DNA of 64,000 bases, from NCBI RefSeq assembly GCF_030056575.1, contig NZ_JASHHX010000013.1, forward strand, positions 62,001 through 126,000, written 5' to 3'. Of this stretch, positions 1-64,000 are shown in pieces. This stretch comes from Rhodoblastus sp. 17X3. GTDB lineage: Bacteria > Pseudomonadota > Alphaproteobacteria > Rhizobiales > Beijerinckiaceae. The position numbers were made by a program, and so were the translations under genes. How positions within the stretch are numbered: position 1 is the stretch's first letter; every line of letters starts with the position of its first letter. The notes below the pieces were generated by a model. That model was not told where the DNA came from. It did not search any database and worked only from the letters and a program-made list of their open reading frames with translations.

Positions 1-154
1 AGCCGGACGAAATTTCTTCGCCGGAATAGCGATAGCTCCAACGGATCGTGCCGCTCCAGGTCGCGCCGGGGCGCACAAGGTTTTGTCGAATGAGACGGTT
101 CAGGTCCAGTTTGAGGCCGTCTTCGAGGCGAACACGTTGGCGAGGGCGCGGCAT
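1..154 (-). CDS. Conserved mobile-element hypothetical protein (partial, runs off left edge)
   Basis: Reading the minus strand from the ATG at 154 gives an open frame to the window edge, beginning MPRPRQRVRLEDGLKLDLN. From memory, proteins starting with this basic 'RQRVRLEDGLKLDLNRL' segment are common hypotheticals near integrases in rhizobial genomes; I know no function. A strong Shine-Dalgarno GGAGG sits 8 bases before the ATG and the start lies 2 bases after the stop of the preceding gene, so the two are probably co-transcribed. Only about 51 codons are visible; the C-terminus is outside the window. The frame is open throughout and its start signals are good, but the family recognition is by eye. 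Confidence 0.6.
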   Translation of the reverse strand, partial: MPRPRQRVRLEDGLKLDLNRLIRQNLVRPGATWSGTIRWSYRYSGEEISSG

Positions 155-156
155 GG

Positions 157-882
157 TCAAAACCTCCTACGATTTGAGGCGACGGGATTGCGAACGGCGG
201 AAGGCGCAAGGGGCGGCGCCGCTGCGCTTCGCAAGGCTTCGCGCGCCGCCCCTCGGCAATCATTGGCGCCAAGGCCAGCAAACCCAGATGCTGATAATAG
301 CTGTGTCGCGAGGGTTCCCAGCGCAACCGGCTCGGAATTGGTTTGAGGCGGAAATAAATCGTTTTTTCCGTGAATTAGCGCCTTTGGTTTGGCCGCAGTT
401 TTTTCAGGGATTTTGCCGTTCGCGGTTTCAACAAGAACCTGTTGCGGTTTTAACAAGGACTTGTCAGGCGTCTTATTGAAACCTGTCCGGTTCTTATTGC
501 GACCGGGGCGCGCTGGGTTGCGGATGCGTAAAAATTCTTCCGTTTTGGGGAGGCCTTCGACCTCGCTGGGGAACATAGTGAGCCGATAGAGAGAAGTTTG
601 ACGACTGCCGGAAAATCGTCCGACGCGGCAAACGGCGAGCCAACCGTTCTTTTCGAGGTCCGTCAGGCTCTCGCTGGCTATCGTCCGGCTGCAACCCACA
701 GCCTTTTGAACCCGCGTCAGGCTCCATTCCAGGCGGCTGTTTTTGGCCGGGCGATAATCGCACAACATGTGAACAAGCAGGAGCTGCGCTTCGCGCCGGA
801 TCGCGAGCCACGCGGGCAATTCTAGCCAGTGGGCATAAATGCGCGCATGGGGGCGGTCGGCGTGTTTTGTGGCTTTGGCCAT
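157..882 (-). CDS. Winged-helix replication/regulatory-type protein of the island
   Basis: The 241-residue product has an N-terminal half resembling helix-turn-helix proteins of mobile elements: 'LEWSLTRVQKAVGCSRTIASESLTDLEKNGWLAV' (about residues 52-85) reads as a winged helix that chooses between DNA sequences, followed by a strand-rich wing (VCRVGRFSGSRQTSLYRLT). The second half is low-complexity, rich in Lys/Pro/Asn and probably disordered. Similar proteins occur beside AlpA-like regulators and P4-type integrases, as here, and may help control replication or excision. It lies 6 bases after the AlpA-like gene and just before the next hypothetical, so the three form a minus-strand operon. 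Function beyond DNA binding is inference. Confidence 0.6.
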   Translation of the reverse strand: MAKATKHADRPHARIYAHWLELPAWLAIRREAQLLLVHMLCDYRPAKNSRLEWSLTRVQKAVGCSRTIASESLTDLEKNGWLAVCRVGRFSGSRQTSLYRLTMFPSEVEGLPKTEEFLRIRNPARPGRNKNRTGFNKTPDKSLLKPQQVLVETANGKIPEKTAAKPKALIHGKNDLFPPQTNSEPVALGTLATQLLSASGFAGLGANDCRGAAREALRSAAAPPLAPSAVRNPVASNRRRF

Positions 883-888
883 CGGATT

Positions 889-1107
889 TTACTCCCTGGC
901 CTCAGCGCCCTTTCTGGCGTCCACGGAAATAAGCGCCTCAATCGCATCGCGCGGAATCAGCCGACGCCCGCCGATCTTGACGGTGCGCAGCGTTCCAGTC
1001 TGCATTTGCTTGTAAAGCGTGCTGCGGCTCAGGCCGTAGATTTTGGCCGCTTCCTTGACGTGAAAAGCGCGCTTGTCGTCAGTTCGAACCGTTTCAATTT
1101 GTGTCAT
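889..1107 (-). CDS. AlpA-like / excisionase-family helix-turn-helix regulator
   Basis: A 72-residue protein made almost wholly of a MerR-like winged helix: 'FHVKEAAKIYGLSRSTLYKQMQTGTLRTVKIGGRRLIPRDAIEALI'. The pattern 'VKEAA...GLSRSTLY...G.L...KIGGRR.IP...IEA.I' is the classic signature of the HTH_17 / excisionase (AlpA, Xis-like) family, which bend DNA or regulate integrase genes. It sits about 2.3 kb downstream of a P4-type integrase within the same island and leads a short minus-strand operon. Its likely role is as excisionase or as regulator of the island genes. An RBS-like AGGAGG occurs just upstream of the ATG (1112-1125 region, GGCGATTCG spacer). Confidence 0.8.
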   Translation of the reverse strand: MTQIETVRTDDKRAFHVKEAAKIYGLSRSTLYKQMQTGTLRTVKIGGRRLIPRDAIEALISVDARKGAEARE

Positions 1108-1196
1108 CGAATCGCCTCCTGTTCTTGGCGATCCGAATTAGTATTGCAATGTTCGCGCTTGTCAGCCAGTAGCCGACTTTTCCACGGACCAACGAC

Positions 1197-1224
1197 ATTC
1201 GTCCGGCGATTTTTTCGGACGAAT
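1197..1224 (-). terminator. Hairpin directly 3' of the AT-rich hypothetical gene
   Basis: Perfect 9-bp arms ATTCGTCCG (1197-1205) and CGGACGAAT (1216-1224) flank a 10-base loop, one base past the stop of the gene that ends at 1226. No U-tract follows on the minus strand, so it could end transcription weakly, protect the mRNA, or act as an operator for the downstream AlpA-like gene. Confidence 0.45.
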
Positions 1225-1225
1225 A

Positions 1226-1840
1226 TCAATTGTCCGGGGTAGCGAGGTCACCGATTTGGCTCCTGTTCGTCTTCGACGCCGTAGCAAGGCGTTTTCTGAT
1301 TCGCTCGATTTCTGTCGTCTCGCCAGCCGGCTCCCAGCTTTTCGGTGGAGTGCTTCCGAACGCCTCACTAATTTCGGCCATAACGGTGGCGCGAATTTCG
1401 CGAGCAGTTTGGTTTAGATTGCTGCGCAGTCTGGGTTTTTTCTGCCAAGTTTCTTTTGCGCATGTCTCAATAATCATCTGAATGTTATCTTTGCGACGCG
1501 CGTTTCTTGCATTAATTGTATTTATATAATTGCAAAATTTCCTTGTTGATTTCGATATAATCGCAGTTGAGCCGATTTGGTACGAGTGAGCAACAATTAG
1601 ATGCAGTGCCTTTAATACGTTGGCTTTTGTCTCTTCATCGTCATTAAAAATATATTCTATCGTCTCAATCAAATAATTGTGACACTCGCGAACTATCTTT
1701 TTGGCAGCTTTAACTTCATTTATATCTTTTGGGTCACATAGTGACATTTCCAAGAACGATTCGGCCTTTTCTTCGATGTTTTCAACAAAGGCGTCACAGA
1801 GAAGCCTATAAAATTTCGAATCCGAAAGATCTTTTCCCAT
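1226..1840 (-). CDS. AT-rich hypothetical island protein
   Basis: A 204-residue soluble, helix-rich protein with many Glu/Lys/Asn and no signal peptide or membrane segment. No family is recognised. Residues about 60-115 (ETIEYIFNDDEETKANVLKA...) look like a helical repeat; the C-terminal part is basic. Its coding sequence is much richer in A+T than anything else in the window, and codons such as ATA, AAT and TTA are frequent, which points to recent transfer. It lies between the integrase and the AlpA-like regulator, the usual cargo position of small P4-type islands, so a defence or fitness function is possible but nothing in the sequence shows one. Confidence 0.55.
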   Translation of the reverse strand: MGKDLSDSKFYRLLCDAFVENIEEKAESFLEMSLCDPKDINEVKAAKKIVRECHNYLIETIEYIFNDDEETKANVLKALHLIVAHSYQIGSTAIISKSTRKFCNYINTINARNARRKDNIQMIIETCAKETWQKKPRLRSNLNQTAREIRATVMAEISEAFGSTPPKSWEPAGETTEIERIRKRLATASKTNRSQIGDLATPDN

Positions 1841-2100
1841 CCGCGCGCATCCGCAAGCATCGCAGAAACACGCGGAAACCGGGCGATGCGTCCCGGCTTG
1901 TCGGATGGCTGTCCTATCCGCGCAAACGCCAGCTTACCGCCGCGAACGATTCGGGACAAACCAGAAACACAGGATTTGCCCGTCTATGCGCAAAAGCCAC
2001 GTCTCCAACTTTTTTCTTTTTATTCGCGGCTTTGTGCGCAGAGGTATGGAACCGGTACAATCGCCGCGACCCTCCAGAGATTCAATCCCCCCTGGGGGCC

Positions 2101-2220
2101 TCAGCTTTCCTCTTTGCGCACCAGCAATATGGACAAGGCCCGGCCATTCCATTCGACCGTTTCGCGCCAGGGATAAAAAATCGGGCAAGTCTGCCCCGTG
2201 AATTTCAGCACGTCGCCCAT
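2101..2220 (-). CDS. Possible 39-residue island peptide in the integrase-hypothetical gap
   Basis: A short frame starting MGDVLKFTGQTCPIFYPWRE begins 5 bases after the integrase stop and ends at 2101. The peptide is compositionally protein-like (aromatic, hydrophobic C-terminus ending in charged residues), and its start position next to the integrase stop is suggestive, but no good Shine-Dalgarno is seen and no family is recognised. The rest of the 1841-2225 gap holds no convincing gene, only overlapping frames with poor composition. Confidence 0.3.
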   Translation of the reverse strand: MGDVLKFTGQTCPIFYPWRETVEWNGRALSILLVRKEES

Positions 2221-2225
2221 GCTGT

Positions 2226-3452
2226 TCAGTCCCGCCCGGTGGCAGGCCGCAAGGTGACAACCTCGCCGCCCGCTTTGAGCCGGTCGAGATAATCCGCCCA
2301 CCACGTCATCATCTCGACCCGCTCAGGCCAGAAGTCGGCGCGCGCATAGGCGCGGCGCACTTCGTCCGGGTCCGCGTGGGCCAATTGGCGTTCGATTGCG
2401 TCGCCGCTCCACTTGCCGCTTTCGTTCAGCATGGACGATGCGGCGGCGCGGAAACCGTGCGCCGTCATTTCGTCCTGAGCAAAACCAAGCCGTCTTAGCG
2501 CGCCGTTCAAAGTGTTTTCGGACATTGGCCGTTCGACGGAACGAAGGCCGGGGAACAACAGTCGGCAGCGGCCCGTCCCGTCGTGCAATTCCCTGAGCAA
2601 CGCCACGGCTTGCGACGCCAGCGGAACGCGATGCGGGCGCCGCATTTTCATCCTACCCGCTGGAATCGACCAGACAGCCGCGTCCAGATCAAATTCCGCC
2701 CATTCGGCGTTCCGCAGTTCGCCCGGCCTGACAAATGTCAGCGAAAGCAGTTGCAAGGCGATGCGTGTCATCGGATCGCCGGCATAGCCATTGATCGCGC
2801 GAAGCAACCCACCAAAAGGAACCGGCTCGACAATAGCCGGCCTATGTCTCACGGTTGGCGTCGTCAGCGCGCCTCGCAAAGCGAAGGTCGGATCGTTGCC
2901 GCATCGTCCGGTCGCAATGGCATAGCGAAAAACTTGCCCTACCAGCGCGCGCAGCCGCACCGCAGTCTCATGCCGCCCGCGTTCTTCAACCGCGCGCAAG
3001 CAGGCGAGAATTTCGGGCGCCGTGATTTCATGAATCGGTCGAGCGCCAAGGCTCGGACGGACGAATCCCAGCGCCCATTCGTTTTTCGCCAGGGTTTTTT
3101 CGGTCTTGCCTTCCCGGCGCTTCTTTTCGAGCATTTCGCTGGCGATGGCGTCGAATGTGTTGACGCGCTCCAATGCCTCGCGCGCCTTGACCGTCTTGCG
3201 GCGCTCTCCCGGATCGACGCCCGACGCGGCCAGGGCCTTCGCTTCATCCCGCTTGTTGCGGGCATCTTTCAGCGCCAGTTGCGGGTAAGCGCCCAGCGAT
3301 AAGGTCTTTTCCTTACCCGCAAACCGATAGCCCATGCGCCAGAGTTTCGAACCCGATGGCTCAACCAGCAAATAGAGCCATCCGCCATCGGACAGCTTGT
3401 AGGGCTTGGCGCGAGGCTTCGCGTTTCGGATTTCAACGTCTGTGAGCGGCAT
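2226..3452 (-). CDS. P4-type tyrosine recombinase / site-specific integrase
   Basis: A 408-residue integrase that recombines the island into the adjacent tRNA-Leu. The N-terminus (MPLTDVEIRNAKPRAKPYKL, then 'SDGGWLYLLVEPSGSKLWRMGYRFAGKEKTLSLGAYP') is the DUF4102 arm-binding domain typical of P4 and CP4-57 integrases; a SAM-like core-binding domain and the catalytic domain follow. Catalytic features are intact: the Arg of 'RPGELRNAEW', the H-x-x-R box in 'AHGFRAAASS', and the C-terminal 'RRAYARADFW...MMTWWADYL' containing the nucleophile Tyr. The start at 3452 was chosen because the family begins at MPLTD; an upstream in-frame ATG (3530) would add an unrelated 26 residues. The gene points away from tRNA-Leu(CAA), 185 bases from its 3' end, the classical arrangement. 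Confidence 0.93.
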   Translation of the reverse strand: MPLTDVEIRNAKPRAKPYKLSDGGWLYLLVEPSGSKLWRMGYRFAGKEKTLSLGAYPQLALKDARNKRDEAKALAASGVDPGERRKTVKAREALERVNTFDAIASEMLEKKRREGKTEKTLAKNEWALGFVRPSLGARPIHEITAPEILACLRAVEERGRHETAVRLRALVGQVFRYAIATGRCGNDPTFALRGALTTPTVRHRPAIVEPVPFGGLLRAINGYAGDPMTRIALQLLSLTFVRPGELRNAEWAEFDLDAAVWSIPAGRMKMRRPHRVPLASQAVALLRELHDGTGRCRLLFPGLRSVERPMSENTLNGALRRLGFAQDEMTAHGFRAAASSMLNESGKWSGDAIERQLAHADPDEVRRAYARADFWPERVEMMTWWADYLDRLKAGGEVVTLRPATGRD

Positions 3453-3637
3453 TGCGGGCGCCTGCGGGTAGGATTTTCGCCCCTTGCTTGAGGGCGCCCG
3501 CGATTCTACCCGCAAAAATCGTGGCTGCAAGCGGGCATCCTCGGACAGAGAAAGACAGTCCTGGACGCCACACGAGGATGATAGCTATTGTTTTTCAGAC
3601 AGTTACGGACTGTTGCGGACAGTCTCGGATATGAAAG
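3453..3637 (-). repeat. Integrase-tRNA leader/attachment region, copy 1 (homologous to 44632-44793)
   Basis: The spacer between integrase start and tRNA-Leu aligns with the spacer between the broken integrase and tRNA-Thr. Shared blocks include GGACGCCA (about 3563-3570 versus 44719-44726) and a block next to the tRNA that contains TTTTTCAGA, AGTTA, GGAC, CGGACAG, TCGGA and GAAAGTGGTGCC in the same order and spacing. Repeated GGAC words (TACGGAC, GCGGACAG) look like integrase arm-type binding sites. It should hold the integrase promoter and the attachment core at the tRNA 3' end. Confidence 0.6.
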
Positions 3638-3722
3638 TGGTGCCCCTGGCCGGGATCGAACCAGCACTCCTTGCGGAACTCGATTTTGAGTCGAGCGCGT
3701 CTACCAATTCCGCCACAGGGGC
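3638..3722 (-). tRNA. tRNA-Leu (anticodon CAA)
   Basis: An 85-nt leucine tRNA on the minus strand. The acceptor stem pairs GCCCCTG with CAGGGGC, followed by discriminator A and an encoded CCA (3638-3640). The anticodon stem CTCGA/TCGAG holds loop CTCAAAA, giving CAA, which reads UUG. It has the long variable arm expected of tRNA-Leu and a normal T arm (GGTTCGATCC). Its 3' end is the integration site of the island to the left. Confidence 0.96.
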
Positions 3723-3957
3723 AACGCGGGCGAACAGCCCGGAAGCGGCGCGGATCATAGCGTGCAACTTCTTCCCGTCAATCGCCGCGAGCGCGCGATT
3801 CCGCATTTTTGACGCAGGCTTGCGATCGGCGCCGAAAAGGGCGTCCCTCCTTTGACAAGGCGCTGACCGCTTTTGGGGATAAGATCAGCAAGCTTGCCTT
3901 GGCCGAGCCTGAGCGAAAGTGCTACAAACCCGCGCGTTCGCAACGGATCGGATTCGG

Positions 3958-4539
3958 ATGTTCAAAAGGCTTTATGACTGGACGCTGTCGCTGGCCGAAA
4001 GCCGCCATGCGACGCTCGCCCTCGCCGGAATCGCTTTCGCCGAAAGCTCGTTCTTTCCGCTGCCGCCCGATCTCATCCTGCTGCCCATGTCGCTGGCCAA
4101 GCCGCAGAAGGCCTGGTTCTATGCGCTGGTCTGCACCATCGCGTCGGTGCTGGGCGGCATCCTTGGCTATGCAATCGGGGCCTTGCTCTATGACACGGTC
4201 GGCCATTACATCATTGCGCTTTACGGCTATGGGCCGCGCATCGGCGCGCTGCGGGAGTTTTACGCGCAATGGGGCTGGGCCTTCATCCTGGTAAAGGGCC
4301 TCACGCCGATTCCCTTCAAGCTTGTCACCATCGTCAGCGGCCTGCTCGGCTATAGTCTGCCGCTGTTCATCGTGCTTTCAATGATCACGCGCGGCGCGCG
4401 CTTCTTCCTGGTCGCGGCGGCGATGAATCGCTACGGCGACACGGTCCGTGTCTGGATGGACAAGCATTTCGCCTGGTTCATCGCGATCCTGCTGGCGATC
4501 ATCGTGTTCGGCTTCTGGGCCGCGGTCCATCTGGTGTGA
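3958..4539 (+). CDS. YqaA-family (DedA/SNARE-associated) inner-membrane protein
   Basis: A 193-residue membrane protein of the YqaA branch of the DedA superfamily. These proteins are linked to membrane homeostasis and lipid-carrier flipping; the exact substrate of this branch is not settled. Visible marks are the motif 'FAESSFFPLPPDLILLPMSLAKP' near residues 25-47, the re-entrant region 'GG.LGYAIGALLYD', the signature 'GWAFILVKGLTPIPFKLVTIVSGLLGYSLPLFI', and a final hydrophobic helix (AWFIAILLAIIVFGFWAAV). The start MFKRLYDW (3958) is preferred over an upstream frame extension because the family begins there. It lies 4 bases before dsbB, and the two are likely one operon. Confidence 0.88.
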   Translation: MFKRLYDWTLSLAESRHATLALAGIAFAESSFFPLPPDLILLPMSLAKPQKAWFYALVCTIASVLGGILGYAIGALLYDTVGHYIIALYGYGPRIGALREFYAQWGWAFILVKGLTPIPFKLVTIVSGLLGYSLPLFIVLSMITRGARFFLVAAAMNRYGDTVRVWMDKHFAWFIAILLAIIVFGFWAAVHLV

Positions 4540-4543
4540 CGCC

Positions 4544-5059
4544 ATGACCAAATTCGAGCAAATTCGATCCCTCCTGCAGCCTCTGCCCGCCGCCTCGCTC
4601 GTGCTGCTGGGCGCGGCGGTCACGCTCGCCGGGGCCTGGACCTTCCAGTCCCTCGGCTTCGAGCCCTGTGAATTATGCCTGAAGCAGCGCTATCCCTATT
4701 ACGCGACGCTGCCGCTGGCGACGGCTGCAATTTTCCTGGCCCGCAATGCGCAGCCCTTCGCGGCCCGGCTTATCCTTGGCCTTCTCGCCGTGATCTTCGT
4801 CGCCAGCGCGGTCGCTGGCGCCTATCACGCCGGCGTCGAATGGAAATTCTGGCCCGGGCCCACGGATTGCACCGGCGATTTCGTCAAGCCGGTCTCGATG
4901 GAAGATTTTCGCAAGCAGATGGAGACCATGCGCATCATACGATGCGACGAGGTTTCGCTGCGCATCCTCGGCCTGTCTCTGGCCGACTGGAACGTGCTGG
5001 TTTCCGCCGGAATCGCTCTGGTCGCCGCTCTTGGCGCGACGGCGCCGAAAAAGAGCTGA
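4544..5059 (+). CDS. DsbB-family disulfide bond formation protein
   Basis: A 171-residue, four-helix inner-membrane protein that would reoxidise a periplasmic DsbA-like thiol oxidase and pass electrons to quinone. The first cysteine pair is C-x-x-C in 'GFEPCELCLKQRYPYY' (about residues 44-47), whose Arg follows as in DsbB. The second periplasmic loop carries 'PGPTDCTGDF' and 'IIRCDEVS', giving the two further cysteines. The downstream loop is close to the DsbI/DsbB-like branch found in alphaproteobacteria. It follows the YqaA gene by 4 bases and ends at a strong hairpin. No DsbA gene is in the window. Confidence 0.88.
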   Translation: MTKFEQIRSLLQPLPAASLVLLGAAVTLAGAWTFQSLGFEPCELCLKQRYPYYATLPLATAAIFLARNAQPFAARLILGLLAVIFVASAVAGAYHAGVEWKFWPGPTDCTGDFVKPVSMEDFRKQMETMRIIRCDEVSLRILGLSLADWNVLVSAGIALVAALGATAPKKS

Positions 5060-5088
5060 GCCCGGCGCCGAAGGGCCGGCGCCGGGCT
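5059..5088. terminator. Bidirectional terminator between dsbB and the TonB receptor gene
   Basis: Perfect 11-bp arms AGCCCGGCGCC (5059-5069) and GGCGCCGGGCT (5078-5088) with an 8-base loop. TCGGTTTT follows on the plus strand and CTCTTTTTC on the minus strand, so it can serve both converging genes. Confidence 0.8.
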
Positions 5089-5095
5089 TCGGTTT

Positions 5096-7381
5096 TCAGA
5101 ATCTGGCGGTCACGCCGCCATAGATCGTCCGTCCGATCGCCGCGACCGGCGTATGGAGCAGCGCATTTGCGCCCGCTTTCCAGTCCGCGATGTCGATGCC
5201 GCCGAGCGGGCTGTAATACATCTGGTTGCCGAGGTTCTCGACGCCCAGGTCAAAGCGCAGGTTCCTGTATTCAAAGGACGTGCGCAAATTGACGATCGCA
5301 TAGGCCGGCGTGGTCGGCTCGAGACGCACGGACTGGACGAGCGTCTTGGCCGCGGCCGCCTGAACTTCCACCGTGCTGGTCAGGCGCCCGCCGAAGATGA
5401 CGATGGCGTTTTCGAGCGCCGCTTTCCCGTTCAGCGGCATCATGTGGTAAAGATTCATGGACGCGTCGGTGCGCCAGCCGCGCACATGGCCGCCGGCGCC
5501 GGAGATCGAGAAGTCGCCATAATCCGCCGTATGGGCGATCAGGGCGCGGCCCGAGATGTCGAAGCCATAGAGCTCGGCGTTGTGATTGGCGAACCGCAGC
5601 AGGTTGGCGGCGTTGGGGCCCTTGCCGATCACGCCGATCTGGTCGACGTCGATATAGTCCTGCACATAGGTGAAATAGGGCGTCAGCTTGACGTCCCAGG
5701 CTTGTTGCGCCGGATCGCTCCAATGCGCCGTCGCGGCGATCGTATGCGCGACTTCCGGATTCAGGTTGAGATTGCCGACATAGCCGTTGCCGTCGCCAAA
5801 CCAGCCGATCATCGAGGCGGCCATCGCATTGGTGGACCACGCATAGCGCTCGTAAATGCTCGGCGAGCGCGTCTTGCGCGTATAGCCGAACTCATATTGC
5901 GCGGAAGGATCGACGTAATAGCGCACGAGCGCCGCGGCGTCGAAATTGATGCTCGTCCTTGCATGATCCTGGGCGTTGAACGCCGCCGCGTTCATGCCAT
6001 ACATCATCATGTTGTAGCCCTGGACGTCGCCCGCGTTCATCCAGACCGTGTCATTGCGCACGCCGACGAGCGTCGACCATTGGTTTGTCCAGCGCCGCTC
6101 CCACTCGGCATAGGTGCTGAGCACGTTGCGCTGGCCGTTATTGACGTTCACGAAGGTCGAGCAGCACATCATGCTCTTCCCCATGCCCATGCCCATGCCG
6201 CGCATGCCCATCCCGGACGGTAGGACCGGCGGCCACCACTCGTTGAGCGTCTGCATGTGCAGCTCATTGCCGACGCGCACCAGATCGATCTGGCTCGCGA
6301 TGATCTCGCCCTTGAGCTTGTAGCCATAGTCCTGGCCGTTGACATACATCGGCATGCCGGTCCGCGGCGTGGTGACATAGCCGACCCGGTCCTCCAGAAA
6401 GTTCATGTAGTGCTGGGTCAGGTGATAATAGGCGCTGGCCTCCAGTCGGCCCCAGGCGAAGCCGCCCTTGTAGGACAGGTCGAAGGTGTTGCCGAGATTC
6501 CCCAGCATGTCCATGTATTGGTTGACGAAGCCCTGATAGGGAATGTTCTGGAACGCATAGTGGAAGGCGAGGAGCTGATCCTCGTTGCGATAGGACAGGG
6601 TGGCGGACTGGTTCTGCGCCTCATAGCCTGTCGAGCGCACGACCGAGCCGTCGCCCGCGTTGTAATTGCCCGCTTTGCTCCAGGCTCCGTCATATTGCAG
6701 GCTGAAATGATCGGTCGCCACATTGGCGTGGCCCGACACGCTCAGGGCGTCGCCATTCGAGCGGTAAAAGGTCGAAACCGAGCCCGAGGCGACGACGCCG
6801 GGGCTGAGCGGCCAGAGGATGGCCGCCGGTCCCTCGACGGCGGCGGGTTCCGCGCCCTTCACGACGGCTGGCGCCGGGGCGCCGGCGAAGACGGGATCGC
6901 GCGGGTTGACGATGATCGAGCCGCCGATCGAATCGCCTCCCTTGCTCACTGGCACATTGACCGTCAGCACTTCGACCGAGCCGATGGCGACCGGGTCGAT
7001 ATAGGACAGCGGCGGGTTCATGTGGTTGGCGCAGGCCGAGCTGATCGGCACGCCGCCCAGCACGACCACGTTGCGATCGTCATTGAGGCCGTGAATGATC
7101 GGCAGACTCGAAACCGGGCCGCCGGTCTGGAGACTCACGCCCGGCGTACCCGACAGCATGCGCGCGGCGTCATTGGTGACCGGGGCGCGGGTGGCGATGG
7201 CGTTGCGGGAGATGATCGTGGCGTTCAGCGTGGGCTTGCCATTGCGCGAGGACGGACCGTCTTCGGACGCATAACGGTCCGCATAGACATCGATATTGGG
7301 CAAGGGAGAGGCTTGCTGGGCGTGCGCGGCAAAAGGCGAGAGCGCGACGCCCGCCAGCAGGCAGGACGCGATTTTCGACAT
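5096..7381 (-). CDS. TonB-dependent copper-type receptor (OprC/CopA-like)
   Basis: A 761-residue outer-membrane receptor driven by TonB. It has a signal peptide (MSKIASCLLAGVALSPFAAHAQ), a plug domain with 'TNDAARMLSGTPGVSLQTGGPVSSLPIIHGL' and 'RNVVVLGGVPISSACANHMNPPLSYIDP', and a barrel ending in aromatic Phe (YGGVTARF). The 'CANHMNPPLSYI' segment and a Met-rich stretch (GMGMRGMGMGMGKSMMCC, about residues 390-408) are metal-binding features of the OprC/NosA-type copper receptor family, so copper uptake is the likely role. Divergence from siderophore receptors is also seen in the lack of an iron-related neighbour; the gene upstream on the same strand codes a DUF2946 copper-associated protein. 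The start has no strong RBS. Confidence 0.88.
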   Translation of the reverse strand: MSKIASCLLAGVALSPFAAHAQQASPLPNIDVYADRYASEDGPSSRNGKPTLNATIISRNAIATRAPVTNDAARMLSGTPGVSLQTGGPVSSLPIIHGLNDDRNVVVLGGVPISSACANHMNPPLSYIDPVAIGSVEVLTVNVPVSKGGDSIGGSIIVNPRDPVFAGAPAPAVVKGAEPAAVEGPAAILWPLSPGVVASGSVSTFYRSNGDALSVSGHANVATDHFSLQYDGAWSKAGNYNAGDGSVVRSTGYEAQNQSATLSYRNEDQLLAFHYAFQNIPYQGFVNQYMDMLGNLGNTFDLSYKGGFAWGRLEASAYYHLTQHYMNFLEDRVGYVTTPRTGMPMYVNGQDYGYKLKGEIIASQIDLVRVGNELHMQTLNEWWPPVLPSGMGMRGMGMGMGKSMMCCSTFVNVNNGQRNVLSTYAEWERRWTNQWSTLVGVRNDTVWMNAGDVQGYNMMMYGMNAAAFNAQDHARTSINFDAAALVRYYVDPSAQYEFGYTRKTRSPSIYERYAWSTNAMAASMIGWFGDGNGYVGNLNLNPEVAHTIAATAHWSDPAQQAWDVKLTPYFTYVQDYIDVDQIGVIGKGPNAANLLRFANHNAELYGFDISGRALIAHTADYGDFSISGAGGHVRGWRTDASMNLYHMMPLNGKAALENAIVIFGGRLTSTVEVQAAAAKTLVQSVRLEPTTPAYAIVNLRTSFEYRNLRFDLGVENLGNQMYYSPLGGIDIADWKAGANALLHTPVAAIGRTIYGGVTARF

Positions 7382-7437
7382 GATGAGGGCTTTCGAGGCT
7401 TGAATACGTCAGGCGAGGAGCGAATCCTCGCGGCCGA

Positions 7438-7842
7438 TCAAGCGGCGAAAGGCGGCGCGCGCGCCGACCAGCTGGTCGACCAGCCGGAATGGCGCAGCGA
7501 AAGGATAGCAGTCGGGAAATCAGGCGCGACGGCGACGCGATAGCGGGTCGGGAAGCCCGTCGCGGCCATTGGCGACGCGAGCGGCGCCGCAAAGGTCCAG
7601 CACAGGGCGCAATGTTCGTGACCATGACCGGCGGGGCGCCCGCCGTCGTGATCACGATCAGAAACTGACCCGTCCGGGGCGCAGATCGTCCAGGCGCTGG
7701 CGCGATCCAGCCCGGCTTCCAGGACCGCGCCGGGCTGGAGGCGAGACGAGAGGACGGGCGCAAGCGCAAGAACATAGGCGAGCGCGATCATCACGATCGC
7801 GCGCAAATAGCCCCGCTCTTTGGTCCACGCCTTCGCCATCAT
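7438..7842 (-). CDS. DUF2946 family secreted/membrane protein, copper-associated
   Basis: A 134-residue protein with an N-terminal hydrophobic helix (YLRAIVMIALAYVLALAPVL), the pair 'HEHCALCW' and the family C-terminal 'SARAPP' ending. DUF2946 proteins are small envelope proteins usually found next to copper-related TonB receptors and are thought to handle copper; no reaction is established. Here the gene lies 56 bases upstream of the copper-type receptor on the same strand, fitting an operon. His and Cys in 'GHGHEHCALC' could bind metal. Two adjacent ATG codons (7842, 7839) could serve as start. Confidence 0.72.
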   Translation of the reverse strand: MMAKAWTKERGYLRAIVMIALAYVLALAPVLSSRLQPGAVLEAGLDRASAWTICAPDGSVSDRDHDGGRPAGHGHEHCALCWTFAAPLASPMAATGFPTRYRVAVAPDFPTAILSLRHSGWSTSWSARAPPFAA

Positions 7843-7971
7843 GTTTTGGCTAAGGCATCGCCATGTTTGCGGCAACGGGCAAGATGTCGCGATTCTGCCC
7901 CAAGGCCGCTTTTGGGGCGTCGCCGCAGCATTTCCGCCACACTGGCATGAATCCCGGCTCCGGGCTCGGCG

Positions 7972-8853
7972 CTAAAAATCGCCGCTCTTATCGCCGAGCG
8001 CGTCGCTGAGTTTGGCCTGCGCCGAGCCGGGCGCGAGCGGCTTCTGCTGGCTCTCATGCGGCGCCCAGCCCGAAGCCCAGATGATTTCGAAACTCGCGCG
8101 GATCTTGCCGTCAGGATCAGCGAATTTCTCCGCATAAATCGCCGCCATTCGCAACAATACGTCGCGGCGCAGCGGTCTGCGCGCCCCGGCTGCGAGCACA
8201 TTGGTCGCGCCCATGAAGCGCAGGTCGCGCATCAGGCCGAAGACGTCGCGATAGCGGACGGTAAAGGCGTCGCAATCGGTCACCGGCAAGGCGAGGCCGG
8301 CGCGCTGCAACAAGCCGCCGAGATCGCGCAAATCGGCGAAAGGCGCCACGCGCGGGCTGGCGCCGCCTTCGATCTCCTCCTGCGCCTGCGCGAGGCAGGC
8401 GCGCAATTCCGCCAGCGTCTGGCCGCCGACGAGCGCGGCGAGCAGCAGGCCGTCCGGCGCCAGCGCCCGGCGGGCCTGCGCGAAAACGCCCGGCACGTCA
8501 TTGGCGAATTGCAGATTGAGCGCGCTGACAACGAGGTCGAAACTTTGCGGCGCGAAGGGCAAGGCCTCGTCGTCCGCGACCAGCCGCAGCCCCTCCTCGC
8601 CCAGAGCCGCCTCGACCGGCGCGGCGCGCACCAGCAGACGTCCGGGCGCGGCCAGCGCCTGGGCTATGGCCGGATGCGGCGACCCGAGATCGAGCGCGCG
8701 CGGAAAAGGGCGGCTGACCGTCGAGAGGCGGAAAGCCAAGTCCTCCGCCACGCGCGTCGCCACGAAATCGCAAGGATTTTCTGCGCGCAGCGCGCGCGTC
8801 AGGCGTTTGCGCCAAAGGGCGCGATCGAAGATGAGCGGCGGGTTCGACACCAC
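7972..8853 (-). CDS. SAM-dependent methyltransferase, BioC/NDUFAF5-like
   Basis: A 293-residue class I methyltransferase. The N-terminal 'IFDRALWRKRLTRAL' is the conserved opening of the alphaproteobacterial homologues of mitochondrial NDUFAF5, an arginine hydroxylase that acts in complex I assembly; motif I is weakened to 'ALDLGSPHPAIAQAL', motif II 'LVADDEALPFAPQSFDLVVSALNLQFANDVPG' is well kept, followed by 'RALAPDGLLLAAL'. 'FGLMRDLRFMGATNVL' is the family C-terminal mark. The bacterial role is not settled. It is divergent from comF, an arrangement common in alphaproteobacteria. Confidence 0.8.
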   Translation of the reverse strand: MVSNPPLIFDRALWRKRLTRALRAENPCDFVATRVAEDLAFRLSTVSRPFPRALDLGSPHPAIAQALAAPGRLLVRAAPVEAALGEEGLRLVADDEALPFAPQSFDLVVSALNLQFANDVPGVFAQARRALAPDGLLLAALVGGQTLAELRACLAQAQEEIEGGASPRVAPFADLRDLGGLLQRAGLALPVTDCDAFTVRYRDVFGLMRDLRFMGATNVLAAGARRPLRRDVLLRMAAIYAEKFADPDGKIRASFEIIWASGWAPHESQQKPLAPGSAQAKLSDALGDKSGDF

Positions 8854-8924
8854 GCCCTTATGCCCCCTGCGCCGCGCGGCGTCAAAATTTTGCGCGCGGA
8901 ATAGCGAGCGGCTAGTATCGCGGC

Positions 8925-9728
8925 ATGTTGCGGTTCGATCCCATGCTGCTCCGGACGCCGACCTGGCTTCGACAGGGCGCGCGCGCCCTGAAAAGGGCGG
9001 GCGGGGTCGCGCTCGACCTGCTCTATCCGCCCTCCTGCCTTGCCTGCCGCCGCGCCATCGCCGCGCATGGCGGCCTGTGCCCGGCCTGCTGGAGCGCGAT
9101 GCGCTTCATCGAGCGCCCCTTTTGCGAGCGGCTCGGAACCCCGTTCGAAATCGATCTCGCGGCGGGGGAAAGCGGCCGCACGATCTCGCCCGCCGCGCTG
9201 GCGGACCCGCCCGTGTTCCATCGCGCCCGGGCGGTCGCCCGCTTCGAGGAGGGACCCGCCCGCCAACTCGTCCACCGACTGAAATATGGCGATCGCGGCG
9301 AGCTGGCCGCCCCGATGGGCCTCTGGATGGCCCGCGCCGGCGAGGAATTGCTCCGCGACGCCGACCTGCTCATCCCGATTCCTCTGCATTGGACGCGCCT
9401 CGCCCGCCGGCGCTTCAACCAGGCCGCCGCGCTCGCCAGCGCCGTGAGCAAGGCCTCCGCCGTCCCCGTCGAAACCGAACTGCTGAACCGCATCAAGCCC
9501 ACGCCGCCGCAGGTCGGGCTCACCCGTCGGCTGCGCGCCCGGAACATCCAGGACGCCTTCGACGTTCCCTCGGCGCGGCGGATCGAGGCCGAAGGCCGCA
9601 AAATCGTGCTGGTCGACGACGTGATGACCTCCGGCGCGACGCTGAACGCCGCGGCCCGCATTTTGCTCCGGGCGGGGGCGAAGCGCGTCGACGCGCTGGT
9701 TTTCGCCCGGGTTGTAACGGAATCGTGA
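8925..9728 (+). CDS. comF: ComF-family phosphoribosyltransferase-like protein
   Basis: A 267-residue ComF protein, related to a DNA-uptake factor of naturally competent bacteria but widespread with unclear function in others. It has the N-terminal zinc-ribbon cysteines 'CLACRRAIAAHGGLCPACW' (about residues 36-54), the family motif 'HRLKYGDRGELA', 'IPIPLHWTRLARRRFNQAA', and the PRPP-binding loop 'IVLVDDVMTSGATLNAAA'. A second ATG (8943) could be the start. It leads the plus-strand group comF-grxC-DUF1178. Confidence 0.85.
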   Translation: MLRFDPMLLRTPTWLRQGARALKRAGGVALDLLYPPSCLACRRAIAAHGGLCPACWSAMRFIERPFCERLGTPFEIDLAAGESGRTISPAALADPPVFHRARAVARFEEGPARQLVHRLKYGDRGELAAPMGLWMARAGEELLRDADLLIPIPLHWTRLARRRFNQAAALASAVSKASAVPVETELLNRIKPTPPQVGLTRRLRARNIQDAFDVPSARRIEAEGRKIVLVDDVMTSGATLNAAARILLRAGAKRVDALVFARVVTES

Positions 9729-9771
9729 AGGTTTCCATTGCCCGCGCGCGCGGTCCGAATTAGAACAGCCC

Positions 9772-10041
9772 ATGCCCAAGATCGTAATCTATACCACCGC
9801 GACCTGCCCCTATTGCATACGCGCCAAGGCGCTGCTGACGGAGAAAGGCGCGCGCTTCGATGAAATCCCGGTGGATTTCGACCCGCCCAAACGCGCCGAA
9901 ATGACCGCGCGCGCCAGCGGAAGCAGGACCGTGCCGCAGATTTTCATCGGCGATAGACATATCGGCGGCTGCGACGATCTCTACGCGCTGGAGTTCGCTG
10001 GCGAACTCGACCCTCTTCTGACGGATCGGGTCGCGCCATGA
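9772..10041 (+). CDS. grxC: Glutaredoxin 3
   Basis: An 89-residue cytosolic thiol-disulfide oxidoreductase that uses glutathione to reduce protein disulfides and mixed disulfides. The active site is C-P-Y-C at residues 12-15 (TATCPYCIRAK). Glutathione-site residues 'TVPQIFIG' (cis-Pro) and 'IGGCDDLYAL' are intact, and the length is normal for GrxC. The stop overlaps the start of the next gene by 4 bases (ATGA), so translation is probably coupled. The comF-grxC-DUF1178 order is common in alphaproteobacteria. Confidence 0.95.
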   Translation: MPKIVIYTTATCPYCIRAKALLTEKGARFDEIPVDFDPPKRAEMTARASGSRTVPQIFIGDRHIGGCDDLYALEFAGELDPLLTDRVAP

Positions 10042-10478
10042 TCCGTTTTTCCCTCGTCTGCGAAAACAGCCATGAATTCGAAAGCTGGTTCGCCAGCAAT
10101 GATTCCTATGATTTCCAGATCGAGAACGATCTCGTCTCCTGCCCGCATTGCAATGTGACGAAAGTCAGCAAGGCGGTGATGGCTCCTGCGGTTGCCCGCA
10201 AGAAGCGCACAGCGGCCGCGCCGGTGAAGCAGAATGTCGCGCTGCTCGGCGAAAGCGACCGCGAATTGCGGACGATGGCGCATGAGCTTCACGCCAAGAT
10301 CGTCGCCGCCACGGTGGACGTCGGCGCCGAATTCCCGACGGAGGCGCGCCGGATTCACGATGGCGCGGCGCCTGTGCGCCCGATCCGTGGCCAGGCCTCG
10401 CTCGAAGAGGCGCGCGACCTGATGGAGGAAGGCGTCTCCATCCTGCCCATGCCGATCCTGCCCGAAGACCGGGGCTGA
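10038..10478 (+). CDS. DUF1178 family protein
   Basis: A 146-residue protein of a conserved alphaproteobacterial family with no known function. The N-terminus 'MIRFSLVCENSHEFESWFASNDSYDFQIENDLVSCPHCN' is the family mark and includes a zinc-ribbon-like C-x-x-C (CPHC) paired with the earlier Cys/His (VCENSHEF). The middle is a Lys/Ala-rich linker, and the C-terminal third (FPTEARRIHDGAAPVRPIRGQASLEEARDLMEEGVSILPMP) is also conserved. Coupled to grxC by a 4-base overlap. Confidence 0.88.
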   Translation: MIRFSLVCENSHEFESWFASNDSYDFQIENDLVSCPHCNVTKVSKAVMAPAVARKKRTAAAPVKQNVALLGESDRELRTMAHELHAKIVAATVDVGAEFPTEARRIHDGAAPVRPIRGQASLEEARDLMEEGVSILPMPILPEDRG

Positions 10479-10565
10479 CAAACCAACTCCCAGGTTTTCT
10501 GCTTGCCTTTTACGCAAGAACAAAATAAGAACATTGGCAGCGACGACTTGGCTCGGGAGGCGCAT

Positions 10566-10841
10566 ATGGCGCAAGGCCTTTCTCTCTTGGTTCATTCCGG
10601 CGGCGCGCGGCCGCTGCGCGCAGACTGGCGCGACCTGCTCGACCTGCTGCCGGACGACTGGCGCGACCTTTATGAAGAACGCGCCGCGCTGATCGAATAT
10701 GACGGCGGCGAGAAGCGCGCCACGGCTGAGCGCCGCGCCTTCGAATGTGTGATGATACAGGCCGAAGCCGCCGGATTTTCCGCTGCTTTCTGGGGACGGC
10801 GCGACGGCCGCGCTGGCGAAACCTGCGCCATTGTGAACTGA
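10566..10841 (+). CDS. Hypothetical small protein upstream of the cytosine methyltransferase
   Basis: A 91-residue hydrophilic protein of no recognised family (MAQGLSLLVHSGGARPLRADWRD...). The motif-like pair 'ADWRDLLDLLPDDWRDLYEERAALIEYDGG' suggests an acidic helical protein. The ATG at 10566 is chosen because a strong GGGAGG lies 5 bases before it; a TTG at 10503 in the same frame has no such signal. Its stop immediately abuts the methyltransferase start (10842), so the two are probably one transcription unit. Its proximity could make it an accessory or repair partner of the methyltransferase, but nothing in the sequence shows that. Confidence 0.55.
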   Translation: MAQGLSLLVHSGGARPLRADWRDLLDLLPDDWRDLYEERAALIEYDGGEKRATAERRAFECVMIQAEAAGFSAAFWGRRDGRAGETCAIVN

Positions 10842-12077
10842 ATGAGAGACATGATTCTTCCGCGCAGTCTCACTCTTCGCAGCCAGATGCCCCGACAAAG
10901 CCTCACCTTCTACGAATTTTTCGCTGGCGGCGGCATGGCCCGCGCGGGCCTCGGCGCGGATTGGTCCTGCCTCTTCGCCAATGACATTGATCCGGACAAG
11001 GCCGTCTCCTATCACGCCAACTGGGGCGACGCGGATTTCGTCGGCGGCGATCTCGCCGCAATTTCTCCGCGGGACCTCCCCGGCCGGGCCGATCTCGCCT
11101 GGGCCTCCTTTCCCTGCCAGGACCTTTCCCTGGCTGGCGGCGGCAGAGGCATGGGCGCCGCGGGCGACGAAGTGAAGACGCGCAGCGGCGCCTTCTGGCT
11201 GTTCCATGAAAAGATGCGCGCCCTTCGCGCCGGGAACCGGGCGCCGCGCGCCATCGTGCTGGAAAATGTCGCCGGCGTGCTGACCTCGCATGGCAAGCGG
11301 GATTTCCGCGCCCTGGTCGCCGCGTTGGACGAGATCGGCTATCGCGTCGGCGCGCTGACGCTCGACGCGCGCTGGTTCACGCCGCAATCGCGCCCGCGCG
11401 TGTTTTTTGTCGCGCTGGACAAATCGCTATTCGCCGCACAGGCGCAAGAGGCGTCCCTTACCGCCGAAGCGCCGGAGCCTTTGTGGTCTTCGCCCGCGCT
11501 TCTCGCCGCCCACGCCGCCCTGCCCGAGGCTTTGGCGGCGGATTGGGTGTGGTGGCGACTGCCCGCGCCCCCGCTGCGCAACGCCGAGCTCGCCGACCTG
11601 CTCGAAGGCGCCCCCGCCGACGCTCCCTGGCGTCCGGCCGAAGCGACCGCGCGCCTGCTGACGCTGATGGCCCCAGCCCATCGGCAGAAAATTGCGGACA
11701 TTCAGGCCAGCGGGCGGCGCGTCGTCGGCGCCGTCTATCGGCGCACCCGAACAGATGAAAACGGCCAGAAGCGCCAAAGGGCCGAGGTCCGTTTCGACGG
11801 CGTGGCCGGCTGCTTGCGCACGCCGGGCGGAGGCAGCTCCCGCCAGACCTTGATCGAGGTCCGTGGCGAGACGATTCGAACCCGGCTGCTATCGCCGCGC
11901 GAAACCGCCCGTCTGATGGGCTTGCCCGACTCCTATGTGCTGCCCGAAAGCGCCAGCGCCGCCTATAAATTATGCGGCGACGGCCTCTGCGCTCCCGTCG
12001 TGCGCCATCTTGCCGAACATTTGCTGCAGCCCTTGTTGCGGGCGCCGGCGGTCCAAAAGATGGCCGCCGCCGAATAA
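10842..12077 (+). CDS. DNA (cytosine-5) methyltransferase, apparently orphan
   Basis: A 411-residue C5-cytosine methyltransferase that uses SAM. Motif I is 'FYEFFAGGGMARAGL', motif IV with the catalytic Cys is 'ASFPCQDLSLAG', motif VI is 'VLENVAGVL', and motif VIII is 'QSRPRVFFV'. The region 'RRTRTDENGQKRQRAEVRFDGVAGCLRTPGGGSSRQTL' precedes motifs IX-X (RLLSPRETARLMGLPDSYVLP). No restriction endonuclease or Vsr gene is next to it, so a role in DNA maintenance, gene control or phage resistance is possible. An internal ATG (10887, MPRQSLTF) matches the usual family start better than 10842, as the first 15 residues are not conserved. A perfect 8-bp hairpin (12122-12140) lies past the stop without a U-tract. 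Confidence 0.88.
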   Translation: MRDMILPRSLTLRSQMPRQSLTFYEFFAGGGMARAGLGADWSCLFANDIDPDKAVSYHANWGDADFVGGDLAAISPRDLPGRADLAWASFPCQDLSLAGGGRGMGAAGDEVKTRSGAFWLFHEKMRALRAGNRAPRAIVLENVAGVLTSHGKRDFRALVAALDEIGYRVGALTLDARWFTPQSRPRVFFVALDKSLFAAQAQEASLTAEAPEPLWSSPALLAAHAALPEALAADWVWWRLPAPPLRNAELADLLEGAPADAPWRPAEATARLLTLMAPAHRQKIADIQASGRRVVGAVYRRTRTDENGQKRQRAEVRFDGVAGCLRTPGGGSSRQTLIEVRGETIRTRLLSPRETARLMGLPDSYVLPESASAAYKLCGDGLCAPVVRHLAEHLLQPLLRAPAVQKMAAAE

Positions 12078-12355
12078 ACGTCCGCCGCCGTGCATCTCGC
12101 GATCGCAATAGTAGATTGTTGCGTTGCCGAACCGGCAACGGTTCATGCCAAAACAATAACATCAAATTTATTCGTTGTTTTCTACACAAAAAGGCCGTAA
12201 AGCGGGGGCATTAAGCTTCTGTAAAGCATCATACTCAACAAGAGCCCGAAAATGGCCCGAAAAATGCTCCGCCCTGGCGTCAATATAATCTGATCGTCAT
12301 ATTATTTTGCTAAGCCGCGCACGTCGCAAAGGACCTTGCCGACGATGAGGTCGCC

Positions 12356-12577
12356 ATGACCCTGTATCACTTCCAGATGATCGACCCGACGGGCGCCCGC
12401 CGCGACATCAAATCGTTGCGCGTGTCCGACAACAGCGCCCTTTGGCGCGAGATCCTCGCCGTCGCCGCCGACCAGTCGCACGGCGGCCATATTCGCGTGA
12501 CCAATGAGGCCGGCGGCATCGTCGTTCTCGTCGGCGTCTCCACCGCGCGCAGCCTTCAGGCCCGTCGCGCGGCGTAA
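12356..12577 (+). CDS. Small hypothetical protein, DUF6894-like
   Basis: A 73-residue protein that starts 'MTLYHFQMIDPTGARRDIKSLRV' and ends in an Ala/Arg-rich tail. Small alphaproteobacterial proteins of the DUF6894 type often begin with a similar Tyr-Phe-His strand, so assignment there is tentative. A GAGG sits 5 bases before the ATG. The 278 bases before it (12078-12355) are AT-rich relative to neighbours and carry no other gene; they may hold a promoter for this gene. Confidence 0.5.
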   Translation: MTLYHFQMIDPTGARRDIKSLRVSDNSALWREILAVAADQSHGGHIRVTNEAGGIVVLVGVSTARSLQARRAA

Positions 12578-12660
12578 AACTCTCGCCCCGCCGCCTAAAA
12601 AACGCGCTGCGCCGAAAAATTAGGCTCGACGCAGCGCCGGTCCCGAGGCAAATTCGCCGC

Positions 12661-13053
12661 ATGTATCGCGCGATCACCCACGAAATCCAAATCACCGCCA
12701 CTCCCGTCTTCGCGCCAGAGCGCAGCGACGGGTCGCTCAACCGCTATTTCTGGACCTATACGATCGAGATCGCCAATCATGGCGACGTCCAGGTTCAGCT
12801 TCTGGAGCGCACCTGGCGCATCACCGACGCCAACGGCAGGGTCGAGACCGTCAACGGTCCCGGCGTCGTCGGAGAGACGCCGATCATCGATCCCGGGGCC
12901 AGCTTCAGCTATACGTCGGGCTGCGGATTGACCACGTCCTCCGGCCTGATGTCGGGGACCTATCGCATGGTCGACGCCAACGGCCGCTCGTTCGACGCGG
13001 AAATTCCGCCTTTCTCGCTCGACAGCCCGATGGAGCGCCGCGTCCTCAATTGA
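12661..13053 (+). CDS. apaG: ApaG domain protein
   Basis: A 130-residue fibronectin-III-like beta sandwich protein. ApaG was first linked to cobalt/magnesium tolerance in enterobacteria, and its biochemical role remains unclear. The family pattern is complete: 'ITHEIQITATPVFAPERSD', 'RYFWTYTIEIANHGDVQVQLLERTWRITDANGRVETVNGPGVVGETPII', 'PGASFSYTSGCGLTTSSGLMSGTYRM', and 'IPPFSLDSP'. The length is normal. It stands alone on the plus strand. Confidence 0.94.
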   Translation: MYRAITHEIQITATPVFAPERSDGSLNRYFWTYTIEIANHGDVQVQLLERTWRITDANGRVETVNGPGVVGETPIIDPGASFSYTSGCGLTTSSGLMSGTYRMVDANGRSFDAEIPPFSLDSPMERRVLN

Positions 13054-13174
13054 GGGCGGCTGTCATTCGGCTGTCGCCTCGCCGCGTTAGGCGCTTGGGC
13101 CGGCTTGCGCCGCCCCGATTGGCGCGTAAACTGCTAGGGCGGAAGGCCGCGAAGGCGCCGATGGAATTCCATTC

Positions 13175-14350
13175 ATGACGCATGTTTCCGCCGATTCCAC
13201 ACTTGACCGGGCCATTGCGCTGCTCGACCGGCTGGTGGCCTTCGACACCGAATCCTCGCGCAGCAATCTGCCGCTGATCGACTTCGTCGAGGATTACCTG
13301 CTCGGCCTCGGCGCGCGCTTCACCCGGATTCCCAACGCCGAGGGCGACAAGGCCGCGCTTTTCGTGACCTTCGGGCCGGATGAGGACGGCGGCGTGGTGC
13401 TGTCGGGCCATACCGACGTCGTGCCCGTCACGGGACAGAATTGGAGTTCGCCGCCCTTCGTCCTGCGCCGCGACGGCGAAAGGCTGTTCGGGCGCGGCAC
13501 GTGCGACATGAAGGGCTTTGACGCCATCTGCCTCGCGATGGCGCCGGAATTCCTGGCCGCGCCGCTAAAGAAGCCGATCCACATCATGCTGAGCTATGAT
13601 GAGGAGACGACCTGCGCCGGCTGCCTCGACACCATCGCGCGCTTCGGCCGCGACCTGCCGCGTCCCGCGCTGGCCGTGATCGGCGAGCCGACCATGATGC
13701 AGGTCGCCGACGCCCACAAGAGCATCGCCACCTATCGCACCTGCGTCACCGGCCACGAAGCCCATTCGTCCAAGCCATGGCTTGGCGTCAGCGCGGTCCA
13801 TATCGCCTGCGAACTGGTCGCCGCGCTGGAGCGGATCGGGCTGGAGCTGCAGGCCGAGCGCGATCCGCTGGGGCGATTCGAGCCAGCCTTTTCCACCGTG
13901 CATGTCGGCATCATCCAGGGCGGCACGGCGCGCAACATCATGGCGCGGCAATGTGAATTCTACTGGGAGTTCCGCGGCCTGCCACACGTCCCGCAAAATC
14001 AGGCGCTGGAGAAATTCGAAGCCTTCAGCGCCACGCTCGCCGCCGGGCGTTTCGGCGGCTTCCCCAATGCGAAGATCGAGACCTTCGTCGAGATCGAGGC
14101 GCCCGGGCTGCGCGCGGAGCCGGATTCGGCAGCCTCCACGCTGGCCTTGGCGCTCGCCAAGGCCAATCACACCATCGCCGTGCCCTATGCGACCGAGGCC
14201 GGGCAGTTCCAGTTCGGCGGCCTGCCGGCCGTAATCTGCGGGCCAGGCAGCATCGACCAGGCCCATCAGCCCGACGAATATGTCGATATCGCGCAGCTGG
14301 CCGAAGGGGTCGCGTTCCTGCGCCGTCTGACCGGCCAAATGTCGATCTGA
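13175..14350 (+). CDS. argE: Acetylornithine deacetylase (ArgE/DapE family)
   Basis: A 391-residue M20-family metallopeptidase that removes the acetyl group from N-acetylornithine in arginine synthesis, in the alphaproteobacterial style of ArgE. Metal-site residues lie in 'SGHTDVVPVTGQNW' (His and Asp), 'GRGTCDMKGFDA' (Asp) and 'YDEETTCAGC' (Glu-Glu); the dimerisation domain contains 'TGHEAHSSKPWLGVSAVH'. Substrate is inferred from similarity; a succinyl-diaminopimelate deacylase or similar amidohydrolase cannot be fully excluded. It converges with pyk and the two share the hairpin at 14463-14498. Confidence 0.87.
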   Translation: MTHVSADSTLDRAIALLDRLVAFDTESSRSNLPLIDFVEDYLLGLGARFTRIPNAEGDKAALFVTFGPDEDGGVVLSGHTDVVPVTGQNWSSPPFVLRRDGERLFGRGTCDMKGFDAICLAMAPEFLAAPLKKPIHIMLSYDEETTCAGCLDTIARFGRDLPRPALAVIGEPTMMQVADAHKSIATYRTCVTGHEAHSSKPWLGVSAVHIACELVAALERIGLELQAERDPLGRFEPAFSTVHVGIIQGGTARNIMARQCEFYWEFRGLPHVPQNQALEKFEAFSATLAAGRFGGFPNAKIETFVEIEAPGLRAEPDSAASTLALALAKANHTIAVPYATEAGQFQFGGLPAVICGPGSIDQAHQPDEYVDIAQLAEGVAFLRRLTGQMSI

Positions 14351-14462
14351 CGCCGTTTCGCCATGACCGCGACTCATCGCGGCCAAGGAAACCCTCGCAT
14401 AGACCGGAAAGGCGTCACGATACGCTTGTCTTTCGACGGGCTATTGGGCGCAGTCGCGTCTA

Positions 14463-14498
14463 ACCAGGACTCACAGGCTCTCACCTGTGAAACCTGGT
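14463..14498. terminator. Hairpin between argE and pyk 3' ends
   Basis: Two pairing blocks, ACCAGG/CCTGGT and TCACAGG/CCTGTGA, separated by a 2-by-2 mismatch, form a stem with loop CTCTCA. There is no long U-tract, but the position between converging genes suits a terminator. It resembles the palindrome at 23695-23730. Confidence 0.55.
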
Positions 14499-14508
14499 AA
14501 AATTCGCG

Positions 14509-15948
14509 CTATTCCGCCCGCAGACCGTCTTCGCCGATGAAGGCGAGGCGCAGCATATTGGTCGCGCCGGGCGTCCCGAAAGGAACGCCGGCGATGATCA
14601 GGATGCGGTCGCCCACGGCGGCGAGGCCCTGGCGCACGGCGAATTTGCAGGCGCGATTGGCCATGTCGTCGACGTCTTTGGCGTCCTTGGTGATGACCGA
14701 TTCCACGCCCCACACCGCCGTCAGCCGCCGCGCCGTATCGCGATTGGGAGTCAGCGCCAGAATCGGCGCGCGCGGGCGCTCGCGCGCCACGCGCAAGGCC
14801 GTCGCGCCCGACGAGGTCCAGGCGACGATCGCCTTGAGATCGAGCGTTTCCGTCATGTCGCGGGCCGCGACCGCCACCGCGTCGGCGCCGGTGCGCTCCG
14901 GCGCGGCGCGCTGGGCGGCGATGATCGCGCGATAGATATTGTCCTGCTCGACCTCCTCGGCGATGCGGTTCATCATCGTCACCGCCTCGAAGGGATATTT
15001 GCCGGACGCGCTTTCCGCCGAGAGCATGATGGCGTCGCCGCCCTCAAAGACGGCGGTCGCGACGTCCGAGACTTCCGCGCGGGTCGGCGCGGGCGCGGAA
15101 ATCATGCTTTCGAGCATCTGCGTCGCCACCACCACCGGGCGGCCCAACCGGCGCGCCTCGCGGGTGATTCTCTTTTGGAGGCCCGGCACTTTCTCCAGCG
15201 GCATTTCCACGCCGAGATCGCCGCGCGCCACCATCAAAGCGTCGGCGACCGCCATGATTTCGTCGAGCCGGGCGATGGCCTGAGGCTTTTCGATCTTGGC
15301 CAGGACAAAGGCGCGATCGCCAGTCAGGCGCTTGACCTCCAGAACGTCGGTAGCCCGCTGCACGAAGGACAGGGCGATCCAGTCGACGCCCGTCTCGACC
15401 GCCGCTTCGAGATCGACGCGATCCTTCGGGGTCATGGCCGCGACGGCGATTTCCGTATCCGGCAGGCTGACGCCCTTGCGGTTGGAAATGCGGCCGCCGA
15501 CATCGACCTTCGTCAGGGCGCGGTCGCCCGTGGCCTCGACCACATGCAAGCGGAGCTTGCCGTCGTCGATCAGCAATTTATGGCCGGGCGCCAGCGCCGA
15601 GAGGATTTCGGGATGCGGCAGGCAGACGCGCTCGGCGTCGCCGGGCGTCGGATCGGAATCGAAGGAAAAGGTCTGGCCGACCAGAAGATCCACGCCGCCG
15701 CCCGCAAAAGTTCCAACGCGCAGCTTCGGCCCCTGCAGATCGACCAGAATGCCGATCGGCTGGCCGACGCGGGCCTCGACCGCCCGGATCATGGCGACGG
15801 TCTCCCGCATGGCCTCGGGATCGGCGTGGCTCATATTGATGCGGAACACATCGGCGCCGGCGCGCCAAAGTTTTTCGACCGAGGCCTCGTCATTGGAGGC
15901 CGGGCCGAGAGTGGCCAGAATCTTACATCGGCGGCTGCGCCTGTTCAT
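14509..15948 (-). CDS. pyk: Pyruvate kinase
   Basis: A 479-residue cytosolic enzyme converting phosphoenolpyruvate and ADP to pyruvate and ATP, the last step of glycolysis. The N-terminal 'KILATLGPASNDEASVEKLWRAGADVFRINMSH' is typical; the active-site Lys and the acid/metal pair are in 'AKIEKPQAIARLDEI' and 'DALMVARGDLGVEMPLEKV'; 'RAEVSDVATAVFEGGDAIMLSAESASGKYP' is the family signature; the C-terminal allosteric domain (PRAPILALTPNRDTARRLTAVWG) is present. The length is normal. Upstream is a DUF1036 gene on the same strand 31 bases away, so the two may share a transcript. Confidence 0.96.
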   Translation of the reverse strand: MNRRSRRCKILATLGPASNDEASVEKLWRAGADVFRINMSHADPEAMRETVAMIRAVEARVGQPIGILVDLQGPKLRVGTFAGGGVDLLVGQTFSFDSDPTPGDAERVCLPHPEILSALAPGHKLLIDDGKLRLHVVEATGDRALTKVDVGGRISNRKGVSLPDTEIAVAAMTPKDRVDLEAAVETGVDWIALSFVQRATDVLEVKRLTGDRAFVLAKIEKPQAIARLDEIMAVADALMVARGDLGVEMPLEKVPGLQKRITREARRLGRPVVVATQMLESMISAPAPTRAEVSDVATAVFEGGDAIMLSAESASGKYPFEAVTMMNRIAEEVEQDNIYRAIIAAQRAAPERTGADAVAVAARDMTETLDLKAIVAWTSSGATALRVARERPRAPILALTPNRDTARRLTAVWGVESVITKDAKDVDDMANRACKFAVRQGLAAVGDRILIIAGVPFGTPGATNMLRLAFIGEDGLRAE

Positions 15949-15979
15949 GGGGTTCCCTCGGATGTTTTTTGTTTGAGTT

Positions 15980-16408
15980 TCAGTGCTGCTGTCCGGGATC
16001 GGTCAGTTGCACCGTCCAGTTCTTGGCGTCCTTGCCGGTGTCGACTTCGAAAAAGCCCGACCGGTCGAAGCCGCGCACAAAACAGTCCTCGCGGCCGTCA
16101 ATGCGGAACTCGCGGTCGCGCGTGCACATGAAGGCTTTGCCCTTCCATTCGCCGCCGCGCTCGTCCATCGCGTAAATGTAATAATATTGAGCGGCGAGAG
16201 GCCCGCGCAAAAGGGTCTCGCAATTGCTGGCCTTGACGTTCCACCAGCCCTCGCTCACCCAGCTCGCTCCATTCGTATAGGCGATGGCGACGCTGACGCG
16301 CGCATTGGTGTTGTTGCAAAGACGGAAATCGGCGCGGGCGGGCGCGGTTTGCGCGGCGGCCAGAATGAAGGCGGCCGCCGGCCATGAAAGCTTAAGCGCC
16401 CTGCTCAT
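15980..16408 (-). CDS. DUF1036 secreted protein
   Basis: A 142-residue exported protein: signal peptide 'MSRALKLSWPAAAFILAAAQTAPARA', then the DUF1036 domain (DFRLCNNTNARVSVAIAYTNGASWVSEGWWNVKASNCETLLRG). The domain carries several cysteines (positions in 'LCNN', 'NCET', 'MCTR', 'DCFV') likely paired in the periplasm. Its function is unknown; family members are small envelope proteins of alphaproteobacteria and cyanobacteria. The start at 16408 is chosen because the signal peptide begins there; an upstream in-frame ATG at 16444 adds residues that do not fit a signal. Confidence 0.83.
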   Translation of the reverse strand: MSRALKLSWPAAAFILAAAQTAPARADFRLCNNTNARVSVAIAYTNGASWVSEGWWNVKASNCETLLRGPLAAQYYYIYAMDERGGEWKGKAFMCTRDREFRIDGREDCFVRGFDRSGFFEVDTGKDAKNWTVQLTDPGQQH

Positions 16409-16569
16409 CGCGCTCCTTCCCCGAATTGGTGTGAACAGCCCCAAAAAAGTTGAAACGCATCGCCAAGGCGTGACGCCGGGGCGCCAAAAAGTCTTTTAAA
16501 CACATTGCTTGACCGCGTCGATGCGCTTTGCATTAGATTTGATTTAGAAGCGAGAGTTTGTAGCGCCCC

Positions 16570-17409
16570 TTGAAAATCCACTCCGACGACTCTTCCCCGC
16601 GCGTCGCCGACGCCTTCCGGCCACTCGACCTGATCGCGGGGTCGGCGGACCAGCGCCTGATCCTGTTCTGCGACCATGCGCGCAACGCGCTGCCGCCGGC
16701 CTATGGCGATCTCGGCCTGCCGCCTGATTCGCTCCGGCGCCATATCGCCTATGACATCGGCGCCGAGCAGGTGACGCGACGGCTCGCGGAGCTGACCGGC
16801 GCCTCGGCGGCGCTGGCCCTGTTCTCCCGCCTGCTCATTGACCCCAATCGCGGCGAGGACGACCCCACTTTGGTCATGCGCATTTCTGACGGGGCGCTCA
16901 TTCCGGGCAACGCCCGCATCGGCGCCGATGAAATCTCCCGGCGAATCGAAACCTACTGGCGGCCCTATCGCCGCGCCGGCGCGGAGATGGTCGAAGCGGT
17001 CCTTGGGCGCGGCCTGACGCCCCTGCTGCTCGGAATCCATTCCTTCACGCCTTGTTTCAAGGGCTGCTCGCGGCCCTGGCAGGCCGGCATATTGTGGGAC
17101 CAGGACCCCCGTCTCGCCAGACTGCTGACAGAGGCCTTGCGAGCAGAAAATTTCGTCGTCGGCGACAACGAGCCCTATGACGGCGCGCTGATCGGCGACA
17201 GCATGTATGAGCATTCGACCCGGCGCGGCCTGCCCGGCGCGCTGATTGAGATCCGGCAGGACCTGGTCGAGACGCCGGAGCAATGCGAGGCCTGGGCCAT
17301 GCGGCTCGCGCGCATCCTTCCGCCGATCCTTGGCGATGAGGACACGAAGAAGGTGGAATATTTCGGCTCGCGCGTCGATCCCGACCTCCCGATCGGCGCG
17401 CCCGCTTGA
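16570..17409 (+). CDS. N-formylglutamate amidohydrolase family protein
   Basis: A 279-residue enzyme of the family that hydrolyses N-formylglutamate to formate and glutamate at the end of histidine breakdown. Family marks are '[18 protein letters not shown]', '[22 protein letters not shown]', '[19 protein letters not shown]', '[11 protein letters not shown]' and '[12 protein letters not shown]'. Neither histidine-utilisation genes nor regulators are nearby, and rhizobial members are often stand-alone, so the real substrate is uncertain. The start is a TTG at 16570; no good ATG lies in frame ahead of the conserved region. Confidence 0.83.
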
Positions 17410-17470
17410 CGACGGGGCCGCTCTGGTCCAATTCAGGGGCCCAATTTCCCAAACAGAACACAGGCGGACA

Positions 17471-17713
17471 ATGAGCACCAGCACGCTCGACGGCGGCCAT
17501 TTGAAATCCTTTATCGAGCGTATCGAACGGCTCGAAGAAGAGAAAAAGGCGCTCGCGGACGATATCAAGGACGTCTATGCCGAAGCCAAGGGCAATGGCT
17601 ATGACGCTAAAATCATGCGGAAAATCGTCTCGATCCGCAAGCAGGACGAAACCAAGCGGCGCGAGGAGGAGGAAATTCTCGACCTCTATCTCTCGGCGCT
17701 GGGCGAGGGCTGA
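17471..17713 (+). CDS. gapR: GapR-like (DUF2312/UPF0335) nucleoid-associated protein
   Basis: An 80-residue coiled-coil protein of the DUF2312 family, to which Caulobacter GapR belongs. GapR clamps overtwisted DNA ahead of polymerases and is important for chromosome segregation and replication. The dimerising coil is '[60 protein letters not shown]', with the basic DNA-facing stretch '[19 protein letters not shown]'. The length is close to that of Caulobacter (about 89). The ATG at 17471 is a better start than the frame extension upstream, which has no family similarity. The gene lies 62 bases after the amidohydrolase. Confidence 0.9.
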
Positions 17714-17819
17714 TTTCGTTTTTGCATAGGCGGCCTTGCCGCGGCGGAGCGTCGCGGGCCATTGCGGCGCCGCGGCGCCATGCTTAGCTCCCGGCTGGAA
17801 ATCAGCCAGGAGCGCCTTC

Positions 17820-18914
17820 ATGTCCGCCCATCATGCCGATAAATTGTTCCAGCCTTATCAGCTCGGCGACCTCAGCCTCGCCAATCGCGTCGTCATGGCG
17901 CCGCTGACGCGCAACCGCGCCACGCCCGGAACCGACGCGCCCAACGACCTGATGGTCGAATATTACCGCCAGCGCGCCAGCGCGGGCCTGATCGTGACCG
18001 AGGCCTCCCAGATTTCGCAGCAGGGCCAGGGCTATATCCATACGCCGGGCATCTATACCAACGAGCAGGCGCGCGGCTGGCGCCGAATCAACGACGCCGT
18101 GCATGACGCCGGCGGCAAGATTTTCATCCAGCTCTGGCATGTCGGTCGAATCTCCCACGTCTCGCTGCAGGCGAATGGCGCCGCCCCCGTCGCGCCTTCC
18201 GCCATCCGCGCCAATTCCAAGACCTTCGCCGCCAGCGGCTTTGTCGATGTCTCCGAACCGCGCGCGCTGGAGCTGAGTGAAATCCCCGGCATCGTCGCCG
18301 ATTACGCCCGCGCCGCCGAGTGGGCGAAGGAAGCCGGGTTCGACGGCGTCGAAATCCACGCGGCCAACGGCTATCTGCTCGACCAGTTCCAGAAGGACGG
18401 CTCCAGCCATCGTACGGACGCCTATGGCGGCTCGATCGAGAACCGCTGCCGCCTGACCCTCGAAGTCGTCGACGCGATCACGAAAATCCTGCCGCCGGGC
18501 CGCGTCGGCATCAGGCTCTCGCCGGTCAGCCCGGCCAATGACGTCAGCGACAGCGCGCCGCAGGCCGTATTCGACTATCTCGTCGGCCAGCTCGACGCCC
18601 GCAAGCTTGGCTATATCCACCTTATCGAGGGCGCGACCGGCGGCCCGCGCGATATCGCCCCGTTCGATTTCGCCGCCTTGCGCAAGGCCTTCCGTGGCGC
18701 CTATGTCGCCAATAACTCCTACGACCGCGCGTTGGCGACGCAGGCGGTGGCGACGGGCGCTGCGGATCTCATCGCCTTCGGTCGGCCCTTCATCGCAAAC
18801 CCTGACCTCGTCGAGCGCCTGCGCCGCGACGCGCCGCTGAACGCGCTGGACGTGAAGACGCTTTATGGCGGCGGCGCCGAGGGTTACACCGATTATCCCG
18901 CGCTCACGGCTTGA
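17820..18914 (+). CDS. Old yellow enzyme family ene-reductase (NemA-like)
   Basis: A 364-residue FMN flavoprotein that reduces activated C=C bonds of enals, enones, maleimides or nitro-compounds with NAD(P)H. FMN and substrate features are visible: 'LFQPYQLGDLSLANRVVMAPLTRNRA', 'FIQLWHVGR', 'FDGVEIHAANGYLLDQFQKDGSSHRTDAYGGSIENRCR' (paired His/Asn of the active site), 'VGIRLSP' and 'LIAFGRPFIANPDLVERL'. The start MSAHHADKLFQP at 17820 follows AGGAGCGCCTTC and matches the family; a longer frame upstream is not conserved. It may detoxify electrophiles, but the natural substrate is unknown. Confidence 0.92.
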   Translation: MSAHHADKLFQPYQLGDLSLANRVVMAPLTRNRATPGTDAPNDLMVEYYRQRASAGLIVTEASQISQQGQGYIHTPGIYTNEQARGWRRINDAVHDAGGKIFIQLWHVGRISHVSLQANGAAPVAPSAIRANSKTFAASGFVDVSEPRALELSEIPGIVADYARAAEWAKEAGFDGVEIHAANGYLLDQFQKDGSSHRTDAYGGSIENRCRLTLEVVDAITKILPPGRVGIRLSPVSPANDVSDSAPQAVFDYLVGQLDARKLGYIHLIEGATGGPRDIAPFDFAALRKAFRGAYVANNSYDRALATQAVATGAADLIAFGRPFIANPDLVERLRRDAPLNALDVKTLYGGGAEGYTDYPALTA

Positions 18915-18996
18915 GCGTCGCGGCGTCGGGCAAGGTTTGGTTAACCATGAAACGTAAGGCTCCATTAACCATAAGAGCCTAACGCTGGCCTGAGTT

Positions 18997-20736
18997 GTGG
19001 CGGCCCGGTCCGCCGCCCCGCGAGGCCAGAGCTTGTCCGTCGAACCGCGTCGCGAGACCGTCATCCCTTGCGCGCGATCGCTCCGCGATCCGGGCAAGGC
19101 GCGCGCGCGCCTGCCCGCGCTCGCCCTGGCTGGCGCAGCTCTTGCTGCGCTTTCCGGCGCCGCGCTGGCGCAAAGCGCGGATTTCCGGCCCACGACCCAT
19201 GATCCCGAGCTGACGCAGGACTCGGCGCCCGCGGCGCGCCCCGGCGCCGGGGCGCCGTCCATTCCCGGCGCGACGCCTTCGACGACGACGCCGCTGCCCG
19301 ACGCTTATTATCCCGACACGGCGATCCCCCGGCCCGCCGCATCCGCCGCCAATTACGGCAAGCCGCGCCCGTTCAAGCCGGTGGCGAAATCGAACCGCAA
19401 AAGCTTCGCCCATCCGCTGCCGGACCTCGCCGCCTATCCCACATCGGCCGAGGCCCGTCGCCGGAACGCTCTCGGCCTGCGCACCGAAACGATGGACCCG
19501 GCCTTGCTCGCGCCGTCGCCGACGACCGCCCTGCCCGCGCCGATACCGCAGCGCCCAAAGCCGAAAATCGACCCGGAGCCCTTCGCCCCGATCGGCTTCG
19601 ACGCTGGCCCCTTGCGCGCACACGCCTATTCGGAGACAAGTTTCGGCTATAACTCCAACCCCAACCAGGCCTCGACCGGCTCGGGCAACCTGCGCGGCTC
19701 GACATTCCTGCGCGAGGAAATCGGTCTTGCGGGCGTCTCGGACTGGTCGAACCACAGCTTCGCCGGAGAGATGCGGCTGGGCTATAATGATTATTTCAGC
19801 CAATCCAGCGCCAATGCGCCGGATGGTACGGGCAAGTTCCTGACCCGCCTCGACGTCGCGCGCGACACCAGGATCAATATCGACGGCAATTACACGCTTT
19901 CGACGCAGTACCAGTCGTCGCCCAATCTCTACAACAATGGCGCCTCGACCCAGTTGGCCTCGCGCCCGCTCGTGGCGACCTTCGGCGGGGGCCTGGGCGT
20001 CAGCCAGGTCTTCAACCGGACTGAAGTGACCCTGCGCGGCTCGTTCGAGCGGAATTACTGGGCCGACGCGCATTTCGCCGACGGCTCGACGCAATATCTC
20101 TCGCGCGATTCCTATGACGATTACGGCGTGACGCTGCGCGCGAGCTATGTACTCACGCCGGGGGTAAAGCCCTTCGTCGAGGGCGTCGTGGATGATCGCA
20201 TCCACGACACGACCTATGGCACTTCCGGCTATGCGCGTAATTCCACCGGCGCCTCGGTGAGCGCGGGCTCGACCTTCGAATTGACGCGCCTGCTGGTCGG
20301 CTCCGCCTCGGCGGGCTATGCCGACCGCAATTATCAGGACCCGCGCCTGGCCAATCTGCGCGGCCCGGTGTTCGACATTTCGCTGGTGTGGACCGCCACG
20401 CCGCTGACCCGGGTAACGCTGCGCACCCTGACCACGATGGACGAAACCACGGTGGCCGGCGCTTCCGGGACGATCACGCGCACCGGGACGCTGGAAGTCG
20501 CGCACGCCTTGCGCCGCGACCTCACCATCACCGCCACCGCCGGGATCCAGACCGAAAACTATCCCGGCGCATCGCTGGTCCAGACCTATTATTCGGCGGG
20601 GGTGAAGGCGGAATACAACCTGACCCGCAGCATCGTCCTCAAGGGCGCCTACGCCTTCCAGCGCATGACGTCCAATCAGGCGGGCTCGGACTTTACCGCC
20701 AATATCATGACGGTGGGCCTGCGCCTTCAGCAGTGA
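18997..20736 (+). CDS. Outer-membrane beta-barrel protein
   Basis: A 579-residue exported protein starting with GTG. A positively charged N-terminus and hydrophobic stretch 'LPALALAGAALAALSGAALAQ' (about residues 40-60) form a signal peptide; a Pro/Ala-rich linker follows; the last 400 residues show alternating hydrophobic strands with many Tyr, Ser, Asn and Thr, as in outer-membrane barrels, ending in Gln-Gln. Strand-rich repeats such as 'YSETSFGYNSNPNQASTGSGN' occur. It belongs with the large rhizobial 'outer membrane beta-barrel' family of unknown cargo. The N-terminal 40 residues before the signal peptide make the start uncertain; a nearby alternative further in cannot be excluded. Confidence 0.75.
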   Translation: MAARSAAPRGQSLSVEPRRETVIPCARSLRDPGKARARLPALALAGAALAALSGAALAQSADFRPTTHDPELTQDSAPAARPGAGAPSIPGATPSTTTPLPDAYYPDTAIPRPAASAANYGKPRPFKPVAKSNRKSFAHPLPDLAAYPTSAEARRRNALGLRTETMDPALLAPSPTTALPAPIPQRPKPKIDPEPFAPIGFDAGPLRAHAYSETSFGYNSNPNQASTGSGNLRGSTFLREEIGLAGVSDWSNHSFAGEMRLGYNDYFSQSSANAPDGTGKFLTRLDVARDTRINIDGNYTLSTQYQSSPNLYNNGASTQLASRPLVATFGGGLGVSQVFNRTEVTLRGSFERNYWADAHFADGSTQYLSRDSYDDYGVTLRASYVLTPGVKPFVEGVVDDRIHDTTYGTSGYARNSTGASVSAGSTFELTRLLVGSASAGYADRNYQDPRLANLRGPVFDISLVWTATPLTRVTLRTLTTMDETTVAGASGTITRTGTLEVAHALRRDLTITATAGIQTENYPGASLVQTYYSAGVKAEYNLTRSIVLKGAYAFQRMTSNQAGSDFTANIMTVGLRLQQ

Positions 20737-20754
20737 TAGGCGCAGGCGGGTTGG

Positions 20755-21645
20755 TCACAAGGTCCCGACGATGCGCTTCAGCTCGGCGCGGAAGCCCGGC
20801 TCGATGTCCGGGCGGGCCAGCGCGAACGCGACATTGGCGGCGAGGAAGCCAAGCTTCGAGCCGGTGTCATAGGTCTTGCCGTCGAAATGACGGGCGAAGA
20901 ATTTCTGGGTTTTGGCCAGTTCGATCATCGAATCGGTGAGCTGAATTTCGCCGCCGGCGCCCTTCTGGCCCTTGGCGAGCAGGTCGAAGATCTGCGGCTC
21001 CAGCACATAGCGGCCGGAAATGATGTAATTGGACGGCGCGGTCCCCTTGGCGGGCTTTTCGACCATGCCGGCGATCTCGAAGGAAGCCCCGAAGTCCTGG
21101 CCCTTGGCGACGACGCCATATTGATGGGTGTCCTCCATCGGGACCTGCTCGACCGCGATGACATTGCCGCCATGCTCGTTATAGGTGTCGAGGCATTGCT
21201 GCAGGCAGCGCTTGCCGCCCGCGCCCGGCAAGGTGATCATGTCGGGCAGCAGCACGGCGAAGGGCTCGTCGCCGATGATGTCGCGCGCGCACCACACGGC
21301 GTGGCCGAGGCCGAGCGGCAATTGCTGGCGGGTGAAGCTGGTCGCTCCCGCTGCCGGAAGATCGGCCTGAAGCCCCTCCAGCTCCTTGAGCTTGCCGCGG
21401 CGCTGCAGGGTTTCTTCCATCTCATAGGCGATGTCGAAATGATCCTCGATCACCGCCTTGTTGCGGCCGGTGACGAAGACGAAATGCTCGATGCCCGCCT
21501 CGCGCGCCTCTTCGACGCAATGCTGCAGAACCGGGCGATCGACCACGGTCAGCATTTCCTTCGGAACGGTCTTGGTGGCGGGCAGCACGCGCGTGCCGAG
21601 GCCGGCGACCGGGAAGACAGCTTTACGAATTCGCTTTTTCTGCAT
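20755..21645 (-). CDS. galU: UTP--glucose-1-phosphate uridylyltransferase
   Basis: A 296-residue nucleotidyltransferase that makes UDP-glucose from UTP and glucose-1-phosphate for exopolysaccharide and envelope glycans. The N-terminal '[41 protein letters not shown]' is the Rossmann-like loop that binds UTP; '[26 protein letters not shown]' and '[16 protein letters not shown]' are further GalU marks. It is divergent from galE (191 bases apart) which completes the UDP-glucose/UDP-galactose pair. Confidence 0.95.
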
Positions 21646-21836
21646 GGAACATCCGCTTCGCTGAGAAGTGATGGAAGATTACGGCTGGGCCGGCAGGTTC
21701 TTATCACCGCCGGACAGGTTCCGCCAAGAAAGTTGAAATTAGCCTTTCTGACCGGCGCCGCTTCGCAGCCCGGCTTTTTTGCTCTAAAACTGCCCCGGCC
21801 CGCGCGGCGCGGGAGGAATTCGAAAAAGGACGTTGG

Positions 21837-22829
21837 ATGACCGTTCTCGTGACTGGCGGCGCCGGCTATATCGGCTCGCATATGGTGCTCGAACTGCTGG
21901 ACGCAGGCGAAAAGGTCGTCGTGCTCGACAATCTTTCGACCGGGCGCCGCGCCTCCGTGCCGCCGCAAGCCGAGCTGATCGTCGGCGACTTCGGCGATGA
22001 GCCCCTTGTCAGGGACCTGCTTTCGAGCCGGGGCGTGAAGGCGATCATCCATTTTGCGGCCAAGATCATTGTGCCCGAATCGGTCGCCGATCCGCTCGGC
22101 TATTATCTCAACAACACCGCCTCCGCCCGCAGCCTGCTGGCCTGCGCAGTCGAACAAGGCGTAAAGCATTTCATCTTCTCCTCCACCGCCGCCGTCTATG
22201 GCGAACCGGAGATGAACCCGGTCACCGAGGGCGAGAGCCTCAAGCCGGTTTCGCCCTATGGCCGCTCCAAGCTCATGGTCGAATGGATGCTGGAAGATGT
22301 TTCCCGCGCCCATGGCCTGCGCTATGTCGCGCTGCGCTATTTCAACGTCGCCGGCGCCGATCCCAAGGGCCGCACCGGCCAATCCAGCCCCAACGCGACT
22401 CATCTCATCAAGGTCGCCGTGCAGGCGGCGCTGGGCATGCGCCCGAGCATGGAGGTTTTCGGCGTGGATTACCCGACCCCGGACGGCTCGTGCCTGCGCG
22501 ACTACATTCAGGTCACCGATCTCGCCCGCGCCCACATGGCCGCGCTGAATCATTTGCGCGCGGGCGGCGAGAGCCTGACCTGCAATTGCGGCTACAAGCG
22601 CGGCTATTCCGTGCTGGAAGTGATCGAGACGGTGAAGCGCGTCTCCGGCGTCGATTTCGACGTGAAGATTTCGGGACGCCGCGCCGGCGATCCGGCGGCG
22701 ATCGTCGCCGCCAATGAACGGGCGCGGGAAAAGCTCGGCTGGGCGCCAATTCACGACAATCTCGAAGAAATCGTGCGCCAGGCGCTGGCCTGGGAGAAGA
22801 CGCTGCTGGCGGAAAAGGCGGCCAGTTAG
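21837..22829 (+). CDS. galE: UDP-glucose 4-epimerase
   Basis: A 330-residue SDR-type epimerase that interconverts UDP-glucose and UDP-galactose with NAD. The Rossmann loop is 'VTGGAGYIGSHMVLELL', the catalytic Ser/Tyr/Lys are in 'FIFSSTAAVYGEPE' and 'SPYGRSKLMVEW', and the sugar-binding 'ALRYFNVAGADPKGRTGQSS' is present. It is divergent from galU; the two supply sugar nucleotides for envelope or exopolysaccharide. Confidence 0.94.
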   Translation: MTVLVTGGAGYIGSHMVLELLDAGEKVVVLDNLSTGRRASVPPQAELIVGDFGDEPLVRDLLSSRGVKAIIHFAAKIIVPESVADPLGYYLNNTASARSLLACAVEQGVKHFIFSSTAAVYGEPEMNPVTEGESLKPVSPYGRSKLMVEWMLEDVSRAHGLRYVALRYFNVAGADPKGRTGQSSPNATHLIKVAVQAALGMRPSMEVFGVDYPTPDGSCLRDYIQVTDLARAHMAALNHLRAGGESLTCNCGYKRGYSVLEVIETVKRVSGVDFDVKISGRRAGDPAAIVAANERAREKLGWAPIHDNLEEIVRQALAWEKTLLAEKAAS

Positions 22830-23659
22830 CCCGACACGTCCCGGCGCGTCACGAAATCCACGATCCGGTCCGGCGTCAGCGCACGGCCGAGCGGGCCGAA
22901 GCGGGCGATGAAGCCGACATTGTAGCGCGTGCGCGGATGGGCCGCCGTGGCCGCCTTGAGCACGGCTCGCGCGACGTGCTCTGCGGTCATGACGCCGAAG
23001 CCGCGCGGATCAAGGAATTCATGCATGCGCCGGGCGAGATTTTTCCGGAACGCCGCATAGGGGCTGTCAGCGCCGCCGTCGGGGATGGATTTCAGCAGCG
23101 TCGCCTCGAAATGGGTGGCGATCGGCCCCGGCAGCACATTCACCACCTTGACGCCGAAGGGCTCGACTTCGGGCCGCAAGGCGTCGGCGAGAGCCTCCAA
23201 GGCGAATTTGGAGGCGTGATAGGCGCCGCCGCCCAGAACCGCGACGCGGCCGGCCACCGAACTCACAGTGACGATGCGGCCCGTCCCGGCGCGCCGCATT
23301 CCCGGCAGGACCAGTTGCGACAGCCGCAGGCCGCCGAACACATTGGTCTCGAACTGGCGCCGCATGAGGTCGAGCGAAATTTCCTCTATGGGGCCATATT
23401 GGCCATAGCCGGCGTTATTCACCAGCACGCCGACCGCGCCGAATTCGCGCTCGACCGCCGCGACAGCGGCGCAGCGCGCCTCTTCGTCGGCGACGTCGAG
23501 GGCCAGCACATGGCAGCCGAGGGCGCGAAGATCGTCGAGCGCGGCGGGATCGCGCGCCGTGGCGAAGGTTTCGAACCCGGCGGCGCGAAACATCTTCGCG
23601 GCGGCGTGGCCGACGCCGCTCGAACAGCCGGTGATGAGAACGGGGCCACTTCTGCGCAA
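22826..23659 (-). CDS. SDR-family oxidoreductase
   Basis: A 277-residue short-chain dehydrogenase. The cofactor loop is 'VLITGCSSGVGHAAAKMF', 'NNAGYGQYGPIEE' is the NAD-binding middle motif, and catalytic Ser, Tyr and Lys are in 'TVSSVAGRVAVLGGGAYHASKFALEALADAL'. The C-terminus resembles the subfamily of retinol/fatty-acyl-like SDRs. The first 57 residues of the longer frame read as non-coding, so I place the start at TTG 23659, 6 bases after a strong GGAGG. It converges with galE by a 4-base overlap at the stops. Three hairpins lie upstream between it and the next gene. Substrate unknown. Confidence 0.85.
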   Translation of the reverse strand: MRRSGPVLITGCSSGVGHAAAKMFRAAGFETFATARDPAALDDLRALGCHVLALDVADEEARCAAVAAVEREFGAVGVLVNNAGYGQYGPIEEISLDLMRRQFETNVFGGLRLSQLVLPGMRRAGTGRIVTVSSVAGRVAVLGGGAYHASKFALEALADALRPEVEPFGVKVVNVLPGPIATHFEATLLKSIPDGGADSPYAAFRKNLARRMHEFLDPRGFGVMTAEHVARAVLKAATAAHPRTRYNVGFIARFGPLGRALTPDRIVDFVTRRDVSG

Positions 23660-23694
23660 ACACTGCCTCCGGCTTTTCGGGCGCACGATCTTAT

Positions 23695-23730
23695 ACCGGG
23701 ACTTACAGGTGAAAACCTGTACGTCCCGGT
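23695..23730. repeat. 36-bp near-perfect palindrome upstream of the SDR gene
   Basis: 16-base arms at 23695-23710 (ACCGGGACTTACAGGT) and 23715-23730 pair with one mismatch around a GAAA loop. It shares the 'GAC-YACAGG' core with the hairpin at 14463-14498 and may be a dispersed palindromic element. Confidence 0.6.
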
Positions 23731-23765
23731 TAGGCGCGACTGCGCCCAATAGCTCGTCGTAAGGC

Positions 23766-23787
23766 GGGCGTCCTCCGACGCCCTTTT
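23766..23787 (+). terminator. Intrinsic terminator-like hairpin
   Basis: Perfect 7-bp GC-rich arms GGGCGTC and GACGCCC around loop CTCC, followed by TTTT. No plus-strand gene precedes it, so it would end a short, as yet unannotated transcript or stray read-through; it could terminate a small RNA starting in the intergenic region. Confidence 0.5.
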
Positions 23788-23804
23788 GGCTTATGCGAGG
23801 AATT

Positions 23805-23832
23805 CCTTGACCGCGACATGTCGCGGTCAAGG
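23805..23832. repeat. 28-bp perfect palindrome
   Basis: CCTTGACCGCGACA and its exact complement meet with no spacer (23805-23818, 23819-23832), 84 bases upstream of the DUF938 gene. It could be an operator for a dimeric regulator or a cruciform-forming repeat. Confidence 0.6.
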
Positions 23833-23916
23833 AGAATTTGTATCAAGCGAGGGCGTTCGCGTTGCAACGCGGAAACAGACGTTTCCATCTGCTTGTGTTC
23901 GGGCGATAATGCCGCC

Positions 23917-24528
23917 ATGGATGACCCTCGCCTTTACGCGCCGGCCACGCGCCGCAACCGCGATCCGATCCTCGCCGTGCTGCGCGCGATCCTGCCCGAA
24001 GAGGGCTTGGCTGTGGAGATCGCCAGCGGCTCGGGCGAGCATGTCGTTCATTTCGCGGCGCAATTGCCGAAACTGACCTTCCTCCCCACCGACCCTGGCG
24101 CCAGCGCGCGCGCCAGCATTGCGGCGTGGATTGCGGCCTCCGGCGTCGCCAATGTGCGCCCGCCGCTCGATCTCGACGCCACATCGCCGCGCTGGCCAAT
24201 CGACCGGGCTGATGCGCTGATCTGCCTCAACATGATCCATATTTCGCCCTGGGCCGCGACCGAAGGCCTGTTCGCCGGCGCCCGCCAAATCCTGCCGCCG
24301 GGCGCGCCGCTCTATCTTTACGGGCCGTACAAGCGCAATGGCGCTCATACCGCGCCGAGCAATGAGGCCTTCGACGCGAGCCTGCGCGCGCAGGACGCCG
24401 CCTGGGGCGTGCGCGATCTGGAGGCGGTCGCCGCCTGCGGCGAGATCGCGGGCTTCGGCTGGCCCGAAATCATCGAAATGCCCGCCAATAATCTGAGCGT
24501 GATTTTCCGCCGCCGCGACGTTCCCTGA
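23917..24528 (+). CDS. DUF938 SAM-methyltransferase-like protein
   Basis: A 203-residue protein of the DUF938 family, a class I methyltransferase fold of unknown substrate found widely in proteobacteria. Visible are 'MDDPRLYAPATRRNRDPILAVLRAILPEEGLAVEIASGSGEHVVHFAAQLPKL' (glycine-rich SAM loop ASGSGEH), 'WPIDRADALICLNMIHISPW' and 'LYLYGPYKRNGAHTAPSN', the family's hallmark segments. The start at 23917 was chosen because the conserved protein begins MDDPRLY; a longer upstream frame crosses the palindrome. Confidence 0.87.
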   Translation: MDDPRLYAPATRRNRDPILAVLRAILPEEGLAVEIASGSGEHVVHFAAQLPKLTFLPTDPGASARASIAAWIAASGVANVRPPLDLDATSPRWPIDRADALICLNMIHISPWAATEGLFAGARQILPPGAPLYLYGPYKRNGAHTAPSNEAFDASLRAQDAAWGVRDLEAVAACGEIAGFGWPEIIEMPANNLSVIFRRRDVP

Positions 24529-24540
24529 AAAGCGGGGCCC

Positions 24541-24873
24541 TCAGCCGTCCGCGCGCTCGGTCGCCTGCCGCGCCCAGTCGAGGTAGGCGGCGTCGCCGGT
24601 CAGGATCGGCAAGGCGATGATTTCCGGCGTCTGGTAGGAATGCAATTCGCGCAGGACGGCGGCGATCTGCGCAAAATCCGCCACGCGCGCCTTGGCCGCG
24701 AGCAGGAATTCCTTCTCCTTGGCGGGCGCGCCTTGCCAGACATAATGGCTGGTCACTGGCGCGATCTGCACGCAGGCCGCGAGTTTGCGCTCGATCAGGG
24801 CCTCGGCGATATCCTCCGCCCGAACCTCGTCGTCAATCGTCGTCTGCACGACGCAGAATGCGCTCATATCCAT
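24541..24873 (-). CDS. cutA: Divalent-ion tolerance protein CutA
   Basis: A 110-residue trimeric ferredoxin-like protein. E. coli CutA1 has been linked to copper tolerance, though its role is unclear. The family motifs are 'LAACVQIAPVTSHYVWQG', 'EFLLAAKARVADFAQIAAVLRELHSYQTPEIIALPI' and 'YLDWARQ'. It overlaps the 3' end of hemH by 10 bases on the same strand, so the two are probably co-transcribed. A second ATG 6 bases in (MSAF) could be the start. Confidence 0.93.
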   Translation of the reverse strand: MDMSAFCVVQTTIDDEVRAEDIAEALIERKLAACVQIAPVTSHYVWQGAPAKEKEFLLAAKARVADFAQIAAVLRELHSYQTPEIIALPILTGDAAYLDWARQATERADG

Positions 24874-25916
24874 CCTGAAACCTCCGTCCGCACGACATCG
24901 GCGATCATATCGATTCCCTCGATGCTATCGTTCAGACATGGCAATACGGCGAAATGCGCGCCGCCAGCCTCCAGAAAGGCGTGGCGGTTCTCGACGGCCA
25001 GCTCCTCCAGCGTCTCGAGACAATCGGCGACAAAGCCCGGCGCAATCACGACGATCTTCCTGACGCCCTGCGCGGGAAGCGCCTTCACGGTTTCGATCGT
25101 GTAGGGCTTGAGCCATTCCTTCGGCCCCAACCGCGACTGGAAGGTCATCAGCATTTTCTCGCCAAGCCCGGTCGCCTCGCTGAGCAGGCGCGTAGTCTTG
25201 GCGCAATGGCAGAAATAGGGATCGCCCTTGTCGAAATAGTCCTGCGGAATGCCGTGCCAGGAGACGACGATCCGCTCCGGCTCGAAATCCAGCTTCGCCA
25301 GCCCGTCGCGCAAAGACTTTGCGAGGGCGTCGATATAGGACGGGCGATCGTAGAAGGGCGCGGCGATGCGGAGCGTAGGCTGCCAGCGCAAGGCCTTCAG
25401 CGCGTCGAAGGCGCAATCTGCGACAGTGGCGTTGGTCGCCGCGCAATATTGCGGATAGAGCGGCACGACCAGCAACCGGTCGCAGCCTTGCGCCTGAAGC
25501 GCCGCAATGCGCGAGGCGACCGAGGGTTCGCCATATCGCATGGCCCAATCCACCACGATCTTCCCGCCGCCTGCCCCAAAGGCGCCGCCGGCGATGCGTT
25601 CCGCCAGCTTTTCCGCCTGCGCGCGCGTGACCGTCTTGAGCGGCCCTTCATTGCGCTCCTTGTTCCAGATCGTCTCGTAATCCTTGCCCTTGCGTGACGG
25701 GCGCGTGGTGAGGATCACCAGATGCAATAGCGGCAGCCACAGCGCGCGCGGAACCTCGATCACCCGGCGGTCGGACAGGAATTCGGCGAGATAGCGGCGC
25801 ATCGGCCAATAGCCGGTCCCGTCCGGCGTGCCGAGATTGACCAGCAGGACCCCGATCTTGCCGAAAGCGACGGGGGGATGGGCGGGTGCCGAAGAGGGAG
25901 AACGTGCGGAAAACAT
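24864..25916 (-). CDS. hemH: Ferrochelatase
   Basis: A 350-residue peripheral membrane enzyme that inserts Fe2+ into protoporphyrin IX, the last step of haem synthesis. The N-terminus has 'IGVLLVNLGTPDG'; the active-site His lies in 'IVVSWHGIPQDYFDKGDPYFCHCAKTTRLL', and 'SRLGPKEWLKPYTIETVKALPAQGVRKIVVIAPGFVADCLETLEEL' is conserved. The start at MFSARSPSS (25916) is chosen; an upstream frame extension lacks similarity. It shares an operon with cutA. Ferrochelatase next to hemN (27036) concentrates haem genes here, although on the other strand. Confidence 0.93.
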   Translation of the reverse strand: MFSARSPSSAPAHPPVAFGKIGVLLVNLGTPDGTGYWPMRRYLAEFLSDRRVIEVPRALWLPLLHLVILTTRPSRKGKDYETIWNKERNEGPLKTVTRAQAEKLAERIAGGAFGAGGGKIVVDWAMRYGEPSVASRIAALQAQGCDRLLVVPLYPQYCAATNATVADCAFDALKALRWQPTLRIAAPFYDRPSYIDALAKSLRDGLAKLDFEPERIVVSWHGIPQDYFDKGDPYFCHCAKTTRLLSEATGLGEKMLMTFQSRLGPKEWLKPYTIETVKALPAQGVRKIVVIAPGFVADCLETLEELAVENRHAFLEAGGAHFAVLPCLNDSIEGIDMIADVVRTEVSGWI

Positions 25917-25973
25917 GCAAAATCCTGATTGAGGCTTTGTTCTAGCCTGCCCGGCCCGCGGCGACGAGCGCAA

Positions 25974-26927
25974 TCACGCCACAGGCGTCACGGCCCCCGC
26001 GCCCGACGCCCATGACGTCAGGTTTTCAACCACGAGATCGGCCATCGCCTCGCGCGTCGCGACCGAGGCCGAGCCGATGTGAGGCGCCAGAATGACCTGC
26101 GGCATCGCGCGCAATTCCGCGGGAACGTCGGGCTCCGTCGCGAATACGTCGAGCGCGGCTGTTTGGATCTTTCCCTGCTGCAAGGCCGCGATGAGAGCCG
26201 CCGTATCGACGAGCGACCCGCGCGCGATATTGACGAGGATTCCCCGCGGCCCCAACGCTTCCAGCACGCGCGCCCCGACGATATGGCGCGTCTGCGGCCC
26301 TCCCGGCGCGGCCACGACGAGAATGTCGCAGGCCTGCGCCAACTCCACCGGCGAGGCGGCATAAGCGTAGGAAACATCGTCGCGGCGGCTGCGATTATGA
26401 TAGGCGATTTTCAGGCCGAAGGCCTCGGCCCGCCGCGCGATGGCCCGACCGATATCGCCCAGTCCGAGCACGCCAAGCACACGCCCCTTGAGCGAGGCGG
26501 ACAGCGGGAACGGCCCCCTCGTCCAGTCGCCGCGCCGCACGAAGGAATCCGCCTGCGGCAATTGGCGCACGGCGCAGAGCAGCAGCCCCATCGTCGCATC
26601 CGCGACCTCATCGACCAGGACGCCCGGCGTATTGGTCACCACGACGCCCCTCGCCCGCGCCGCCGCGACATCGATATGGTCATAGCCGACGCCCAGATTG
26701 GCGACGATTTCGAGCTTCGGGAAAAGATCGAGAAAGACGGAATCGATCCTTTGCGCGCCGGTCGAGGCGAGGCCGCGAATGTCCGGCGCCGCCGCGCGCA
26801 GGGCCGCCGCGCGGTCGGCTTCCTCCCAGAGCTTCAGCGCGTCGAAGGTCTTGGTCAGCCGCGCCAGCCCCCCGGCCGGCAAGGGATCTGGAACGAGAAC
26901 GCGAAAACCGGGGAATGACGACGGCAT
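25974..26927 (-). CDS. D-isomer-specific 2-hydroxyacid dehydrogenase
   Basis: A 317-residue NAD(P)-dependent dehydrogenase of the glyoxylate/hydroxypyruvate reductase type. Catalytic residues are the Arg in 'VNIARGSLVDTAAL', the Glu in 'VFATEPDVPAEL' and the His in 'VILAPHIGSASVAT'; the Rossmann loop is 'VLGVLGLGDIGRAIARRAEAFG', and 'LGVGYDHIDVAAARARGVVVTNTPGVLVDEVADATMGLLL' is family-typical. The start at 26927 follows a strong GGAGG and lies 6 bases from it; a longer frame to 26975 is less likely. Exact substrate is inferred. It is 57 bases upstream of hemH on the same strand. Confidence 0.9.
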   Translation of the reverse strand: MPSSFPGFRVLVPDPLPAGGLARLTKTFDALKLWEEADRAAALRAAAPDIRGLASTGAQRIDSVFLDLFPKLEIVANLGVGYDHIDVAAARARGVVVTNTPGVLVDEVADATMGLLLCAVRQLPQADSFVRRGDWTRGPFPLSASLKGRVLGVLGLGDIGRAIARRAEAFGLKIAYHNRSRRDDVSYAYAASPVELAQACDILVVAAPGGPQTRHIVGARVLEALGPRGILVNIARGSLVDTAALIAALQQGKIQTAALDVFATEPDVPAELRAMPQVILAPHIGSASVATREAMADLVVENLTSWASGAGAVTPVA

Positions 26928-26987
26928 GGGAACCTCCGGGGCGGCCATGTTGCACGGCCTCCACGCCGCCAACATTCGTCCCGTTCA

Positions 26988-27001
26988 TTGATCCGCATCA
27001 A
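26988..27001. promoter_or_regulatory. FNR/FixK-type box upstream of hemN
   Basis: TTGATCCGCATCAA matches the TTGAT-N4-ATCAA consensus exactly. Its centre is about 41.5 bases before the hemN ATG. Oxygen-regulated hemN control by FNR/FixK-type proteins is established in other alphaproteobacteria, so hypoxic induction is expected here. Confidence 0.7.
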
Positions 27002-27035
27002 GGTCTGTCTCGACGATGAATGAGAAAAAGTCCAG

Positions 27036-28388
27036 ATGACCGCCATTCCATCAAATCTGGTTCTCGCCGAGAAGTCGGTTCCTCGTTACACGAGCTATCC
27101 CACCGCGCCGCATTTCTCCGATGCGGTCGGGCCGGACCAGTTCGCGGAATGGCTCGGCGCCTTGCCGGTCGACACGCGCCTGTCGCTTTACCTCCACGTG
27201 CCTTACTGCCGCGAGCTGTGCACTTATTGCGGCTGCCACACCCGGGCCACGCGCAAGAATGAGCCGCTCGACGCCTATGCCGAGACCCTTGCGCGCGAAA
27301 TTGACATGGTCGCCAGGACTTCGCCCGCGCGGGAGGTGGTCCACGCCCATTGGGGCGGCGGCACGCCGGGCCTGCTCGGCGGCGCCCGGTTGCGCGCGCT
27401 CACGGATTCCCTGCGCGGGCATTTCAATTTTTCGGCCAAAGCCGAAATTTCGATCGAACTCGACCCGCGTCATGTTGACGGCGATCTCGCCCTTGCTCTT
27501 GCCGGGGCGGGCTTCAACCGCGTCAGCCTCGGCGTGCAGGATTTCAACCCGCATGTGCAGAAGGCCATTGGCCGCATCCAGCCCTTCGAGGTTGTCGAGC
27601 GCGCCGTCGGCCTGCTGCGCGTCGCGGGCTTCCGCGCCATCAATCTCGACCTGATGTATGGCCTGCCCTTCCAGACCGAGGAAGACGTGGTCAACACCGC
27701 CGAACTCGCGGCCTCGCTGGCCCCGAGCCGGCTGGCGCTTTTCGGCTACGCCCACGCGCCCTGGTTCGCCAAGCGGCAGACGCTGATCGACGCCGCCGCC
27801 CTGCCCGGCGCGGCGGAACGGCTGCGCCAGGCCGCGACCGCGCGCAAGACCCTGGCGGATCGGGGCTATGTCGCCATCGGACTCGATCATTTCGCGCTGC
27901 CCGACGACCCGATGGCCGTCGCGCTCCGGGCCGGCAATCTGCGGCGCAATTTCCAGGGCTATACGGTGGACCAGGCCGAGGCCTTGCTGCCCTTCGGCGC
28001 TTCCTCGATAGGGCGGTTGCCGCAGGGCTACGCCCAGAACGCGGCGGATGTCGGGTCGTGGCGGCGCGCTATCGAGGCCGGGCGCTTCGCCACTGTGAAG
28101 GGAATCGCCCTCTCCCGCGACGATCTCGCGCGCGCGGCGGTGATCGAGCGGCTGATGTGCGATTTTTCCGTCGATTACGGCGTGATCGCGGAAAACATGC
28201 TGGGCGACGTCGCGGCCTTCGATGCGGCGGAAGCGGATTTGGCGCAGCTGATCCGGGAGGGCGTTGCGTCGCAGGAGGGGCGGCGGGTCTCGATCACAGA
28301 GGCCGGGCGCCCCTTCATGCGCCTTGTCGCGGCCGCGTTCGACGCCTATCTGCCGACCCGCGCCGCCCGCCACAGCGTGGCGGTGTGA
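27036..28388 (+). CDS. hemN: Oxygen-independent coproporphyrinogen III dehydrogenase
   Basis: A 450-residue radical SAM enzyme that turns coproporphyrinogen III into protoporphyrinogen IX without oxygen. The 4Fe-4S cluster cysteines are C58, C62 and C65 (HVPYCRELCTYCGCHT). Marks of true HemN are 'GGGTPGLLGGARLRAL', 'GVQDFNPHVQKAIGRIQP', 'INLDLMYGLPFQTEEDVV' and 'LPFGASSIGRLPQGYAQNA'. The N-terminal 'AEKSVPRYTSYPTAPHF' is the HemN trip-wire region. No good Shine-Dalgarno precedes the ATG, and the FNR box sits where a class II site would place the transcription start almost at the ATG. It lies divergent from the hydroxyacid dehydrogenase. Confidence 0.95.
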   Translation: MTAIPSNLVLAEKSVPRYTSYPTAPHFSDAVGPDQFAEWLGALPVDTRLSLYLHVPYCRELCTYCGCHTRATRKNEPLDAYAETLAREIDMVARTSPAREVVHAHWGGGTPGLLGGARLRALTDSLRGHFNFSAKAEISIELDPRHVDGDLALALAGAGFNRVSLGVQDFNPHVQKAIGRIQPFEVVERAVGLLRVAGFRAINLDLMYGLPFQTEEDVVNTAELAASLAPSRLALFGYAHAPWFAKRQTLIDAAALPGAAERLRQAATARKTLADRGYVAIGLDHFALPDDPMAVALRAGNLRRNFQGYTVDQAEALLPFGASSIGRLPQGYAQNAADVGSWRRAIEAGRFATVKGIALSRDDLARAAVIERLMCDFSVDYGVIAENMLGDVAAFDAAEADLAQLIREGVASQEGRRVSITEAGRPFMRLVAAAFDAYLPTRAARHSVAV

Positions 28389-28390
28389 CA

Positions 28391-29011
28391 CTAGATCCGA
28401 TTGCCCTCGATCTGACGTTCGAGCGTCTCGGCCTCTTGGCGGAGCTGGTCGTTCCGCGGGTCTAATTCCAGCGCGCGGCGCAGCAACTCCAGCGCGGGGA
28501 CATTGCGCCCTTCGGCGCGCATCAGCGTCGCCAGTTCGCTCATCGCCATGAAGTCGCGCGACTCGACGCCGAGAGCGTGGTCCAGATCAAGCATGGCGCC
28601 TTCGCTGTCGCCCTGAAGCAGGGCCGATTGCGCCCGCCGCCGCCAGCCGAGCGTCCAATCCGGATAGAGCGCCACGATGCGGTCGAGCAGGGCCGCGGCC
28701 TCCGGCCCCTTTGCGCTTTTCATCAGGCTTTCGGAGCGGGCCATCAGCAGGTCGGCCGTGGGCGAGCCGGAATGTCCCCACAGCCGGACGATGAAGCTGC
28801 GGATCTGCGCGGCGGCCTGTGCGTCCGGCGCCTGTCGCAATTTCGCGAATAATTCGGTCAGCGCCTTCTGCCGCGCCTCGGCCGCGATCGGCCTCGCCAC
28901 GCTCCTCTCGGGCGGCGCGGCGCGCGAGGGGACCGCGAGGCCAAAAGCCGCGAAAGCGAAGAAGCCGACAGCCGCGAAAGCGGACAGGAAAATAAAGCGA
29001 AGCGCCTGCAT
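28391..29011 (-). CDS. Exported TPR-repeat protein
   Basis: A 206-residue periplasmic protein with a signal peptide (MQALRFIFLSAFAAVGFFAFAAFGLAVPSRAA) and tetratricopeptide repeats: 'AAALLDRIVALYPDWTLGWRRRAQSALLQGDSEGAMLDLDHALGVESRDFMAMSELATLMRAEGRNVPALELLRRALELDPRND' covers about three repeats, which bind protein partners. The C-terminus is helical. The start is MQALR at 29011; an 80-residue upstream extension is not protein-like. It overlaps almost tail-to-tail with hemN (2-base gap). Partner unknown. Confidence 0.82.
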   Translation of the reverse strand: MQALRFIFLSAFAAVGFFAFAAFGLAVPSRAAPPERSVARPIAAEARQKALTELFAKLRQAPDAQAAAQIRSFIVRLWGHSGSPTADLLMARSESLMKSAKGPEAAALLDRIVALYPDWTLGWRRRAQSALLQGDSEGAMLDLDHALGVESRDFMAMSELATLMRAEGRNVPALELLRRALELDPRNDQLRQEAETLERQIEGNRI

Positions 29012-29280
29012 GGAATGATTAAAGCTGATTTTTACGCCCGCGCCAAATGGAAGCAAAAACCGGCGAACCGCCCGGTCATCGGCACATAAAGCATAAAGTG
29101 GAACGCGGCCTTGCAGTCGACACATTTCATCGCTATGAATGCGCCATCGATCTTGCTGCTGAACTTTGTTTTCGCGCCAATGGCGCCGCTGACGATCTTC
29201 CTCTCCCAAAATCGACCTGAACCGCCAGCCGCGCCTCAGCGTGGCGGGCATCTCCCGTGACCGATCAAAAGGAAATCGTC

Positions 29281-29490
29281 ATGACTATCGGAACCGTCAA
29301 GTTCTTCAATTCGACCAAGGGCTTCGGCTTCATCCAGCCCGACGATGGCGGCGCGGACGTTTTCGTCCACATCTCCGCCGTCGAACGCTCGGGCATGCGC
29401 ACGATCGTGGAAGGCCAGAAGCTCAGCTTCGACATTGTCAAGGACAACCGTAGCGGCAAGAGCGCGGCCGAGAATCTTCAGGCTGCGTAA
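29281..29490 (+). CDS. cspA: CspA-family cold shock protein
   Basis: A 69-residue OB-fold RNA chaperone: '[63 protein letters not shown]' includes the RNP1 (KGFGFI) and RNP2 (VFVHI) nucleic-acid-binding motifs. It binds single-stranded RNA and keeps messages unfolded. The ATG at 29281 follows AAAAGGAAATCGTC, a good RBS. A strong terminator lies 64 bases after the stop. The gene is short but complete; the gap to the TPR gene (29012-29280) contains only its promoter region. Confidence 0.95.
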
Positions 29491-29553
29491 CGAATAACGC
29501 TTCTGGTCCGTGACCACGGATGTACTGGCGTAGGCCATCGAGGCGTTTAGGAG

Positions 29554-29580
29554 AAGGTCGGGTTCGCCCGGCCTTTTTTA
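29554..29580 (+). terminator. Intrinsic terminator of the cold-shock gene
   Basis: AAGGTCGGG pairs with CCCGGCCTT around a TTCG loop (one G-T pair), followed by TTTTTTATTTTTT. It is one of the clearest terminators in the window. Confidence 0.9.
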
Positions 29581-29615
29581 TTTTTTGCGGCCGCGGACGC
29601 GTCGGCCCCGGCCAT

Positions 29616-30695
29616 TCAATGCGCGGATTGGACGGGCGCGGCCGTAGCTTCGCTGCGCCATGACGCCATGGCCCAGCGCGCGCCGTCAAGCACGCTCGAC
29701 AGGCCATAGGGTCCGGTCACCTTGATCTTCGCCATCAGCGGAAACTGCGTGGGCTCGTCGAAGACGATGCGCGCGACCTGGTTGCGATCCACGCCGCTCA
29801 TATTGGACTGGAATTCGGCCGGCGCCCGATCGGTGATCGTCTCGATCCTCTCGACGCGGCCGCTTTCGCGGTTCACGCCATCCGTCACGATCACCCTCTC
29901 GCCATGCGCGATTCCGTACATGCGATTTGTCGGCAGATAGGCCAGCACATATTTGGGACCGTGATAGACGTCCGCCATGACTTCGCCGTGGGTCATAACG
30001 GCGCCGGGCTCCGCGACCTTGGCGCCGAGGGTCCCCTCGACGGGGCTGGCGACGATTCCGTCGCGATAGGTCGCCTGCGCGCGGTCAAGCGCGTCGGCGA
30101 GATGCGCCAGATTCAATTTCGCCATGCCGCGCTCGCTTTCAAGCGCGCCGCGTTCGGAGCGCAAGGCTTCGACCTCGCGCGCGGCGTCATAAGCGTCGCG
30201 GCTCGCTTCCGCCTGACGCACGCGCGTGGAAAAGCCCGACGCGACGGCCTTCTCGATCTGCGCCTGCACGGCCTTCGCCGTGCGGCTTCGGCTTTCCGCC
30301 GATGGCAGCGTCGTCTCGATGGCGGCCAGACGCGTCGCGATCTGGGTCTGGCGCGCCTCGAGTTGCGCCTTGCGGGTGACGAGGCTGGAAATCAGGTCCA
30401 GCATCTGGGTCGAGACGACATTGCCGAGCGGCTGGCCCGCCGCGACTTTCTGGCCTGGCCGCCCCGCAAAGGAAAGAACCTGCGCGTCGAAGGGCTGGGT
30501 GACGATCTCGCGCTCCTGCACAACCAATCCACTCGCGTCCAGCAGCACGAGGGAGCCGATGAAAAGATAGACCACCCACAGGGCGCCGGCGCTGAGCCCG
30601 AAGACATAGAGCCGCCGGGCGAGGGTCTGGCTGGCGCGCACCTGGTTCCGCGCATTGTCGGGCCGGAACTCGGGACGCAAGGAATGGATCGCCAT
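29616..30695 (-). CDS. HlyD-like membrane fusion protein of a polysaccharide locus
   Basis: A 359-residue protein anchored by one N-terminal membrane segment ('VFGLSAGALWVVYLFIGSLVLL', about residues 30-51). After it come a biotinyl-lipoyl-like segment ('REIVTQPFDAQVLSFAGRPGQKVAAGQPLGNV') and a helical hairpin/coiled coil (residues about 105-200, 'RKAQLEARQTQIATRLAAIE...'), and it returns to a barrel ('DGIVASPVEGTLGAKVAEPGAVMTHGEVMADVY'). This order is that of periplasmic adaptor proteins (HlyD, EmrA, Alg44-like). It is the last gene of an operon with a glycosyltransferase, so its job is probably to link the inner-membrane synthase to export. The start at 30695 (MAIHSLRP) gives a 28-base gap from the glycosyltransferase stop. 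No outer-membrane channel is in the operon. Confidence 0.8.
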   Translation of the reverse strand: MAIHSLRPEFRPDNARNQVRASQTLARRLYVFGLSAGALWVVYLFIGSLVLLDASGLVVQEREIVTQPFDAQVLSFAGRPGQKVAAGQPLGNVVSTQMLDLISSLVTRKAQLEARQTQIATRLAAIETTLPSAESRSRTAKAVQAQIEKAVASGFSTRVRQAEASRDAYDAAREVEALRSERGALESERGMAKLNLAHLADALDRAQATYRDGIVASPVEGTLGAKVAEPGAVMTHGEVMADVYHGPKYVLAYLPTNRMYGIAHGERVIVTDGVNRESGRVERIETITDRAPAEFQSNMSGVDRNQVARIVFDEPTQFPLMAKIKVTGPYGLSSVLDGARWAMASWRSEATAAPVQSAH

Positions 30696-30723
30696 TTTCT
30701 TTCTCTGTCTCCCGCGCGCGGGT

Positions 30724-32007
30724 TCATCGCCAATCATTCAGATCGCGAACTTTTTTGGGAACGTAATTGTCGGTCAGGGACAAGGAGGCGACCGCCTCGG
30801 TGGCGTAGGCGTAAAGTCGGTGGAATTTCATCACATAGATCTGAAACAGACCGTATACCGGGACGAATGGCAGAAGATGCAGATAATCCGGACGTCCCGT
30901 GACAAGGGTCGCGGCGACGAAACAAGCGAGGTCGAATCCGAAAAGCGCAATGGAGACCGCCACAAGCAAGGTGGTCGCGCCAGCGACGCCGAATGTGGCG
31001 AACAGCCATCCCAGGTAGAAGGGAAAAGCGAGGCCCGGTAAAGCGGTAAACAGCAAGAAGTCCCACTGGTGCGCCGCTTCGAGCCAGCGAAAGGATGGCG
31101 CGAATGGATTGAACAGCCGACGATATTTGCGGAAGCGGATCCAATAGGCGTCCCGCTCCCAGCGGCTGCGCTGGCGCAACAGGGCGAAGGGACTTTCAGG
31201 CACGTCAGTGTAGCAAATCGCGTGGCGGGCAAATTCGATTTTGTAGCCGGCGAGCCGCAGCCGTATCGTGAAGTCAAAATCCTCGCCGCCCGTGTCCATC
31301 CCGCCCTGCGCAACCCATGCGCTGCGTCGGAAGGCGCCAAAGGCGCCTGATATGCACGACACCTGGTCGAGCGCGCCCGAGTAGGTTTTGCCGAGCGAAA
31401 TGGAGATGAGATATTCGATCGCCTGAATCGCGGTGGTCACCGAACGACGCCAGTTGCGCACCAGGATATTGCCCGACACCGCCCCGATGGACGCGTTCCC
31501 CGCGAGCGGGCGCAGCAATTCCTCGATCGCATTGGGTTCGAACGAACAATCGCAGTCCGTGACGATGAAAATCTCGCCATGCGCCATGCGCGCCGCGAGA
31601 TTGAGGGCCGCCGCCTTGCCGCCGCGCAACTGCAGGCGAGCGATCGACTGCACCAGCCCCTCACTCTGCAAGCGCCGCATGATCGAAAAGGTCCGGTCGC
31701 TGGATCCATCATCGACGCAGACGATTTCGAAGCCGTGGAAACTCTGTTTTCGCAGCGACCGGACGCATTTTTCGATGGCGTCTTCCTCATTATGGCCGGC
31801 CAGCAGGATCGAGACGCGAGGAAGCGGCGGAAGCGGCCCGTAAGGCCGGTGGTCGCGGAGGATGAATGCGGCCGCGGTCGCCTGAATCCCAATAAAAAAT
31901 CGCGGCGCGTCCGTCAGCAGCACCATGCCGAACATCGTGAAAAACGACCATCCCGACAGGGAGCCCAGCAGGCCGCGTGCATTTTCGAAAAGCTCCATCG
32001 CGCTCAC
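30724..32007 (-). CDS. Family 2 membrane glycosyltransferase (processive type)
   Basis: A 427-residue inner-membrane synthase. A helix near the N-terminus precedes the GT-A domain with 'PRVSILLAGHNEEDAIEKCVRSLRKQ', Asp in 'IVCVDDGSSDRTF', DxD in 'IFIVTDCDCSFEPNAIEELL', 'GGEDFDFTIRLRLAGYKI' and the terminal QxxRW-like 'RQRSRWERDAYWI'. At least four helices follow. This pattern is that of processive polysaccharide synthases such as those for poly-N-acetylglucosamine or cellulose. The GTG start (32007) overlaps the TackOD1 stop (GTGA); an ATG 9 bases in could also serve. No dedicated hydrolase or deacetylase is in the operon, so the polymer cannot be named. Confidence 0.85.
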   Translation of the reverse strand: MSAMELFENARGLLGSLSGWSFFTMFGMVLLTDAPRFFIGIQATAAAFILRDHRPYGPLPPLPRVSILLAGHNEEDAIEKCVRSLRKQSFHGFEIVCVDDGSSDRTFSIMRRLQSEGLVQSIARLQLRGGKAAALNLAARMAHGEIFIVTDCDCSFEPNAIEELLRPLAGNASIGAVSGNILVRNWRRSVTTAIQAIEYLISISLGKTYSGALDQVSCISGAFGAFRRSAWVAQGGMDTGGEDFDFTIRLRLAGYKIEFARHAICYTDVPESPFALLRQRSRWERDAYWIRFRKYRRLFNPFAPSFRWLEAAHQWDFLLFTALPGLAFPFYLGWLFATFGVAGATTLLVAVSIALFGFDLACFVAATLVTGRPDYLHLLPFVPVYGLFQIYVMKFHRLYAYATEAVASLSLTDNYVPKKVRDLNDWR

Positions 32008-33422
32008 GCAACTTTTCTCGGCCGCTCCGCGACCCCCGGCACTTCGTCAGGCGAAAAGACGGCGAGTTCGATTTTCGGCGCGAGCGAGAGATGCCGTTCG
32101 AGCCTTTGGCGAATATCGGGCAGATGCCGCTCGACCTCCGCCTTGAGGTCGCGTCCGAGCAGGGCCAGATAGACGGGTGCGGCAGCGATAATCTCCGTTT
32201 CGGGCGTGAAGCATTCCCGCATGATCTGATCGAAGAAAGCGCAGGTCTGACGCCAGGCGTCGGCCCTGTCCGGCATCTCCGGCGGCTTGTGCAGACGAGC
32301 GAACAATATGCTGCAGGGCTGCCCGAGCGCGGCGTGGCGGCGCGCAAAAGCGCGGACCCTGCCGCCGATTGAAACACCATCAGCTTCCGGGAGCGGCGCC
32401 CCGCTGGTCACGCAGGCGCGTCCGGCGGCGGTCAGGCCATAGGCGTAGATGGTCGTGCTGTCGACGCGCCGCGCATCAATGCGCGAGTCGCAATCCAGGC
32501 AGAGGAAACCGACCTTGTGTTCGGTGGAGAGGTGGCTGCAGGATCGGCAGACGGCGATCGACCCCGGGCGATCGTAATCGACGCTGAAGTTCTTCAGCTG
32601 CTGCAGGCATTTGGGGCAAACCAGCTCGCCGCCGCGCCGGAAGTCGCGCTCCGGCCCCTGGCAAGCGCATTTCAGGTGATGGACAATCGGCTCCTCGACG
32701 ATGTCGGCGCCGCCGCAGCTCGAACAATATTCGCGCACCGTCATCCGCGCCGAGGCGCAATGGGGGCAGACATTGGTCTTGTCGAAGAATTTTCGCTCCA
32801 TCAGGCCCTGGCTGGCCAGTTCCGCCGCGAGCGCCGCCGCGCCCGGTATCGCAACCTCGTCGTCATAGACGAAGGTTTCGCGGGCGCCGACCTCGCTTCG
32901 CGGCGTCAAAGCGCGGTCGCGCACGAACAGGCGCGCCAGCAGCATCAGGCGACGGTCTTCGGTTTCGATCACGTCGCGCGGCAGGGAGCGAAGCCGCCGC
33001 ACCGCGGGACGAAGCATCTCGACGGCCTCGTCGATCTCGCGCTGCGAGGCGCCGTCAAGCATGATGTCGGCGCGGCGCTGATCCCGCGTTCCGCGACCGC
33101 CGCGGGTCGCATCGACGACGGGGAGAATCGCGGCGGGGCCGCGGCCGAGGCGCCGCGCCAGCAAGGCCGCGGCGTTCGTCTCCGTCAATAGGACGATGTC
33201 CGGCGTTTCGTTCGGATTGGCGAAACAGGCTTCGTCCGGCAGGATCGTCTCGTTGAGGCGACCGGGAACGCCAAGAAGCCGAATGGGAGCTTGACGCCGC
33301 AGGGCCTCCGGCGCATCGGAGCCATGGGGGCGGCCGGGACCCGAGGACTCGGCGCGAGCAGAAATATCGACGAGCGCCGCCTTCGGAAAGTCCTGCCTCG
33401 CAAGATGAATCGCTTTGCTCAT
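32004..33422 (-). CDS. TackOD1 zinc-ribbon signalling protein with degenerate GGDEF-like tail
   Basis: A 472-residue cytosolic protein. Residues about 45-170 look like a divergent receiver-like domain (IRLLGVPGRLN...TPDIVLLTETNAAALLARRL) with no sure phosphoacceptor Asp. Residues 212-330 hold a large cysteine cluster: C219/C222, C233/C236, C252/C254, C269/C272, C292/C295 and C308/C311. The order 'FFDKTNVCPHC...REYCSSCGG...HHLKCACQGPE...LVCPKC...VDYDRPGS...C..C' is the pattern I know as the TackOD1 domain, first described as an output domain in Thaumarchaeota and found in bacterial signalling proteins. The C-terminal third (residues about 345-455) resembles a GGDEF fold without the GGDEF motif, so it may bind c-di-GMP or a nucleotide without making it. 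It begins the operon and is coupled to the glycosyltransferase (GTGA). Confidence 0.78.
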   Translation of the reverse strand: MSKAIHLARQDFPKAALVDISARAESSGPGRPHGSDAPEALRRQAPIRLLGVPGRLNETILPDEACFANPNETPDIVLLTETNAAALLARRLGRGPAAILPVVDATRGGRGTRDQRRADIMLDGASQREIDEAVEMLRPAVRRLRSLPRDVIETEDRRLMLLARLFVRDRALTPRSEVGARETFVYDDEVAIPGAAALAAELASQGLMERKFFDKTNVCPHCASARMTVREYCSSCGGADIVEEPIVHHLKCACQGPERDFRRGGELVCPKCLQQLKNFSVDYDRPGSIAVCRSCSHLSTEHKVGFLCLDCDSRIDARRVDSTTIYAYGLTAAGRACVTSGAPLPEADGVSIGGRVRAFARRHAALGQPCSILFARLHKPPEMPDRADAWRQTCAFFDQIMRECFTPETEIIAAAPVYLALLGRDLKAEVERHLPDIRQRLERHLSLAPKIELAVFSPDEVPGVAERPRKVA

Positions 33423-33788
33423 CTACATACTGACCAACGTTACATCGACGCGGAACCTGGCGAGCCCCTTCCATCATCGGTTCCTGCAAACGCCCGGCGC
33501 GATGCCGCGAGCCGGGAATTCTCTGAGATTTATCGACGACGTTTCCGTTCTCGCGAACGACACAGGTCCAATTCACGCCGTAACGTTAGCAGAGCATGTG
33601 TTGATATATCGTTGCGTCACTTTATGTATTGAATTGAGCCATAACGCCCGAATTCATTGTCATTTTTGGCGCGTGTGAAGAACAGATCCTCCGTTTATTG
33701 AGGGTGCGCCGCACCCCCGCGACGGGCGGCGCAGGCTCCTCGTCGCCATGCGCGAGAGCAGCGCCCGACAGGCGAGTCCGCCCGGCTT

Positions 33789-33848
33789 CTCCGCCGCTTT
33801 GGCGACGCCTTCGCGCTGGCGTTCAAGCATGATCTCGCGTTCGAATGG
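33789..33848 (-). pseudogene. Scrap of a serine-recombinase (resolvase) gene
   Basis: Reading minus from 33848 gives PFEREIMLERQREGVAKAAE, the strongly conserved post-catalytic segment of Tn3-type resolvases and invertases. The match is lost on both sides, and the following frame has a different sequence. The 366 bases before it (33423-33788), between the TackOD1 start and this scrap, hold no gene; they contain the AT-rich promoter region of the TackOD1 operon. Confidence 0.75.
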
Positions 33849-33855
33849 CTACCGA

Positions 33856-34392
33856 TCACTTAAGCTCGCAAGCGAAGATCGCTTTGATTCGCGTTGTCAC
33901 CCGTACGCTCGGATAACCATCGTAGAAGCCAGATATCAGGAAGGTTGCGGTCTCCCCGGGAAGAGCTGTTCCGCCAGAAGACATGACGACATCCTGCAAA
34001 CCCAGATTTTGGGTGATCATTTCGATGCGGACGATCACTTTATTGTCCAGTATGTTGTGCAAATCCCAGGTGAATGCATTCGCATAGGCGAGAAAAGAAG
34101 GACTTGCCGAGCGAATTTTCTTCAATTCTGCATCGGCCAACGGTTCTGGAATGCAGGTCTTGATTTCTCCGGCCATGCCGCGTGAAGCGAGCCTTTCCTG
34201 CACCTTCGCCTCACACTCGTCTCGGCAACCTTTCATAAAGCTGCGGATCTCCTCGTCCTCTATGGCGGACGAGGTGTGTTTCGACGTAAGGCAAACTCGA
34301 AAGCAGGTTTGGGTTTGGGCTTGGGTTTGGTCGAACGACGTGGCTCCGAGAGCCGCAGACCCGACCATGGCGGCTAGCAGGATCATTCGCAT
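33856..34392 (-). CDS. Secreted cysteine-containing hypothetical protein
   Basis: A 178-residue exported protein of no recognised family. Signal peptide 'MRMILLAAMVGSAALGATSFDQTQAQ' leads to a mature part with cysteines in 'QTCFRVCLTSKH' and 'MKGCRDECEAKVQERL', which could form two disulfides, then 'KTCIPEPLADAELKKIRSASPSFLAYANAFTWDLHNILDNKVIVRIEMITQNLG' and a strand-rich C-terminus ending 'KAIFACELK'. The start at 34392 fits the signal peptide; a frame to 34434 is less likely. It lies in a region of mobile-element debris, so it may be imported cargo. Confidence 0.6.
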   Translation of the reverse strand: MRMILLAAMVGSAALGATSFDQTQAQTQTCFRVCLTSKHTSSAIEDEEIRSFMKGCRDECEAKVQERLASRGMAGEIKTCIPEPLADAELKKIRSASPSFLAYANAFTWDLHNILDNKVIVRIEMITQNLGLQDVVMSSGGTALPGETATFLISGFYDGYPSVRVTTRIKAIFACELK

Positions 34393-34493
34393 TTGGAGGC
34401 TCGCAAGACGTTGCTGGAGCGCCATCAGACGCAAGCAGGGGCGACTTATGGTTTGCGATAAATTGTACGGACGTCACGGCGCGATGGATCATT

Positions 34494-34683
34494 TGAGCTG
34501 CTGCCGGTTTCGTGGACGCCGAGATAAGGTGTTTGACGAAGCCAGGCCGACCTGTTCGATTATATCGAGCGTTTCTACAACACCGTTCGCCGGCACTCGA
34601 CCATCGGCTATCTGAGCCCGGTTGAGTTCGAGCGGAAGGTGGGATCAGCTTAACCGGGTGTCTTCAAAACCGGCAGAAGCTCA
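34494..34683 (+). mobile_element. 190-bp deletion derivative of an IS3-family element
   Basis: Imperfect inverted repeats bound it: TGAGCTGCTGCCGGTTTCG at 34494 and its partner ending CGGCAGAAGCTCA at 34683 (about 20 of 27 positions pair). Inside, 34552-34653 codes the C-terminal 33 residues of an IS3-type transposase ('FDYIERFYNTVRRHSTIGYLSPVEFE' region), ending at TAA 34651-34653. orfA and nearly all of orfB are missing, so it cannot move itself. I see no clear target duplication. Confidence 0.82.
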
Positions 34684-35040
34684 TGCGAAGCAGCCATTGC
34701 TGAGGCGCGCCTGACTGGCGATTGTGACCCAAGGTGGTCGTCCGCGCCTGGAATTATCACCGGGTCCAAGCGGATCAGAGGTGGCCTTGGGCAGATTAAG
34801 GCTGCGGTCACAATAGACCCCTATCTTGCTGATTGCCGATCAAGATCTTCGGTCAAGCCCGGCGACCATGGACGCCAACAGTCCTGTTTGTCGCCCCGCC
34901 TTGGCGGCGGCTTCGCGGACTGTGAAAATGTCGCGCCCGAAAGCCGGCGTGTTCGTCGGCCTTCACGGCCCTGCTCAACGCCGCCTGTTTCGAAATGGCG
35001 CGAAGAAAATGCGACCTCGCGCCAAATCCGTCTTATACGC
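34684..35040. other. Gene-free debris region downstream of pqqA
   Basis: No gene with known family or good composition is seen in these 357 bases on either strand. A 78-codon plus-strand frame (34826-35062) overlaps pqqA and looks like chance. Importantly, no pqqB start (which normally follows pqqA) lies here. Confidence 0.5.
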
Positions 35041-35118
35041 TCAGATCTCGGCGGATAAGTAGCTGGTTACTTCCATTCCGACGCAGATCTCACAGAGTTC
35101 GGGCGTTGTCCAAGCCAT
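35041..35118 (-). CDS. pqqA: PqqA, PQQ precursor peptide (stand-alone)
   Basis: A 25-residue ribosomal precursor peptide ('MAWTTPELCEICVGMEVTSYLSAEI'-like; Glu16 and Tyr20 are its key residues). The Glu and Tyr in the motif G-M-E-V-T-S-Y are joined and remodelled by PqqE and the other Pqq enzymes into the cofactor PQQ. The ATG at 35118 follows GGAGAAATAAC, a sound RBS. pqqB, pqqC, pqqD and pqqE are not next to it, so the peptide would be matured by enzymes coded elsewhere. It closes the minus-strand gene row that includes the PQQ-dependent dehydrogenase and so may raise cofactor supply when that enzyme is induced. The C-L-C-like cysteines at 9 and 12 are unusual but do not affect the key pair. 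Confidence 0.9.
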   Translation of the reverse strand: MAWTTPELCEICVGMEVTSYLSAEI

Positions 35119-35242
35119 GTTATTTCTCCTTTTTCTGATGAATGGCGGCGCTCGGCCGCCCATACAGGTCCACTTCATGTGGAGGCTGTTTATCGAACGT
35201 CGAGGAAACCCCATCGAACGTTTCAAGTTCACGATTGCTCAA

Positions 35243-35268
35243 GCAACCCCGGCATATGCCGGGGTTGC
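35243..35268. repeat. 26-bp perfect palindrome upstream of pqqA
   Basis: GCAACCCCGGCAT and its exact complement meet at 35255/35256. It lies between the MetA-type channel gene and pqqA (gap 35119-35516 has no other gene) and could be a terminator/attenuator or an operator controlling pqqA. No U-tract follows on either strand. Confidence 0.65.
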
Positions 35269-35435
35269 CTGACTCCGATTGGCGCGACCGGGAGGGGAGC
35301 CCGCCGACGGAGGTTTGATCTGCTGATTGTCTCGCGATACGCAGGCAGATTTCATATAAGCGGTATTGGCGGCGGTAATATTTGACCCTTCAAAGTCATG
35401 TGAAGAGCGGATTGTGACGGAAGTCGAATTGTTGC

Positions 35436-35507
35436 AAGCCGCCGCCGCGCCAAACACGCAGAGCTTCGCGTTTCAGTGTCGGGAGGACCACTGCGCGGCG
35501 GCGGCTT
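35436..35507 (-). repeat. Long-loop inverted repeat after the channel gene
   Basis: Perfect 15-base arms AAGCCGCCGCCGCGC (35436-35450) and its complement (35493-35507) flank a 42-base loop, 10 bases past the stop of the channel gene. It could stabilise the 3' end of the mRNA or slow read-through to pqqA. Confidence 0.6.
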
Positions 35508-35516
35508 TCTTGTATT

Positions 35517-36398
35517 TCAGTATTTGGCCGCGACGACGGTCGGCTTCGGCGCCACCCACAGCGGAACGATCAGATGCGCCCACAGACGGGTTTCGAAGAC
35601 TTCGTGTCCGTTGCTATCCAGATAGTTTTTATTTGCCACGTCGTGCGACAAGTACAATTGGCCCGTAAAGCAACCGAAATCGTAACCGGCCAAAATAGCA
35701 AGCGCGAATTGGCTCTGCCGCTTGTAAGTCGGAGAGCTCGTGCCGCTGAGGTCGAACGAACCAAAAGCGCCGCCGCCCAGGATGTACTTTCCGAATGTCT
35801 TGGTAGCAGTCAAATCGAAGTTGAAATAATCCGGCGCCGTTCTCTGACCCTGCGCATCCGTCCCTGTCAAGCCAGTCACCGTATAGGCCGTGAGGTTCCA
35901 TCCATTCGCTGTGTAGCTGATGGCGGCTCTCTCGTTGAAGACCCAGAAATTCTGATTCAGTTCGTTGTTGATTGGAAAGTAAACGCCAAGATAATTGGTG
36001 AAGCCGAAGCCGCCCCCCAAATCCCAAGCCAAAGCAACCGCTCCATAGGGATTGTAGAACGCAGCCAGAAACGACTTGTTGCCCGGTTCGGAACTGCCGA
36101 CGATCACTTGCGGAGGGGTTGTCAAAAATTCGACTCGCGCCCCGGCCAAAGTCCAGGGCGTCGACCAGGCCAGCACCGGAGTGTGCACCGCCAGGCCAGA
36201 ATTGTAGCCCGAGCCGCGATTGTTGCCATAGCTGGCGATATCGATGAGATAGAGGCCTTCCGGCAGCGGGGCGCCCGTTGCGAGACCGACAGTTTCACCT
36301 TGTTGGGTAAATGAGCCAGCGTTTGCTTGCTCAATAGGCATAAGGCCGAGAAGCCCGGCTCCCACAGCAAGTACAGTTCCAATTTTTGCGTTTTTCAT
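35517..36398 (-). CDS. MetA-type outer-membrane channel (phenol MetA-degradation family)
   Basis: A 293-residue outer-membrane barrel with signal peptide (MKNAKIGTVLAVGAGLLGLMPIEQANA). The mature part has 'PLPEGLYLIDIASYGNNRGSGYNSG', 'LAGARVEFLTTPPQVIVG', 'YNPYGAVALAWDLGGGFGFTNYLGVYFP' and repeated Tyr/Gly-rich strands, which resemble the MetA/phenol-degradation channel family, whose members let small aromatic or aliphatic substrates pass. Its row on the minus strand behind aldA and the dehydrogenase suggests that it admits the alcohol. The gap upstream to aldA (36399-36629) shows no other gene. Substrate not shown by the sequence. Confidence 0.7.
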   Translation of the reverse strand: MKNAKIGTVLAVGAGLLGLMPIEQANAGSFTQQGETVGLATGAPLPEGLYLIDIASYGNNRGSGYNSGLAVHTPVLAWSTPWTLAGARVEFLTTPPQVIVGSSEPGNKSFLAAFYNPYGAVALAWDLGGGFGFTNYLGVYFPINNELNQNFWVFNERAAISYTANGWNLTAYTVTGLTGTDAQGQRTAPDYFNFDLTATKTFGKYILGGGAFGSFDLSGTSSPTYKRQSQFALAILAGYDFGCFTGQLYLSHDVANKNYLDSNGHEVFETRLWAHLIVPLWVAPKPTVVAAKY

Positions 36399-36629
36399 TT
36401 AATCCTCCATGACTAGATATTCGTTACTTGACGCGGCGGCGCCTGTTCATTGCCTAGTCTTATTCACACTTGGCTCCCGCGTTCTTTCCTGCGCAGCGCC
36501 GGGCGCGCGGGTTCGCTTTCCCAGAGCTGGAACGCCTCTGGTTTTCAAAAACTCAGAACTGGTGGCGAACTGGCTGGGGCCGCTGGACCGTGTGTTGGCC
36601 GCCGGCCCCGTTGGCAGGTTTAAGCAGCA

Positions 36630-38096
36630 TCAGACTTTGATGTAGGCGACGTGCGTCTCCATATATTCGTGAAGCCCGTGCTTTCCGTCGGCCCCCCCGA
36701 TTCCGGATTTGCGACGCCCGGCGTGGAATCCCTGCATGGCTTCGAAATTCTCGCGATTGACATAGGTCTCGCCGAATTTCAGCTGTTGAATCGCCCGCAT
36801 CGCGGAGCTGAGATCCCGCGTGTAGATCGACGAGGTGAGGCCGTAATCGGAATCATTGGAGAGGGCGATGGCTTCATCGAGACCATCGATTGTCTGGATC
36901 GGCAGCACGGGGCCGAAGATCTCCTTGCGCATGATTTCCATGTCGGCGCGACAGCCGATAATCAAAGTCGGCTCGTAATGGTGACCGGCGCCGAGATCGG
37001 CGACTTTGCCTCCGACAATCACGTCGCCGCCCTGTTCTTGCGCGCGGCTCACCATGGCGCTGACCTTGGCGAGTCCGGCGGCGTTGATCAGCGGACCCAT
37101 GTCCAGATCGTGATCCTTCATCGGATCGCCGTAGCGCGTCGCCTTCATCTTTGCTGCGATGTTCTCGATCAGGGAATCGGCGATCGATTTGTCGGCATAG
37201 ACGCGTTCGGCGCAATTACAGACCTGTCCGGTATTGATGACGCGAGATGCGACAATTGCGGTTGCGGCGAGGTCGAGATCGGCGTCGGCCAGAACGATGG
37301 CTGGCGCCTTGCCGCCCAACTCCAGATTGACGCGCGTCAAATTCTGCGCGGCCGCCTGCATGATACGGATGCCGGTCGGCACGCTGCCGGTAAAGCTGAT
37401 CAGGCCGATATCGGCATGTTGCGTCAGATGCGCGCCCACTGTCGCGCCGGTTCCACCGACAAGGTTGAAAACGCCCGCGGGAAGATTCGTCTCGGCGACG
37501 AGCCGGGCGAATTCAAAGGCGTTGATTGGCGTTTCCTCGCTCGGCTTGATGACGATCGTATTGCCGGTCAGCAGAGCCGGAGCAAGTTTTCTGGCGATCA
37601 GGAAAAACGGGAAATTCCAGGGCAATATTCCCGCCGTCACGCCAATGGGCTTGCGCATCAGGAAGATGCTTTCGCCGGGTCTGTCGCTGGGAATGATTTC
37701 GCCTTCGATACGTCGCGCCCATTCGGCCATATAGTCGATATAGTCGGCGGTGAAGTCGACCTCCACGCGCGCCAGGCCGAGCACCTTGCCCTGTTCGCGG
37801 GTGATGATTTCCGCCAGCCGGTCGCGCGCGCCGCGAATTTTTGCCGAAATCTGGCGCAAATAGCCTGCGCGCTGGATCGCCGGCAGCCTCTCCCATCCCG
37901 GTTGCGCTCGCTTCGCCGCCGCGACGGCCTCGTCGACGGCAGCCTCGGAACTGTTTGGCGTCGCCGCCAGAAACTCCTGCGTCGCGGGGTTGAACACCTC
38001 AACGCTGCCGCTTTGCGCTTCAGAAAAACGTCCGTCGATGAAGTTCCGATAGGATTCGACGCGGCCGTCGGCCGAATTCTGGATATGCTGGTTCAT
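36630..38096 (-). CDS. aldA: NAD-dependent aldehyde dehydrogenase (AldA-like)
   Basis: A 488-residue aldehyde dehydrogenase of the lactaldehyde/glycolaldehyde AldA type. The catalytic Cys lies in 'NTGQVCNCAERVYA', the Glu in 'NLELGGKAPAIV', the NAD pocket residues in 'ILPWNFPFFLIARKLAPALLTGNTIVIKPSEETP', and 'GFHAGRRKSGIGGADGKHGLHEYMETH' is AldA-typical. It would oxidise the aldehyde formed by the PQQ-dependent alcohol dehydrogenase of the same row. The start at 38096 follows GAGAATTCAC; an ATG at 38108 is also in frame. It lies 30 bases after the DUF1097 gene. Confidence 0.9.
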   Translation of the reverse strand: MNQHIQNSADGRVESYRNFIDGRFSEAQSGSVEVFNPATQEFLAATPNSSEAAVDEAVAAAKRAQPGWERLPAIQRAGYLRQISAKIRGARDRLAEIITREQGKVLGLARVEVDFTADYIDYMAEWARRIEGEIIPSDRPGESIFLMRKPIGVTAGILPWNFPFFLIARKLAPALLTGNTIVIKPSEETPINAFEFARLVAETNLPAGVFNLVGGTGATVGAHLTQHADIGLISFTGSVPTGIRIMQAAAQNLTRVNLELGGKAPAIVLADADLDLAATAIVASRVINTGQVCNCAERVYADKSIADSLIENIAAKMKATRYGDPMKDHDLDMGPLINAAGLAKVSAMVSRAQEQGGDVIVGGKVADLGAGHHYEPTLIIGCRADMEIMRKEIFGPVLPIQTIDGLDEAIALSNDSDYGLTSSIYTRDLSSAMRAIQQLKFGETYVNRENFEAMQGFHAGRRKSGIGGADGKHGLHEYMETHVAYIKV

Positions 38097-38126
38097 GTGA
38101 ATTCTCATTTCGCAGTGAAGGTTGGA

Positions 38127-38594
38127 TCAAGCGGGCCGGGCGATAGATTTGCCGAACGATTCGGAGGCGTAGCCAAAAGCGACGCCCGCCATCCAGGTGA
38201 TGGCTATGAACAGGGCGCTCGCGTCGAGCGGGCTTGATGAGCCGAAAAAGCTGGCGGCGCCGAGAAACGCGGCGGGCGTGAAGGCGAGAGCCGGAACATC
38301 CGCCATTGCGACCAGCACGAAAGCGAGGATCGTGACCAGGCCCACCAAAGGCAGCAATCCACCGCCCGCATATTGCACGCCGAGCAAGGTCGCGAAGGTG
38401 AGCCCAATGCCCGCCAACCCGGCGAATCCCGCCTTGGGAATGGCCTGTGCGCCGCCTCCGGCTGCAAAAAAGGCCGCCCAGGCGACGAAGCCGATCCAGG
38501 GATTGAAGTGCAGCGTTGGAACGCCGACGCTCAGATAGACCCAGGCGGCGACCAGCAAGGCGACGCTCAGGGCGATTGCATGCAAGATTTTCAT
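38127..38594 (-). CDS. DUF1097 inner-membrane protein
   Basis: A 155-residue, four- to five-helix membrane protein of the DUF1097 family (E. coli YcdZ type). 'ILHAIALSVALLVAAWVYLSVGVP', 'NPWIGFVAWAAFFAAGGG', 'AGFAGLAGIGLTFATLLG' and 'LPLVGLVTILAFVLVAMADVPALAFTPAAFLGAASFFG' mark the helices. The function of the family is unknown; here it is inserted between the PQQ dehydrogenase and aldA, so transport of substrate, product or cofactor is possible. The ATG at 38594 is the start chosen because it opens the first helix; ATG codons at 38600 and 38651 are in frame. Confidence 0.78.
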   Translation of the reverse strand: MKILHAIALSVALLVAAWVYLSVGVPTLHFNPWIGFVAWAAFFAAGGGAQAIPKAGFAGLAGIGLTFATLLGVQYAGGGLLPLVGLVTILAFVLVAMADVPALAFTPAAFLGAASFFGSSSPLDASALFIAITWMAGVAFGYASESFGKSIARPA

Positions 38595-38669
38595 ATGCAT
38601 CACCAATTTTGAAATCGCGGAACGATTGAGGGAGAAGGAGGGGCGGGCCACGCGAGCCCGCCCGCTGCA

Positions 38670-40391
38670 TCAGCCTTGCTTGGGGAGTTTGAACACCCAG
38701 ATCGCGCCGCCCTGCGGGACGACGGTCTTGTGCGGCAGGACCGCGTCGAAGGCGCCCTGCATGCGTTGGGCGTCGACGCCCCAGCCCGATTGCACGGCCA
38801 CATATTGCTCGCCGTCGATCTCGAACGTGCTGGGCACGCCGGTCACGCCGGAATTGGTCGGGAAGTCCCAGAGCATGTCGCCGGTCTTGGCGTTGAAGGC
38901 GTGGAACTTGCGGTCATTGGTGCCGCCGCCGAAGACGAGATCGCCGCCGGTGGTCAGCAAGGGGCCCCAGTTCATTTCCTTGTATTTATGCGTCCAGACC
39001 TGCTTGCCGGTGCTCAGATCCCACGCCTGCACTTCGCCGACGTGATCGAGCGCCTTGTCGTCCATCCGCACATTGGTCAGGATATTGCTGAGGGCGACGC
39101 CAATATAGAGCTTGCCGGCCTTGTAGCTGACCTTCTCGCCCGTGAGTTCGGAGCAAAGGTTGTTGTTGGCGGGGACATAGAGCAGCTTGGTCTGCGGATT
39201 ATAGGCTTCGGGAACCCAGTCCTTGCCGCCCCAGAGCGAGGGGCAGAAATGCACGGTTTTTCCGGTGCCCGGCGTCTTGGAAGGATCGTAGGTGGGGCGT
39301 CCGGACTTGGGATCGACGCTGGTGAAGACGTCCTGCCGGACAAAGGGCCAGCTGGCGACATAGCCGATGGATTCCGGCTTGCGTTCGAGTAGCCAGAGAT
39401 AGCCGTCGCGTCCGGCGTGAACCAGGCCGCTGATGGTTTTGCCCTCGCGCTGATAATCGATCAGCATGGGCGTCGAGACTTCGTCCCAGTCCCAGGCGTC
39501 GGCCTGATGATATTGATGGAAGCCCTTGAGCTTGCCGGTCTCGATATCGAGGGCGATCACGCTGTTGGCGTAGAGATTGTCGCCGGGCCTCGTGTCGGGC
39601 ATCCATGGCGCGGCGTTTCCCGTTCCCCAATAGGTGGTGCGGGTTTTCGGATCGTAGCTGCCGCTGACCCAGGTCGAGCCGCCGCCGCGTTGATAGGAAT
39701 CGGCGGGCCAGCTGTCGCCGCCGGGTTCGCCCGGCGCGGGAATGGTGAAGGTGCGCCAGGCCTCCTTGCCGGTGCTCGCGTCGAACGCGGCCACAAATCC
39801 ACGGACGCCGAGTTCGCCGCCGGACGAGCCAACAAGAATCTTGCCTTCCGCCGCGAGGGGAGCGAGCGTGATGTAATAGCCGCTCTTCCAATCGGCGACG
39901 GGAACCTGCCACGCCTCCTTGCCCGTCGCGGCGTCGAGCGCGATCAGCTTGGCGTCCGTCGTGCCGAAATAGACCTTGTCGCCATAAAGCGCGACGCCGC
40001 GATTGGTTGGATGCAATTGCATCAGTTCTTCGGGAACCTGGTGCTGGTAGCGCCAGAGTTCCGCGCCGGTTTTGGCGTCGAGCGCGATCACCTGATTGCC
40101 GGGCGAGGTGACGAACATCAGGCCGTTGTTGACGATGGGGGGCGACTGGTGGCCTTCGAGCTGGCCTGTCGAATAGACCCAGGCGACACTGAGCTTCGAC
40201 ACATTCTTGGCGTTGATCCTGGCCAGCGGGCTATAGCCCCAGCCTGCGTAATTGCCCCTGAATTGCAGCCAGTTTTGCGGCTCCGGGCTGGCGAGGCGGG
40301 CGTCCGTCACGCTATCGTAAGCGGTGGCGGGCAGAATGCTCAGGGCCAGCATCGAGGCGCCAAAAGCCAAATGTTTCGAACTTTTCTTCAC
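38670..40391 (-). CDS. PQQ-dependent alcohol dehydrogenase with lanthanide signature
   Basis: A 573-residue periplasmic enzyme with signal peptide (VKKSSKHLAFGASMLALSILPATA). Eight-bladed propeller strands carry Trp motifs such as 'DAKTGAELWRY' and 'DAATGKEAWQV'. The active-site block is 'ADAWDWDEVSTPML': catalytic Asp301 is followed two residues later by Asp303, the extra Asp that coordinates lanthanides in XoxF/ExaF/PedH enzymes and is absent from calcium-type MxaF. Glu (GGELG) and Asn (GTGNAAPW) metal ligands are also kept. The vicinal Cys-Cys near 'NRGVALYGDKVYF' of classical methanol dehydrogenases is missing. A GTG start (40391) follows AGGAGG by 8 bases; an upstream frame to 40466 overlaps the Rieske gene. 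Alcohol specificity is unknown. Confidence 0.92.
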   Translation of the reverse strand: MKKSSKHLAFGASMLALSILPATAYDSVTDARLASPEPQNWLQFRGNYAGWGYSPLARINAKNVSKLSVAWVYSTGQLEGHQSPPIVNNGLMFVTSPGNQVIALDAKTGAELWRYQHQVPEELMQLHPTNRGVALYGDKVYFGTTDAKLIALDAATGKEAWQVPVADWKSGYYITLAPLAAEGKILVGSSGGELGVRGFVAAFDASTGKEAWRTFTIPAPGEPGGDSWPADSYQRGGGSTWVSGSYDPKTRTTYWGTGNAAPWMPDTRPGDNLYANSVIALDIETGKLKGFHQYHQADAWDWDEVSTPMLIDYQREGKTISGLVHAGRDGYLWLLERKPESIGYVASWPFVRQDVFTSVDPKSGRPTYDPSKTPGTGKTVHFCPSLWGGKDWVPEAYNPQTKLLYVPANNNLCSELTGEKVSYKAGKLYIGVALSNILTNVRMDDKALDHVGEVQAWDLSTGKQVWTHKYKEMNWGPLLTTGGDLVFGGGTNDRKFHAFNAKTGDMLWDFPTNSGVTGVPSTFEIDGEQYVAVQSGWGVDAQRMQGAFDAVLPHKTVVPQGGAIWVFKLPKQG

Positions 40392-40416
40392 GTTGTTTTC
40401 CTCCTGGAGTTTTTTG

Positions 40417-41031
40417 TTAGTCGATTGCTTTCGCACCGCCCGGCTCGGAGCTGAATTCTCCTGCAATGACGATTTCGCTTTGCTCCGATTTCAGCGGCAA
40501 TATTGGAAGGGGGCGAGGCGCCGGCCCGGCAAAGACCGCGCCTTGATTGCGCGGGTCGAATTGCGAAAGATGGCAGTAGCAAAGGATCATGCGATCCTTG
40601 TCGTTCCATTCGGTCACGTCGCATCCGCGATGCGGGCAGACCCCGGAGAAGGCGAAGACGCCGTCGGCCGAACGGGCGAGTTGATCGGGCGTCAGCTCGC
40701 TGGAATCGAACCGCACCAGAATGATGCGATTGAGGCGGGAGCCTTCGCGCTTGATTCCGTCGGCGGGATTGAAAGGGAAGGCGCCAAAGGGCTTGTCGCC
40801 AATCTTGATGTCCAGCAGCTGAAGCGCCTTGGGCTTCCCCTCGGAATCTTCCGCCACAAGGCGGTCGCCCTCGCGCGGCCTGGCGCTGTCGACTCCAGTC
40901 GCGAAGGCGGGTCCGCCTTCGCCGAACATGCCGGTCGCCATGGATAGCGCGAGACAGTGAAGCGCTGTGCGACGCGTTAAGCACTCACCGGAGCTTCGTC
41001 CCCCTGGCGTGCGCATTTTCTTGAACCTCAA
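40417..41031 (-). CDS. Exported Rieske 2Fe-2S protein
   Basis: A 204-residue (198 if the ATG is used) periplasmic iron-sulfur protein. A twin-arginine leader 'CLTRRTALHCLALSMATG' directs folded export by Tat. The 2Fe-2S site is complete: 'SGVCPHRGCDVTEW' and 'MILCYCHLSQFDPRNQG' give C-x-H...C-x-x-H, matching cytochrome bc1-type Rieske sites. It may carry electrons between the PQQ enzyme and the respiratory chain; that role is inference from position. Start is uncertain: TTG at 41031 has GGGAGG 5 bases before it, while ATG 41016 lies further in. It is the first gene behind the -24/-12 element at 41068-41082. Confidence 0.85.
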   Translation of the reverse strand: MRFKKMRTPGGRSSGECLTRRTALHCLALSMATGMFGEGGPAFATGVDSARPREGDRLVAEDSEGKPKALQLLDIKIGDKPFGAFPFNPADGIKREGSRLNRIILVRFDSSELTPDQLARSADGVFAFSGVCPHRGCDVTEWNDKDRMILCYCHLSQFDPRNQGAVFAGPAPRPLPILPLKSEQSEIVIAGEFSSEPGGAKAID

Positions 41032-41067
41032 CAGATCCTCCCATGTTTTTGATTTTTGGGAGATGCC

Positions 41068-41082
41068 GCAAAGGCCATGCCA
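41068..41082 (-). promoter_or_regulatory. Sigma54 (-24/-12) promoter for the Rieske/PQQ-dehydrogenase genes
   Basis: Minus strand reads TGGCATGGCCTTTGC, with GG and GC 12 bases apart as required by the RpoN consensus TGGCAC-N5-TTGC. Transcription would start about 41056, roughly 25-40 bases before the Rieske start codons. An AcoR-type sigma54 activator gene diverges on the other side. Confidence 0.78.
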
Positions 41083-41206
41083 GCAGTAACGGCGGAAGAC
41101 GTCTCGTCGCCGCCCTGACCGATTTTAGCAACAGAATCATTCTGTTAGATTGTTTCGATCTTGAATTTGCAATAGTCTTTTGCAGTGCAGCGAGAATGGA
41201 TACAAA

Positions 41207-41249
41207 GTGTTACATGTGTTACATCTTCCGTCACAGGCGTCAGTTACAT
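41207..41249. promoter_or_regulatory. Tandem GTGTTACAT sites, probable activator binding region
   Basis: Two directly repeated GTGTTACAT words (41207-41215, 41216-41224) and a third AGTTACAT (41242-41249) lie about 150-190 bases upstream of the sigma54 promoter, the normal distance for an enhancer bound by an activator that loops to RNA polymerase. The rest of the gap 41032-41372 has no gene. Confidence 0.6.
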
Positions 41250-41372
41250 AAAACATCCCGCCAGCACTCGAGTTGTACGATATTCAGTTGTATCAATATC
41301 CGTTTGATGGAAATATAAAGTGTGGTAGGTTTCCAATTTTAATGAAAAGAACAGCGCGCTATTGGAGGATAC

Positions 41373-43355
41373 ATGCGTTCGAGCAAGAGTGCGCATCAGA
41401 ATGATCTGATCGCGAAGACTCTGGACGGCGGCGTCGCGCGACTTGACGAATTCGATCCATTGATCGTCAGGTCATGGCGGCGGTCGGTGGAAGGGTATCG
41501 GCTGGACCCCGGCCGCGTTCGCGCTCCGCGCGTCCTGACGGGCGCCGCTCTGCGTCAGCATCGCGAACCTGTAGAGCCTTTGCTCGCTCATTCACGCGAA
41601 ATTTTCATACGCGCACATCAGCAGCTGAGCACCGCCGGATATGTCTTGCTGCTGGCGGATGCGAGCGGCGTGACGATTGAATTCTTGAGCCAACACGGAA
41701 CATTGCTCGGGGGTGGACTTGGTCTTGGCGCATGCTGGGACGAACCCGAAGAGGGCACCAACGCTATTGGCGCGTGCATCATTGAAAAGGCGCCGGTCAC
41801 GGTCCATCGGGCCGAGCATTTCCTTGAAGCCCATCGCATCGTCACCTGCACCGCCGCCCCAATCTTCGGCCCGCGCGGCGATCTGCTGGCCGTTTTGAAT
41901 GCGACGTCGCTCGACGTTTCCGGAGAGCGAAAAGATAAATTTCTTGCGCAACAATTCATCGCCGGCACGGCGCATATCATCGAAACAACCGCCTTTTTCA
42001 GCGAGTTCCAGAAGTCCTGGATTTTGAAGTTGAATGAGCGCGCCGGCCTGTTGGAAACGACCACGGAAAGCCTTCTCGCGATCAACGCGGAGGGCCGCGT
42101 GATCGGGGCGAACCGTGTCGCGTTCTGCGAGCTTGCGGGATGTGGCTTGCCTACGATTCTGGGGCGGGCGATCTCCGATCTCTTCGATATTGAATTCGAG
42201 GAACTGTTGGCGAAGACGCCGGCGCAAACCGGCCATGGCTTGCTGGTTCACGCAGGAGCAGATCGGCGGCCTTATTTTGCGCTTCTGCGTTGGCCCAAAA
42301 GCGTGACGGTTGGCCAGAGTTTTTACCAAAGCAGACAGTCGACAAACAACACGATCAGCAAAAGGAACGACCGTTCTGGCTTCCCTGAACTCGCGTCGCT
42401 GGCCGGCGACGATCCGGAGATGCTGCGAAACATCCAGATGGCGAAGCGCGTCGTCGATCGACCCATATCCATCCTTTTGCAGGGAGAAACAGGCGTCGGA
42501 AAAGAACTGTTCGCCCGCGCCTTGCACGGCGCCAGTGGACGCGCAGGCGAGCAATTTGTCGCTCTGAATTGCGCCGCCATTCCTGAGTCCCTGATTGAAA
42601 GCGAGTTGTTCGGTTACGCCGACGGCGCGTTCACAGGCGCTCGAAAAAAGGGGATGAAAGGCAAAATTCTCCAAGCGAGCGGAGGGACGCTGTTTTTGGA
42701 CGAAATAGGCGACATGCCGCTTGACCTGCAGTCTCGTCTTTTGCGTGTTCTCGCGCAAAACGAAGTGCATCCTCTCGGCGAGGAGCAGGCCATCCCGGTC
42801 GTTCTCCATGTTATCTGCGCTACGCATCGCGACATTCGCGATCTGGTCGCCTCTGGAAAGTTTCGTGAGGATCTCTATTTCCGATTGGCGGGAATGACGT
42901 TCAAATTACCCGCCCTACGCCAACGCGCGGATCGCCGGGCTCTTATCGAAGGCATATTGCAGAAAGAATCCGCCGGCGACAGGGACAACATTGTGTTCGA
43001 CGAAAGCGCCATGACGGTCTTGCTTGCTTACGACTGGCCTGGAAATATCAGGCAGTTACAGAATATCGTCCGCTATTGTTTGGCTGTTGTCGACGGCCCC
43101 CTCGTCACGGTCAAGGATTTGCCCCCCGAAGTCTTCGAAAAAAGGCGAGAAGAATCGTCGTCGCCTCCCGCTGACGAGCCTCTCGATGCGCGGCAGAAAG
43201 TCGGGCGCGAACGTTTGATCGCCGCGTTGAAATCCAATCGCTGGGAAATTGCCGCGACCGCGCGCACTCTCGGCGTAGCGCGCATTACTCTTTATCGCAG
43301 CATCGCGCGTTTCGGGATCATACGTCCCAAGGGCTCAGACCGTTTTCAAGCGTGA
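41373..43355 (+). CDS. Sigma54-dependent AcoR-type transcriptional activator
   Basis: A 660-residue enhancer-binding protein. The N-terminal 200 residues form a GAF-like sensor ('LADASGVTIEFLSQHGTLLGGGLGLGACWDEPEEGTNAIG...' is the AcoR family mark); a PAS-like stretch (about 225-310) follows. The AAA+ domain has Walker A 'LQGETGVGKELFARALHG' (371-378), the sigma54-contacting GAFTGA loop ('DGAFTGARK', 418-423), Walker B 'GGTLFLDEIGDMP' and the arginine finger region 'FREDLYFRL'. The C-terminal Fis-type helix-turn-helix is 'NRWEIAATARTLGVARITLYRSIARFGI'. Alcohols, diols or acetoin-like compounds are the usual signals of this family. It is divergent from the Rieske/PQQ genes and follows GGAGGATACATG, a good RBS. 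Confidence 0.92.
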   Translation: MRSSKSAHQNDLIAKTLDGGVARLDEFDPLIVRSWRRSVEGYRLDPGRVRAPRVLTGAALRQHREPVEPLLAHSREIFIRAHQQLSTAGYVLLLADASGVTIEFLSQHGTLLGGGLGLGACWDEPEEGTNAIGACIIEKAPVTVHRAEHFLEAHRIVTCTAAPIFGPRGDLLAVLNATSLDVSGERKDKFLAQQFIAGTAHIIETTAFFSEFQKSWILKLNERAGLLETTTESLLAINAEGRVIGANRVAFCELAGCGLPTILGRAISDLFDIEFEELLAKTPAQTGHGLLVHAGADRRPYFALLRWPKSVTVGQSFYQSRQSTNNTISKRNDRSGFPELASLAGDDPEMLRNIQMAKRVVDRPISILLQGETGVGKELFARALHGASGRAGEQFVALNCAAIPESLIESELFGYADGAFTGARKKGMKGKILQASGGTLFLDEIGDMPLDLQSRLLRVLAQNEVHPLGEEQAIPVVLHVICATHRDIRDLVASGKFREDLYFRLAGMTFKLPALRQRADRRALIEGILQKESAGDRDNIVFDESAMTVLLAYDWPGNIRQLQNIVRYCLAVVDGPLVTVKDLPPEVFEKRREESSSPPADEPLDARQKVGRERLIAALKSNRWEIAATARTLGVARITLYRSIARFGIIRPKGSDRFQA

Positions 43356-43441
43356 CGAATTCGGATTCCGAGAGCAATTGCGTGTGCCCGCATGCGGCGG
43401 CGTATCGAGTTTGATCGGCTTGGATCCTCGCATTTGGGGTA

Positions 43442-44631
43442 TCATGGGATGCGCCCGCTGAAACGGCGAAGGTCGGCTAGCCGTGACTCGATGATTTGCC
43501 CGCCGAGCTTGAGCGTTTCGAGATAGTCGGCCCACCATTGCGCCATTTCAACGCGTTCCGCCCAAAAAGCGCCACGCGCATAGGCGCGGCGAACCGGGTC
43601 CGGCTCTTGATGCGCAAGGGCGCGTTCGATGGCGGCGGCGTTGAACTTGCCGCTTTCGTTCAACAGGGTTGATGCGGTCGCGCGGAAACCTCGTCTTGCC
43701 TGAAACCCATGCGGCGCAGTGAGGCGTTGAGCGTGTTTTCGCAGATCGGACGCTCTTTGGAGCGAATGCCCGGAAAAACCAGCCGCCCACCGCCAGTTAT
43801 GTCTTTCAGATCCGCCAGAACAGTGAGGGCTTGAGAGGCAAGCGGAACAAGATGTTCACGCCGCATTTTGGTGCGGCTCGCGGGTATCGTCGATACCCGC
43901 CTGTCCAGATCGAACTCGGACCATTCGGCCATCCGCAATTCGCCGGGCCGGGTAAAGACCAGCGGCAACAATTTCAGTGCGGCGACGGTTTCCGGTTGGC
44001 CGTCAAGGGCCTCAACGGCGCGATGCTTGGCTTTCGGCGCCACCAGCGCGCCCTTGAGCGCAAGAGTGGGGTCGGTTTCCGCCCGCCCGGGTGCAATGGC
44101 GTAACGAATGACCGCGCCGACGGTTGCCCTCAACCTCTTGGCGGTTCCCAGATTTTCGCGCGCTTCAACTGATTTCAGCGCCGCCAAAATCTCAACCGTC
44201 GAAATCTGGCCTATTGGCCGTTCGCCAAATTTGGGCGGAACGAGCGAAAGCAACCACTTTAACTTGTTCAGCATCGCTGGCGCCCGGCCTTCGCGCCTGA
44301 GTTTGTCCTGATATTCGGCGGCCACGATCTTGAAGGTGATGCCCGCAGCCGATACCCGCTCCTGTTTTTCGATCTTCCTTTGTTGGCTCGGGTCGATACC
44401 CTTCGCCAGCAGCGCCATTGCCTCATCCCGCTTGGCGCGCGCGTCCTTCAACAAAACGGACGGATAAATGCCGATTGAGAGCGTCTTTTCTTTGCCCGCG
44501 AATCGATAGCCCATTTGCCAAAGCTTTGAGCCGGACGGCTTGACCAGCAGGAAAAGCCAGCCTTCGTCCCGCATTTTGTAAGGCTGAAAGGCCGATTTGG
44601 CCTTTTTGATTTCAACGTCTGCGAGCGGCAT
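43442..44631 (-). pseudogene. Broken P4-type integrase beside tRNA-Thr
   Basis: Homologous to the integrase at 2226-3452 over its full length: N-terminal 'MPLADVEIKKAKSAFQPYKMRDEGWLFLLVKPSGSKLWQMGYRFAGKEKTLSIGIYPS' through 'RPICENTLNASLRRMGFRQDE' (43660-44631), then in a shifted frame 'MNESGKFNAAAIERALAHQEPDPVRRAYARGAFWAERVEMAQWWADYL' (43442-43663). Compared with the intact copy, roughly 14 bases coding 'TAHG' are gone near 43690, removing the catalytic His of the H-x-x-R box and shifting the frame. It is therefore inactive, unless the change is a sequencing fault. It points away from the tRNA, as in the first island. Confidence 0.88.
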
Positions 44632-44793
44632 TGCGGGTATCGCCTTCGCCAGCGTGTATCCAAACCCGCAAATTGCCTGACTACACGGGCACGCCCTAAG
44701 ACGGCAAAAGACAAGCCGGGACGCCAAACCACAGCATTTGCTTCGGTTTTTCAGATAGTTATGGACGATTTCGGACAGGATCGGAAAGGAAAG
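44632..44793 (-). repeat. Integrase-tRNA leader/attachment region, copy 2
   Basis: Homologous to 3453-3637 (see there): same words TTTTTCAGA, AGTTA, GGAC, CGGACAG, TCGGA and GAAAGTGGTGCC in order. The integrase start-to-tRNA distance is also similar (162 versus 185 bases). It should contain the attachment core of the second island next to tRNA-Thr. Confidence 0.6.
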
Positions 44794-44869
44794 TGGTGCC
44801 GCAAGAGGGATTCGAACCCCCGACCCCCTCATTACGAATGAGGTGCTCTACCAGCTGAGCTATTGCGGC
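44794..44869 (-). tRNA. tRNA-Thr (anticodon CGU)
   Basis: A 76-nt threonine tRNA on the minus strand with encoded CCA (44794-44796). Acceptor arms GCCGCAA/TTGCGGC, anticodon stem CCTCA/TGAGG with loop TTCGTAA (anticodon CGT, reads ACG), T arm GGGGGTTCGAATCCC. It lies 50 bases after trmD and serves as the integration site of a second island. Confidence 0.96.
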
Positions 44870-44918
44870 GAAAAGCTGCGGTCCTCATAGCAGATTGCGC
44901 GCCTTTGGCAAGGCGCGA

Positions 44919-45617
44919 TCATGCCTCGTCCGCTTTTCTCGCGAGGTCCGGCCGCCGCTCGCGCGTCAGCTTTTCCGCCTGCTCGCGGCGCCAGCGCGCG
45001 ATGCGGGCGTGATCGCCGGAGAGCAGCGTTTCGGGGATCGCTCTTCCCTCCCACTCGCGCGGACGGGTGTAATGCGGATATTCGAGCAGACCGCCCTCAA
45101 AGCTTTCCTCGGAGCCGGATTCGTCCTTGCCCATTACCCCGGGCAGCAGGCGCACGCAGGAGTCGAGCAGGGTCAAAGCCGCGATCTCGCCGCCCGAGAG
45201 AATGTAATCGCCGACCGAGACCTCTGTGAGGCCCCTGCCTTCAATCACCCTTTCGTCCACGCCCTCGAACCGCCCGCAGACGATGACCAGGCCCGGTCCG
45301 CCGGCGAAGGCGCGCGCCATTTTCTGCGTCAAAGGCGTTCCGCGCGGGCTCATCAGCAGGCGCGGTCGCGGATCGTCCGGCGCCAGCCCGGCGTCGAGGC
45401 TCGCCGCGAGCACGTCCGCTCGCAGCACCATGCCCGGGCCGCCGCCCGCCGGCGTGTCGTCCACCGCGCGATGGCGTCCCAATCCATGCTCGCGGATGTT
45501 TTTCGCCTCCAGCGCCCACAGACCTTTTTCAAGCGCCGTCCCGGCCATGGAACGGCCAAGCGGCCCGGGGAACATTTCCGGATAAAGCGTGAAGACGCTG
45601 GCCGACCACATGGTCAT
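44919..45617 (-). CDS. trmD: tRNA (guanine37-N1)-methyltransferase
   Basis: A 232-residue SPOUT-type enzyme that methylates G37 next to the anticodon, preventing +1 frameshifts. The knotted SAM site is in '[18 protein letters not shown]', '[18 protein letters not shown]' and '[21 protein letters not shown]'; the acceptor-binding '[31 protein letters not shown]' is present. The ATG at 45617 overlaps the rimM stop by 4 bases (ATGA). It belongs to the ffh-rpsP-rimM-trmD operon; rplS, which usually follows trmD, is not next to it here. Confidence 0.96.
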
Positions 45618-46144
45618 TCGTCCGCCGCGTCGCCGCGCGGCTCGCCGTCGGTCTCGACGGGCGGAACGACGATCACCCTGCCCCTGGCAAGATCCACCTC
45701 GGGAACAATGGCGCGCGTGAAAGGATAGAGCACCGTTTCGCCGGCCGGCGGAGCGATCTCCAGAATGTCGCCAGCGCCGTAATTGGGCACGGCGACAATC
45801 ATGCCGATCAGGTCGCCCTCGGGCGTCTCGGCGCGCAGGCCGATCAGGTCGCGGCAATAGAATTCGTCTTCCTCCGGCGGCGGCAGCTTTTCACGCGGAA
45901 GAAACAGTTTTTCGTTTGTCAGCTTCTGCGCGGCGTCGCGGTCCGCCACGCCCTTCACGCGCACGACGAGCACGTCGTCCTTGAGCAGGCGGGCGGCGAC
46001 GATTTCATGGGCGCGGCCGGCGGCGTCGCTGAGTGGACCGTGATCGGCGATGTCGAGCGGGTCCTGCATGTAGGATTTCAGCCGCATTTCGCCGCGCACG
46101 CCATGGGGCGCGCCGAAAACGCCGACCAGAACTTTTTCGTCCAT
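45614..46144 (-). CDS. rimM: Ribosome maturation factor RimM
   Basis: A 176-residue factor that binds ribosomal protein S19 and helps the 30S head domain mature. The N-terminal half has '[32 protein letters not shown]', and the PRC-barrel '[66 protein letters not shown]' is complete. A Glu/Asp-rich tail follows. It is the third gene of the operon with ffh and rpsP. Confidence 0.95.
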
Positions 46145-46220
46145 CGTCCTGCCCCCTCAAACGCAAAGAGGCGCCGCCGCGAACACAGCGGCGACGCCCC
46201 GAATTCGGTCCCTGGCGGGA

Positions 46221-46580
46221 TTATTCCGAAGCGGCGGCGGCCTTTTCGGCGGCCGCGGCGGCGGCGGCGGCGCGCTCCTGGGCCTTCTTCTTCGGCTGGG
46301 CCTTTTCCGGATTATTGCGCGGCTCGCGCTTGATGGCGCCGACGCCGTCCAGCAGGCGGGCGACCCGGTCGGTCGGTTGCGCGCCCTTGCCGAGCCATTC
46401 CTTGGCCTTCTCGACGTCGAGGACGAGGCGGATTTCCGAGTCCTTCGGGGCCAGCGGGTCGAAGGTGCCGAGCTTCTCGATGAAGCGGCCATCACGCGGC
46501 GAGCGGGCGTCGGCGACGACAACGCGGTAGAACGGACGCTTCTTGGCGCCGCCGCGCGACAGACGAATTTTCAACGACAT
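46221..46580 (-). CDS. rpsP: 30S ribosomal protein S16
   Basis: A 119-residue ribosomal protein. The core '[78 protein letters not shown]' is typical; an Ala/Lys-rich tail (residues 90-119) lengthens it as in other alphaproteobacteria. It lies between ffh (128 bases away) and rimM (76 bases), in the same operon. Confidence 0.97.
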
Positions 46581-46707
46581 TTTATTTTCCTTGGATCAGT
46601 CCCTTGCGGGAGGTTTTCGCCGAGGAGCGGGCGTAGTTTTCAGCGAAAAAACGGCCGGCCCCTCATCCGGCAGTTCCGAACCCCACGGACGCGCCGCGAG
46701 GCTAAAC

Positions 46708-48279
46708 TCATTTCTTCTTCCCGAACGGGTTCAGGCCGCCAAGGCCCGGAAGCCCGGGAAGCCCCGGCAAGCCCGGCTTGGCGCCCGGCAGTCCCGGCAA
46801 GCCGGGCAGGCTCGGCTTGGGCGGGAAGGCGCCGGGCGGCGGGTTTTGCGGAATGCCCGCGCCCATACCGGCGCCGCCTCCGAATTTGTTCTGCAATTCC
46901 GCGATCTGTTCAGGCGACGGCTGGGGCATGCCGCCGCCGAGGCCGAACATCTGCGCCATCTGCGCCATCGGCCCGCGCTTGGCGCCGCCAAGCGATTTCA
47001 TCATGTCGGCCATGGTGCGGTGCTGCTTCAGCAGTTTGTTGACGTCCTCGACCTTCGCGCCCGAACCAGCCGCGATGCGTTTTTTCCGCGAGGCCTTGAG
47101 GATGTCCGGGTTGCGGCGCTCCTGCGGGGTCATGGAGAGAATGATGGCGCGCTGGCGGGCGATCATCTTGCCGTCGATCTTGGCGGCGGCCATCTGCTCC
47201 TTGATCTTGCCCATGCCGGGCAGCATGCCCATGATGCCGCCGAGGCCGCCGAGCTTGTCCACCTGCGCGAGTTGGTCGGCCAGATCGTCAAGGTCGAACT
47301 TGCCCTTGCGCATCTTGTCGGCGATGCGTTGCGCCTTTTCGGCGTCAATCGTCTCCGCCGCCTTCTCGACCAGCGCAACGATGTCGCCCATGCCGAGAAT
47401 GCGGTTGGCGATGCGCTGGGGATGGAAATCGTCCAGCGCGTCCATCTTTTCGCCGGTGCCGATCAGCTTGATGGGCTTGCCGGTGACCGCGCGCATCGAC
47501 AAAGCGGCGCCGCCGCGGCCATCGCCATCGGCGCGGGTGAGCACGATGCCGGTGATGCCGACGCGCTCGTCGAAATTCCTGGCGAGATTGACGGCGTCCT
47601 GGCCGGTCAGGGCGTCGGCGACCAGCAGGATTTCATGGGGATTGGCGGCGGCCTTGATCTCGGCCATTTCCGCCATCAGCGGCTCGTCGATATGGGTGCG
47701 GCCCGCGGTGTCGAGCAGGACGACGTCATAGCCCTGCAAGCGGGCGGCCTCTTCGGCGCGCCGCGCGATCTGCACCGGGGTCTGGCCGGCGACGATGGGC
47801 AGGGTGGCGACATCAACCTGCCGGCCGAGAATGGCGAGCTGTTCCTGCGCCGCCGGACGCTTCACGTCAAGCGAGGCCATCAGCACCCGCTTGTTGAAAC
47901 GCTCGGTCAGGCGCTTGGCGATCTTGGCGGTGGTGGTGGTCTTGCCCGCGCCCTGCAGGCCGACCATCATGATCGCCACCGGCGGGGCGGCGTTGAGGTC
48001 GATCGGCTCGGCGTCGGAACCCAGCGTCTCGATCAGGACGTCATTGACGATCTTGACGACCATCTGGCCGGGCTTGATCGATTTCACCACTTCCGCGCCG
48101 ACGGCGCGCGCGCGCGCCTTGTCGACGAAGGAGCGCACGACATCGAGAGCCACGTCCGCCTCAAGCAGGGCGCGGCGCACTTCGCGCATGGCGACGTTGA
48201 CGTCCTCCTCGGAGAGGGCGCCGCGCCGCGTCAAGCCGTCGAATATGCCGGAGAGCTTTTCGGAAAGGCCCTCGAACAT
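46708..48279 (-). CDS. ffh: Signal recognition particle protein Ffh
   Basis: A 523-residue GTPase that binds signal sequences and the SRP RNA and delivers ribosomes to FtsY. The N domain (MFEGLSEKLSGIFDGLTRRGALSEEDVNVAMREVRRALLEADV) is followed by the G domain: G1 'MVGLQGAGKTTTTAKIA', 'LLDTAGRTHIDEPLMAEM', 'TRADGDGRGGAAL' and 'GTGEKMDALDDFHP'. The M domain is Met-rich ('MRKGKFDLDDLADQLAQVDKLGGLGGIMGMLPGMG', 'RIAAGSGAKVEDVNKLLKQHRTMADMMKSLG'). The C-terminal Gly/Pro repeats (about 35 residues) are longer than usual. It heads the operon to trmD. Confidence 0.97.
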   Translation of the reverse strand: MFEGLSEKLSGIFDGLTRRGALSEEDVNVAMREVRRALLEADVALDVVRSFVDKARARAVGAEVVKSIKPGQMVVKIVNDVLIETLGSDAEPIDLNAAPPVAIMMVGLQGAGKTTTTAKIAKRLTERFNKRVLMASLDVKRPAAQEQLAILGRQVDVATLPIVAGQTPVQIARRAEEAARLQGYDVVLLDTAGRTHIDEPLMAEMAEIKAAANPHEILLVADALTGQDAVNLARNFDERVGITGIVLTRADGDGRGGAALSMRAVTGKPIKLIGTGEKMDALDDFHPQRIANRILGMGDIVALVEKAAETIDAEKAQRIADKMRKGKFDLDDLADQLAQVDKLGGLGGIMGMLPGMGKIKEQMAAAKIDGKMIARQRAIILSMTPQERRNPDILKASRKKRIAAGSGAKVEDVNKLLKQHRTMADMMKSLGGAKRGPMAQMAQMFGLGGGMPQPSPEQIAELQNKFGGGAGMGAGIPQNPPPGAFPPKPSLPGLPGLPGAKPGLPGLPGLPGLGGLNPFGKKK

Positions 48280-48301
48280 GAAAAAATCCTTATCTTCCGT
48301 C

Positions 48302-48447
48302 GATCGCGACGGGTCGCGATCATACCTCGCATAAGCTCGGCGTCGCGTTCGCTCCTAGCCCGTCCCTGTGGGACGGGCAGCGCCCACTGCCGACATGCAG
48401 CCTCTTGAGTGAGCCGATACAAAGCAAAACGCGCCCGGGGGCGCGTC
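48302..48447. other. Three perfect hairpins in the ffh-MAPEG intergenic region
   Basis: The 306-base gap 48280-48585 has no gene. It contains perfect palindromes at 48302-48321 (9-bp arms GATCGCGAC), 48358-48378 (9-bp arms GCCCGTCCC) and 48430-48447 (8-bp arms ACGCGCCC). They could be a structured leader of ffh, a terminator for the MAPEG gene, or repeats. I looked for an SRP RNA and did not see its conserved loop sequences. Confidence 0.5.
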
Positions 48448-48585
48448 GCGCTGCCGGGCGTTGGCCTCCCGCGTCCGGCGCGGGTCGGCGTCTGCAAAAA
48501 TCGTCTCACTTAAGAGAAGGCGCCTTTTAACCCCGGCCCGGCCGGAAGTCAATTTTCGCGGGGCCGGCGCGAGGGGCCGTCCGCT

Positions 48586-48978
48586 TCAATGACCCGTCGC
48601 CAGGCGATAGACGATCGCGATGGCGGCGCCGAACAGCAGCACCGCTGCCGCCGTCGCCTGGATCATGAATCCGAGGCTCCGCTTTTCCGGCGCCTCCTCA
48701 TAGCCCGTCCTGTATAGATAGCGCCCCGCGATCCAGACCACGCCAACGACCCCCGCGATGAGGTCCGAGACGTAAAAGCCAAACAGCCAGAGGCTGGGGA
48801 TATAGATCGGCAGCCATTCCAGCGTGTTCATCTGCACACGATAAATGCGCTCGAAAACGGGATCGCCGGTCGTGGCCGGCGCACGGACATTGCGGCTTAC
48901 GCGCGCTCTCGCGACGTCCACGCCCAGAAAGACATAGAAAAGAAGCGACGCGAGAGTGATCAGAGCGGTAAAATGCAC
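48586..48978 (-). CDS. MAPEG-family membrane protein
   Basis: A 130-residue integral membrane protein with four helices, of the MAPEG family (membrane-associated eicosanoid/glutathione metabolism). Visible are 'LITLASLLFYVFLGVDVARARVSRNVRAPATTGDPVFERIYRVQMNTLEWLPIYIPSLWLFG', whose 'ERIYRVQMNTLE' is the glutathione-site mark, 'AGRYLYRTGYE' and the last helix 'MIQATAAAVLLFGAAIAIVYRL'. Bacterial members are glutathione transferase-like; the substrate is unknown. It is divergent from fadD (186 bases). Confidence 0.88.
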   Translation of the reverse strand: MHFTALITLASLLFYVFLGVDVARARVSRNVRAPATTGDPVFERIYRVQMNTLEWLPIYIPSLWLFGFYVSDLIAGVVGVVWIAGRYLYRTGYEEAPEKRSLGFMIQATAAAVLLFGAAIAIVYRLATGH

Positions 48979-49164
48979 AAGCCTTGCTCCCTGGCGCCCG
49001 CGGGCCGAAACGATGGACGGCCTCGCCGGTTATGATCATGCTAGGCCTTGGCCCGGAGCGATCCTATCGCGGCGGGAATCGAATATAAACCGGCTTGCCA
49101 GACGCGGATGATTTAGTTCATAACTAAACTAACAACCGCGCAAAGCGGCGAGCGGAGGAGACGC

Positions 49165-50856
49165 ATGGAAATTTTCGAGGAGCTCGTGGGCGCGAGGCCC
49201 TGGATCGCCCATTATCCGGAGGGCGTTCCCGCCGAAATCGCGCCCGACCCCCACACGACTTTGGTGGACCTGTGGCGGCGCAGCCGCTCCGCCTATGGCC
49301 CGCGCGTCGCGCTGGAAAGTTTCGGCGCGCGCATGACCTATGAACAGCTTGGCGCGGCGGCCGACCAGGTGACGGTCTGGCTGCAGGCCGCCGGATTGCG
49401 CAAGGGCGACCGCGTCGCGATCATGTCGCCCAATGTGATGGCCTATCCCGCGATCATGCTCGGCGTGCTTCAGGCGGGCGGGACACTCGTCAACGTCAAT
49501 CCGCTCTACACCTCGCGCGAGCTTGAGTTCCAGATCGTCGACGCGTCGCCGCGCTTCCTCTTCGTGCTGGAAAATTTCGCCGCGACCGTCGCCGCCGTCG
49601 CCGATCGCCTGAAGCTGGAGCGCATCGTGCTGATCGCGCCCGGAGACCTGCTCGGCCCCAAGGGCGTCCTGGTCAATTTCGTTTCGCGCCATGTGAAGAA
49701 GGCGGTCCCGAAATGCGATCTGCCTCATGCGATCGCCTTTTCCGCCGTGCTGCGCGCGACACGGGGCAAGTCGCCGCGCGCGGTCGAGGTGGCGGCGGAT
49801 GACATCGCGGTGCTGCAATATACCGGCGGCACCACCGGCTCGGCCAAGGGCGCCATGCTGCTCCACCGCAATCTCGTCGCCAATGTCGAGCAAAGCGCCG
49901 CCTGGTTTGCGCCGCAGCTCGCCAAGGTCGGGCCGACGATCATGGTCACCGCCCTGCCGCTCTATCACATCTATGCGCTGACGGCCTGTTTCTGGTTCGA
50001 GATGCGCACCGGCGGCTCCTGCCTGCTCGTCGCCAACCCGCGCGACATCCCCGGCTTCGTCAAGATCCTGCGCGGCAGCAGCTTCCATATTCTCGCCGGC
50101 GTGAACACGCTCTACAACGTCCTCGCCGACCATCCCGATATCAGGAAGGTCGATTTCAGCTCGGTGGTCTTCTGCGTCGCGGGCGGCATGGCGATGCAGG
50201 CGGCGGTCGCGCGCAAATGGCGACAGCTCAGCGGAAAGGCGATCATCGAGGGCTATGGCCTGTCCGAGACCTCGCCCGTGCTCTGCGCCAACCGCCCCGA
50301 TCTCGAGGAGTTTTCCGGAACGGTCGGCTATCCTTTGCCCTCGACGGAAATCTCGATCCGCAATTCCGCCGGCGAGCCTGTCCCGATGGGCGAAGCCGGA
50401 GAAATTTGCGCGCGCGGGCCGCAAGTGATGGCCGGCTATTGGGACCGGCCCATGGCGACCGAGGCCGCCATGACCAAGGACGGCTTTTTCCGTACCGGCG
50501 ACGTCGCCGTGATGCTGCCCGACGGCCAGTTCAAGATCGTCGACCGCCTCAAGGACGTCATCATCGTCTCGGGCTTCAATGTCTATCCCAATGAGGTTGA
50601 GGAAGTGCTGGTCGAGCATCCCAAGGTGCGCGAGGCGGCTGTGATCGGCCGACCGCTCGCCGCAACTGGCGAGGAAGTGATCGCCTTTGTCGTGCCGCGC
50701 GAGGATGGCCTGACCGAGGAGGATCTGCGCGCTTTTTGCCGCGAGCGGCTCACCGGCTATAAGGTGCCGCGTGAATTCTTCTTCCGCGACGAACTGCCGA
50801 AATCCAATGTCGGCAAGGTTCTGCGCCGCAGCCTCAAGGACAGTCTCGAAAATTGA
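49165..50856 (+). CDS. fadD: Long-chain acyl-CoA ligase (FadD-like)
   Basis: A 563-residue enzyme of the AMP-forming class that activates fatty acids with ATP and CoA. Motif A5 'YTGGTTGSAKGAMLLHRN', 'ALPLYHIYALTACFWFEM', A8 'IIEGYGLSETSPV' and 'DGFFRTGDVAVMLPDGQFKIVDRLKDVIIVSGFNVYPNEVEEVLVEHPKV' are all intact, as is the C-terminal 'YKVPREFFFRDELPKSNVGKVLRRSLKD' with the catalytic Lys. The length is normal for FadD. GGAGGAGACGC precedes the ATG. The following methyltransferase overlaps its stop. Chain length preference cannot be read from the sequence. Confidence 0.92.
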   Translation: MEIFEELVGARPWIAHYPEGVPAEIAPDPHTTLVDLWRRSRSAYGPRVALESFGARMTYEQLGAAADQVTVWLQAAGLRKGDRVAIMSPNVMAYPAIMLGVLQAGGTLVNVNPLYTSRELEFQIVDASPRFLFVLENFAATVAAVADRLKLERIVLIAPGDLLGPKGVLVNFVSRHVKKAVPKCDLPHAIAFSAVLRATRGKSPRAVEVAADDIAVLQYTGGTTGSAKGAMLLHRNLVANVEQSAAWFAPQLAKVGPTIMVTALPLYHIYALTACFWFEMRTGGSCLLVANPRDIPGFVKILRGSSFHILAGVNTLYNVLADHPDIRKVDFSSVVFCVAGGMAMQAAVARKWRQLSGKAIIEGYGLSETSPVLCANRPDLEEFSGTVGYPLPSTEISIRNSAGEPVPMGEAGEICARGPQVMAGYWDRPMATEAAMTKDGFFRTGDVAVMLPDGQFKIVDRLKDVIIVSGFNVYPNEVEEVLVEHPKVREAAVIGRPLAATGEEVIAFVVPREDGLTEEDLRAFCRERLTGYKVPREFFFRDELPKSNVGKVLRRSLKDSLEN

Positions 50857-51512
50857 CGCAGATTCTGGACCGAGAGGCCTTCATCCGCGCGCAGACCCGG
50901 CTGCTGCCCGTTCCGCATGCGCCGGAGATCTCGCTTTATCTCGCCGACGAGGCCACCGAGCTGTGGCAAAAGACTGAAGAGGAGCTGGGCGAGATCGGCC
51001 TGCCGCCGCCCTTCTGGGCCTTCGCCTGGGCCGGCGGGCAGGCGCTGGCGCGCTATCTGCTCGATCATCCCGAAACCGTGGCCGGAAAACGCGTTCTCGA
51101 CTTCGCCTCGGGATCGGGCCTTGTCGCCATAGCCGCCGCCAGGGCCGGCGCGGCGCAGGCGGAAGGCTGCGACATCGATGAATTCGCCCGCGCCGCCATG
51201 AGTCTCAACGCGCAGGCCAATGGTGTCGCGCTCAACGCCAGAATCGAGAACCTGATTGGCCGCGACGAGGGCTGGGACGTCGTCGTCGCGGGCGATGTGT
51301 CCTATGAGCGCGACATGGCGCAGAGCGTCACGGACTGGCTCGAGGCCTTGCGCGGGCGCGGCGCCGCGGTGCTGATCGGCGACCCGGGCCGCACCTATCT
51401 CGCCCGCGACCGGCTGGAGGCCATCGCGGAATATCGCGTGCCGGTGACCCGCGCGCTGGAGGATTGCGAAATCAAACGCGCGCAGGTCTGGCGTTTTCGT
51501 GATGGCGCGTGA
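50853..51512 (+). CDS. METTL20-like protein lysine methyltransferase (ETF-beta family)
   Basis: A 219-residue class I methyltransferase. 'LPPPFWAFAWAGGQALARYLLDHPETVAGKRVLDFASGSGLVAIAAARAGAAQAEGCDID' (SAM motif I DFASGSGL) and 'WDVVVAGDVSYERDMAQ' match the METTL20 (ETF-beta lysine methyltransferase) family, of which alphaproteobacterial homologues act on the electron-transfer flavoprotein beta-subunit. The start is a TTG (50853) that overlaps the fadD stop, so translation is coupled. Being fused in operon with an acyl-CoA ligase fits a link to fatty acid oxidation through ETF. The exact target was not determined. Confidence 0.82.
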   Translation: MTQILDREAFIRAQTRLLPVPHAPEISLYLADEATELWQKTEEELGEIGLPPPFWAFAWAGGQALARYLLDHPETVAGKRVLDFASGSGLVAIAAARAGAAQAEGCDIDEFARAAMSLNAQANGVALNARIENLIGRDEGWDVVVAGDVSYERDMAQSVTDWLEALRGRGAAVLIGDPGRTYLARDRLEAIAEYRVPVTRALEDCEIKRAQVWRFRDGA

Positions 51513-51524
51513 GGCGCCCGCCTT

Positions 51525-51989
51525 TTAGCTGGCGGCGGTTTCCGTCGGGCGCGGCTTTGCCTCGCGCGCGGGGACCATGACGGTCGCCTCCCCATCGAGC
51601 ACCACCTTGCCGTCCACCGTCGCCTCGCAATGCAGCTTGCAGCGGCGGCCCTTTTCGACCAGCTCGGTGACTTCGACGCTGATGGTCACGACGTCGCCAA
51701 TCTTGACCGGGCCCTTGAAGTTCAGGGTCTGGTGCAGATAGACCGCGCCGGGGCCAGGCAGATACATCCCGAGCACGGCGGAGATCAGGCTAGCGGTATA
51801 GAGGCCATGGGCGATGCGCTCGCCGAAGCGGGTCTTTTTCGCGAAATGGTCCGAGAGATGGATCGGGTTATGGTCGCCCGACAATTCGGCGAAGCCGACG
51901 ACATCCTCGTTCATGACGGTCTTCATCAAGGTTTCGCGCATGCCGACGCTGAGATCCTCGAAATAATAGGTCTTGAACGGCTCGGACAT
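51525..51989 (-). CDS. MaoC-type (R)-enoyl-CoA hydratase-like protein
   Basis: A 154-residue hot-dog fold protein. The active-site segment 'FAELSGDHNPIHLSDHFAKKTRFGERIAHGLYTASLISAVLG' has the Asp-His pair (D-x-N-P-x-H) of (R)-specific enoyl-CoA hydratases such as PhaJ, which make (R)-3-hydroxyacyl-CoA for polyhydroxyalkanoate. 'LNFKGPVKIGDVVTISVEVTELVEKGRRCKLHCEATVDGKVVLDGEATVMVP' completes the fold. The start MSEPFKTYYFE (51989) follows AGGGAAAGCCAGAAC; a longer frame is not conserved. It converges with the METTL20-like gene. Role in PHA supply is inference. Confidence 0.87.
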   Translation of the reverse strand: MSEPFKTYYFEDLSVGMRETLMKTVMNEDVVGFAELSGDHNPIHLSDHFAKKTRFGERIAHGLYTASLISAVLGMYLPGPGAVYLHQTLNFKGPVKIGDVVTISVEVTELVEKGRRCKLHCEATVDGKVVLDGEATVMVPAREAKPRPTETAAS

Positions 51990-52074
51990 GTTCTGGCTTT
52001 CCCTTGTGAGTTTTGCAGGCCGGCGCGACAGAAACGCCCCGCCGCACAAAAGTCCATAGGTCCTTATGGGGTAG

Positions 52075-52989
52075 TCACCAGGCGAGGCGGCCGATCCGAT
52101 AGACCGGGGTCACCCCATGGCTCGCCACGAACTGCTTGTAGGCGTCGGCGTCGAGCGCGCCGGCGTCCGGGCCGTGCAGTTCGACGCGATGAATGCCCTG
52201 CGTGACCAGCAGGCTGTCGAGGCCCATGGTCGCCGCGCCGGCGATATCGGTATGGATGGCGTCGCCGATGGCGAGGATGCGGTCGATGTCCAGCGGCTTG
52301 CCGCGCGCCTGTTCCAGCAGGCCGATCGCCATGCGATAGATCGGCGCATAGGGCTTGCCGGCCTGTTCGACCACGCCGCCCAGCGCCTCATAGCGTTCGG
52401 CGAGCGCCCCGGCGCAATAGACGAGCTGTTCGCCGCGATAGACCACGAGGTCCGGATTGGCGCAGATCATCGGCAGGTTTTTCGCGCGGCAGGCGACGAG
52501 CACGGCCTCGTAATCGGCCGGGGTTTCAATCGTGTCCTCGTTCAGGCCCGTGCAGACGGCGAAATCAGCCTCTTCCAGCGCGACCGGGGCGACATCATGC
52601 GCGGTCAGCGCGGCGGCGGCGGCGAAAACCGGCCGATCGCGCTCAGGGCCGATATGATAGGGCCGTCCGGGCGCGCGCGCGGCGATGGCGTGGGCGCAGA
52701 CGTCGCCCGAGGTGGCGATGGAATCATAGCAATCGGCGCCGACGCCGAGCGAGGCCAGCTGCTCCGCCACTTCGCCCTTGGGGCGCGGAGCGTTGGTGAC
52801 AAGCGTTATCGTCTTGCCGCGGCGCCGCAATTCTCGCAGAGCCTCGACGGCGGCGGGGAAGCTGCGCTCGCCATTGTGCAGCACGCCCCAGATATCGCAC
52901 AGGAAGGCGTCGTAGCGGTCCTGGGCCTGGGCGAGACCGGTCAGGGCGATAGCGTCCGCCGACTCGCGATTTTTGAAATTGCCGGTCAT
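52075..52989 (-). CDS. HAD-family phosphatase (TIGR01459 type)
   Basis: A 304-residue HAD-superfamily class II (NagD-like) phosphatase of the alphaproteobacterial TIGR01459 subfamily. The nucleophile motif is degenerate-looking but present: 'YDAFLCDIWGVLHNGERSFPAAVEALREL', with Asp followed by I-W rather than D-x-D; motif II 'TLVTNAPRPKGEVAEQL', and the C-terminal 'RILAIGDAIHTDIAGAATMGLDSLLVTQGIH' is the magnesium motif. Substrate is unknown. It lies 118 bases upstream of hisS on the opposite strand. Confidence 0.87.
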   Translation of the reverse strand: MTGNFKNRESADAIALTGLAQAQDRYDAFLCDIWGVLHNGERSFPAAVEALRELRRRGKTITLVTNAPRPKGEVAEQLASLGVGADCYDSIATSGDVCAHAIAARAPGRPYHIGPERDRPVFAAAAALTAHDVAPVALEEADFAVCTGLNEDTIETPADYEAVLVACRAKNLPMICANPDLVVYRGEQLVYCAGALAERYEALGGVVEQAGKPYAPIYRMAIGLLEQARGKPLDIDRILAIGDAIHTDIAGAATMGLDSLLVTQGIHRVELHGPDAGALDADAYKQFVASHGVTPVYRIGRLAW

Positions 52990-53106
52990 GCCATGCGGCT
53001 AAAGGGCGGGGCCCCTGCTGTCAAGGCGCACGATGAACCGCCGCCGCAAAGGCTTGTCTGCGCCCGCGCCCGCGCATAAGAGAAGCGCAAGGACGGAACA
53101 ATCATC

Positions 53107-54606
53107 ATGACACAAGACAAGCCCGGCTCGCCCAACGTCAAAGCGCGCCTGCCGCGCGGCCTCGCCGATCGCGGCGCCGACGAAATCGCCGCCGTCGACG
53201 CCATGCTCGCGGCGATCCGGCAGATCTACGAACTCTATGGCTTCGAGGCGGTCGAGACGCCCGCCATGGAATATACCGACGCGCTCGGCAAGTTCCTGCC
53301 CGATCAGGACCGCCCCAACGAGGGCGTATTCTCCTTCCAGGACGACGACGAGCAGTGGCTATCGCTGCGCTATGACCTCACTGCGCCGCTCGCTCGCCAT
53401 TTCGCGGAAAATTTCGAGAGCCTGCCCAAGCCCTATCGCTCCTTTCGCGGCGGCTATGTCTTCCGTAACGAAAAGCCGGGCCCGGGCCGCTTCCGCCAGT
53501 TCCTGCAATTCGACGCCGACACCATCGGCTCGGCCAGCCCCGCCGCCGACGCCGAACTCTGCATGATGGCCGCCGACACATTGGAAAACCTGGGCATCGC
53601 GCGCGGCGACTATTGCATCAAGGTCAACAACCGCAAGATTCTCGACGGCGTGATGGAGGCGATCGGCCTCGGTGCGCCGGAAGACGCCGGCCGCCGTCTG
53701 GTCGTGCTGCGCGCCATCGACAAGCTCGACCGCCTCGGCCCGGAGGGCGTCCACGCCCTGCTCGGGCACGGCCGCAAGGACGAATCCGGCGATTTCACCA
53801 AGGGCGCGGGGCTCGGCGCGGCGGCCATCGACAAGGTTCTGGCCTTCACGGCGGCGCGGCGCTCCAACAACGCCCAGACACTGGAAGCGCTGGAAGCGAT
53901 CGTCGCGACCTCCGCGCGCGGCATGGAGGGCGTCGCGGAGCTGCGCGCCATCGACGATCTCGCCAAGGCCGGCGGCTATAACGAAAATCGCGTCAGCCTC
54001 GACCCCTCGGTCGTGCGCGGGCTGGAATATTACACCGGTCCGGTGTTCGAGGCCGATCTCTCCATCGCGGCGAGCGATGACAAGGGCCAGCCGATCCGCT
54101 TCGGCTCGGTCGGCGGCGGCGGCCGTTACGACGGACTGGTGGCGCGCTTCCGGGGCGAGGACGCGCCCGCGACTGGCTTCTCCATTGGCGTGTCGCGGCT
54201 CTACGCCGCGCTCAAGGCGATCAAGTCGCCGCTGGTCGCGCGCCCGCCGCATAATGGCCCTGTGGTCGTGCTGGTCATGGACCGCGACCAGATCGCCCAT
54301 TACCAGGCTCTGGTCGGGCGGCTGCGCGAGTCCGGCATACGGGCCGAACTCTATCTCGGCGCGGCGGGCATGAAGGCGCAGATGAAATATGCCGACCGCC
54401 GCAAGAGCCCCTGCGTCGTCATTCAGGGCTCCAACGAGCGCGAACGCGGCGAAGTGCAGATCAAGGACCTGATCGACGGCGCGCAGGCTTCTTCGGCCAT
54501 CGCCTCGAACGAGGAATGGAAGGCGGCGCGTCCGGCGCAGGTTTCCGTTTCCGAGGACAATCTGGTCGCCGTCGTGCGGGAAATCCTCGAACGCCACGGC
54601 CTGTAA
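53107..54606 (+). CDS. hisS: Histidyl-tRNA synthetase
   Basis: A 499-residue class II synthetase that joins histidine to tRNA-His. Motif 1 ([29 protein letters not shown]), motif 2 ('[33 protein letters not shown]') and motif 3 ('[33 protein letters not shown]') are intact, and the histidine-binding '[14 protein letters not shown]' is present. The C-terminal anticodon domain is '[71 protein letters not shown]'. A strong hairpin ends it before hisZ. Confidence 0.96.
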
Positions 54607-54637
54607 TGCCGAGGGGCATTGAAATGTCCCTCGGCAT
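54606..54637 (+). terminator. Hairpin terminator after hisS
   Basis: 15-base arms (54606-54620, 54623-54637) pair with a single G-T/A mismatch position, overlapping the hisS stop. The long stem and short loop suit transcription stop, though there is no U-tract. Confidence 0.65.
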
Positions 54638-54765
54638 CCGCGCCGACTGGCCAAATGTTTAATTCCTCGGGCGGCTGACGCCGCCGGGCGCCTCGACCTT
54701 TGATTTATCAGGGGCGGGGCAAAGGTATGTGCAATTCCCGTTCACCCTTCACGGTGAAAGGGGAT

Positions 54766-54784
54766 GCGCGCCTTGCGCGCTTTT
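54766..54784 (+). terminator. Terminator-like hairpin upstream of hisZ
   Basis: Six-bp all-GC arms GCGCGC around CTT, then TTTT, 39 bases before the hisZ ATG. It might be an attenuator or the end of a short transcript. A 20-codon frame (54727-54789) crosses it but has no His codon run. Confidence 0.45.
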
Positions 54785-54822
54785 GCTAGGTCTGCGTGGC
54801 ACTTTACGAGCTTGGAGCAGTT

Positions 54823-55926
54823 ATGAGCGGCGGTCGGGATCAAAAAGGCGAGGCTTTCCTGCAGAGGCTCGAAGCCGCGGGCTATCAGCCCTGCGACCCG
54901 GCCGTGCTGCAGCCGGCCTCGGTCTTCCTTTCGCTGTCCGGCGAGGACATGCGCGGCCGCCTGCTGCAAACCTCGGACGGCGCTGGCGGGGACTATTGCT
55001 TGCGGCCGGAATTCACCATTCCGGTTTCGCTGGCCTATCTCGCTTCGGCGCAGGCCGGCGAAGCCGCCGCCTTCTGCTGTTACGGCCCGGTGTTCCGCCA
55101 GCGTTCGGGCCTTTCGCCAGAATTTCCGCAGGCCGGGCTGGAAAGCTTCGGCCGCGCCGACCGCGAGGCCGCCGACGCCGAAATTCTCGCCCTTGCGCTT
55201 GAGGCGGCGGGCGGCGTCTCGGAAAGCTGGCGCATTCGCATCGGCGACGCCGGCCTGCTCGCGGCCCTGCTGGAAAAATTGAGCCTGCCGCCGGTCTGGC
55301 TGCGCCGCCTGCGCGGCGGCCTCGCCAAAGGCCAAAAGATCGCCGAGATTCTCGCACCGGTCGCCGCGCGCGGCGACCATTCCGGCGTGCTCGCCGCGCT
55401 CGACGGCGCCGACAAGGCGGGCGCCCGCGCGCTGGTCGAGGATCTGCTGAAGATCGCCGGCATTTCGGCTCTCGGCGGCCGCACCCCGGGCGAGATCGCC
55501 GAACGCTTTCTCGAACAATCGGCCCTGCGCTCCAGCGCCGGTCTCGACGACGGCAGGCGCGGGCTGCTGGAGCAATTCTTCGCCATCGAGGGCCAGCCCG
55601 ATCGGGCCTCGGCGCAGTTGCGCGCCTTGTTCGCGGCGGCGGATGTCGATCTCGGCGCGGAAATGGAAAGCTTCGACCAGCGGCTGAACTTCATGGCGGC
55701 GCGCGGCGTCGATCTGGATTCGGTCGCCTTTTCCGCCTCCTTCGCGCGCAATCTGGATTATTATACCGGCTTCGTCTTCGAGGCCTCGCCCGCGGGAAAC
55801 GAGTCGGGCGACCCCGCCATCGGCGGCGGGCGCTACGACCGCCTGCTGTCCACACTCGGCGCCAAGGCGGATATTCCCGCCGTCGGCGCCGCGATCTGGA
55901 TCGAGCGGCTGAACGGAGCGAAATAA
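54823..55926 (+). CDS. hisZ: ATP phosphoribosyltransferase regulatory subunit HisZ
   Basis: A 367-residue HisS-like protein without synthetase activity that binds HisG and controls the first step of histidine synthesis. Class II fold remains visible: '[53 protein letters not shown]', '[26 protein letters not shown]' and '[13 protein letters not shown]', '[13 protein letters not shown]'. The ATG 54823 is preferred because GGAG precedes it by 6 bases; a GTG at 54796 is also in frame. It lies 1 base before hisG. Confidence 0.9.
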
Positions 55927-55927
55927 G

Positions 55928-56896
55928 ATGAGCGACAAACTCGTTCTGGCCGTTCCGTCCAAGGGCCGGTTGCAGGAAAACGCCAACGCCTTTTTCGCCC
56001 GCGCCGGCCTGACCGTGACGACGGGGCGCGGCGCGCGCGACTATCGCGGCGCCCTGACAGGGGTCGACAATGTCGAGGTCGCCTTCCTGTCGGCCTCCGA
56101 AATCGTCAAGAACCTCGCCTCCGGCGCCGCTCATTTCGGCGTCACTGGCGAGGATCTGGTGCGCGAGGCGCAGGCCGAGAGCAAGGTCGCGCTGTTGACG
56201 CCGCTGGGCTTTGGCCACGCCAATGTCGTCGTCGCCGTCCCGCAGGCCTGGATCGACGTGCGCAACATGGCCGATCTCGAAGACGTCGCCTCGGCCTTCC
56301 GCGCGCGGAGCGGCGAGCGCATGCGCGTCGCCACCAAATATGTAAACACCACCCGCGCCTTCTTCCGCGACAAAGGCGTGACCGACTACCACATCGTGGA
56401 AAGCCTCGGCGCCACCGAAGGCGCCCCGGCGGCGGGCCAGGCCGAGCTGATCGTGGACATCACCTCGACCGGCGCGACCCTCGTCGCCAATGGCCTGAAA
56501 GTGCTCGACGACGGCGTGATCCTGCGCTCGGAGGCCAATCTGGTCGCCGCGCTCGGCGCGGAATGGTCGCCCGCGCAACGGGAGTTGGCGCGCAAGATCC
56601 TGTCGCGCATCGCCGCCGAGGAAGAAGCGCGCAACAGCCGTGAAATCGTCGCCGTGCTCGAACAAGAGCCGTCAGGGCTCGAGGATGGACTGCTCGCCTT
56701 CGGCGCGAAGGTCCGCCGTCGCGGCGGCAATGGCCGCGCCATCTTCACGGCGCCGAAAGCCCAGGCCCCGGCCTTGGCCGACTGGCTGATAGGACAGGGC
56801 GCCGAGGAAGTCGTGGTGCGCCCGGTCGATTATGTCTTCACCCGGGTCAATCCGCTCCATGAGAGGCTGACGTCACGGCTCGACGCGGTCCGGTAG
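55928..56896 (+). CDS. hisG: ATP phosphoribosyltransferase HisG
   Basis: A 322-residue enzyme that joins PRPP to ATP, the first step of histidine synthesis. The core has '[24 protein letters not shown]', '[29 protein letters not shown]' and the PRPP loop '[21 protein letters not shown]'. The length exceeds the ~210-230 residues of short HisG enzymes that need HisZ, yet hisZ lies directly upstream; the extra C-terminal 90 residues ([38 protein letters not shown]...) are also seen in other rhizobial HisG. It overlaps draG tail-to-tail by 24 bases. Confidence 0.93.
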
Positions 56897-57769
56897 CGCA
56901 AGGAGCGACGGAACCTGGGCGCGGATTTCCGCGACCACGGCGGCGTCCAGCCGCTCCAGCCATTCCCTCGGCAGCGCCGCGAGGCCATAGGTCGCGCCTG
57001 CGAGCATGCCGGCGATCGCGCCCGTCGTATCGGCGTCGCCGCCCTGATTGACCGTGGCGATCACGCATTCCGAGAAGCTTTCCGCGCCGAAATAGCAATG
57101 CAGCACGGTCTGCATGGTGTCGACGATGAAGGCCGAGGTCCGGCCGCGATAGGGCGCGAACTGGAAGGCCGGCGTCGCGGCGGCCAGTTCGTCGGCCAGC
57201 GCGCGGGCGCCCGCCTTGCCCTCGCCCGCGACCAGAACATGGACCATGCGCGTCAGAGCCAGGCAGGCCGAATCGGACAGAGGATGATGATGGGTGATGC
57301 GGCTCTGGCCGAGCGTCCAGTCCTCGGTCATTTCCGGTCGGGCCAATGTCGCCAGCGCCACGGGCAGCAGCCGCATGGCGGCGCCATTGCCGGCGTCGCC
57401 TTCCGAAAAATCCCCGCAGGTCGCGCCGTGAACGATATAGCGGCGGATGCCGCGCCGGCAGGTGTTGCCGACGTCCGGCGGATGGCTGCGCAGCCAGGCG
57501 GCGAATTCCTCGCAGACGTCGCGGGCGTCGAAGCCGCCGCGCCGGATCAGGGAACGACCGAGCGCCAGAGACATTTGCGTGTCGTCGGTCACGTCGCCGG
57601 GCTTCAGCTTCAGCCAGCCGCCGCCGATGATCTTCTTGTGCACGCCATAGGCGGACGCGATCTCGCCGCGCGTCATGAATTCGACGGTCGCGCCCAGGGC
57701 GTCGCCGATGGCGAGGCCGAGAAAGGCGGCGAGCGCGCGGTCGTCGCGGCTGCTGGATCGAGCGGTCAC
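56873..57769 (-). CDS. draG: ADP-ribosyl-[dinitrogen reductase] hydrolase DraG
   Basis: A 298-residue ADP-ribosylglycohydrolase that removes the ADP-ribose from nitrogenase Fe protein and so reactivates it. The dimetal Asp residues lie in '[24 protein letters not shown]', '[16 protein letters not shown]' and '[28 protein letters not shown]'. '[21 protein letters not shown]' is the DraG mark. It overlaps draT by 4 bases (ATGA), as the pair must act together. Its presence implies that nitrogenase is coded elsewhere in the genome. Confidence 0.94.
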
Positions 57770-58611
57770 AACCGGCGCGCCTCCGCTTGATAGTCGCCGC
57801 CGATGAGCAGAACTTCGCCCTCGCCCTTGAGCGGATGCGACGGCAGCAATTCATTGAAGAACAGGATTTTCGCCACCGGCGCGCGCACGGTCAGGATGGT
57901 GTCGCCGAAACAGCTCGCCACATCGCGTTCGCTGGAGAAGGAGACGAGATTGTTGAAGCGCAGGGTCACGCGTCCGTCGCCGCGTCGCTCGTAAATGGAA
58001 TGGTCCTCCAGCGCGTTGACGCCGCGATGCAGGGTGAGATGTGTCGCGCCCGGCGCAAAATATTTCGCCAGCGCCCATTGGCAGAATTCAAACAGCAGGT
58101 CGAGCTGGGTCTGAATCGAATTATTGTGGAAGCGGCTCGACATTTTCTCTTCGACATAGGTTGTCCAGACCGGGCTGGAAATGCGGCGCATCGGCTGTTT
58201 GTGAAAGGTCGGGAACAGGCCGAAACGGCTTTCCACCCAACCTTTCAGCACCGCGCCCTCGACGCCATTGCTGTCGAAGCCCCAGCCCCGGATCAGCTTC
58301 AGGAAGGATGAGCGATAGCGGCGCGGCCGGCCCGGCGCCGGGGTTTCCTTCTGCTCGGGGTCGATGCCGAACATGGCGTTCATGTAGAGCGTGAAGGCCT
58401 GCGCGGCTTCGGCGGCGTTTTCAGCTTCGCCCAGCATTTCGAACAGGTCGCGGTTGAATTCGCGCACGCCGGAAATGCGCAGCGGCAGCGGCGCGTCGTT
58501 ATAGTCGCAGCTGGCGAGAAATTCGGTCGGCAGTCCGACGAGATTGGTCGAATGGCCGATCCAGCGCATTGGCCCGTTCACAGATCGAGGATTCGACTTC
58601 TGCAATAGCAT
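57766..58611 (-). CDS. draT: NAD-dinitrogen-reductase ADP-ribosyltransferase DraT
   Basis: A 281-residue enzyme that transfers ADP-ribose from NAD to the nitrogenase Fe protein when ammonium or dark conditions arise, turning nitrogen fixation off. 'HSTNLVGLPTEFLASCDYNDAPLPLRISGVREFNRDLFEMLG', 'HLTLHRGVNALEDHSIYERRGDGRVTLRFNNLVSFSSERDVASCFGDTILTVRAPVAKILFFNELLP' and '[19 protein letters not shown]' are typical, including the Arg and the terminal 'GEGE' pair with the catalytic Glu. A GTG (58617) directly upstream could be the start. It precedes draG with translational coupling. Confidence 0.95.
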   Translation of the reverse strand: MLLQKSNPRSVNGPMRWIGHSTNLVGLPTEFLASCDYNDAPLPLRISGVREFNRDLFEMLGEAENAAEAAQAFTLYMNAMFGIDPEQKETPAPGRPRRYRSSFLKLIRGWGFDSNGVEGAVLKGWVESRFGLFPTFHKQPMRRISSPVWTTYVEEKMSSRFHNNSIQTQLDLLFEFCQWALAKYFAPGATHLTLHRGVNALEDHSIYERRGDGRVTLRFNNLVSFSSERDVASCFGDTILTVRAPVAKILFFNELLPSHPLKGEGEVLLIGGDYQAEARRL

Positions 58612-58650
58612 TTTCACGCGCCCAGCAAAGCCCTTTTGCGCGCCCCGCCC

Positions 58651-59301
58651 TCAGGCGCTGGCCGATGGGATGAAGGCCAGGGCCGCCACATGGCCGTCGA
58701 TCTGGCCCGACGCCTTCACCTTGACGCGGACAGCCCGGCCCGAACGCACATAGGCGACCTGGCTTTCGACATCGACCTCGATGTCCTGAAAGTCGAGAAA
58801 AACCCCATCAAGCGGATGAACGGCCTTGAACACCGCTTCCTTCGCCACGAATAGGACCCGGCTGCGCAGGAAAGCGCGCTCATAGCGGGATCGTTCGGCG
58901 GGCGTCGCGACGAGATCGACCATTTCGGCAGGCAAGTCTTCATCCGGCTCGATGTCGATCCCAATGCCCGCGAAGTCCCGCGCACGCGCGATCGCGGCAA
59001 TCGCCACGCGGTCGTCATGGGCCAGCGAGCCGACAACGCCCTCGGGCCAAAGCGGCGCGCCGGACGCCGCCTTGCCGATCGCGGCGCCGTCATGACCGAG
59101 GCGACACAGCAGCCCGCGCGCGAGGGCGCGGGCGGCGCCGCTCTGCCGTCGCGATTGTTCGGACGCCATCTGGAAATCAAGGGCCTCCCCGGCAAGCAAC
59201 TCGCCGGCGTCGCCCGCCAGGATTCGGCGGTGGGCAATGAAAATTCCTGGCTCGGCCAGCCCCGCCGCGACGTTGATGATCAGATCCCTGTCAGCGCCCA
59301 T
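58651..59301 (-). CDS. 4'-phosphopantetheinyl transferase (EntD/Sfp-like)
   Basis: A 216-residue enzyme that attaches the phosphopantetheine arm of CoA to a serine of carrier proteins. The magnesium-site motif is 'FAGIGIDIEPDEDLP' and the second signature 'FLRSRVLFVAKEAVFKAVHPLDGVFLDFQDIEV' carries the conserved W/F-x-x-K-E-x-x-x-K; 'GSLAHDDRVAIAAI' is also typical of EntD. The start MGADRDLIINVAAG (59301) follows AGGGAGTGGC; a frame to 59400 is less likely. No polyketide or peptide synthetase is in the window, so its carrier partner is unknown. It lies 33 bases upstream of draT. Confidence 0.87.
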   Translation of the reverse strand: MGADRDLIINVAAGLAEPGIFIAHRRILAGDAGELLAGEALDFQMASEQSRRQSGAARALARGLLCRLGHDGAAIGKAASGAPLWPEGVVGSLAHDDRVAIAAIARARDFAGIGIDIEPDEDLPAEMVDLVATPAERSRYERAFLRSRVLFVAKEAVFKAVHPLDGVFLDFQDIEVDVESQVAYVRSGRAVRVKVKASGQIDGHVAALAFIPSASA

Positions 59302-59512
59302 GCCACTCCCTTCGCCCCGACTGGATCGGATCGCCCACATCAAGGCGACGGCAGCGGCGCACGCATATGTCCATTTACGGCCAAAATCACGCGCAGGCAA
59401 AAAGGCGTGGACGGCAGCGCGAACCGGCGGACCACTGGCGATTGCGCACGCAGGCGACTTTCATCTTCTGATATAAGACAACGATCGAGGTCTGACGAAA
59501 GAGGGTCCGGCT

Positions 59513-60745
59513 TTGCGTGGAACAGGCGTTATTATCCTCCTCGCCCTGGGACTTTCGGGCTGCGCGACCTCGGAGGGCTTTCTCGTCCCCATCCCGTCCG
59601 ACACGCATGCGCCCGGCACGACCCATGTCGAAATGGTCGTTGCGACGACGCGGACGAAAGCGGAATCGTCCGCCTTTCTGTTTGGCGGCGGCCGCGCGCC
59701 GGACGTCGCCTTCGCCGACATGGTCGTTTCGATCCCGCCCGACGCCAACCGCAAGATCGGCGAAGTCGAGTGGCCGCGCCAACCGCCCGGCAATCCCGAA
59801 ACGGAATTCGTGACCCTCAAGTCCGAGATCGTCACGAAGGACCAGGCCGAAGCCTCGTTCTCGCGCCTGCTCGGCCAGTCGCGCGAGAAGCAGGCGCTGG
59901 TCTTCGTGCATGGCTTCAACAACCGCTACGAGGACGCGGTCTACCGCTTCGCCCAGATCCTGCATGATTCCGGCGCGCGCGCGGACGTCGCGCCGATTCT
60001 GTTCACCTGGCCGTCGAAAGGCAAGATTTCCGCCTATAATTACGATCGCGACAGCGCCAATTATTCGCGCGACGCGCTTGAGGCGCTATTGCGCGATTTG
60101 AGCAAGGACCCTCAGGTCAAGGCGGTCACCGTGCTGGCCCATTCGATGGGCAATTGGGTGACTCTGGAGGCGCTGCGGCAGATGGCGATCCGCGACGGCC
60201 GCGTCGCCCCGAAAATCAGGCTGGTCATGCTCGCGGACGCCGATGTCGACGTCGATATCGCGCGGCAGCAATTCGCCACGCTCGGACCCCGGCGCCCGCA
60301 TATCGTGCTGTTCGTGTCCGAGAACGACCGCGCGCTGGCGGCGTCGCGGGCGCTCTGGCAGGCGCCGCGACTGGGGGCCATTGATCCCGAAGTCGCGCCA
60401 TACAAGAGCATGATCGAACAGGAGCATTTGTCGGTCGTCGACATGACCCGCTTGCCCTCGCATGATTTTTTCAATCACGGCAAATTCGCCGAGGATCCAC
60501 GCGTCGTCGAACTCATCGGCCGCAGGATCGCGGCGGGCCAGACGCTGACCGATCAGCGCGTCGGCGTCGGGGCCCGGATGATGCAGGTGACAGCGGGCGC
60601 GGCGGGTTCGGTCGGGAATGCCGCCGGCCTGATCCTTTCCGCCCCCGTCGCCATCGTCGATCCGGAAACGCGAGGCAGTTTCGGCGACCAGATCGACCAG
60701 TTCGGACAATCCGTGCGACAGATCGGCGCAAGCGGTCTCCAATGA
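59513..60745 (+). CDS. DUF900 alpha/beta hydrolase lipoprotein
   Basis: A 410-residue exported lipoprotein. The start is TTG (59513) behind GAGGGTCCGGC, and the lipobox is 'LALGLSGC' with Cys17. The DUF900 hydrolase core is 'EKQALVFVHGFNNRYEDAVYRFAQILHDSGARADVAPILFTWPSKGKISAYNYDRDSANYSRDALEALLRDL' with the nucleophile Ser in 'VLAHSMGNWVTLEAL'. Late residues 'FVSENDRALAASRALW' are typical too. It is a serine hydrolase of unknown substrate at the membrane. The C-terminus is Gly/Ala-rich. It stands alone between PPTase and cytochrome genes. Confidence 0.85.
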   Translation: MRGTGVIILLALGLSGCATSEGFLVPIPSDTHAPGTTHVEMVVATTRTKAESSAFLFGGGRAPDVAFADMVVSIPPDANRKIGEVEWPRQPPGNPETEFVTLKSEIVTKDQAEASFSRLLGQSREKQALVFVHGFNNRYEDAVYRFAQILHDSGARADVAPILFTWPSKGKISAYNYDRDSANYSRDALEALLRDLSKDPQVKAVTVLAHSMGNWVTLEALRQMAIRDGRVAPKIRLVMLADADVDVDIARQQFATLGPRRPHIVLFVSENDRALAASRALWQAPRLGAIDPEVAPYKSMIEQEHLSVVDMTRLPSHDFFNHGKFAEDPRVVELIGRRIAAGQTLTDQRVGVGARMMQVTAGAAGSVGNAAGLILSAPVAIVDPETRGSFGDQIDQFGQSVRQIGASGLQ

Positions 60746-60784
60746 AACCGCAGATACAGGAATGCGACGTGACGGACGTCGGAA

Positions 60785-61306
60785 TTAACCGCCCAGGCAG
60801 GAATTCAGTTTTTTTTCGTAATCCGCCGGCCTGGCCTCTAATTTGTCCGGCCAGCCCCTGCCAAGCGCTCCGTCGGAACGGGCCCTCAAATAGATATAGA
60901 TTGCGTCGATGTAACACATGACGTTCCTGTTGAGGCCGAAGGAAGGCATCACCAGTTCCTGGGAACTGCTGATATTTTTCTTCCCGCCGATAATAATTCC
61001 CATCGCGTCGGACGTGTTCAACGACTTCAACGCATCGACCAGCGAAGGCGCATAGCTCGATCCGAGCGCATCGGGACCGTGGCATTGCAGGCAATTGGCG
61101 CCATACATCGTGTAGCCGATGTAAGTGTACCAATCTACCGTGCCGTCTTTCTCGATCTTGTAGGTGGGATTTCCCTGCTTATCGAAATATTCGCCATCCG
61201 TTGAAGTCGCCGGCGTCGGGTTTCCGGCGCCATCCGAATGGGCGGCGCTCGCTCCGAAAATGGCGCACGCCGTGAGCAGCCAGCGCAAAAACGCGGAAGT
61301 CCTCAT
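60785..61306 (-). CDS. Methanol-metabolism-type cytochrome c (four-cysteine)
   Basis: A 173-residue periplasmic cytochrome. Signal peptide 'MRTSAFLRWLLTACAIFGASAAHS'; the haem motif is 'GANCLQCHGPDALGSSYAPSLV' (C-x-x-C-H) and axial Met is likely in 'LVMPSFGLN'. Two more cysteines (VMCYID, LNSCLGG) are spaced as in the methanol-metabolism-related cytochrome c family of methylotrophs, which is often near PQQ alcohol dehydrogenases. Here it lies about 20 kb from the PQQ enzyme, so it may accept its electrons but is not in that operon. It is divergent from marC; the gap 61307-61606 holds no gene. Confidence 0.85.
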   Translation of the reverse strand: MRTSAFLRWLLTACAIFGASAAHSDGAGNPTPATSTDGEYFDKQGNPTYKIEKDGTVDWYTYIGYTMYGANCLQCHGPDALGSSYAPSLVDALKSLNTSDAMGIIIGGKKNISSSQELVMPSFGLNRNVMCYIDAIYIYLRARSDGALGRGWPDKLEARPADYEKKLNSCLGG

Positions 61307-61606
61307 CGAAGCGCTCCCTTATCTATTGAGCGAGGTCGCATTGGCGAATGCGAGAACGCCGGCGTTGCGCCCGTTATGTATTGTTTCGAAATCGCGCCGC
61401 TTCGCTGAATTTCAATTTATAGCTGGACGCTAAGGCCTTACAAGCTAAAGCGCGACAGGCGGCGGCTTGTGTCTGGCGAGGTCCATCATAATCGGCGGGC
61501 AGACGAAAGATGGCGCCGCAAGCCCGAGGATGCGGCGCGACGACGAGCGTTTGCGACGAAGGCGGCGTCGCCTTATCATCCCGCCATTCCCATCAGGAGC
61601 CGGCCT

Positions 61607-62254
61607 GTGCCCCTTTTCCTCGCCACCTTCACGACCCTGCTGGCGATCATCAATCCCTTCGAGGCGCTGCCGGTCTATCTGGGCTTCGCCGCGCGGCTGG
61701 ACGACAAGGCGCGCCGCTCGCTCGCCTTCCGGTCGTGCCTTTACGCGCTCATGCTGATGTTCTTCTTCCTGATCTTCGGAACCCTGCTGCTGAAGGTGTT
61801 CGGCGTGCCGTTGGCCATGGTCCGGATCGCCGGCGGCATCATCCTTACCCGCCTCGGCTTCCAACTGTTCTCATCGCCCTCCTCGGTCGGCGGCGCCGGC
61901 TCGGGCAAGGGTGAAAGCGCTGAGCAGAGCGACGCCGCCTTCGTTCCTCTGGCCATGCCCATCATGTTCGGGCCAGGCGCCATGGCGACGATCCTGGGCA
62001 TGACCTCGCAGGTCAAGAACTCGGCTTCGGAATTGACGGGCCTCGTCGCGGTCTCGGCGGCGCTGGTGGCGACCATGGGCGTGACCTACCTGATCCTCGC
62101 CAGCGCCAAGCAGCTGCAGCAGCGGCTTGGGCCGCGCGGGATCGATGCGGCGACGCGCATCGTCGGCTTCTTCGTCGCCGCCATGGGCATCGGCATGGCC
62201 TTCGACGGAATCATCGAAGCGCTCCAGATGCACGGGGTGACCAGCCTTCATTGA
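61607..62254 (+). CDS. MarC-family inner-membrane protein
   Basis: A 215-residue, six-helix inner-membrane protein of the MarC/YchE family, whose function is unknown (MarC was once thought to export antibiotics). 'LATFTTLLAIINPFEALPVYLGFAARLDDKARRSLAFRSC', 'FGVPLAMVRIAGGIILTRLGFQLF' and 'FVPLAMPIMFGPGAMATILGMTSQ' are the conserved helices. A GTG start (61607) follows AGGAGCCGGCCT and begins the first helix; the 46-residue upstream extension is not protein-like. Confidence 0.88.
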   Translation: MPLFLATFTTLLAIINPFEALPVYLGFAARLDDKARRSLAFRSCLYALMLMFFFLIFGTLLLKVFGVPLAMVRIAGGIILTRLGFQLFSSPSSVGGAGSGKGESAEQSDAAFVPLAMPIMFGPGAMATILGMTSQVKNSASELTGLVAVSAALVATMGVTYLILASAKQLQQRLGPRGIDAATRIVGFFVAAMGIGMAFDGIIEALQMHGVTSLH

Positions 62255-62542
62255 GGTCTTTTGACGCGATCCGCATGACCCGCAAATTCATATATCAAGA
62301 TCGAAGGAGAGCCCGGATGTCGGTGATGGCGATCCGAGCCGCCGAGTTATGTTGGGCGCGCTCGCGCTTTCGCCGGCCCTAAAGCGCGCCCTCATGGAAG
62401 CAGGACGGCTGGTTCGTCATCAGCGTGAAAGACGACCGGAAACGGATCTTCGGCGTCGAATGGATGCGCGCCCCCATCGCGACGCCAAATCCTGGAAAAG
62501 GCGCTACACTCTCCCGAATGCTGATGTTGAAAGGCCAATGCG

Positions 62543-63067
62543 ATGAGTGAAGCCGAAACCACGACTCCGGGCTTGCTGCGCGCGGAATTGCCTTACGCGC
62601 TCATGCTGGCGGGGGCTTTCGTCGGCGTCGCGCTCAATAATTTTTCCGGGGGCCCCACCCTGCTGTACTGGCAATTGCTGGCGCCCGCCTATGCGCTGGT
62701 CTGCATTCTGGCCGGCTGGGAGAAAGACGAGCCCGCGCCCGACCACATGCGGCTTATCAGGACACAGGCCATCCACTGGCTGGCCTGTTTCGTCGCCATG
62801 CGTCTGCTGTTCCTGCCGCAGATCCGGGGCGTCCTCAACGACAACGCCACCGGACTGGCGCTGCTGATCGTGCTCGCCCTGTCGACCTTCCTGGCCGGCC
62901 TGCACGCGAACGCCTGGCGGATCGCCGTGGTAGGCGTGTTGCTGGCCGTCGCGGCGCCTGCCGCCGCCTGGGTCGAACAATCCGCGCTGCTGCTCTCCGC
63001 GGAAGCGCTCGTGATCCTGGCGATTGGCGCGCTGTTTTTCTGGATCAGGGCGAAAATGCGCGCCTGA
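62543..63067 (+). CDS. Hypothetical four-helix membrane protein
   Basis: A 174-residue integral membrane protein of no recognised family. Helices: 'LPYALMLAGAFVGVALNNF', 'LLYWQLLAPAYALVCILAG', 'IHWLACFVAMRLLFLP', 'TGLALLIVLALSTFLAGLHA', 'WRIAVVGVLLAVAAPAAAWV' and 'AEALVILAIGALFFWI'. Its composition is good. Upstream (62255-62542) a frame lacking an ATG after TAA gives 'WKQDGWFVISVKDDRKRIF', which might be a relic. A tRNA-Arg gene follows on the other strand. Confidence 0.72.
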   Translation: MSEAETTTPGLLRAELPYALMLAGAFVGVALNNFSGGPTLLYWQLLAPAYALVCILAGWEKDEPAPDHMRLIRTQAIHWLACFVAMRLLFLPQIRGVLNDNATGLALLIVLALSTFLAGLHANAWRIAVVGVLLAVAAPAAAWVEQSALLLSAEALVILAIGALFFWIRAKMRA

Positions 63068-63086
63068 TCCATTTTCGCGTTGGAAA

Positions 63087-63163
<77 letters not shown>

Positions 63164-63235
63164 GCATGATCGCGCCCCTGCCTATCACAAAATTCGGCGC
63201 GGAAAAACAGGGCGCCGCGCAATGATGCTAAGCTC

Positions 63236-64000
63236 ATGCATCGTTTTAACCCGCTCTTCCGAATGCGCCGCCCATCCTCCTTGATCGCCGCCCTGTTCTG
63301 GCTTGCCGCACTGGCGCCCGCTCCCGCTGCGCCGCCGGGTTGCGATGTCTCCGGCGCGCGCGGACCGGCGCGGCTCGACCGAATCGGCGAGCGGCTCGAT
63401 CTCGTCCTCGCCGATGGCCGTCTGGTCTATTTCCCGACGCTCGAACCACCGCGCGCGACGGCCGCCGCGCTGAAACGCCCGCAGGATGTGGCTGCGGTAC
63501 TGACCGCCTTGCTCGCGGGCAAGACCTTGCTGGTCCTCCCACTGGCTAGCCCCGACCGCTGGGGCCGCCTCCCGGTAAGACTATTTATCGAGGGCGAGAG
63601 CGAATCGGCTGACGAGACGCTGGCGGCGGCGGGGCTCGTCATGGCCAGCGCCGAGCCGGGCGCCTGCGGCTCCGGCGTGCTGGCGGCCGAGCGGGAGGCG
63701 CGCGCGGTGAAACTCGGGATCTGGACCGATCCCGCCTTCGCCCCCCTCGCGCCCGATGATGCGGCGGCTTTTTTCGCCCGCGCGGGGACCTTGGCGATTA
63801 TCGAGGGTCAGATTCGCTCGGTCGGCCGCACCAATCCGCGTCTTTACCTCAATTTCGCGGCGCGGCGCGGCGGCGCCGCGCTGGTCATCGCCCGGCGCAA
63901 CCTCCCGGCCTTTGAACGCGCCGGCTTTTCCGACAAGACACTGGTCAACCGGCAGGTCCGCGCCCGCGGCGTCGTCGAGATCGGACCTTCGCCGCAAATC
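63236..64000 (+). CDS. Exported SNase-like/OB-fold protein (partial, runs off right edge)
   Basis: An open frame from ATG 63236 continues past the window edge (about 255 codons visible). A signal peptide (MRRPSSLIAALFWLAALAPAPAAPPG region) leads to 'CDVSGARGPARLDRIGERLDLVLADGRLVYFPTLEPP', a region 'DRWGRLPVRLFIEG...AAEREARAVKLGIWTD' like staphylococcal-nuclease-type thermonucleases, and a following OB-like part ('AIIEGQIRSVGRTNPRLYLNFAARRGG'). The usual catalytic Arg-Glu-Arg residues of SNase are not clearly seen, so it may be a nonenzymatic or degenerate member. Confidence in the family is moderate. Confidence 0.6.
   Translation, partial: MHRFNPLFRMRRPSSLIAALFWLAALAPAPAAPPGCDVSGARGPARLDRIGERLDLVLADGRLVYFPTLEPPRATAAALKRPQDVAAVLTALLAGKTLLVLPLASPDRWGRLPVRLFIEGESESADETLAAAGLVMASAEPGACGSGVLAAEREARAVKLGIWTDPAFAPLAPDDAAAFFARAGTLAIIEGQIRSVGRTNPRLYLNFAARRGGAALVIARRNLPAFERAGFSDKTLVNRQVRARGVVEIGPSPQI

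Follow-up and report, generated by a model that had tools for sequence, protein, structure and literature searches.

Three overlapping genes on the minus strand, at positions 29616-33422 of a 64,000-nucleotide stretch of the Rhodoblastus sp. 17X3 genome (this whole stretch is called the window below), encode a TackOD1 protein, a family 2 glycosyltransferase (GT2) and an EmrA/HlyD-like adaptor, and raise the question of what such a trio makes and how it is switched. A preliminary description saw here a candidate uncharacterised glycan export system, plausibly controlled by c-di-GMP. Our analysis leads us to conclude that the operon is, in all likelihood, an Mxd-type synthase-dependent polysaccharide machine with the TackOD1 protein as its switch. 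The trio corresponds to mxdABC, a biofilm operon already studied in Shewanella, so that "uncharacterised" no longer applies; the earlier view that the trio probably synthesises and exports a glycan is supported.

The three genes and their products

The reading frames and the coupling of the first two genes are as previously described: the GT2 frame starts with GTG and overlaps the stop of the TackOD1 gene as GTGA, and the GT2 and adaptor genes overlap by 14 nt (Table 1). A cold-shock gene in the opposite direction comes next after the adaptor gene. No promoter-like site was found, and terminator-like sites were no more frequent than chance (4 found, 4.6 expected).

Table 1. Genes of the Rhodoblastus operon and domains of its first protein, in window coordinates
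Feature	Position	Strand	Description	Basis
mxdA-like gene	32004..33422	-	472 aa; receiver-like domain, TackOD1 and degenerate GGDEF	Pfam, model and fold matches, MxdA kinship
receiver-like domain, residues 42-150	32973..33299	-	predicted	PleD structural alignment
TackOD1 domain, residues 155-329	32436..32960	-	11 conserved Cys and a conserved His	Pfam, conserved columns, isolated-domain model
GGDEF fold, residues 346-463	32034..32387	-	without GG[DE]EF and without RxxD	structure matches, motif counts
mxdB-like gene	30724..32007	-	427 aa; membrane GT2 synthase	Pfam GT2, invariant catalytic residues, hyaluronan synthase match, MxdB identity
mxdC-like gene	29616..30737	-	373 aa; EmrA/HlyD-type periplasmic adaptor	HlyD_3, EmrA profile match, trio position

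The first protein matches Pfam PF18551 (TackOD1) at 145.7 bits (cut-off 32) and is the sole TackOD1 match found by Pfam search in its genome. It has 17 cysteines, 12 of them within residues 219-311, and 11 of these 12 occupy invariant or nearly invariant columns in the alignment of TackOD1 proteins. The 12-cysteine TackOD1 assignment, proposed earlier from the cysteine pattern, was thus upheld by the profile search, which did not give the cluster to another domain. Modelled alone, residues 150-333 reached a pLDDT of 93.3; this model had no PDB match at E <= 0.001, and its best alignment, a weak one to winged-helix regulators, had Z 6.3, within the range that the tool description gives as common between unrelated folds. 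The 2018 paper that named the domain (PMC5847659) describes TackOD1 and REC-TackOD1 proteins and calls the function of TackOD1 obscure.

By its predicted structure the protein is PleD-like, with a receiver-like domain, TackOD1 and a catalytically dead GGDEF fold. In the structural alignment, model residues 38-462 are matched by residues 145-432 of PleD, with an rmsd of 9.3 over 223 residues in total, so that the alignment holds domain by domain. No Pfam receiver match was found in the protein, and its receiver-like domain probably lacks the phospho-acceptor aspartate, that is, it would be a pseudo-receiver. The degenerate GGDEF-like tail noted earlier was confirmed by fold (best Z 11.0 over 114 residues of the model) and by a profile of 48 family members that matches GGDEF chains at 3.5e-10, though the window protein has no Pfam GGDEF match; Foldseek alone gave nothing for the tail at E <= 0.001 (best 7.7e-3, the FimX GGDEF domain). 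The GG[DE]EF active-site motif of an active diguanylate cyclase occurs in none of the 48 aligned members, window included. In the same 48, RxxD is kept in 28 and a true receiver is fused in front in 18, 16 of these receivers with the acceptor-aspartate motif; the window copy has neither RxxD nor a fused receiver.

The second protein has a Pfam GT2 match, and its residues D100, D151, D153, D243, Q279, R280 and W283 are invariant in 37 aligned members, window included. The GT2 profile matches hyaluronan synthase over positions 36-399, most of the length, and both results bear out the processive-type enzyme described before. Searched with the GT2 profile, its own genome (4.18 Mb) gave 13 matches, of which the window gene is the best and the runner-up stands at 1.1e-14. 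The third protein, previously called a periplasmic adaptor, reaches HlyD_3 at 22.2 bits, just at the cut-off and weak by Pfam alone; its family profile matches EmrA at 1.8e-21.

The window operon contains no outer-membrane exporter or hydrolase, as the preliminary description had remarked, and that remark does not extend to the whole family: in some relatives there is a TolC-like protein whose C-terminal half is hydrolase-like, or this half has a counterpart encoded as a protein of its own. A search of the Rhodoblastus genome for such a stand-alone protein was empty, though an empty search proves nothing here. The PDB entry that best matches this hydrolase-like domain is labelled "Putative GH97", and the matches of the domain to a chitinase (E 0.023) and to Pfam GH18 are weak; we call it GH18-like only loosely, with what we take to be DxE and MxY motifs.

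Recurrence of the trio and its Shewanella counterpart

The preliminary description had called for a survey of gene neighbourhoods. Among 31 loci of the order (the places found by the order search above the Pfam cut-off plus two genomes of the genus, window included), 26 have GT2 as the immediate same-strand neighbour of TackOD1, and all 26 include the adaptor. In the rest of the class and the phylum the pair occurs at 17 of 21 loci, 16 with the adaptor, and in a set of 68 named loci at 59, the adaptor being present in 54; this set overlaps the order set, so the counts are not additive. Some genomes occur in more than one of the order, class and phylum samples. Below the Pfam cut-off, and therefore left out, were 2 places of the order search and 6 and 3 of two further searches; L182 was dropped as it lacks TackOD1. 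The first-round profiles were built from order loci only; the later locus profiles were trained again on the loci under study. Relatives of the cluster were found in other phyla too, and within Rhodoblastus only 3 of 11 genomes carry the operon. A chance neighbourhood was ruled out by the recurrence of the trio across loci, and a lack of co-occurrence, which the preliminary description had named as refuting its reading, was not seen. Of the 31 order loci, 16 have receiver or hybrid-kinase genes nearby and 13 have HPt genes.

In the archaeal phylum searched, only 4 of 40 loci have GT2 beside TackOD1 on the same strand, none with an adaptor, and four more (L226, L229, L236, L250) have GT2 as a convergent neighbour. 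Since most archaeal copies lack an adjoining GT2, TackOD1 is not bound to GT2 everywhere.

Some bacterial TackOD1 loci are also without an adjacent GT2: the trio genes stand in a different order in L036/L152, the contig ends in L040/L133, the adaptor is retained in L061/L138, frames are broken in L042/L142, and L039, L110-L113, L158, L160, L167, L168 and L171 include some on short contigs. An apparent TackOD1-GT2 fusion in L052 (a 1063-aa ORF on a Rhodobium orientis contig) was rejected: the two genes lie in different frames with stops at 6617 and 6595, and Pfam shows no GT2 in the ORF. The long "GT2" ORFs of L036, L041, L054 and L108 we read as open upstream frame; in the first three the Pfam GT2 match is confined to the later part. 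Methylocystis iwaonis has a separate MFS-HlyD-outer-membrane efflux set just upstream of its trio.

The link to Mxd came through published primers. One of these, designed for the mxd promoter in Shewanella oneidensis MR-1, matches 1 of 129 genomes of the genus, and all five tested mxd primers match exactly in that genome, just upstream of a gene for a 462-aa TackOD1 protein (Pfam 238.7 bits) followed by GT2 and HlyD genes. MxdA therefore belongs to the TackOD1 proteins, and the trio of the window is related to mxdABC. The window proteins share 27% identity with MxdA over 197 columns and 32% with MxdB over 368 alignment columns (E 2e-44). Direct BLASTP of the adaptor against MxdC was faint (E 0.008); a profile built from order adaptors only finds the adaptors of L094 and L097, from MR-1's genus, at 3e-15 and 2e-16. 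No mxdD-like gene lies beside the trio at the window locus, and we therefore label it Mxd-type, an mxdABC relative, and not the Mxd system itself; mxdD, a 122-aa protein after mxdC in MR-1 with no Pfam family match, is not clearly a defining part. As judged by sequence comparison, the window trio is a distant version of the Shewanella Mxd biofilm machine.

According to the Shewanella literature, mxd is needed for biofilm structure and a role in biofilm polymer synthesis is proposed, and MxdA is reported to bind c-di-GMP and to interact with the receiver protein CheY3 (PMC7666153, PMC11395469). Within the literature searched, TackOD1 is named in one paper, and MxdA is not mentioned in it. The link gives TackOD1 an experimentally studied member, in a tractable bacterium, with a reported ligand and partner, and turns a Shewanella operon into a widespread synthase family that has two or more ways of control.

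Proposed control of the synthase and competing explanations

In the mechanism that we propose, the GT2 would build a polymer from a nucleotide-sugar donor, the unit being most likely a hexose or amino sugar in beta linkage, and pass it through the inner membrane, and the adaptor would connect the GT2 to an outer-membrane exporter encoded outside the operon. The TackOD1 protein would be a PleD-shaped cytoplasmic switch whose TackOD1 domain, placed between the receiver-like and dead GGDEF domains, contacts and activates the GT2; the comparison suggests that switching on a sugar-polymer synthase is the role of this domain. In relatives the input would be c-di-GMP, bound through RxxD, and a signal from a receiver. 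This receiver would be a borrowed protein, as with CheY3 in Shewanella, or else a domain fused ahead of the others and supplied by a phosphorelay encoded nearby.

The c-di-GMP control proposed earlier thus fits the family, with the reported MxdA binding and the RxxD counts, and is doubtful for the window copy because RxxD is missing from its sequence. RxxD is kept in 4 of the 18 members with a fused receiver and in 24 of the 30 without one (Fisher p 0.00018), a contrast that is not independent evidence, since the receiver-bearing members are essentially one clade and reflect one or few events. In a midpoint-rooted GT2 tree of 38 rows, the window groups with two genus relatives and L036 (93/87) and adjoins a 15-row clade (81/83) containing all 13 receiver-bearing rows; the receiver label needs 2 changes. 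Given this position beside the receiver-bearing clade, receiver absence in the window group may be ancestral. Loss of a receiver from the window protein was not supported, no receiver remnant being found upstream.

A wider reading, which we put forward tentatively and as possible rather than probable, is that TackOD1 is an ancient GT2-switching control domain of bacteria and some archaea whose inputs have been swapped: c-di-GMP through a dead GGDEF domain with RxxD, or a borrowed or fused receiver to which a phosphorelay passes the signal. The Rhodoblastus lineage has neither, and its cysteine cluster (through metal or redox) or a partner would do the sensing.

The same machine could also be built with a TackOD1 protein that does not act on the synthase, being a scaffold or nucleic-acid-binding regulator that works indirectly through c-di-GMP levels or transcription. 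We consider this unlikely. In its favour, PMC3691769 states it as shown that MxdA governs c-di-GMP levels by an indirect route, archaeal TackOD1 genes mostly lack an adjoining GT2, and the isolated domain weakly resembles winged-helix regulators. However, such a Z is common without kinship, MxdA is described in later papers as a c-di-GMP effector, and in most fetched bacterial loci the gene sits in a tight operon with GT2.

Two other explanations concern the product. We consider it improbable that the GT2 product is a glycolipid or some other modified envelope molecule and no free polymer, with an adaptor that belongs to an efflux system and is co-transcribed by coincidence; the EmrA-like adaptor, the Methylocystis iwaonis efflux set and the lack of a chemical identity for the Mxd product in the literature searched would suit it, but the long match to processive hyaluronan synthase, QxxRW invariant in 37 members and the recurrence in one cluster of the adaptor, in some lineages also of a TolC-like gene, argue for a polymer. 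Still a little less probable is membership of a known synthase system: PNAG (PgaC), cellulose (BcsA), NodC chitin oligomer or the mixed-linkage glucan of BgsA/BgsB. Among NCBIfam models PgaC_IcaA does fit the GT2 best, but at 141.9 bits against a cut-off of 422.3, with NodC at 81.7 (cut-off 550) and CelA/BcsA at 16.8 (cut-off 699.1); partners of the PNAG, cellulose, NodC and Bgs systems were absent among the scanned window neighbours. A named pathway for the GT2, which the preliminary description had considered, is therefore partly found in Mxd and not in PgaC, CelA or NodC. BgsA with BgsB, in rhizobia, is reportedly also a GT2-adaptor pair.

Comparison with known systems

The preferred Mxd-type switch shares parts with several regulators. 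With PleD-type proteins (REC, pseudo-REC, GGDEF) it has in common the receiver-like and GGDEF folds that align with PleD, and in some relatives these are preceded by a true receiver; it differs in the TackOD1 domain inserted between, the absence of GG[DE]EF and the coupling to GT2. PopA is a degenerate, c-di-GMP-binding relative of PleD. PelD of the Pel system is likewise a dead GGDEF c-di-GMP receptor that switches a glycan synthase; one of the 48 members matches Pfam PelD_GGDEF (0.0023), and we know of no PelD with TackOD1. The archaeal REC-TackOD1 regulators (arCOG06883) share the Pfam domain, and some copies adjoin GT2, but most have no GT2 neighbour, and no adaptor was found with the four that have one on the same strand. 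Closest is Mxd of MR-1, in which MxdA (TackOD1 and degenerate GGDEF), MxdB (GT2) and MxdC (HlyD-like) follow in the order of the window; MxdA differs in having RxxD (RVTD). In many Hyphomicrobiales the MxdA counterpart has a receiver fused to it, where MxdA of Shewanella relies on a borrowed one; this makes the receiver link directly testable.

Operon layout and kinship with Mxd

The preliminary description had placed three minus-strand genes here, with a GTGA overlap of the first two; the open reading frames were found where it put them, the overlap is seen in the sequence, and the glycosyltransferase 2 (GT2) and adaptor genes overlap by 14 nt. The TackOD1 domain proposed for the first protein was confirmed by Pfam (145.7 bits against a cut-off of 32, residues 155-329), and a search of its own genome returned this protein only. 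A cold-shock gene lies beyond the adaptor in the opposite direction, and for the two ORFs upstream of the operon, Pfam and NCBIfam gave no match at E 0.01. Family alignment showed that the window GT2 keeps all catalytic residues; its match to hyaluronan synthases spans most of the protein (profile 36-399, E 7.7e-28), and it scored far under the cut-offs for PgaC, NodC and CelA. EmrA is the nearest solved structure to the adaptor family. A nucleotidyl transferase and an epimerase, presumably GalU-like and GalE-like, lie at a distance of ~7-9 kb and are a possible source of UDP-sugars for the trio; the genes on the other side of the operon resemble an alcohol-oxidation cluster.

Coordinates of the operon, its surroundings and related plasmid loci
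Record	Positions	Strand	Feature
Window	20755-22829		nucleotidyl transferase, epimerase
Window	29616-30737	minus	EmrA/HlyD-type adaptor, 373 aa
Window	30724-32007	minus	GT2, 427 aa
Window	32004-33422	minus	TackOD1 protein, 472 aa
Window	33856-34434	minus	ORF
Window	35517-36398	minus	ORF
Window	36630-43355		PQQ dehydrogenase, aldehyde dehydrogenase, Rieske protein, sigma-54 activator
L253, NZ_AP024951.1 (Aeromonas caviae plasmid)	9554-11914		part of Mxd-like set
L260 (Aeromonas caviae plasmid)	1-3462		part of Mxd-like set
L257 (Methylocystis iwaonis plasmid)	972-12359		trio and flanking genes
L258 (Haloterrigena plasmid)	5842-6819		hypothetical protein resembling the window TackOD1 protein (tblastn)

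The mxd operon of Shewanella oneidensis, for which Gambari 2019 is reportedly the primary study of MxdA binding, was checked as a counterpart with primers. OmcA/MtrC-family matches exceeded the cut-off in 2 of 9 genomes, both of one gammaproteobacterial genus, which was taken as Shewanella. One mxd promoter primer (from Table 2 of PMC3691769) was found in a single genome among 129 of that genus, and all five mxd primers tested matched exactly in it. The genes next to the primer sites encode a 462-aa TackOD1 protein (238.7 bits with Pfam), a GT2, a HlyD-like protein and a 122-aa protein; the exact matches lie just before the first three, which by sequence identifies mxdA as the gene of a TackOD1 protein. 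Retrained profiles are circular at this locus because their training included loci of that genus; the non-circular evidence is Pfam, the first-round profiles (6e-44, 5e-77 and 3e-15 for TackOD1, GT2 and adaptor of L094, a locus of the same genus) and direct BLASTP of the window proteins against MxdA, MxdB and MxdC (E 2e-21, 2e-44 and 0.008). Passages of PMC7666153, PMC11395469 and PMC3691769 term MxdA a c-di-GMP effector with CheY3 and PdgA as interaction partners, report that it also alters c-di-GMP levels indirectly, and describe deficient aggregation of ΔmxdA and ΔmxdB mutants and flat biofilms of mxd mutants.

The TackOD1 protein as a putative switch

An AlphaFold2 model of the window TackOD1 protein, built on an alignment of 48 members with the window sequence first, reached a mean pLDDT of 83.8 and a pTM of 0.63. 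The model places a GGDEF fold at residues 346-463 (best Z 11.0, rmsd 2.5, 114 residues), with Foldseek alone giving E 7.7e-3 at best; independent of the model, a sequence profile of the 48 members matched GGDEF chains at 3.5e-10. Pfam GGDEF was detected at E 0.01 in 12 of the 48, the window protein not among them. Cyclase activity is not expected because the GG[DE]EF motif occurs in 0 of the 48 sequences. RxxD, at the position of the c-di-GMP inhibitory site, is kept in register in 28 of the 48 (29 by a looser count, one being out of register), and is absent in this alignment from the window protein and its two genus relatives. PleD chains (2v0n_A) aligned with model residues 38-462 over 223 residues, a match that counts as domain by domain because the rmsd is 9.3, and this alignment suggests that residues 42-150 form a receiver-like domain. 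The TackOD1 region modelled alone (pLDDT 93.3) had no clear relative among solved structures.

A true receiver is found N-terminally in 18 of the 48 members, 16 of these with the acceptor-Asp motif. Around the 31 TackOD1 loci of the order, receiver or hybrid-kinase genes (cluster 3) were present at 16 and HPt genes (cluster 4) at 13, and Pfam confirmed an HPt protein and a PAS-HAMP histidine kinase among example neighbours. The GT2 tree placed the window lineage beside the clade that contains the receiver-bearing rows (19-row set, support 98/95), making it a form without receiver in which RxxD was apparently lost. The likeliest role of the TackOD1 protein is to gate the GT2: a signal would enter at its receiver-like and GGDEF-like ends and be relayed to the synthase. 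The inputs would be c-di-GMP and CheY3 in Shewanella, as reported there, and a phosphorelay in receiver-fused relatives, as judged from neighbour genes.

Spread of the cluster and parts added in relatives

TackOD1 matches over the Pfam cut-off were carried by 3 of 11 genomes of the genus and by 26/297, 9/385 and 15/398 genomes of the order, class and phylum samples, each including the window genome, and by none of 14 control genomes. In 26 of the 31 order loci the GT2 is a same-strand neighbour of TackOD1, always with the adaptor; the same arrangement of the pair was seen at 17 of 21 loci in the remainder of the class and phylum (adaptor in 16), and at 59 of 68 loci from named records, a set overlapping the order loci (adaptor in 54). 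Among the named organisms with the pair are Roseibium, Methyloceanibacter, Bradyrhizobium, Bosea, Thalassospira, Microbulbifer, Desulfoluna and Chryseobacterium, and a Plesiomonas plasmid is annotated in the order diguanylate cyclase, glycosyltransferase, HlyD. TackOD1 exceeded the cut-off in 153 of 250 sampled genomes of one archaeal phylum, that of L174, but of 40 loci fetched there only 4 have a same-strand GT2 next to it.

Among side observations, five haloarchaeal plasmids encode hypothetical proteins resembling the window TackOD1 protein by tblastn; the one in Haloterrigena has HalOD1 and response-regulator genes nearby and no GT2 annotated within 6 kb. All three Microbulbifer loci (L139, L140, L145) carry an extra GT2 copy upstream of the pair, followed in L139 by its own adaptor, and L056 has a second TackOD1 gene beyond its trio. 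Both copies of the system in Methyloceanibacter superfactus (L042 and L055, on the contigs of L142 and L141) have broken frames, reflecting either decay or assembly errors.

Several lineages have a TolC-like gene in the cluster, placed either directly ahead of the adaptor or between it and the TackOD1-GT2 pair, as profile hits and the annotation of an Aeromonas plasmid also show; Pfam OEP matched 6 of 10 scanned proteins at E 0.01, five over the cut-off. The C-terminal half of the TolC-like protein carries a D-x-E and M-x-Y pattern (alignment A7, 17 rows: D154, M224 and Y226 invariant, E156 in >90%). The match of this half at 2.7e-22 is to a chain deposited as 'Putative GH97 from Cellulomonas fimi', and a chitinase gave a weak one (0.023); Pfam GH18 was likewise weak (2 of 17, best 0.0014). 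Next to their trio, Methylocystis, Bradyrhizobium and Alsobacter encode a stand-alone protein that resembles this C-terminal half and, on visual inspection, is apparently secreted. The hydrolase-like domain gives no more than a hint of an amino-sugar or beta-linked polymer. Other OEP genes of the window genome (15 matches in 8 open frames) could serve as exporter.

The Aeromonas caviae plasmid (29 kb, typed mobilizable) holds a four-gene Mxd-like set, with a TackOD1 protein annotated as diguanylate cyclase, a GT2 spanning the record start, a TolC family protein and a HlyD adaptor. The Methylocystis iwaonis trio is also plasmid-borne; a TolC family gene follows it downstream, and the upstream side has a separate MFS-HlyD-outer-membrane efflux set in the opposite orientation.

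Relation to known systems

No published account was found of MxdA as a TackOD1 protein, of how widely the cluster is spread or of the exchange of inputs, the subscription literature being mostly outside the search and absence unproven; the one paper in the search that uses the name TackOD1 gave no mention of MxdA. PF18551 or arCOG06883 also occurs in PMC6992631 and PMC4858521. The Mxd-type machine itself is already known in outline, from one genus.
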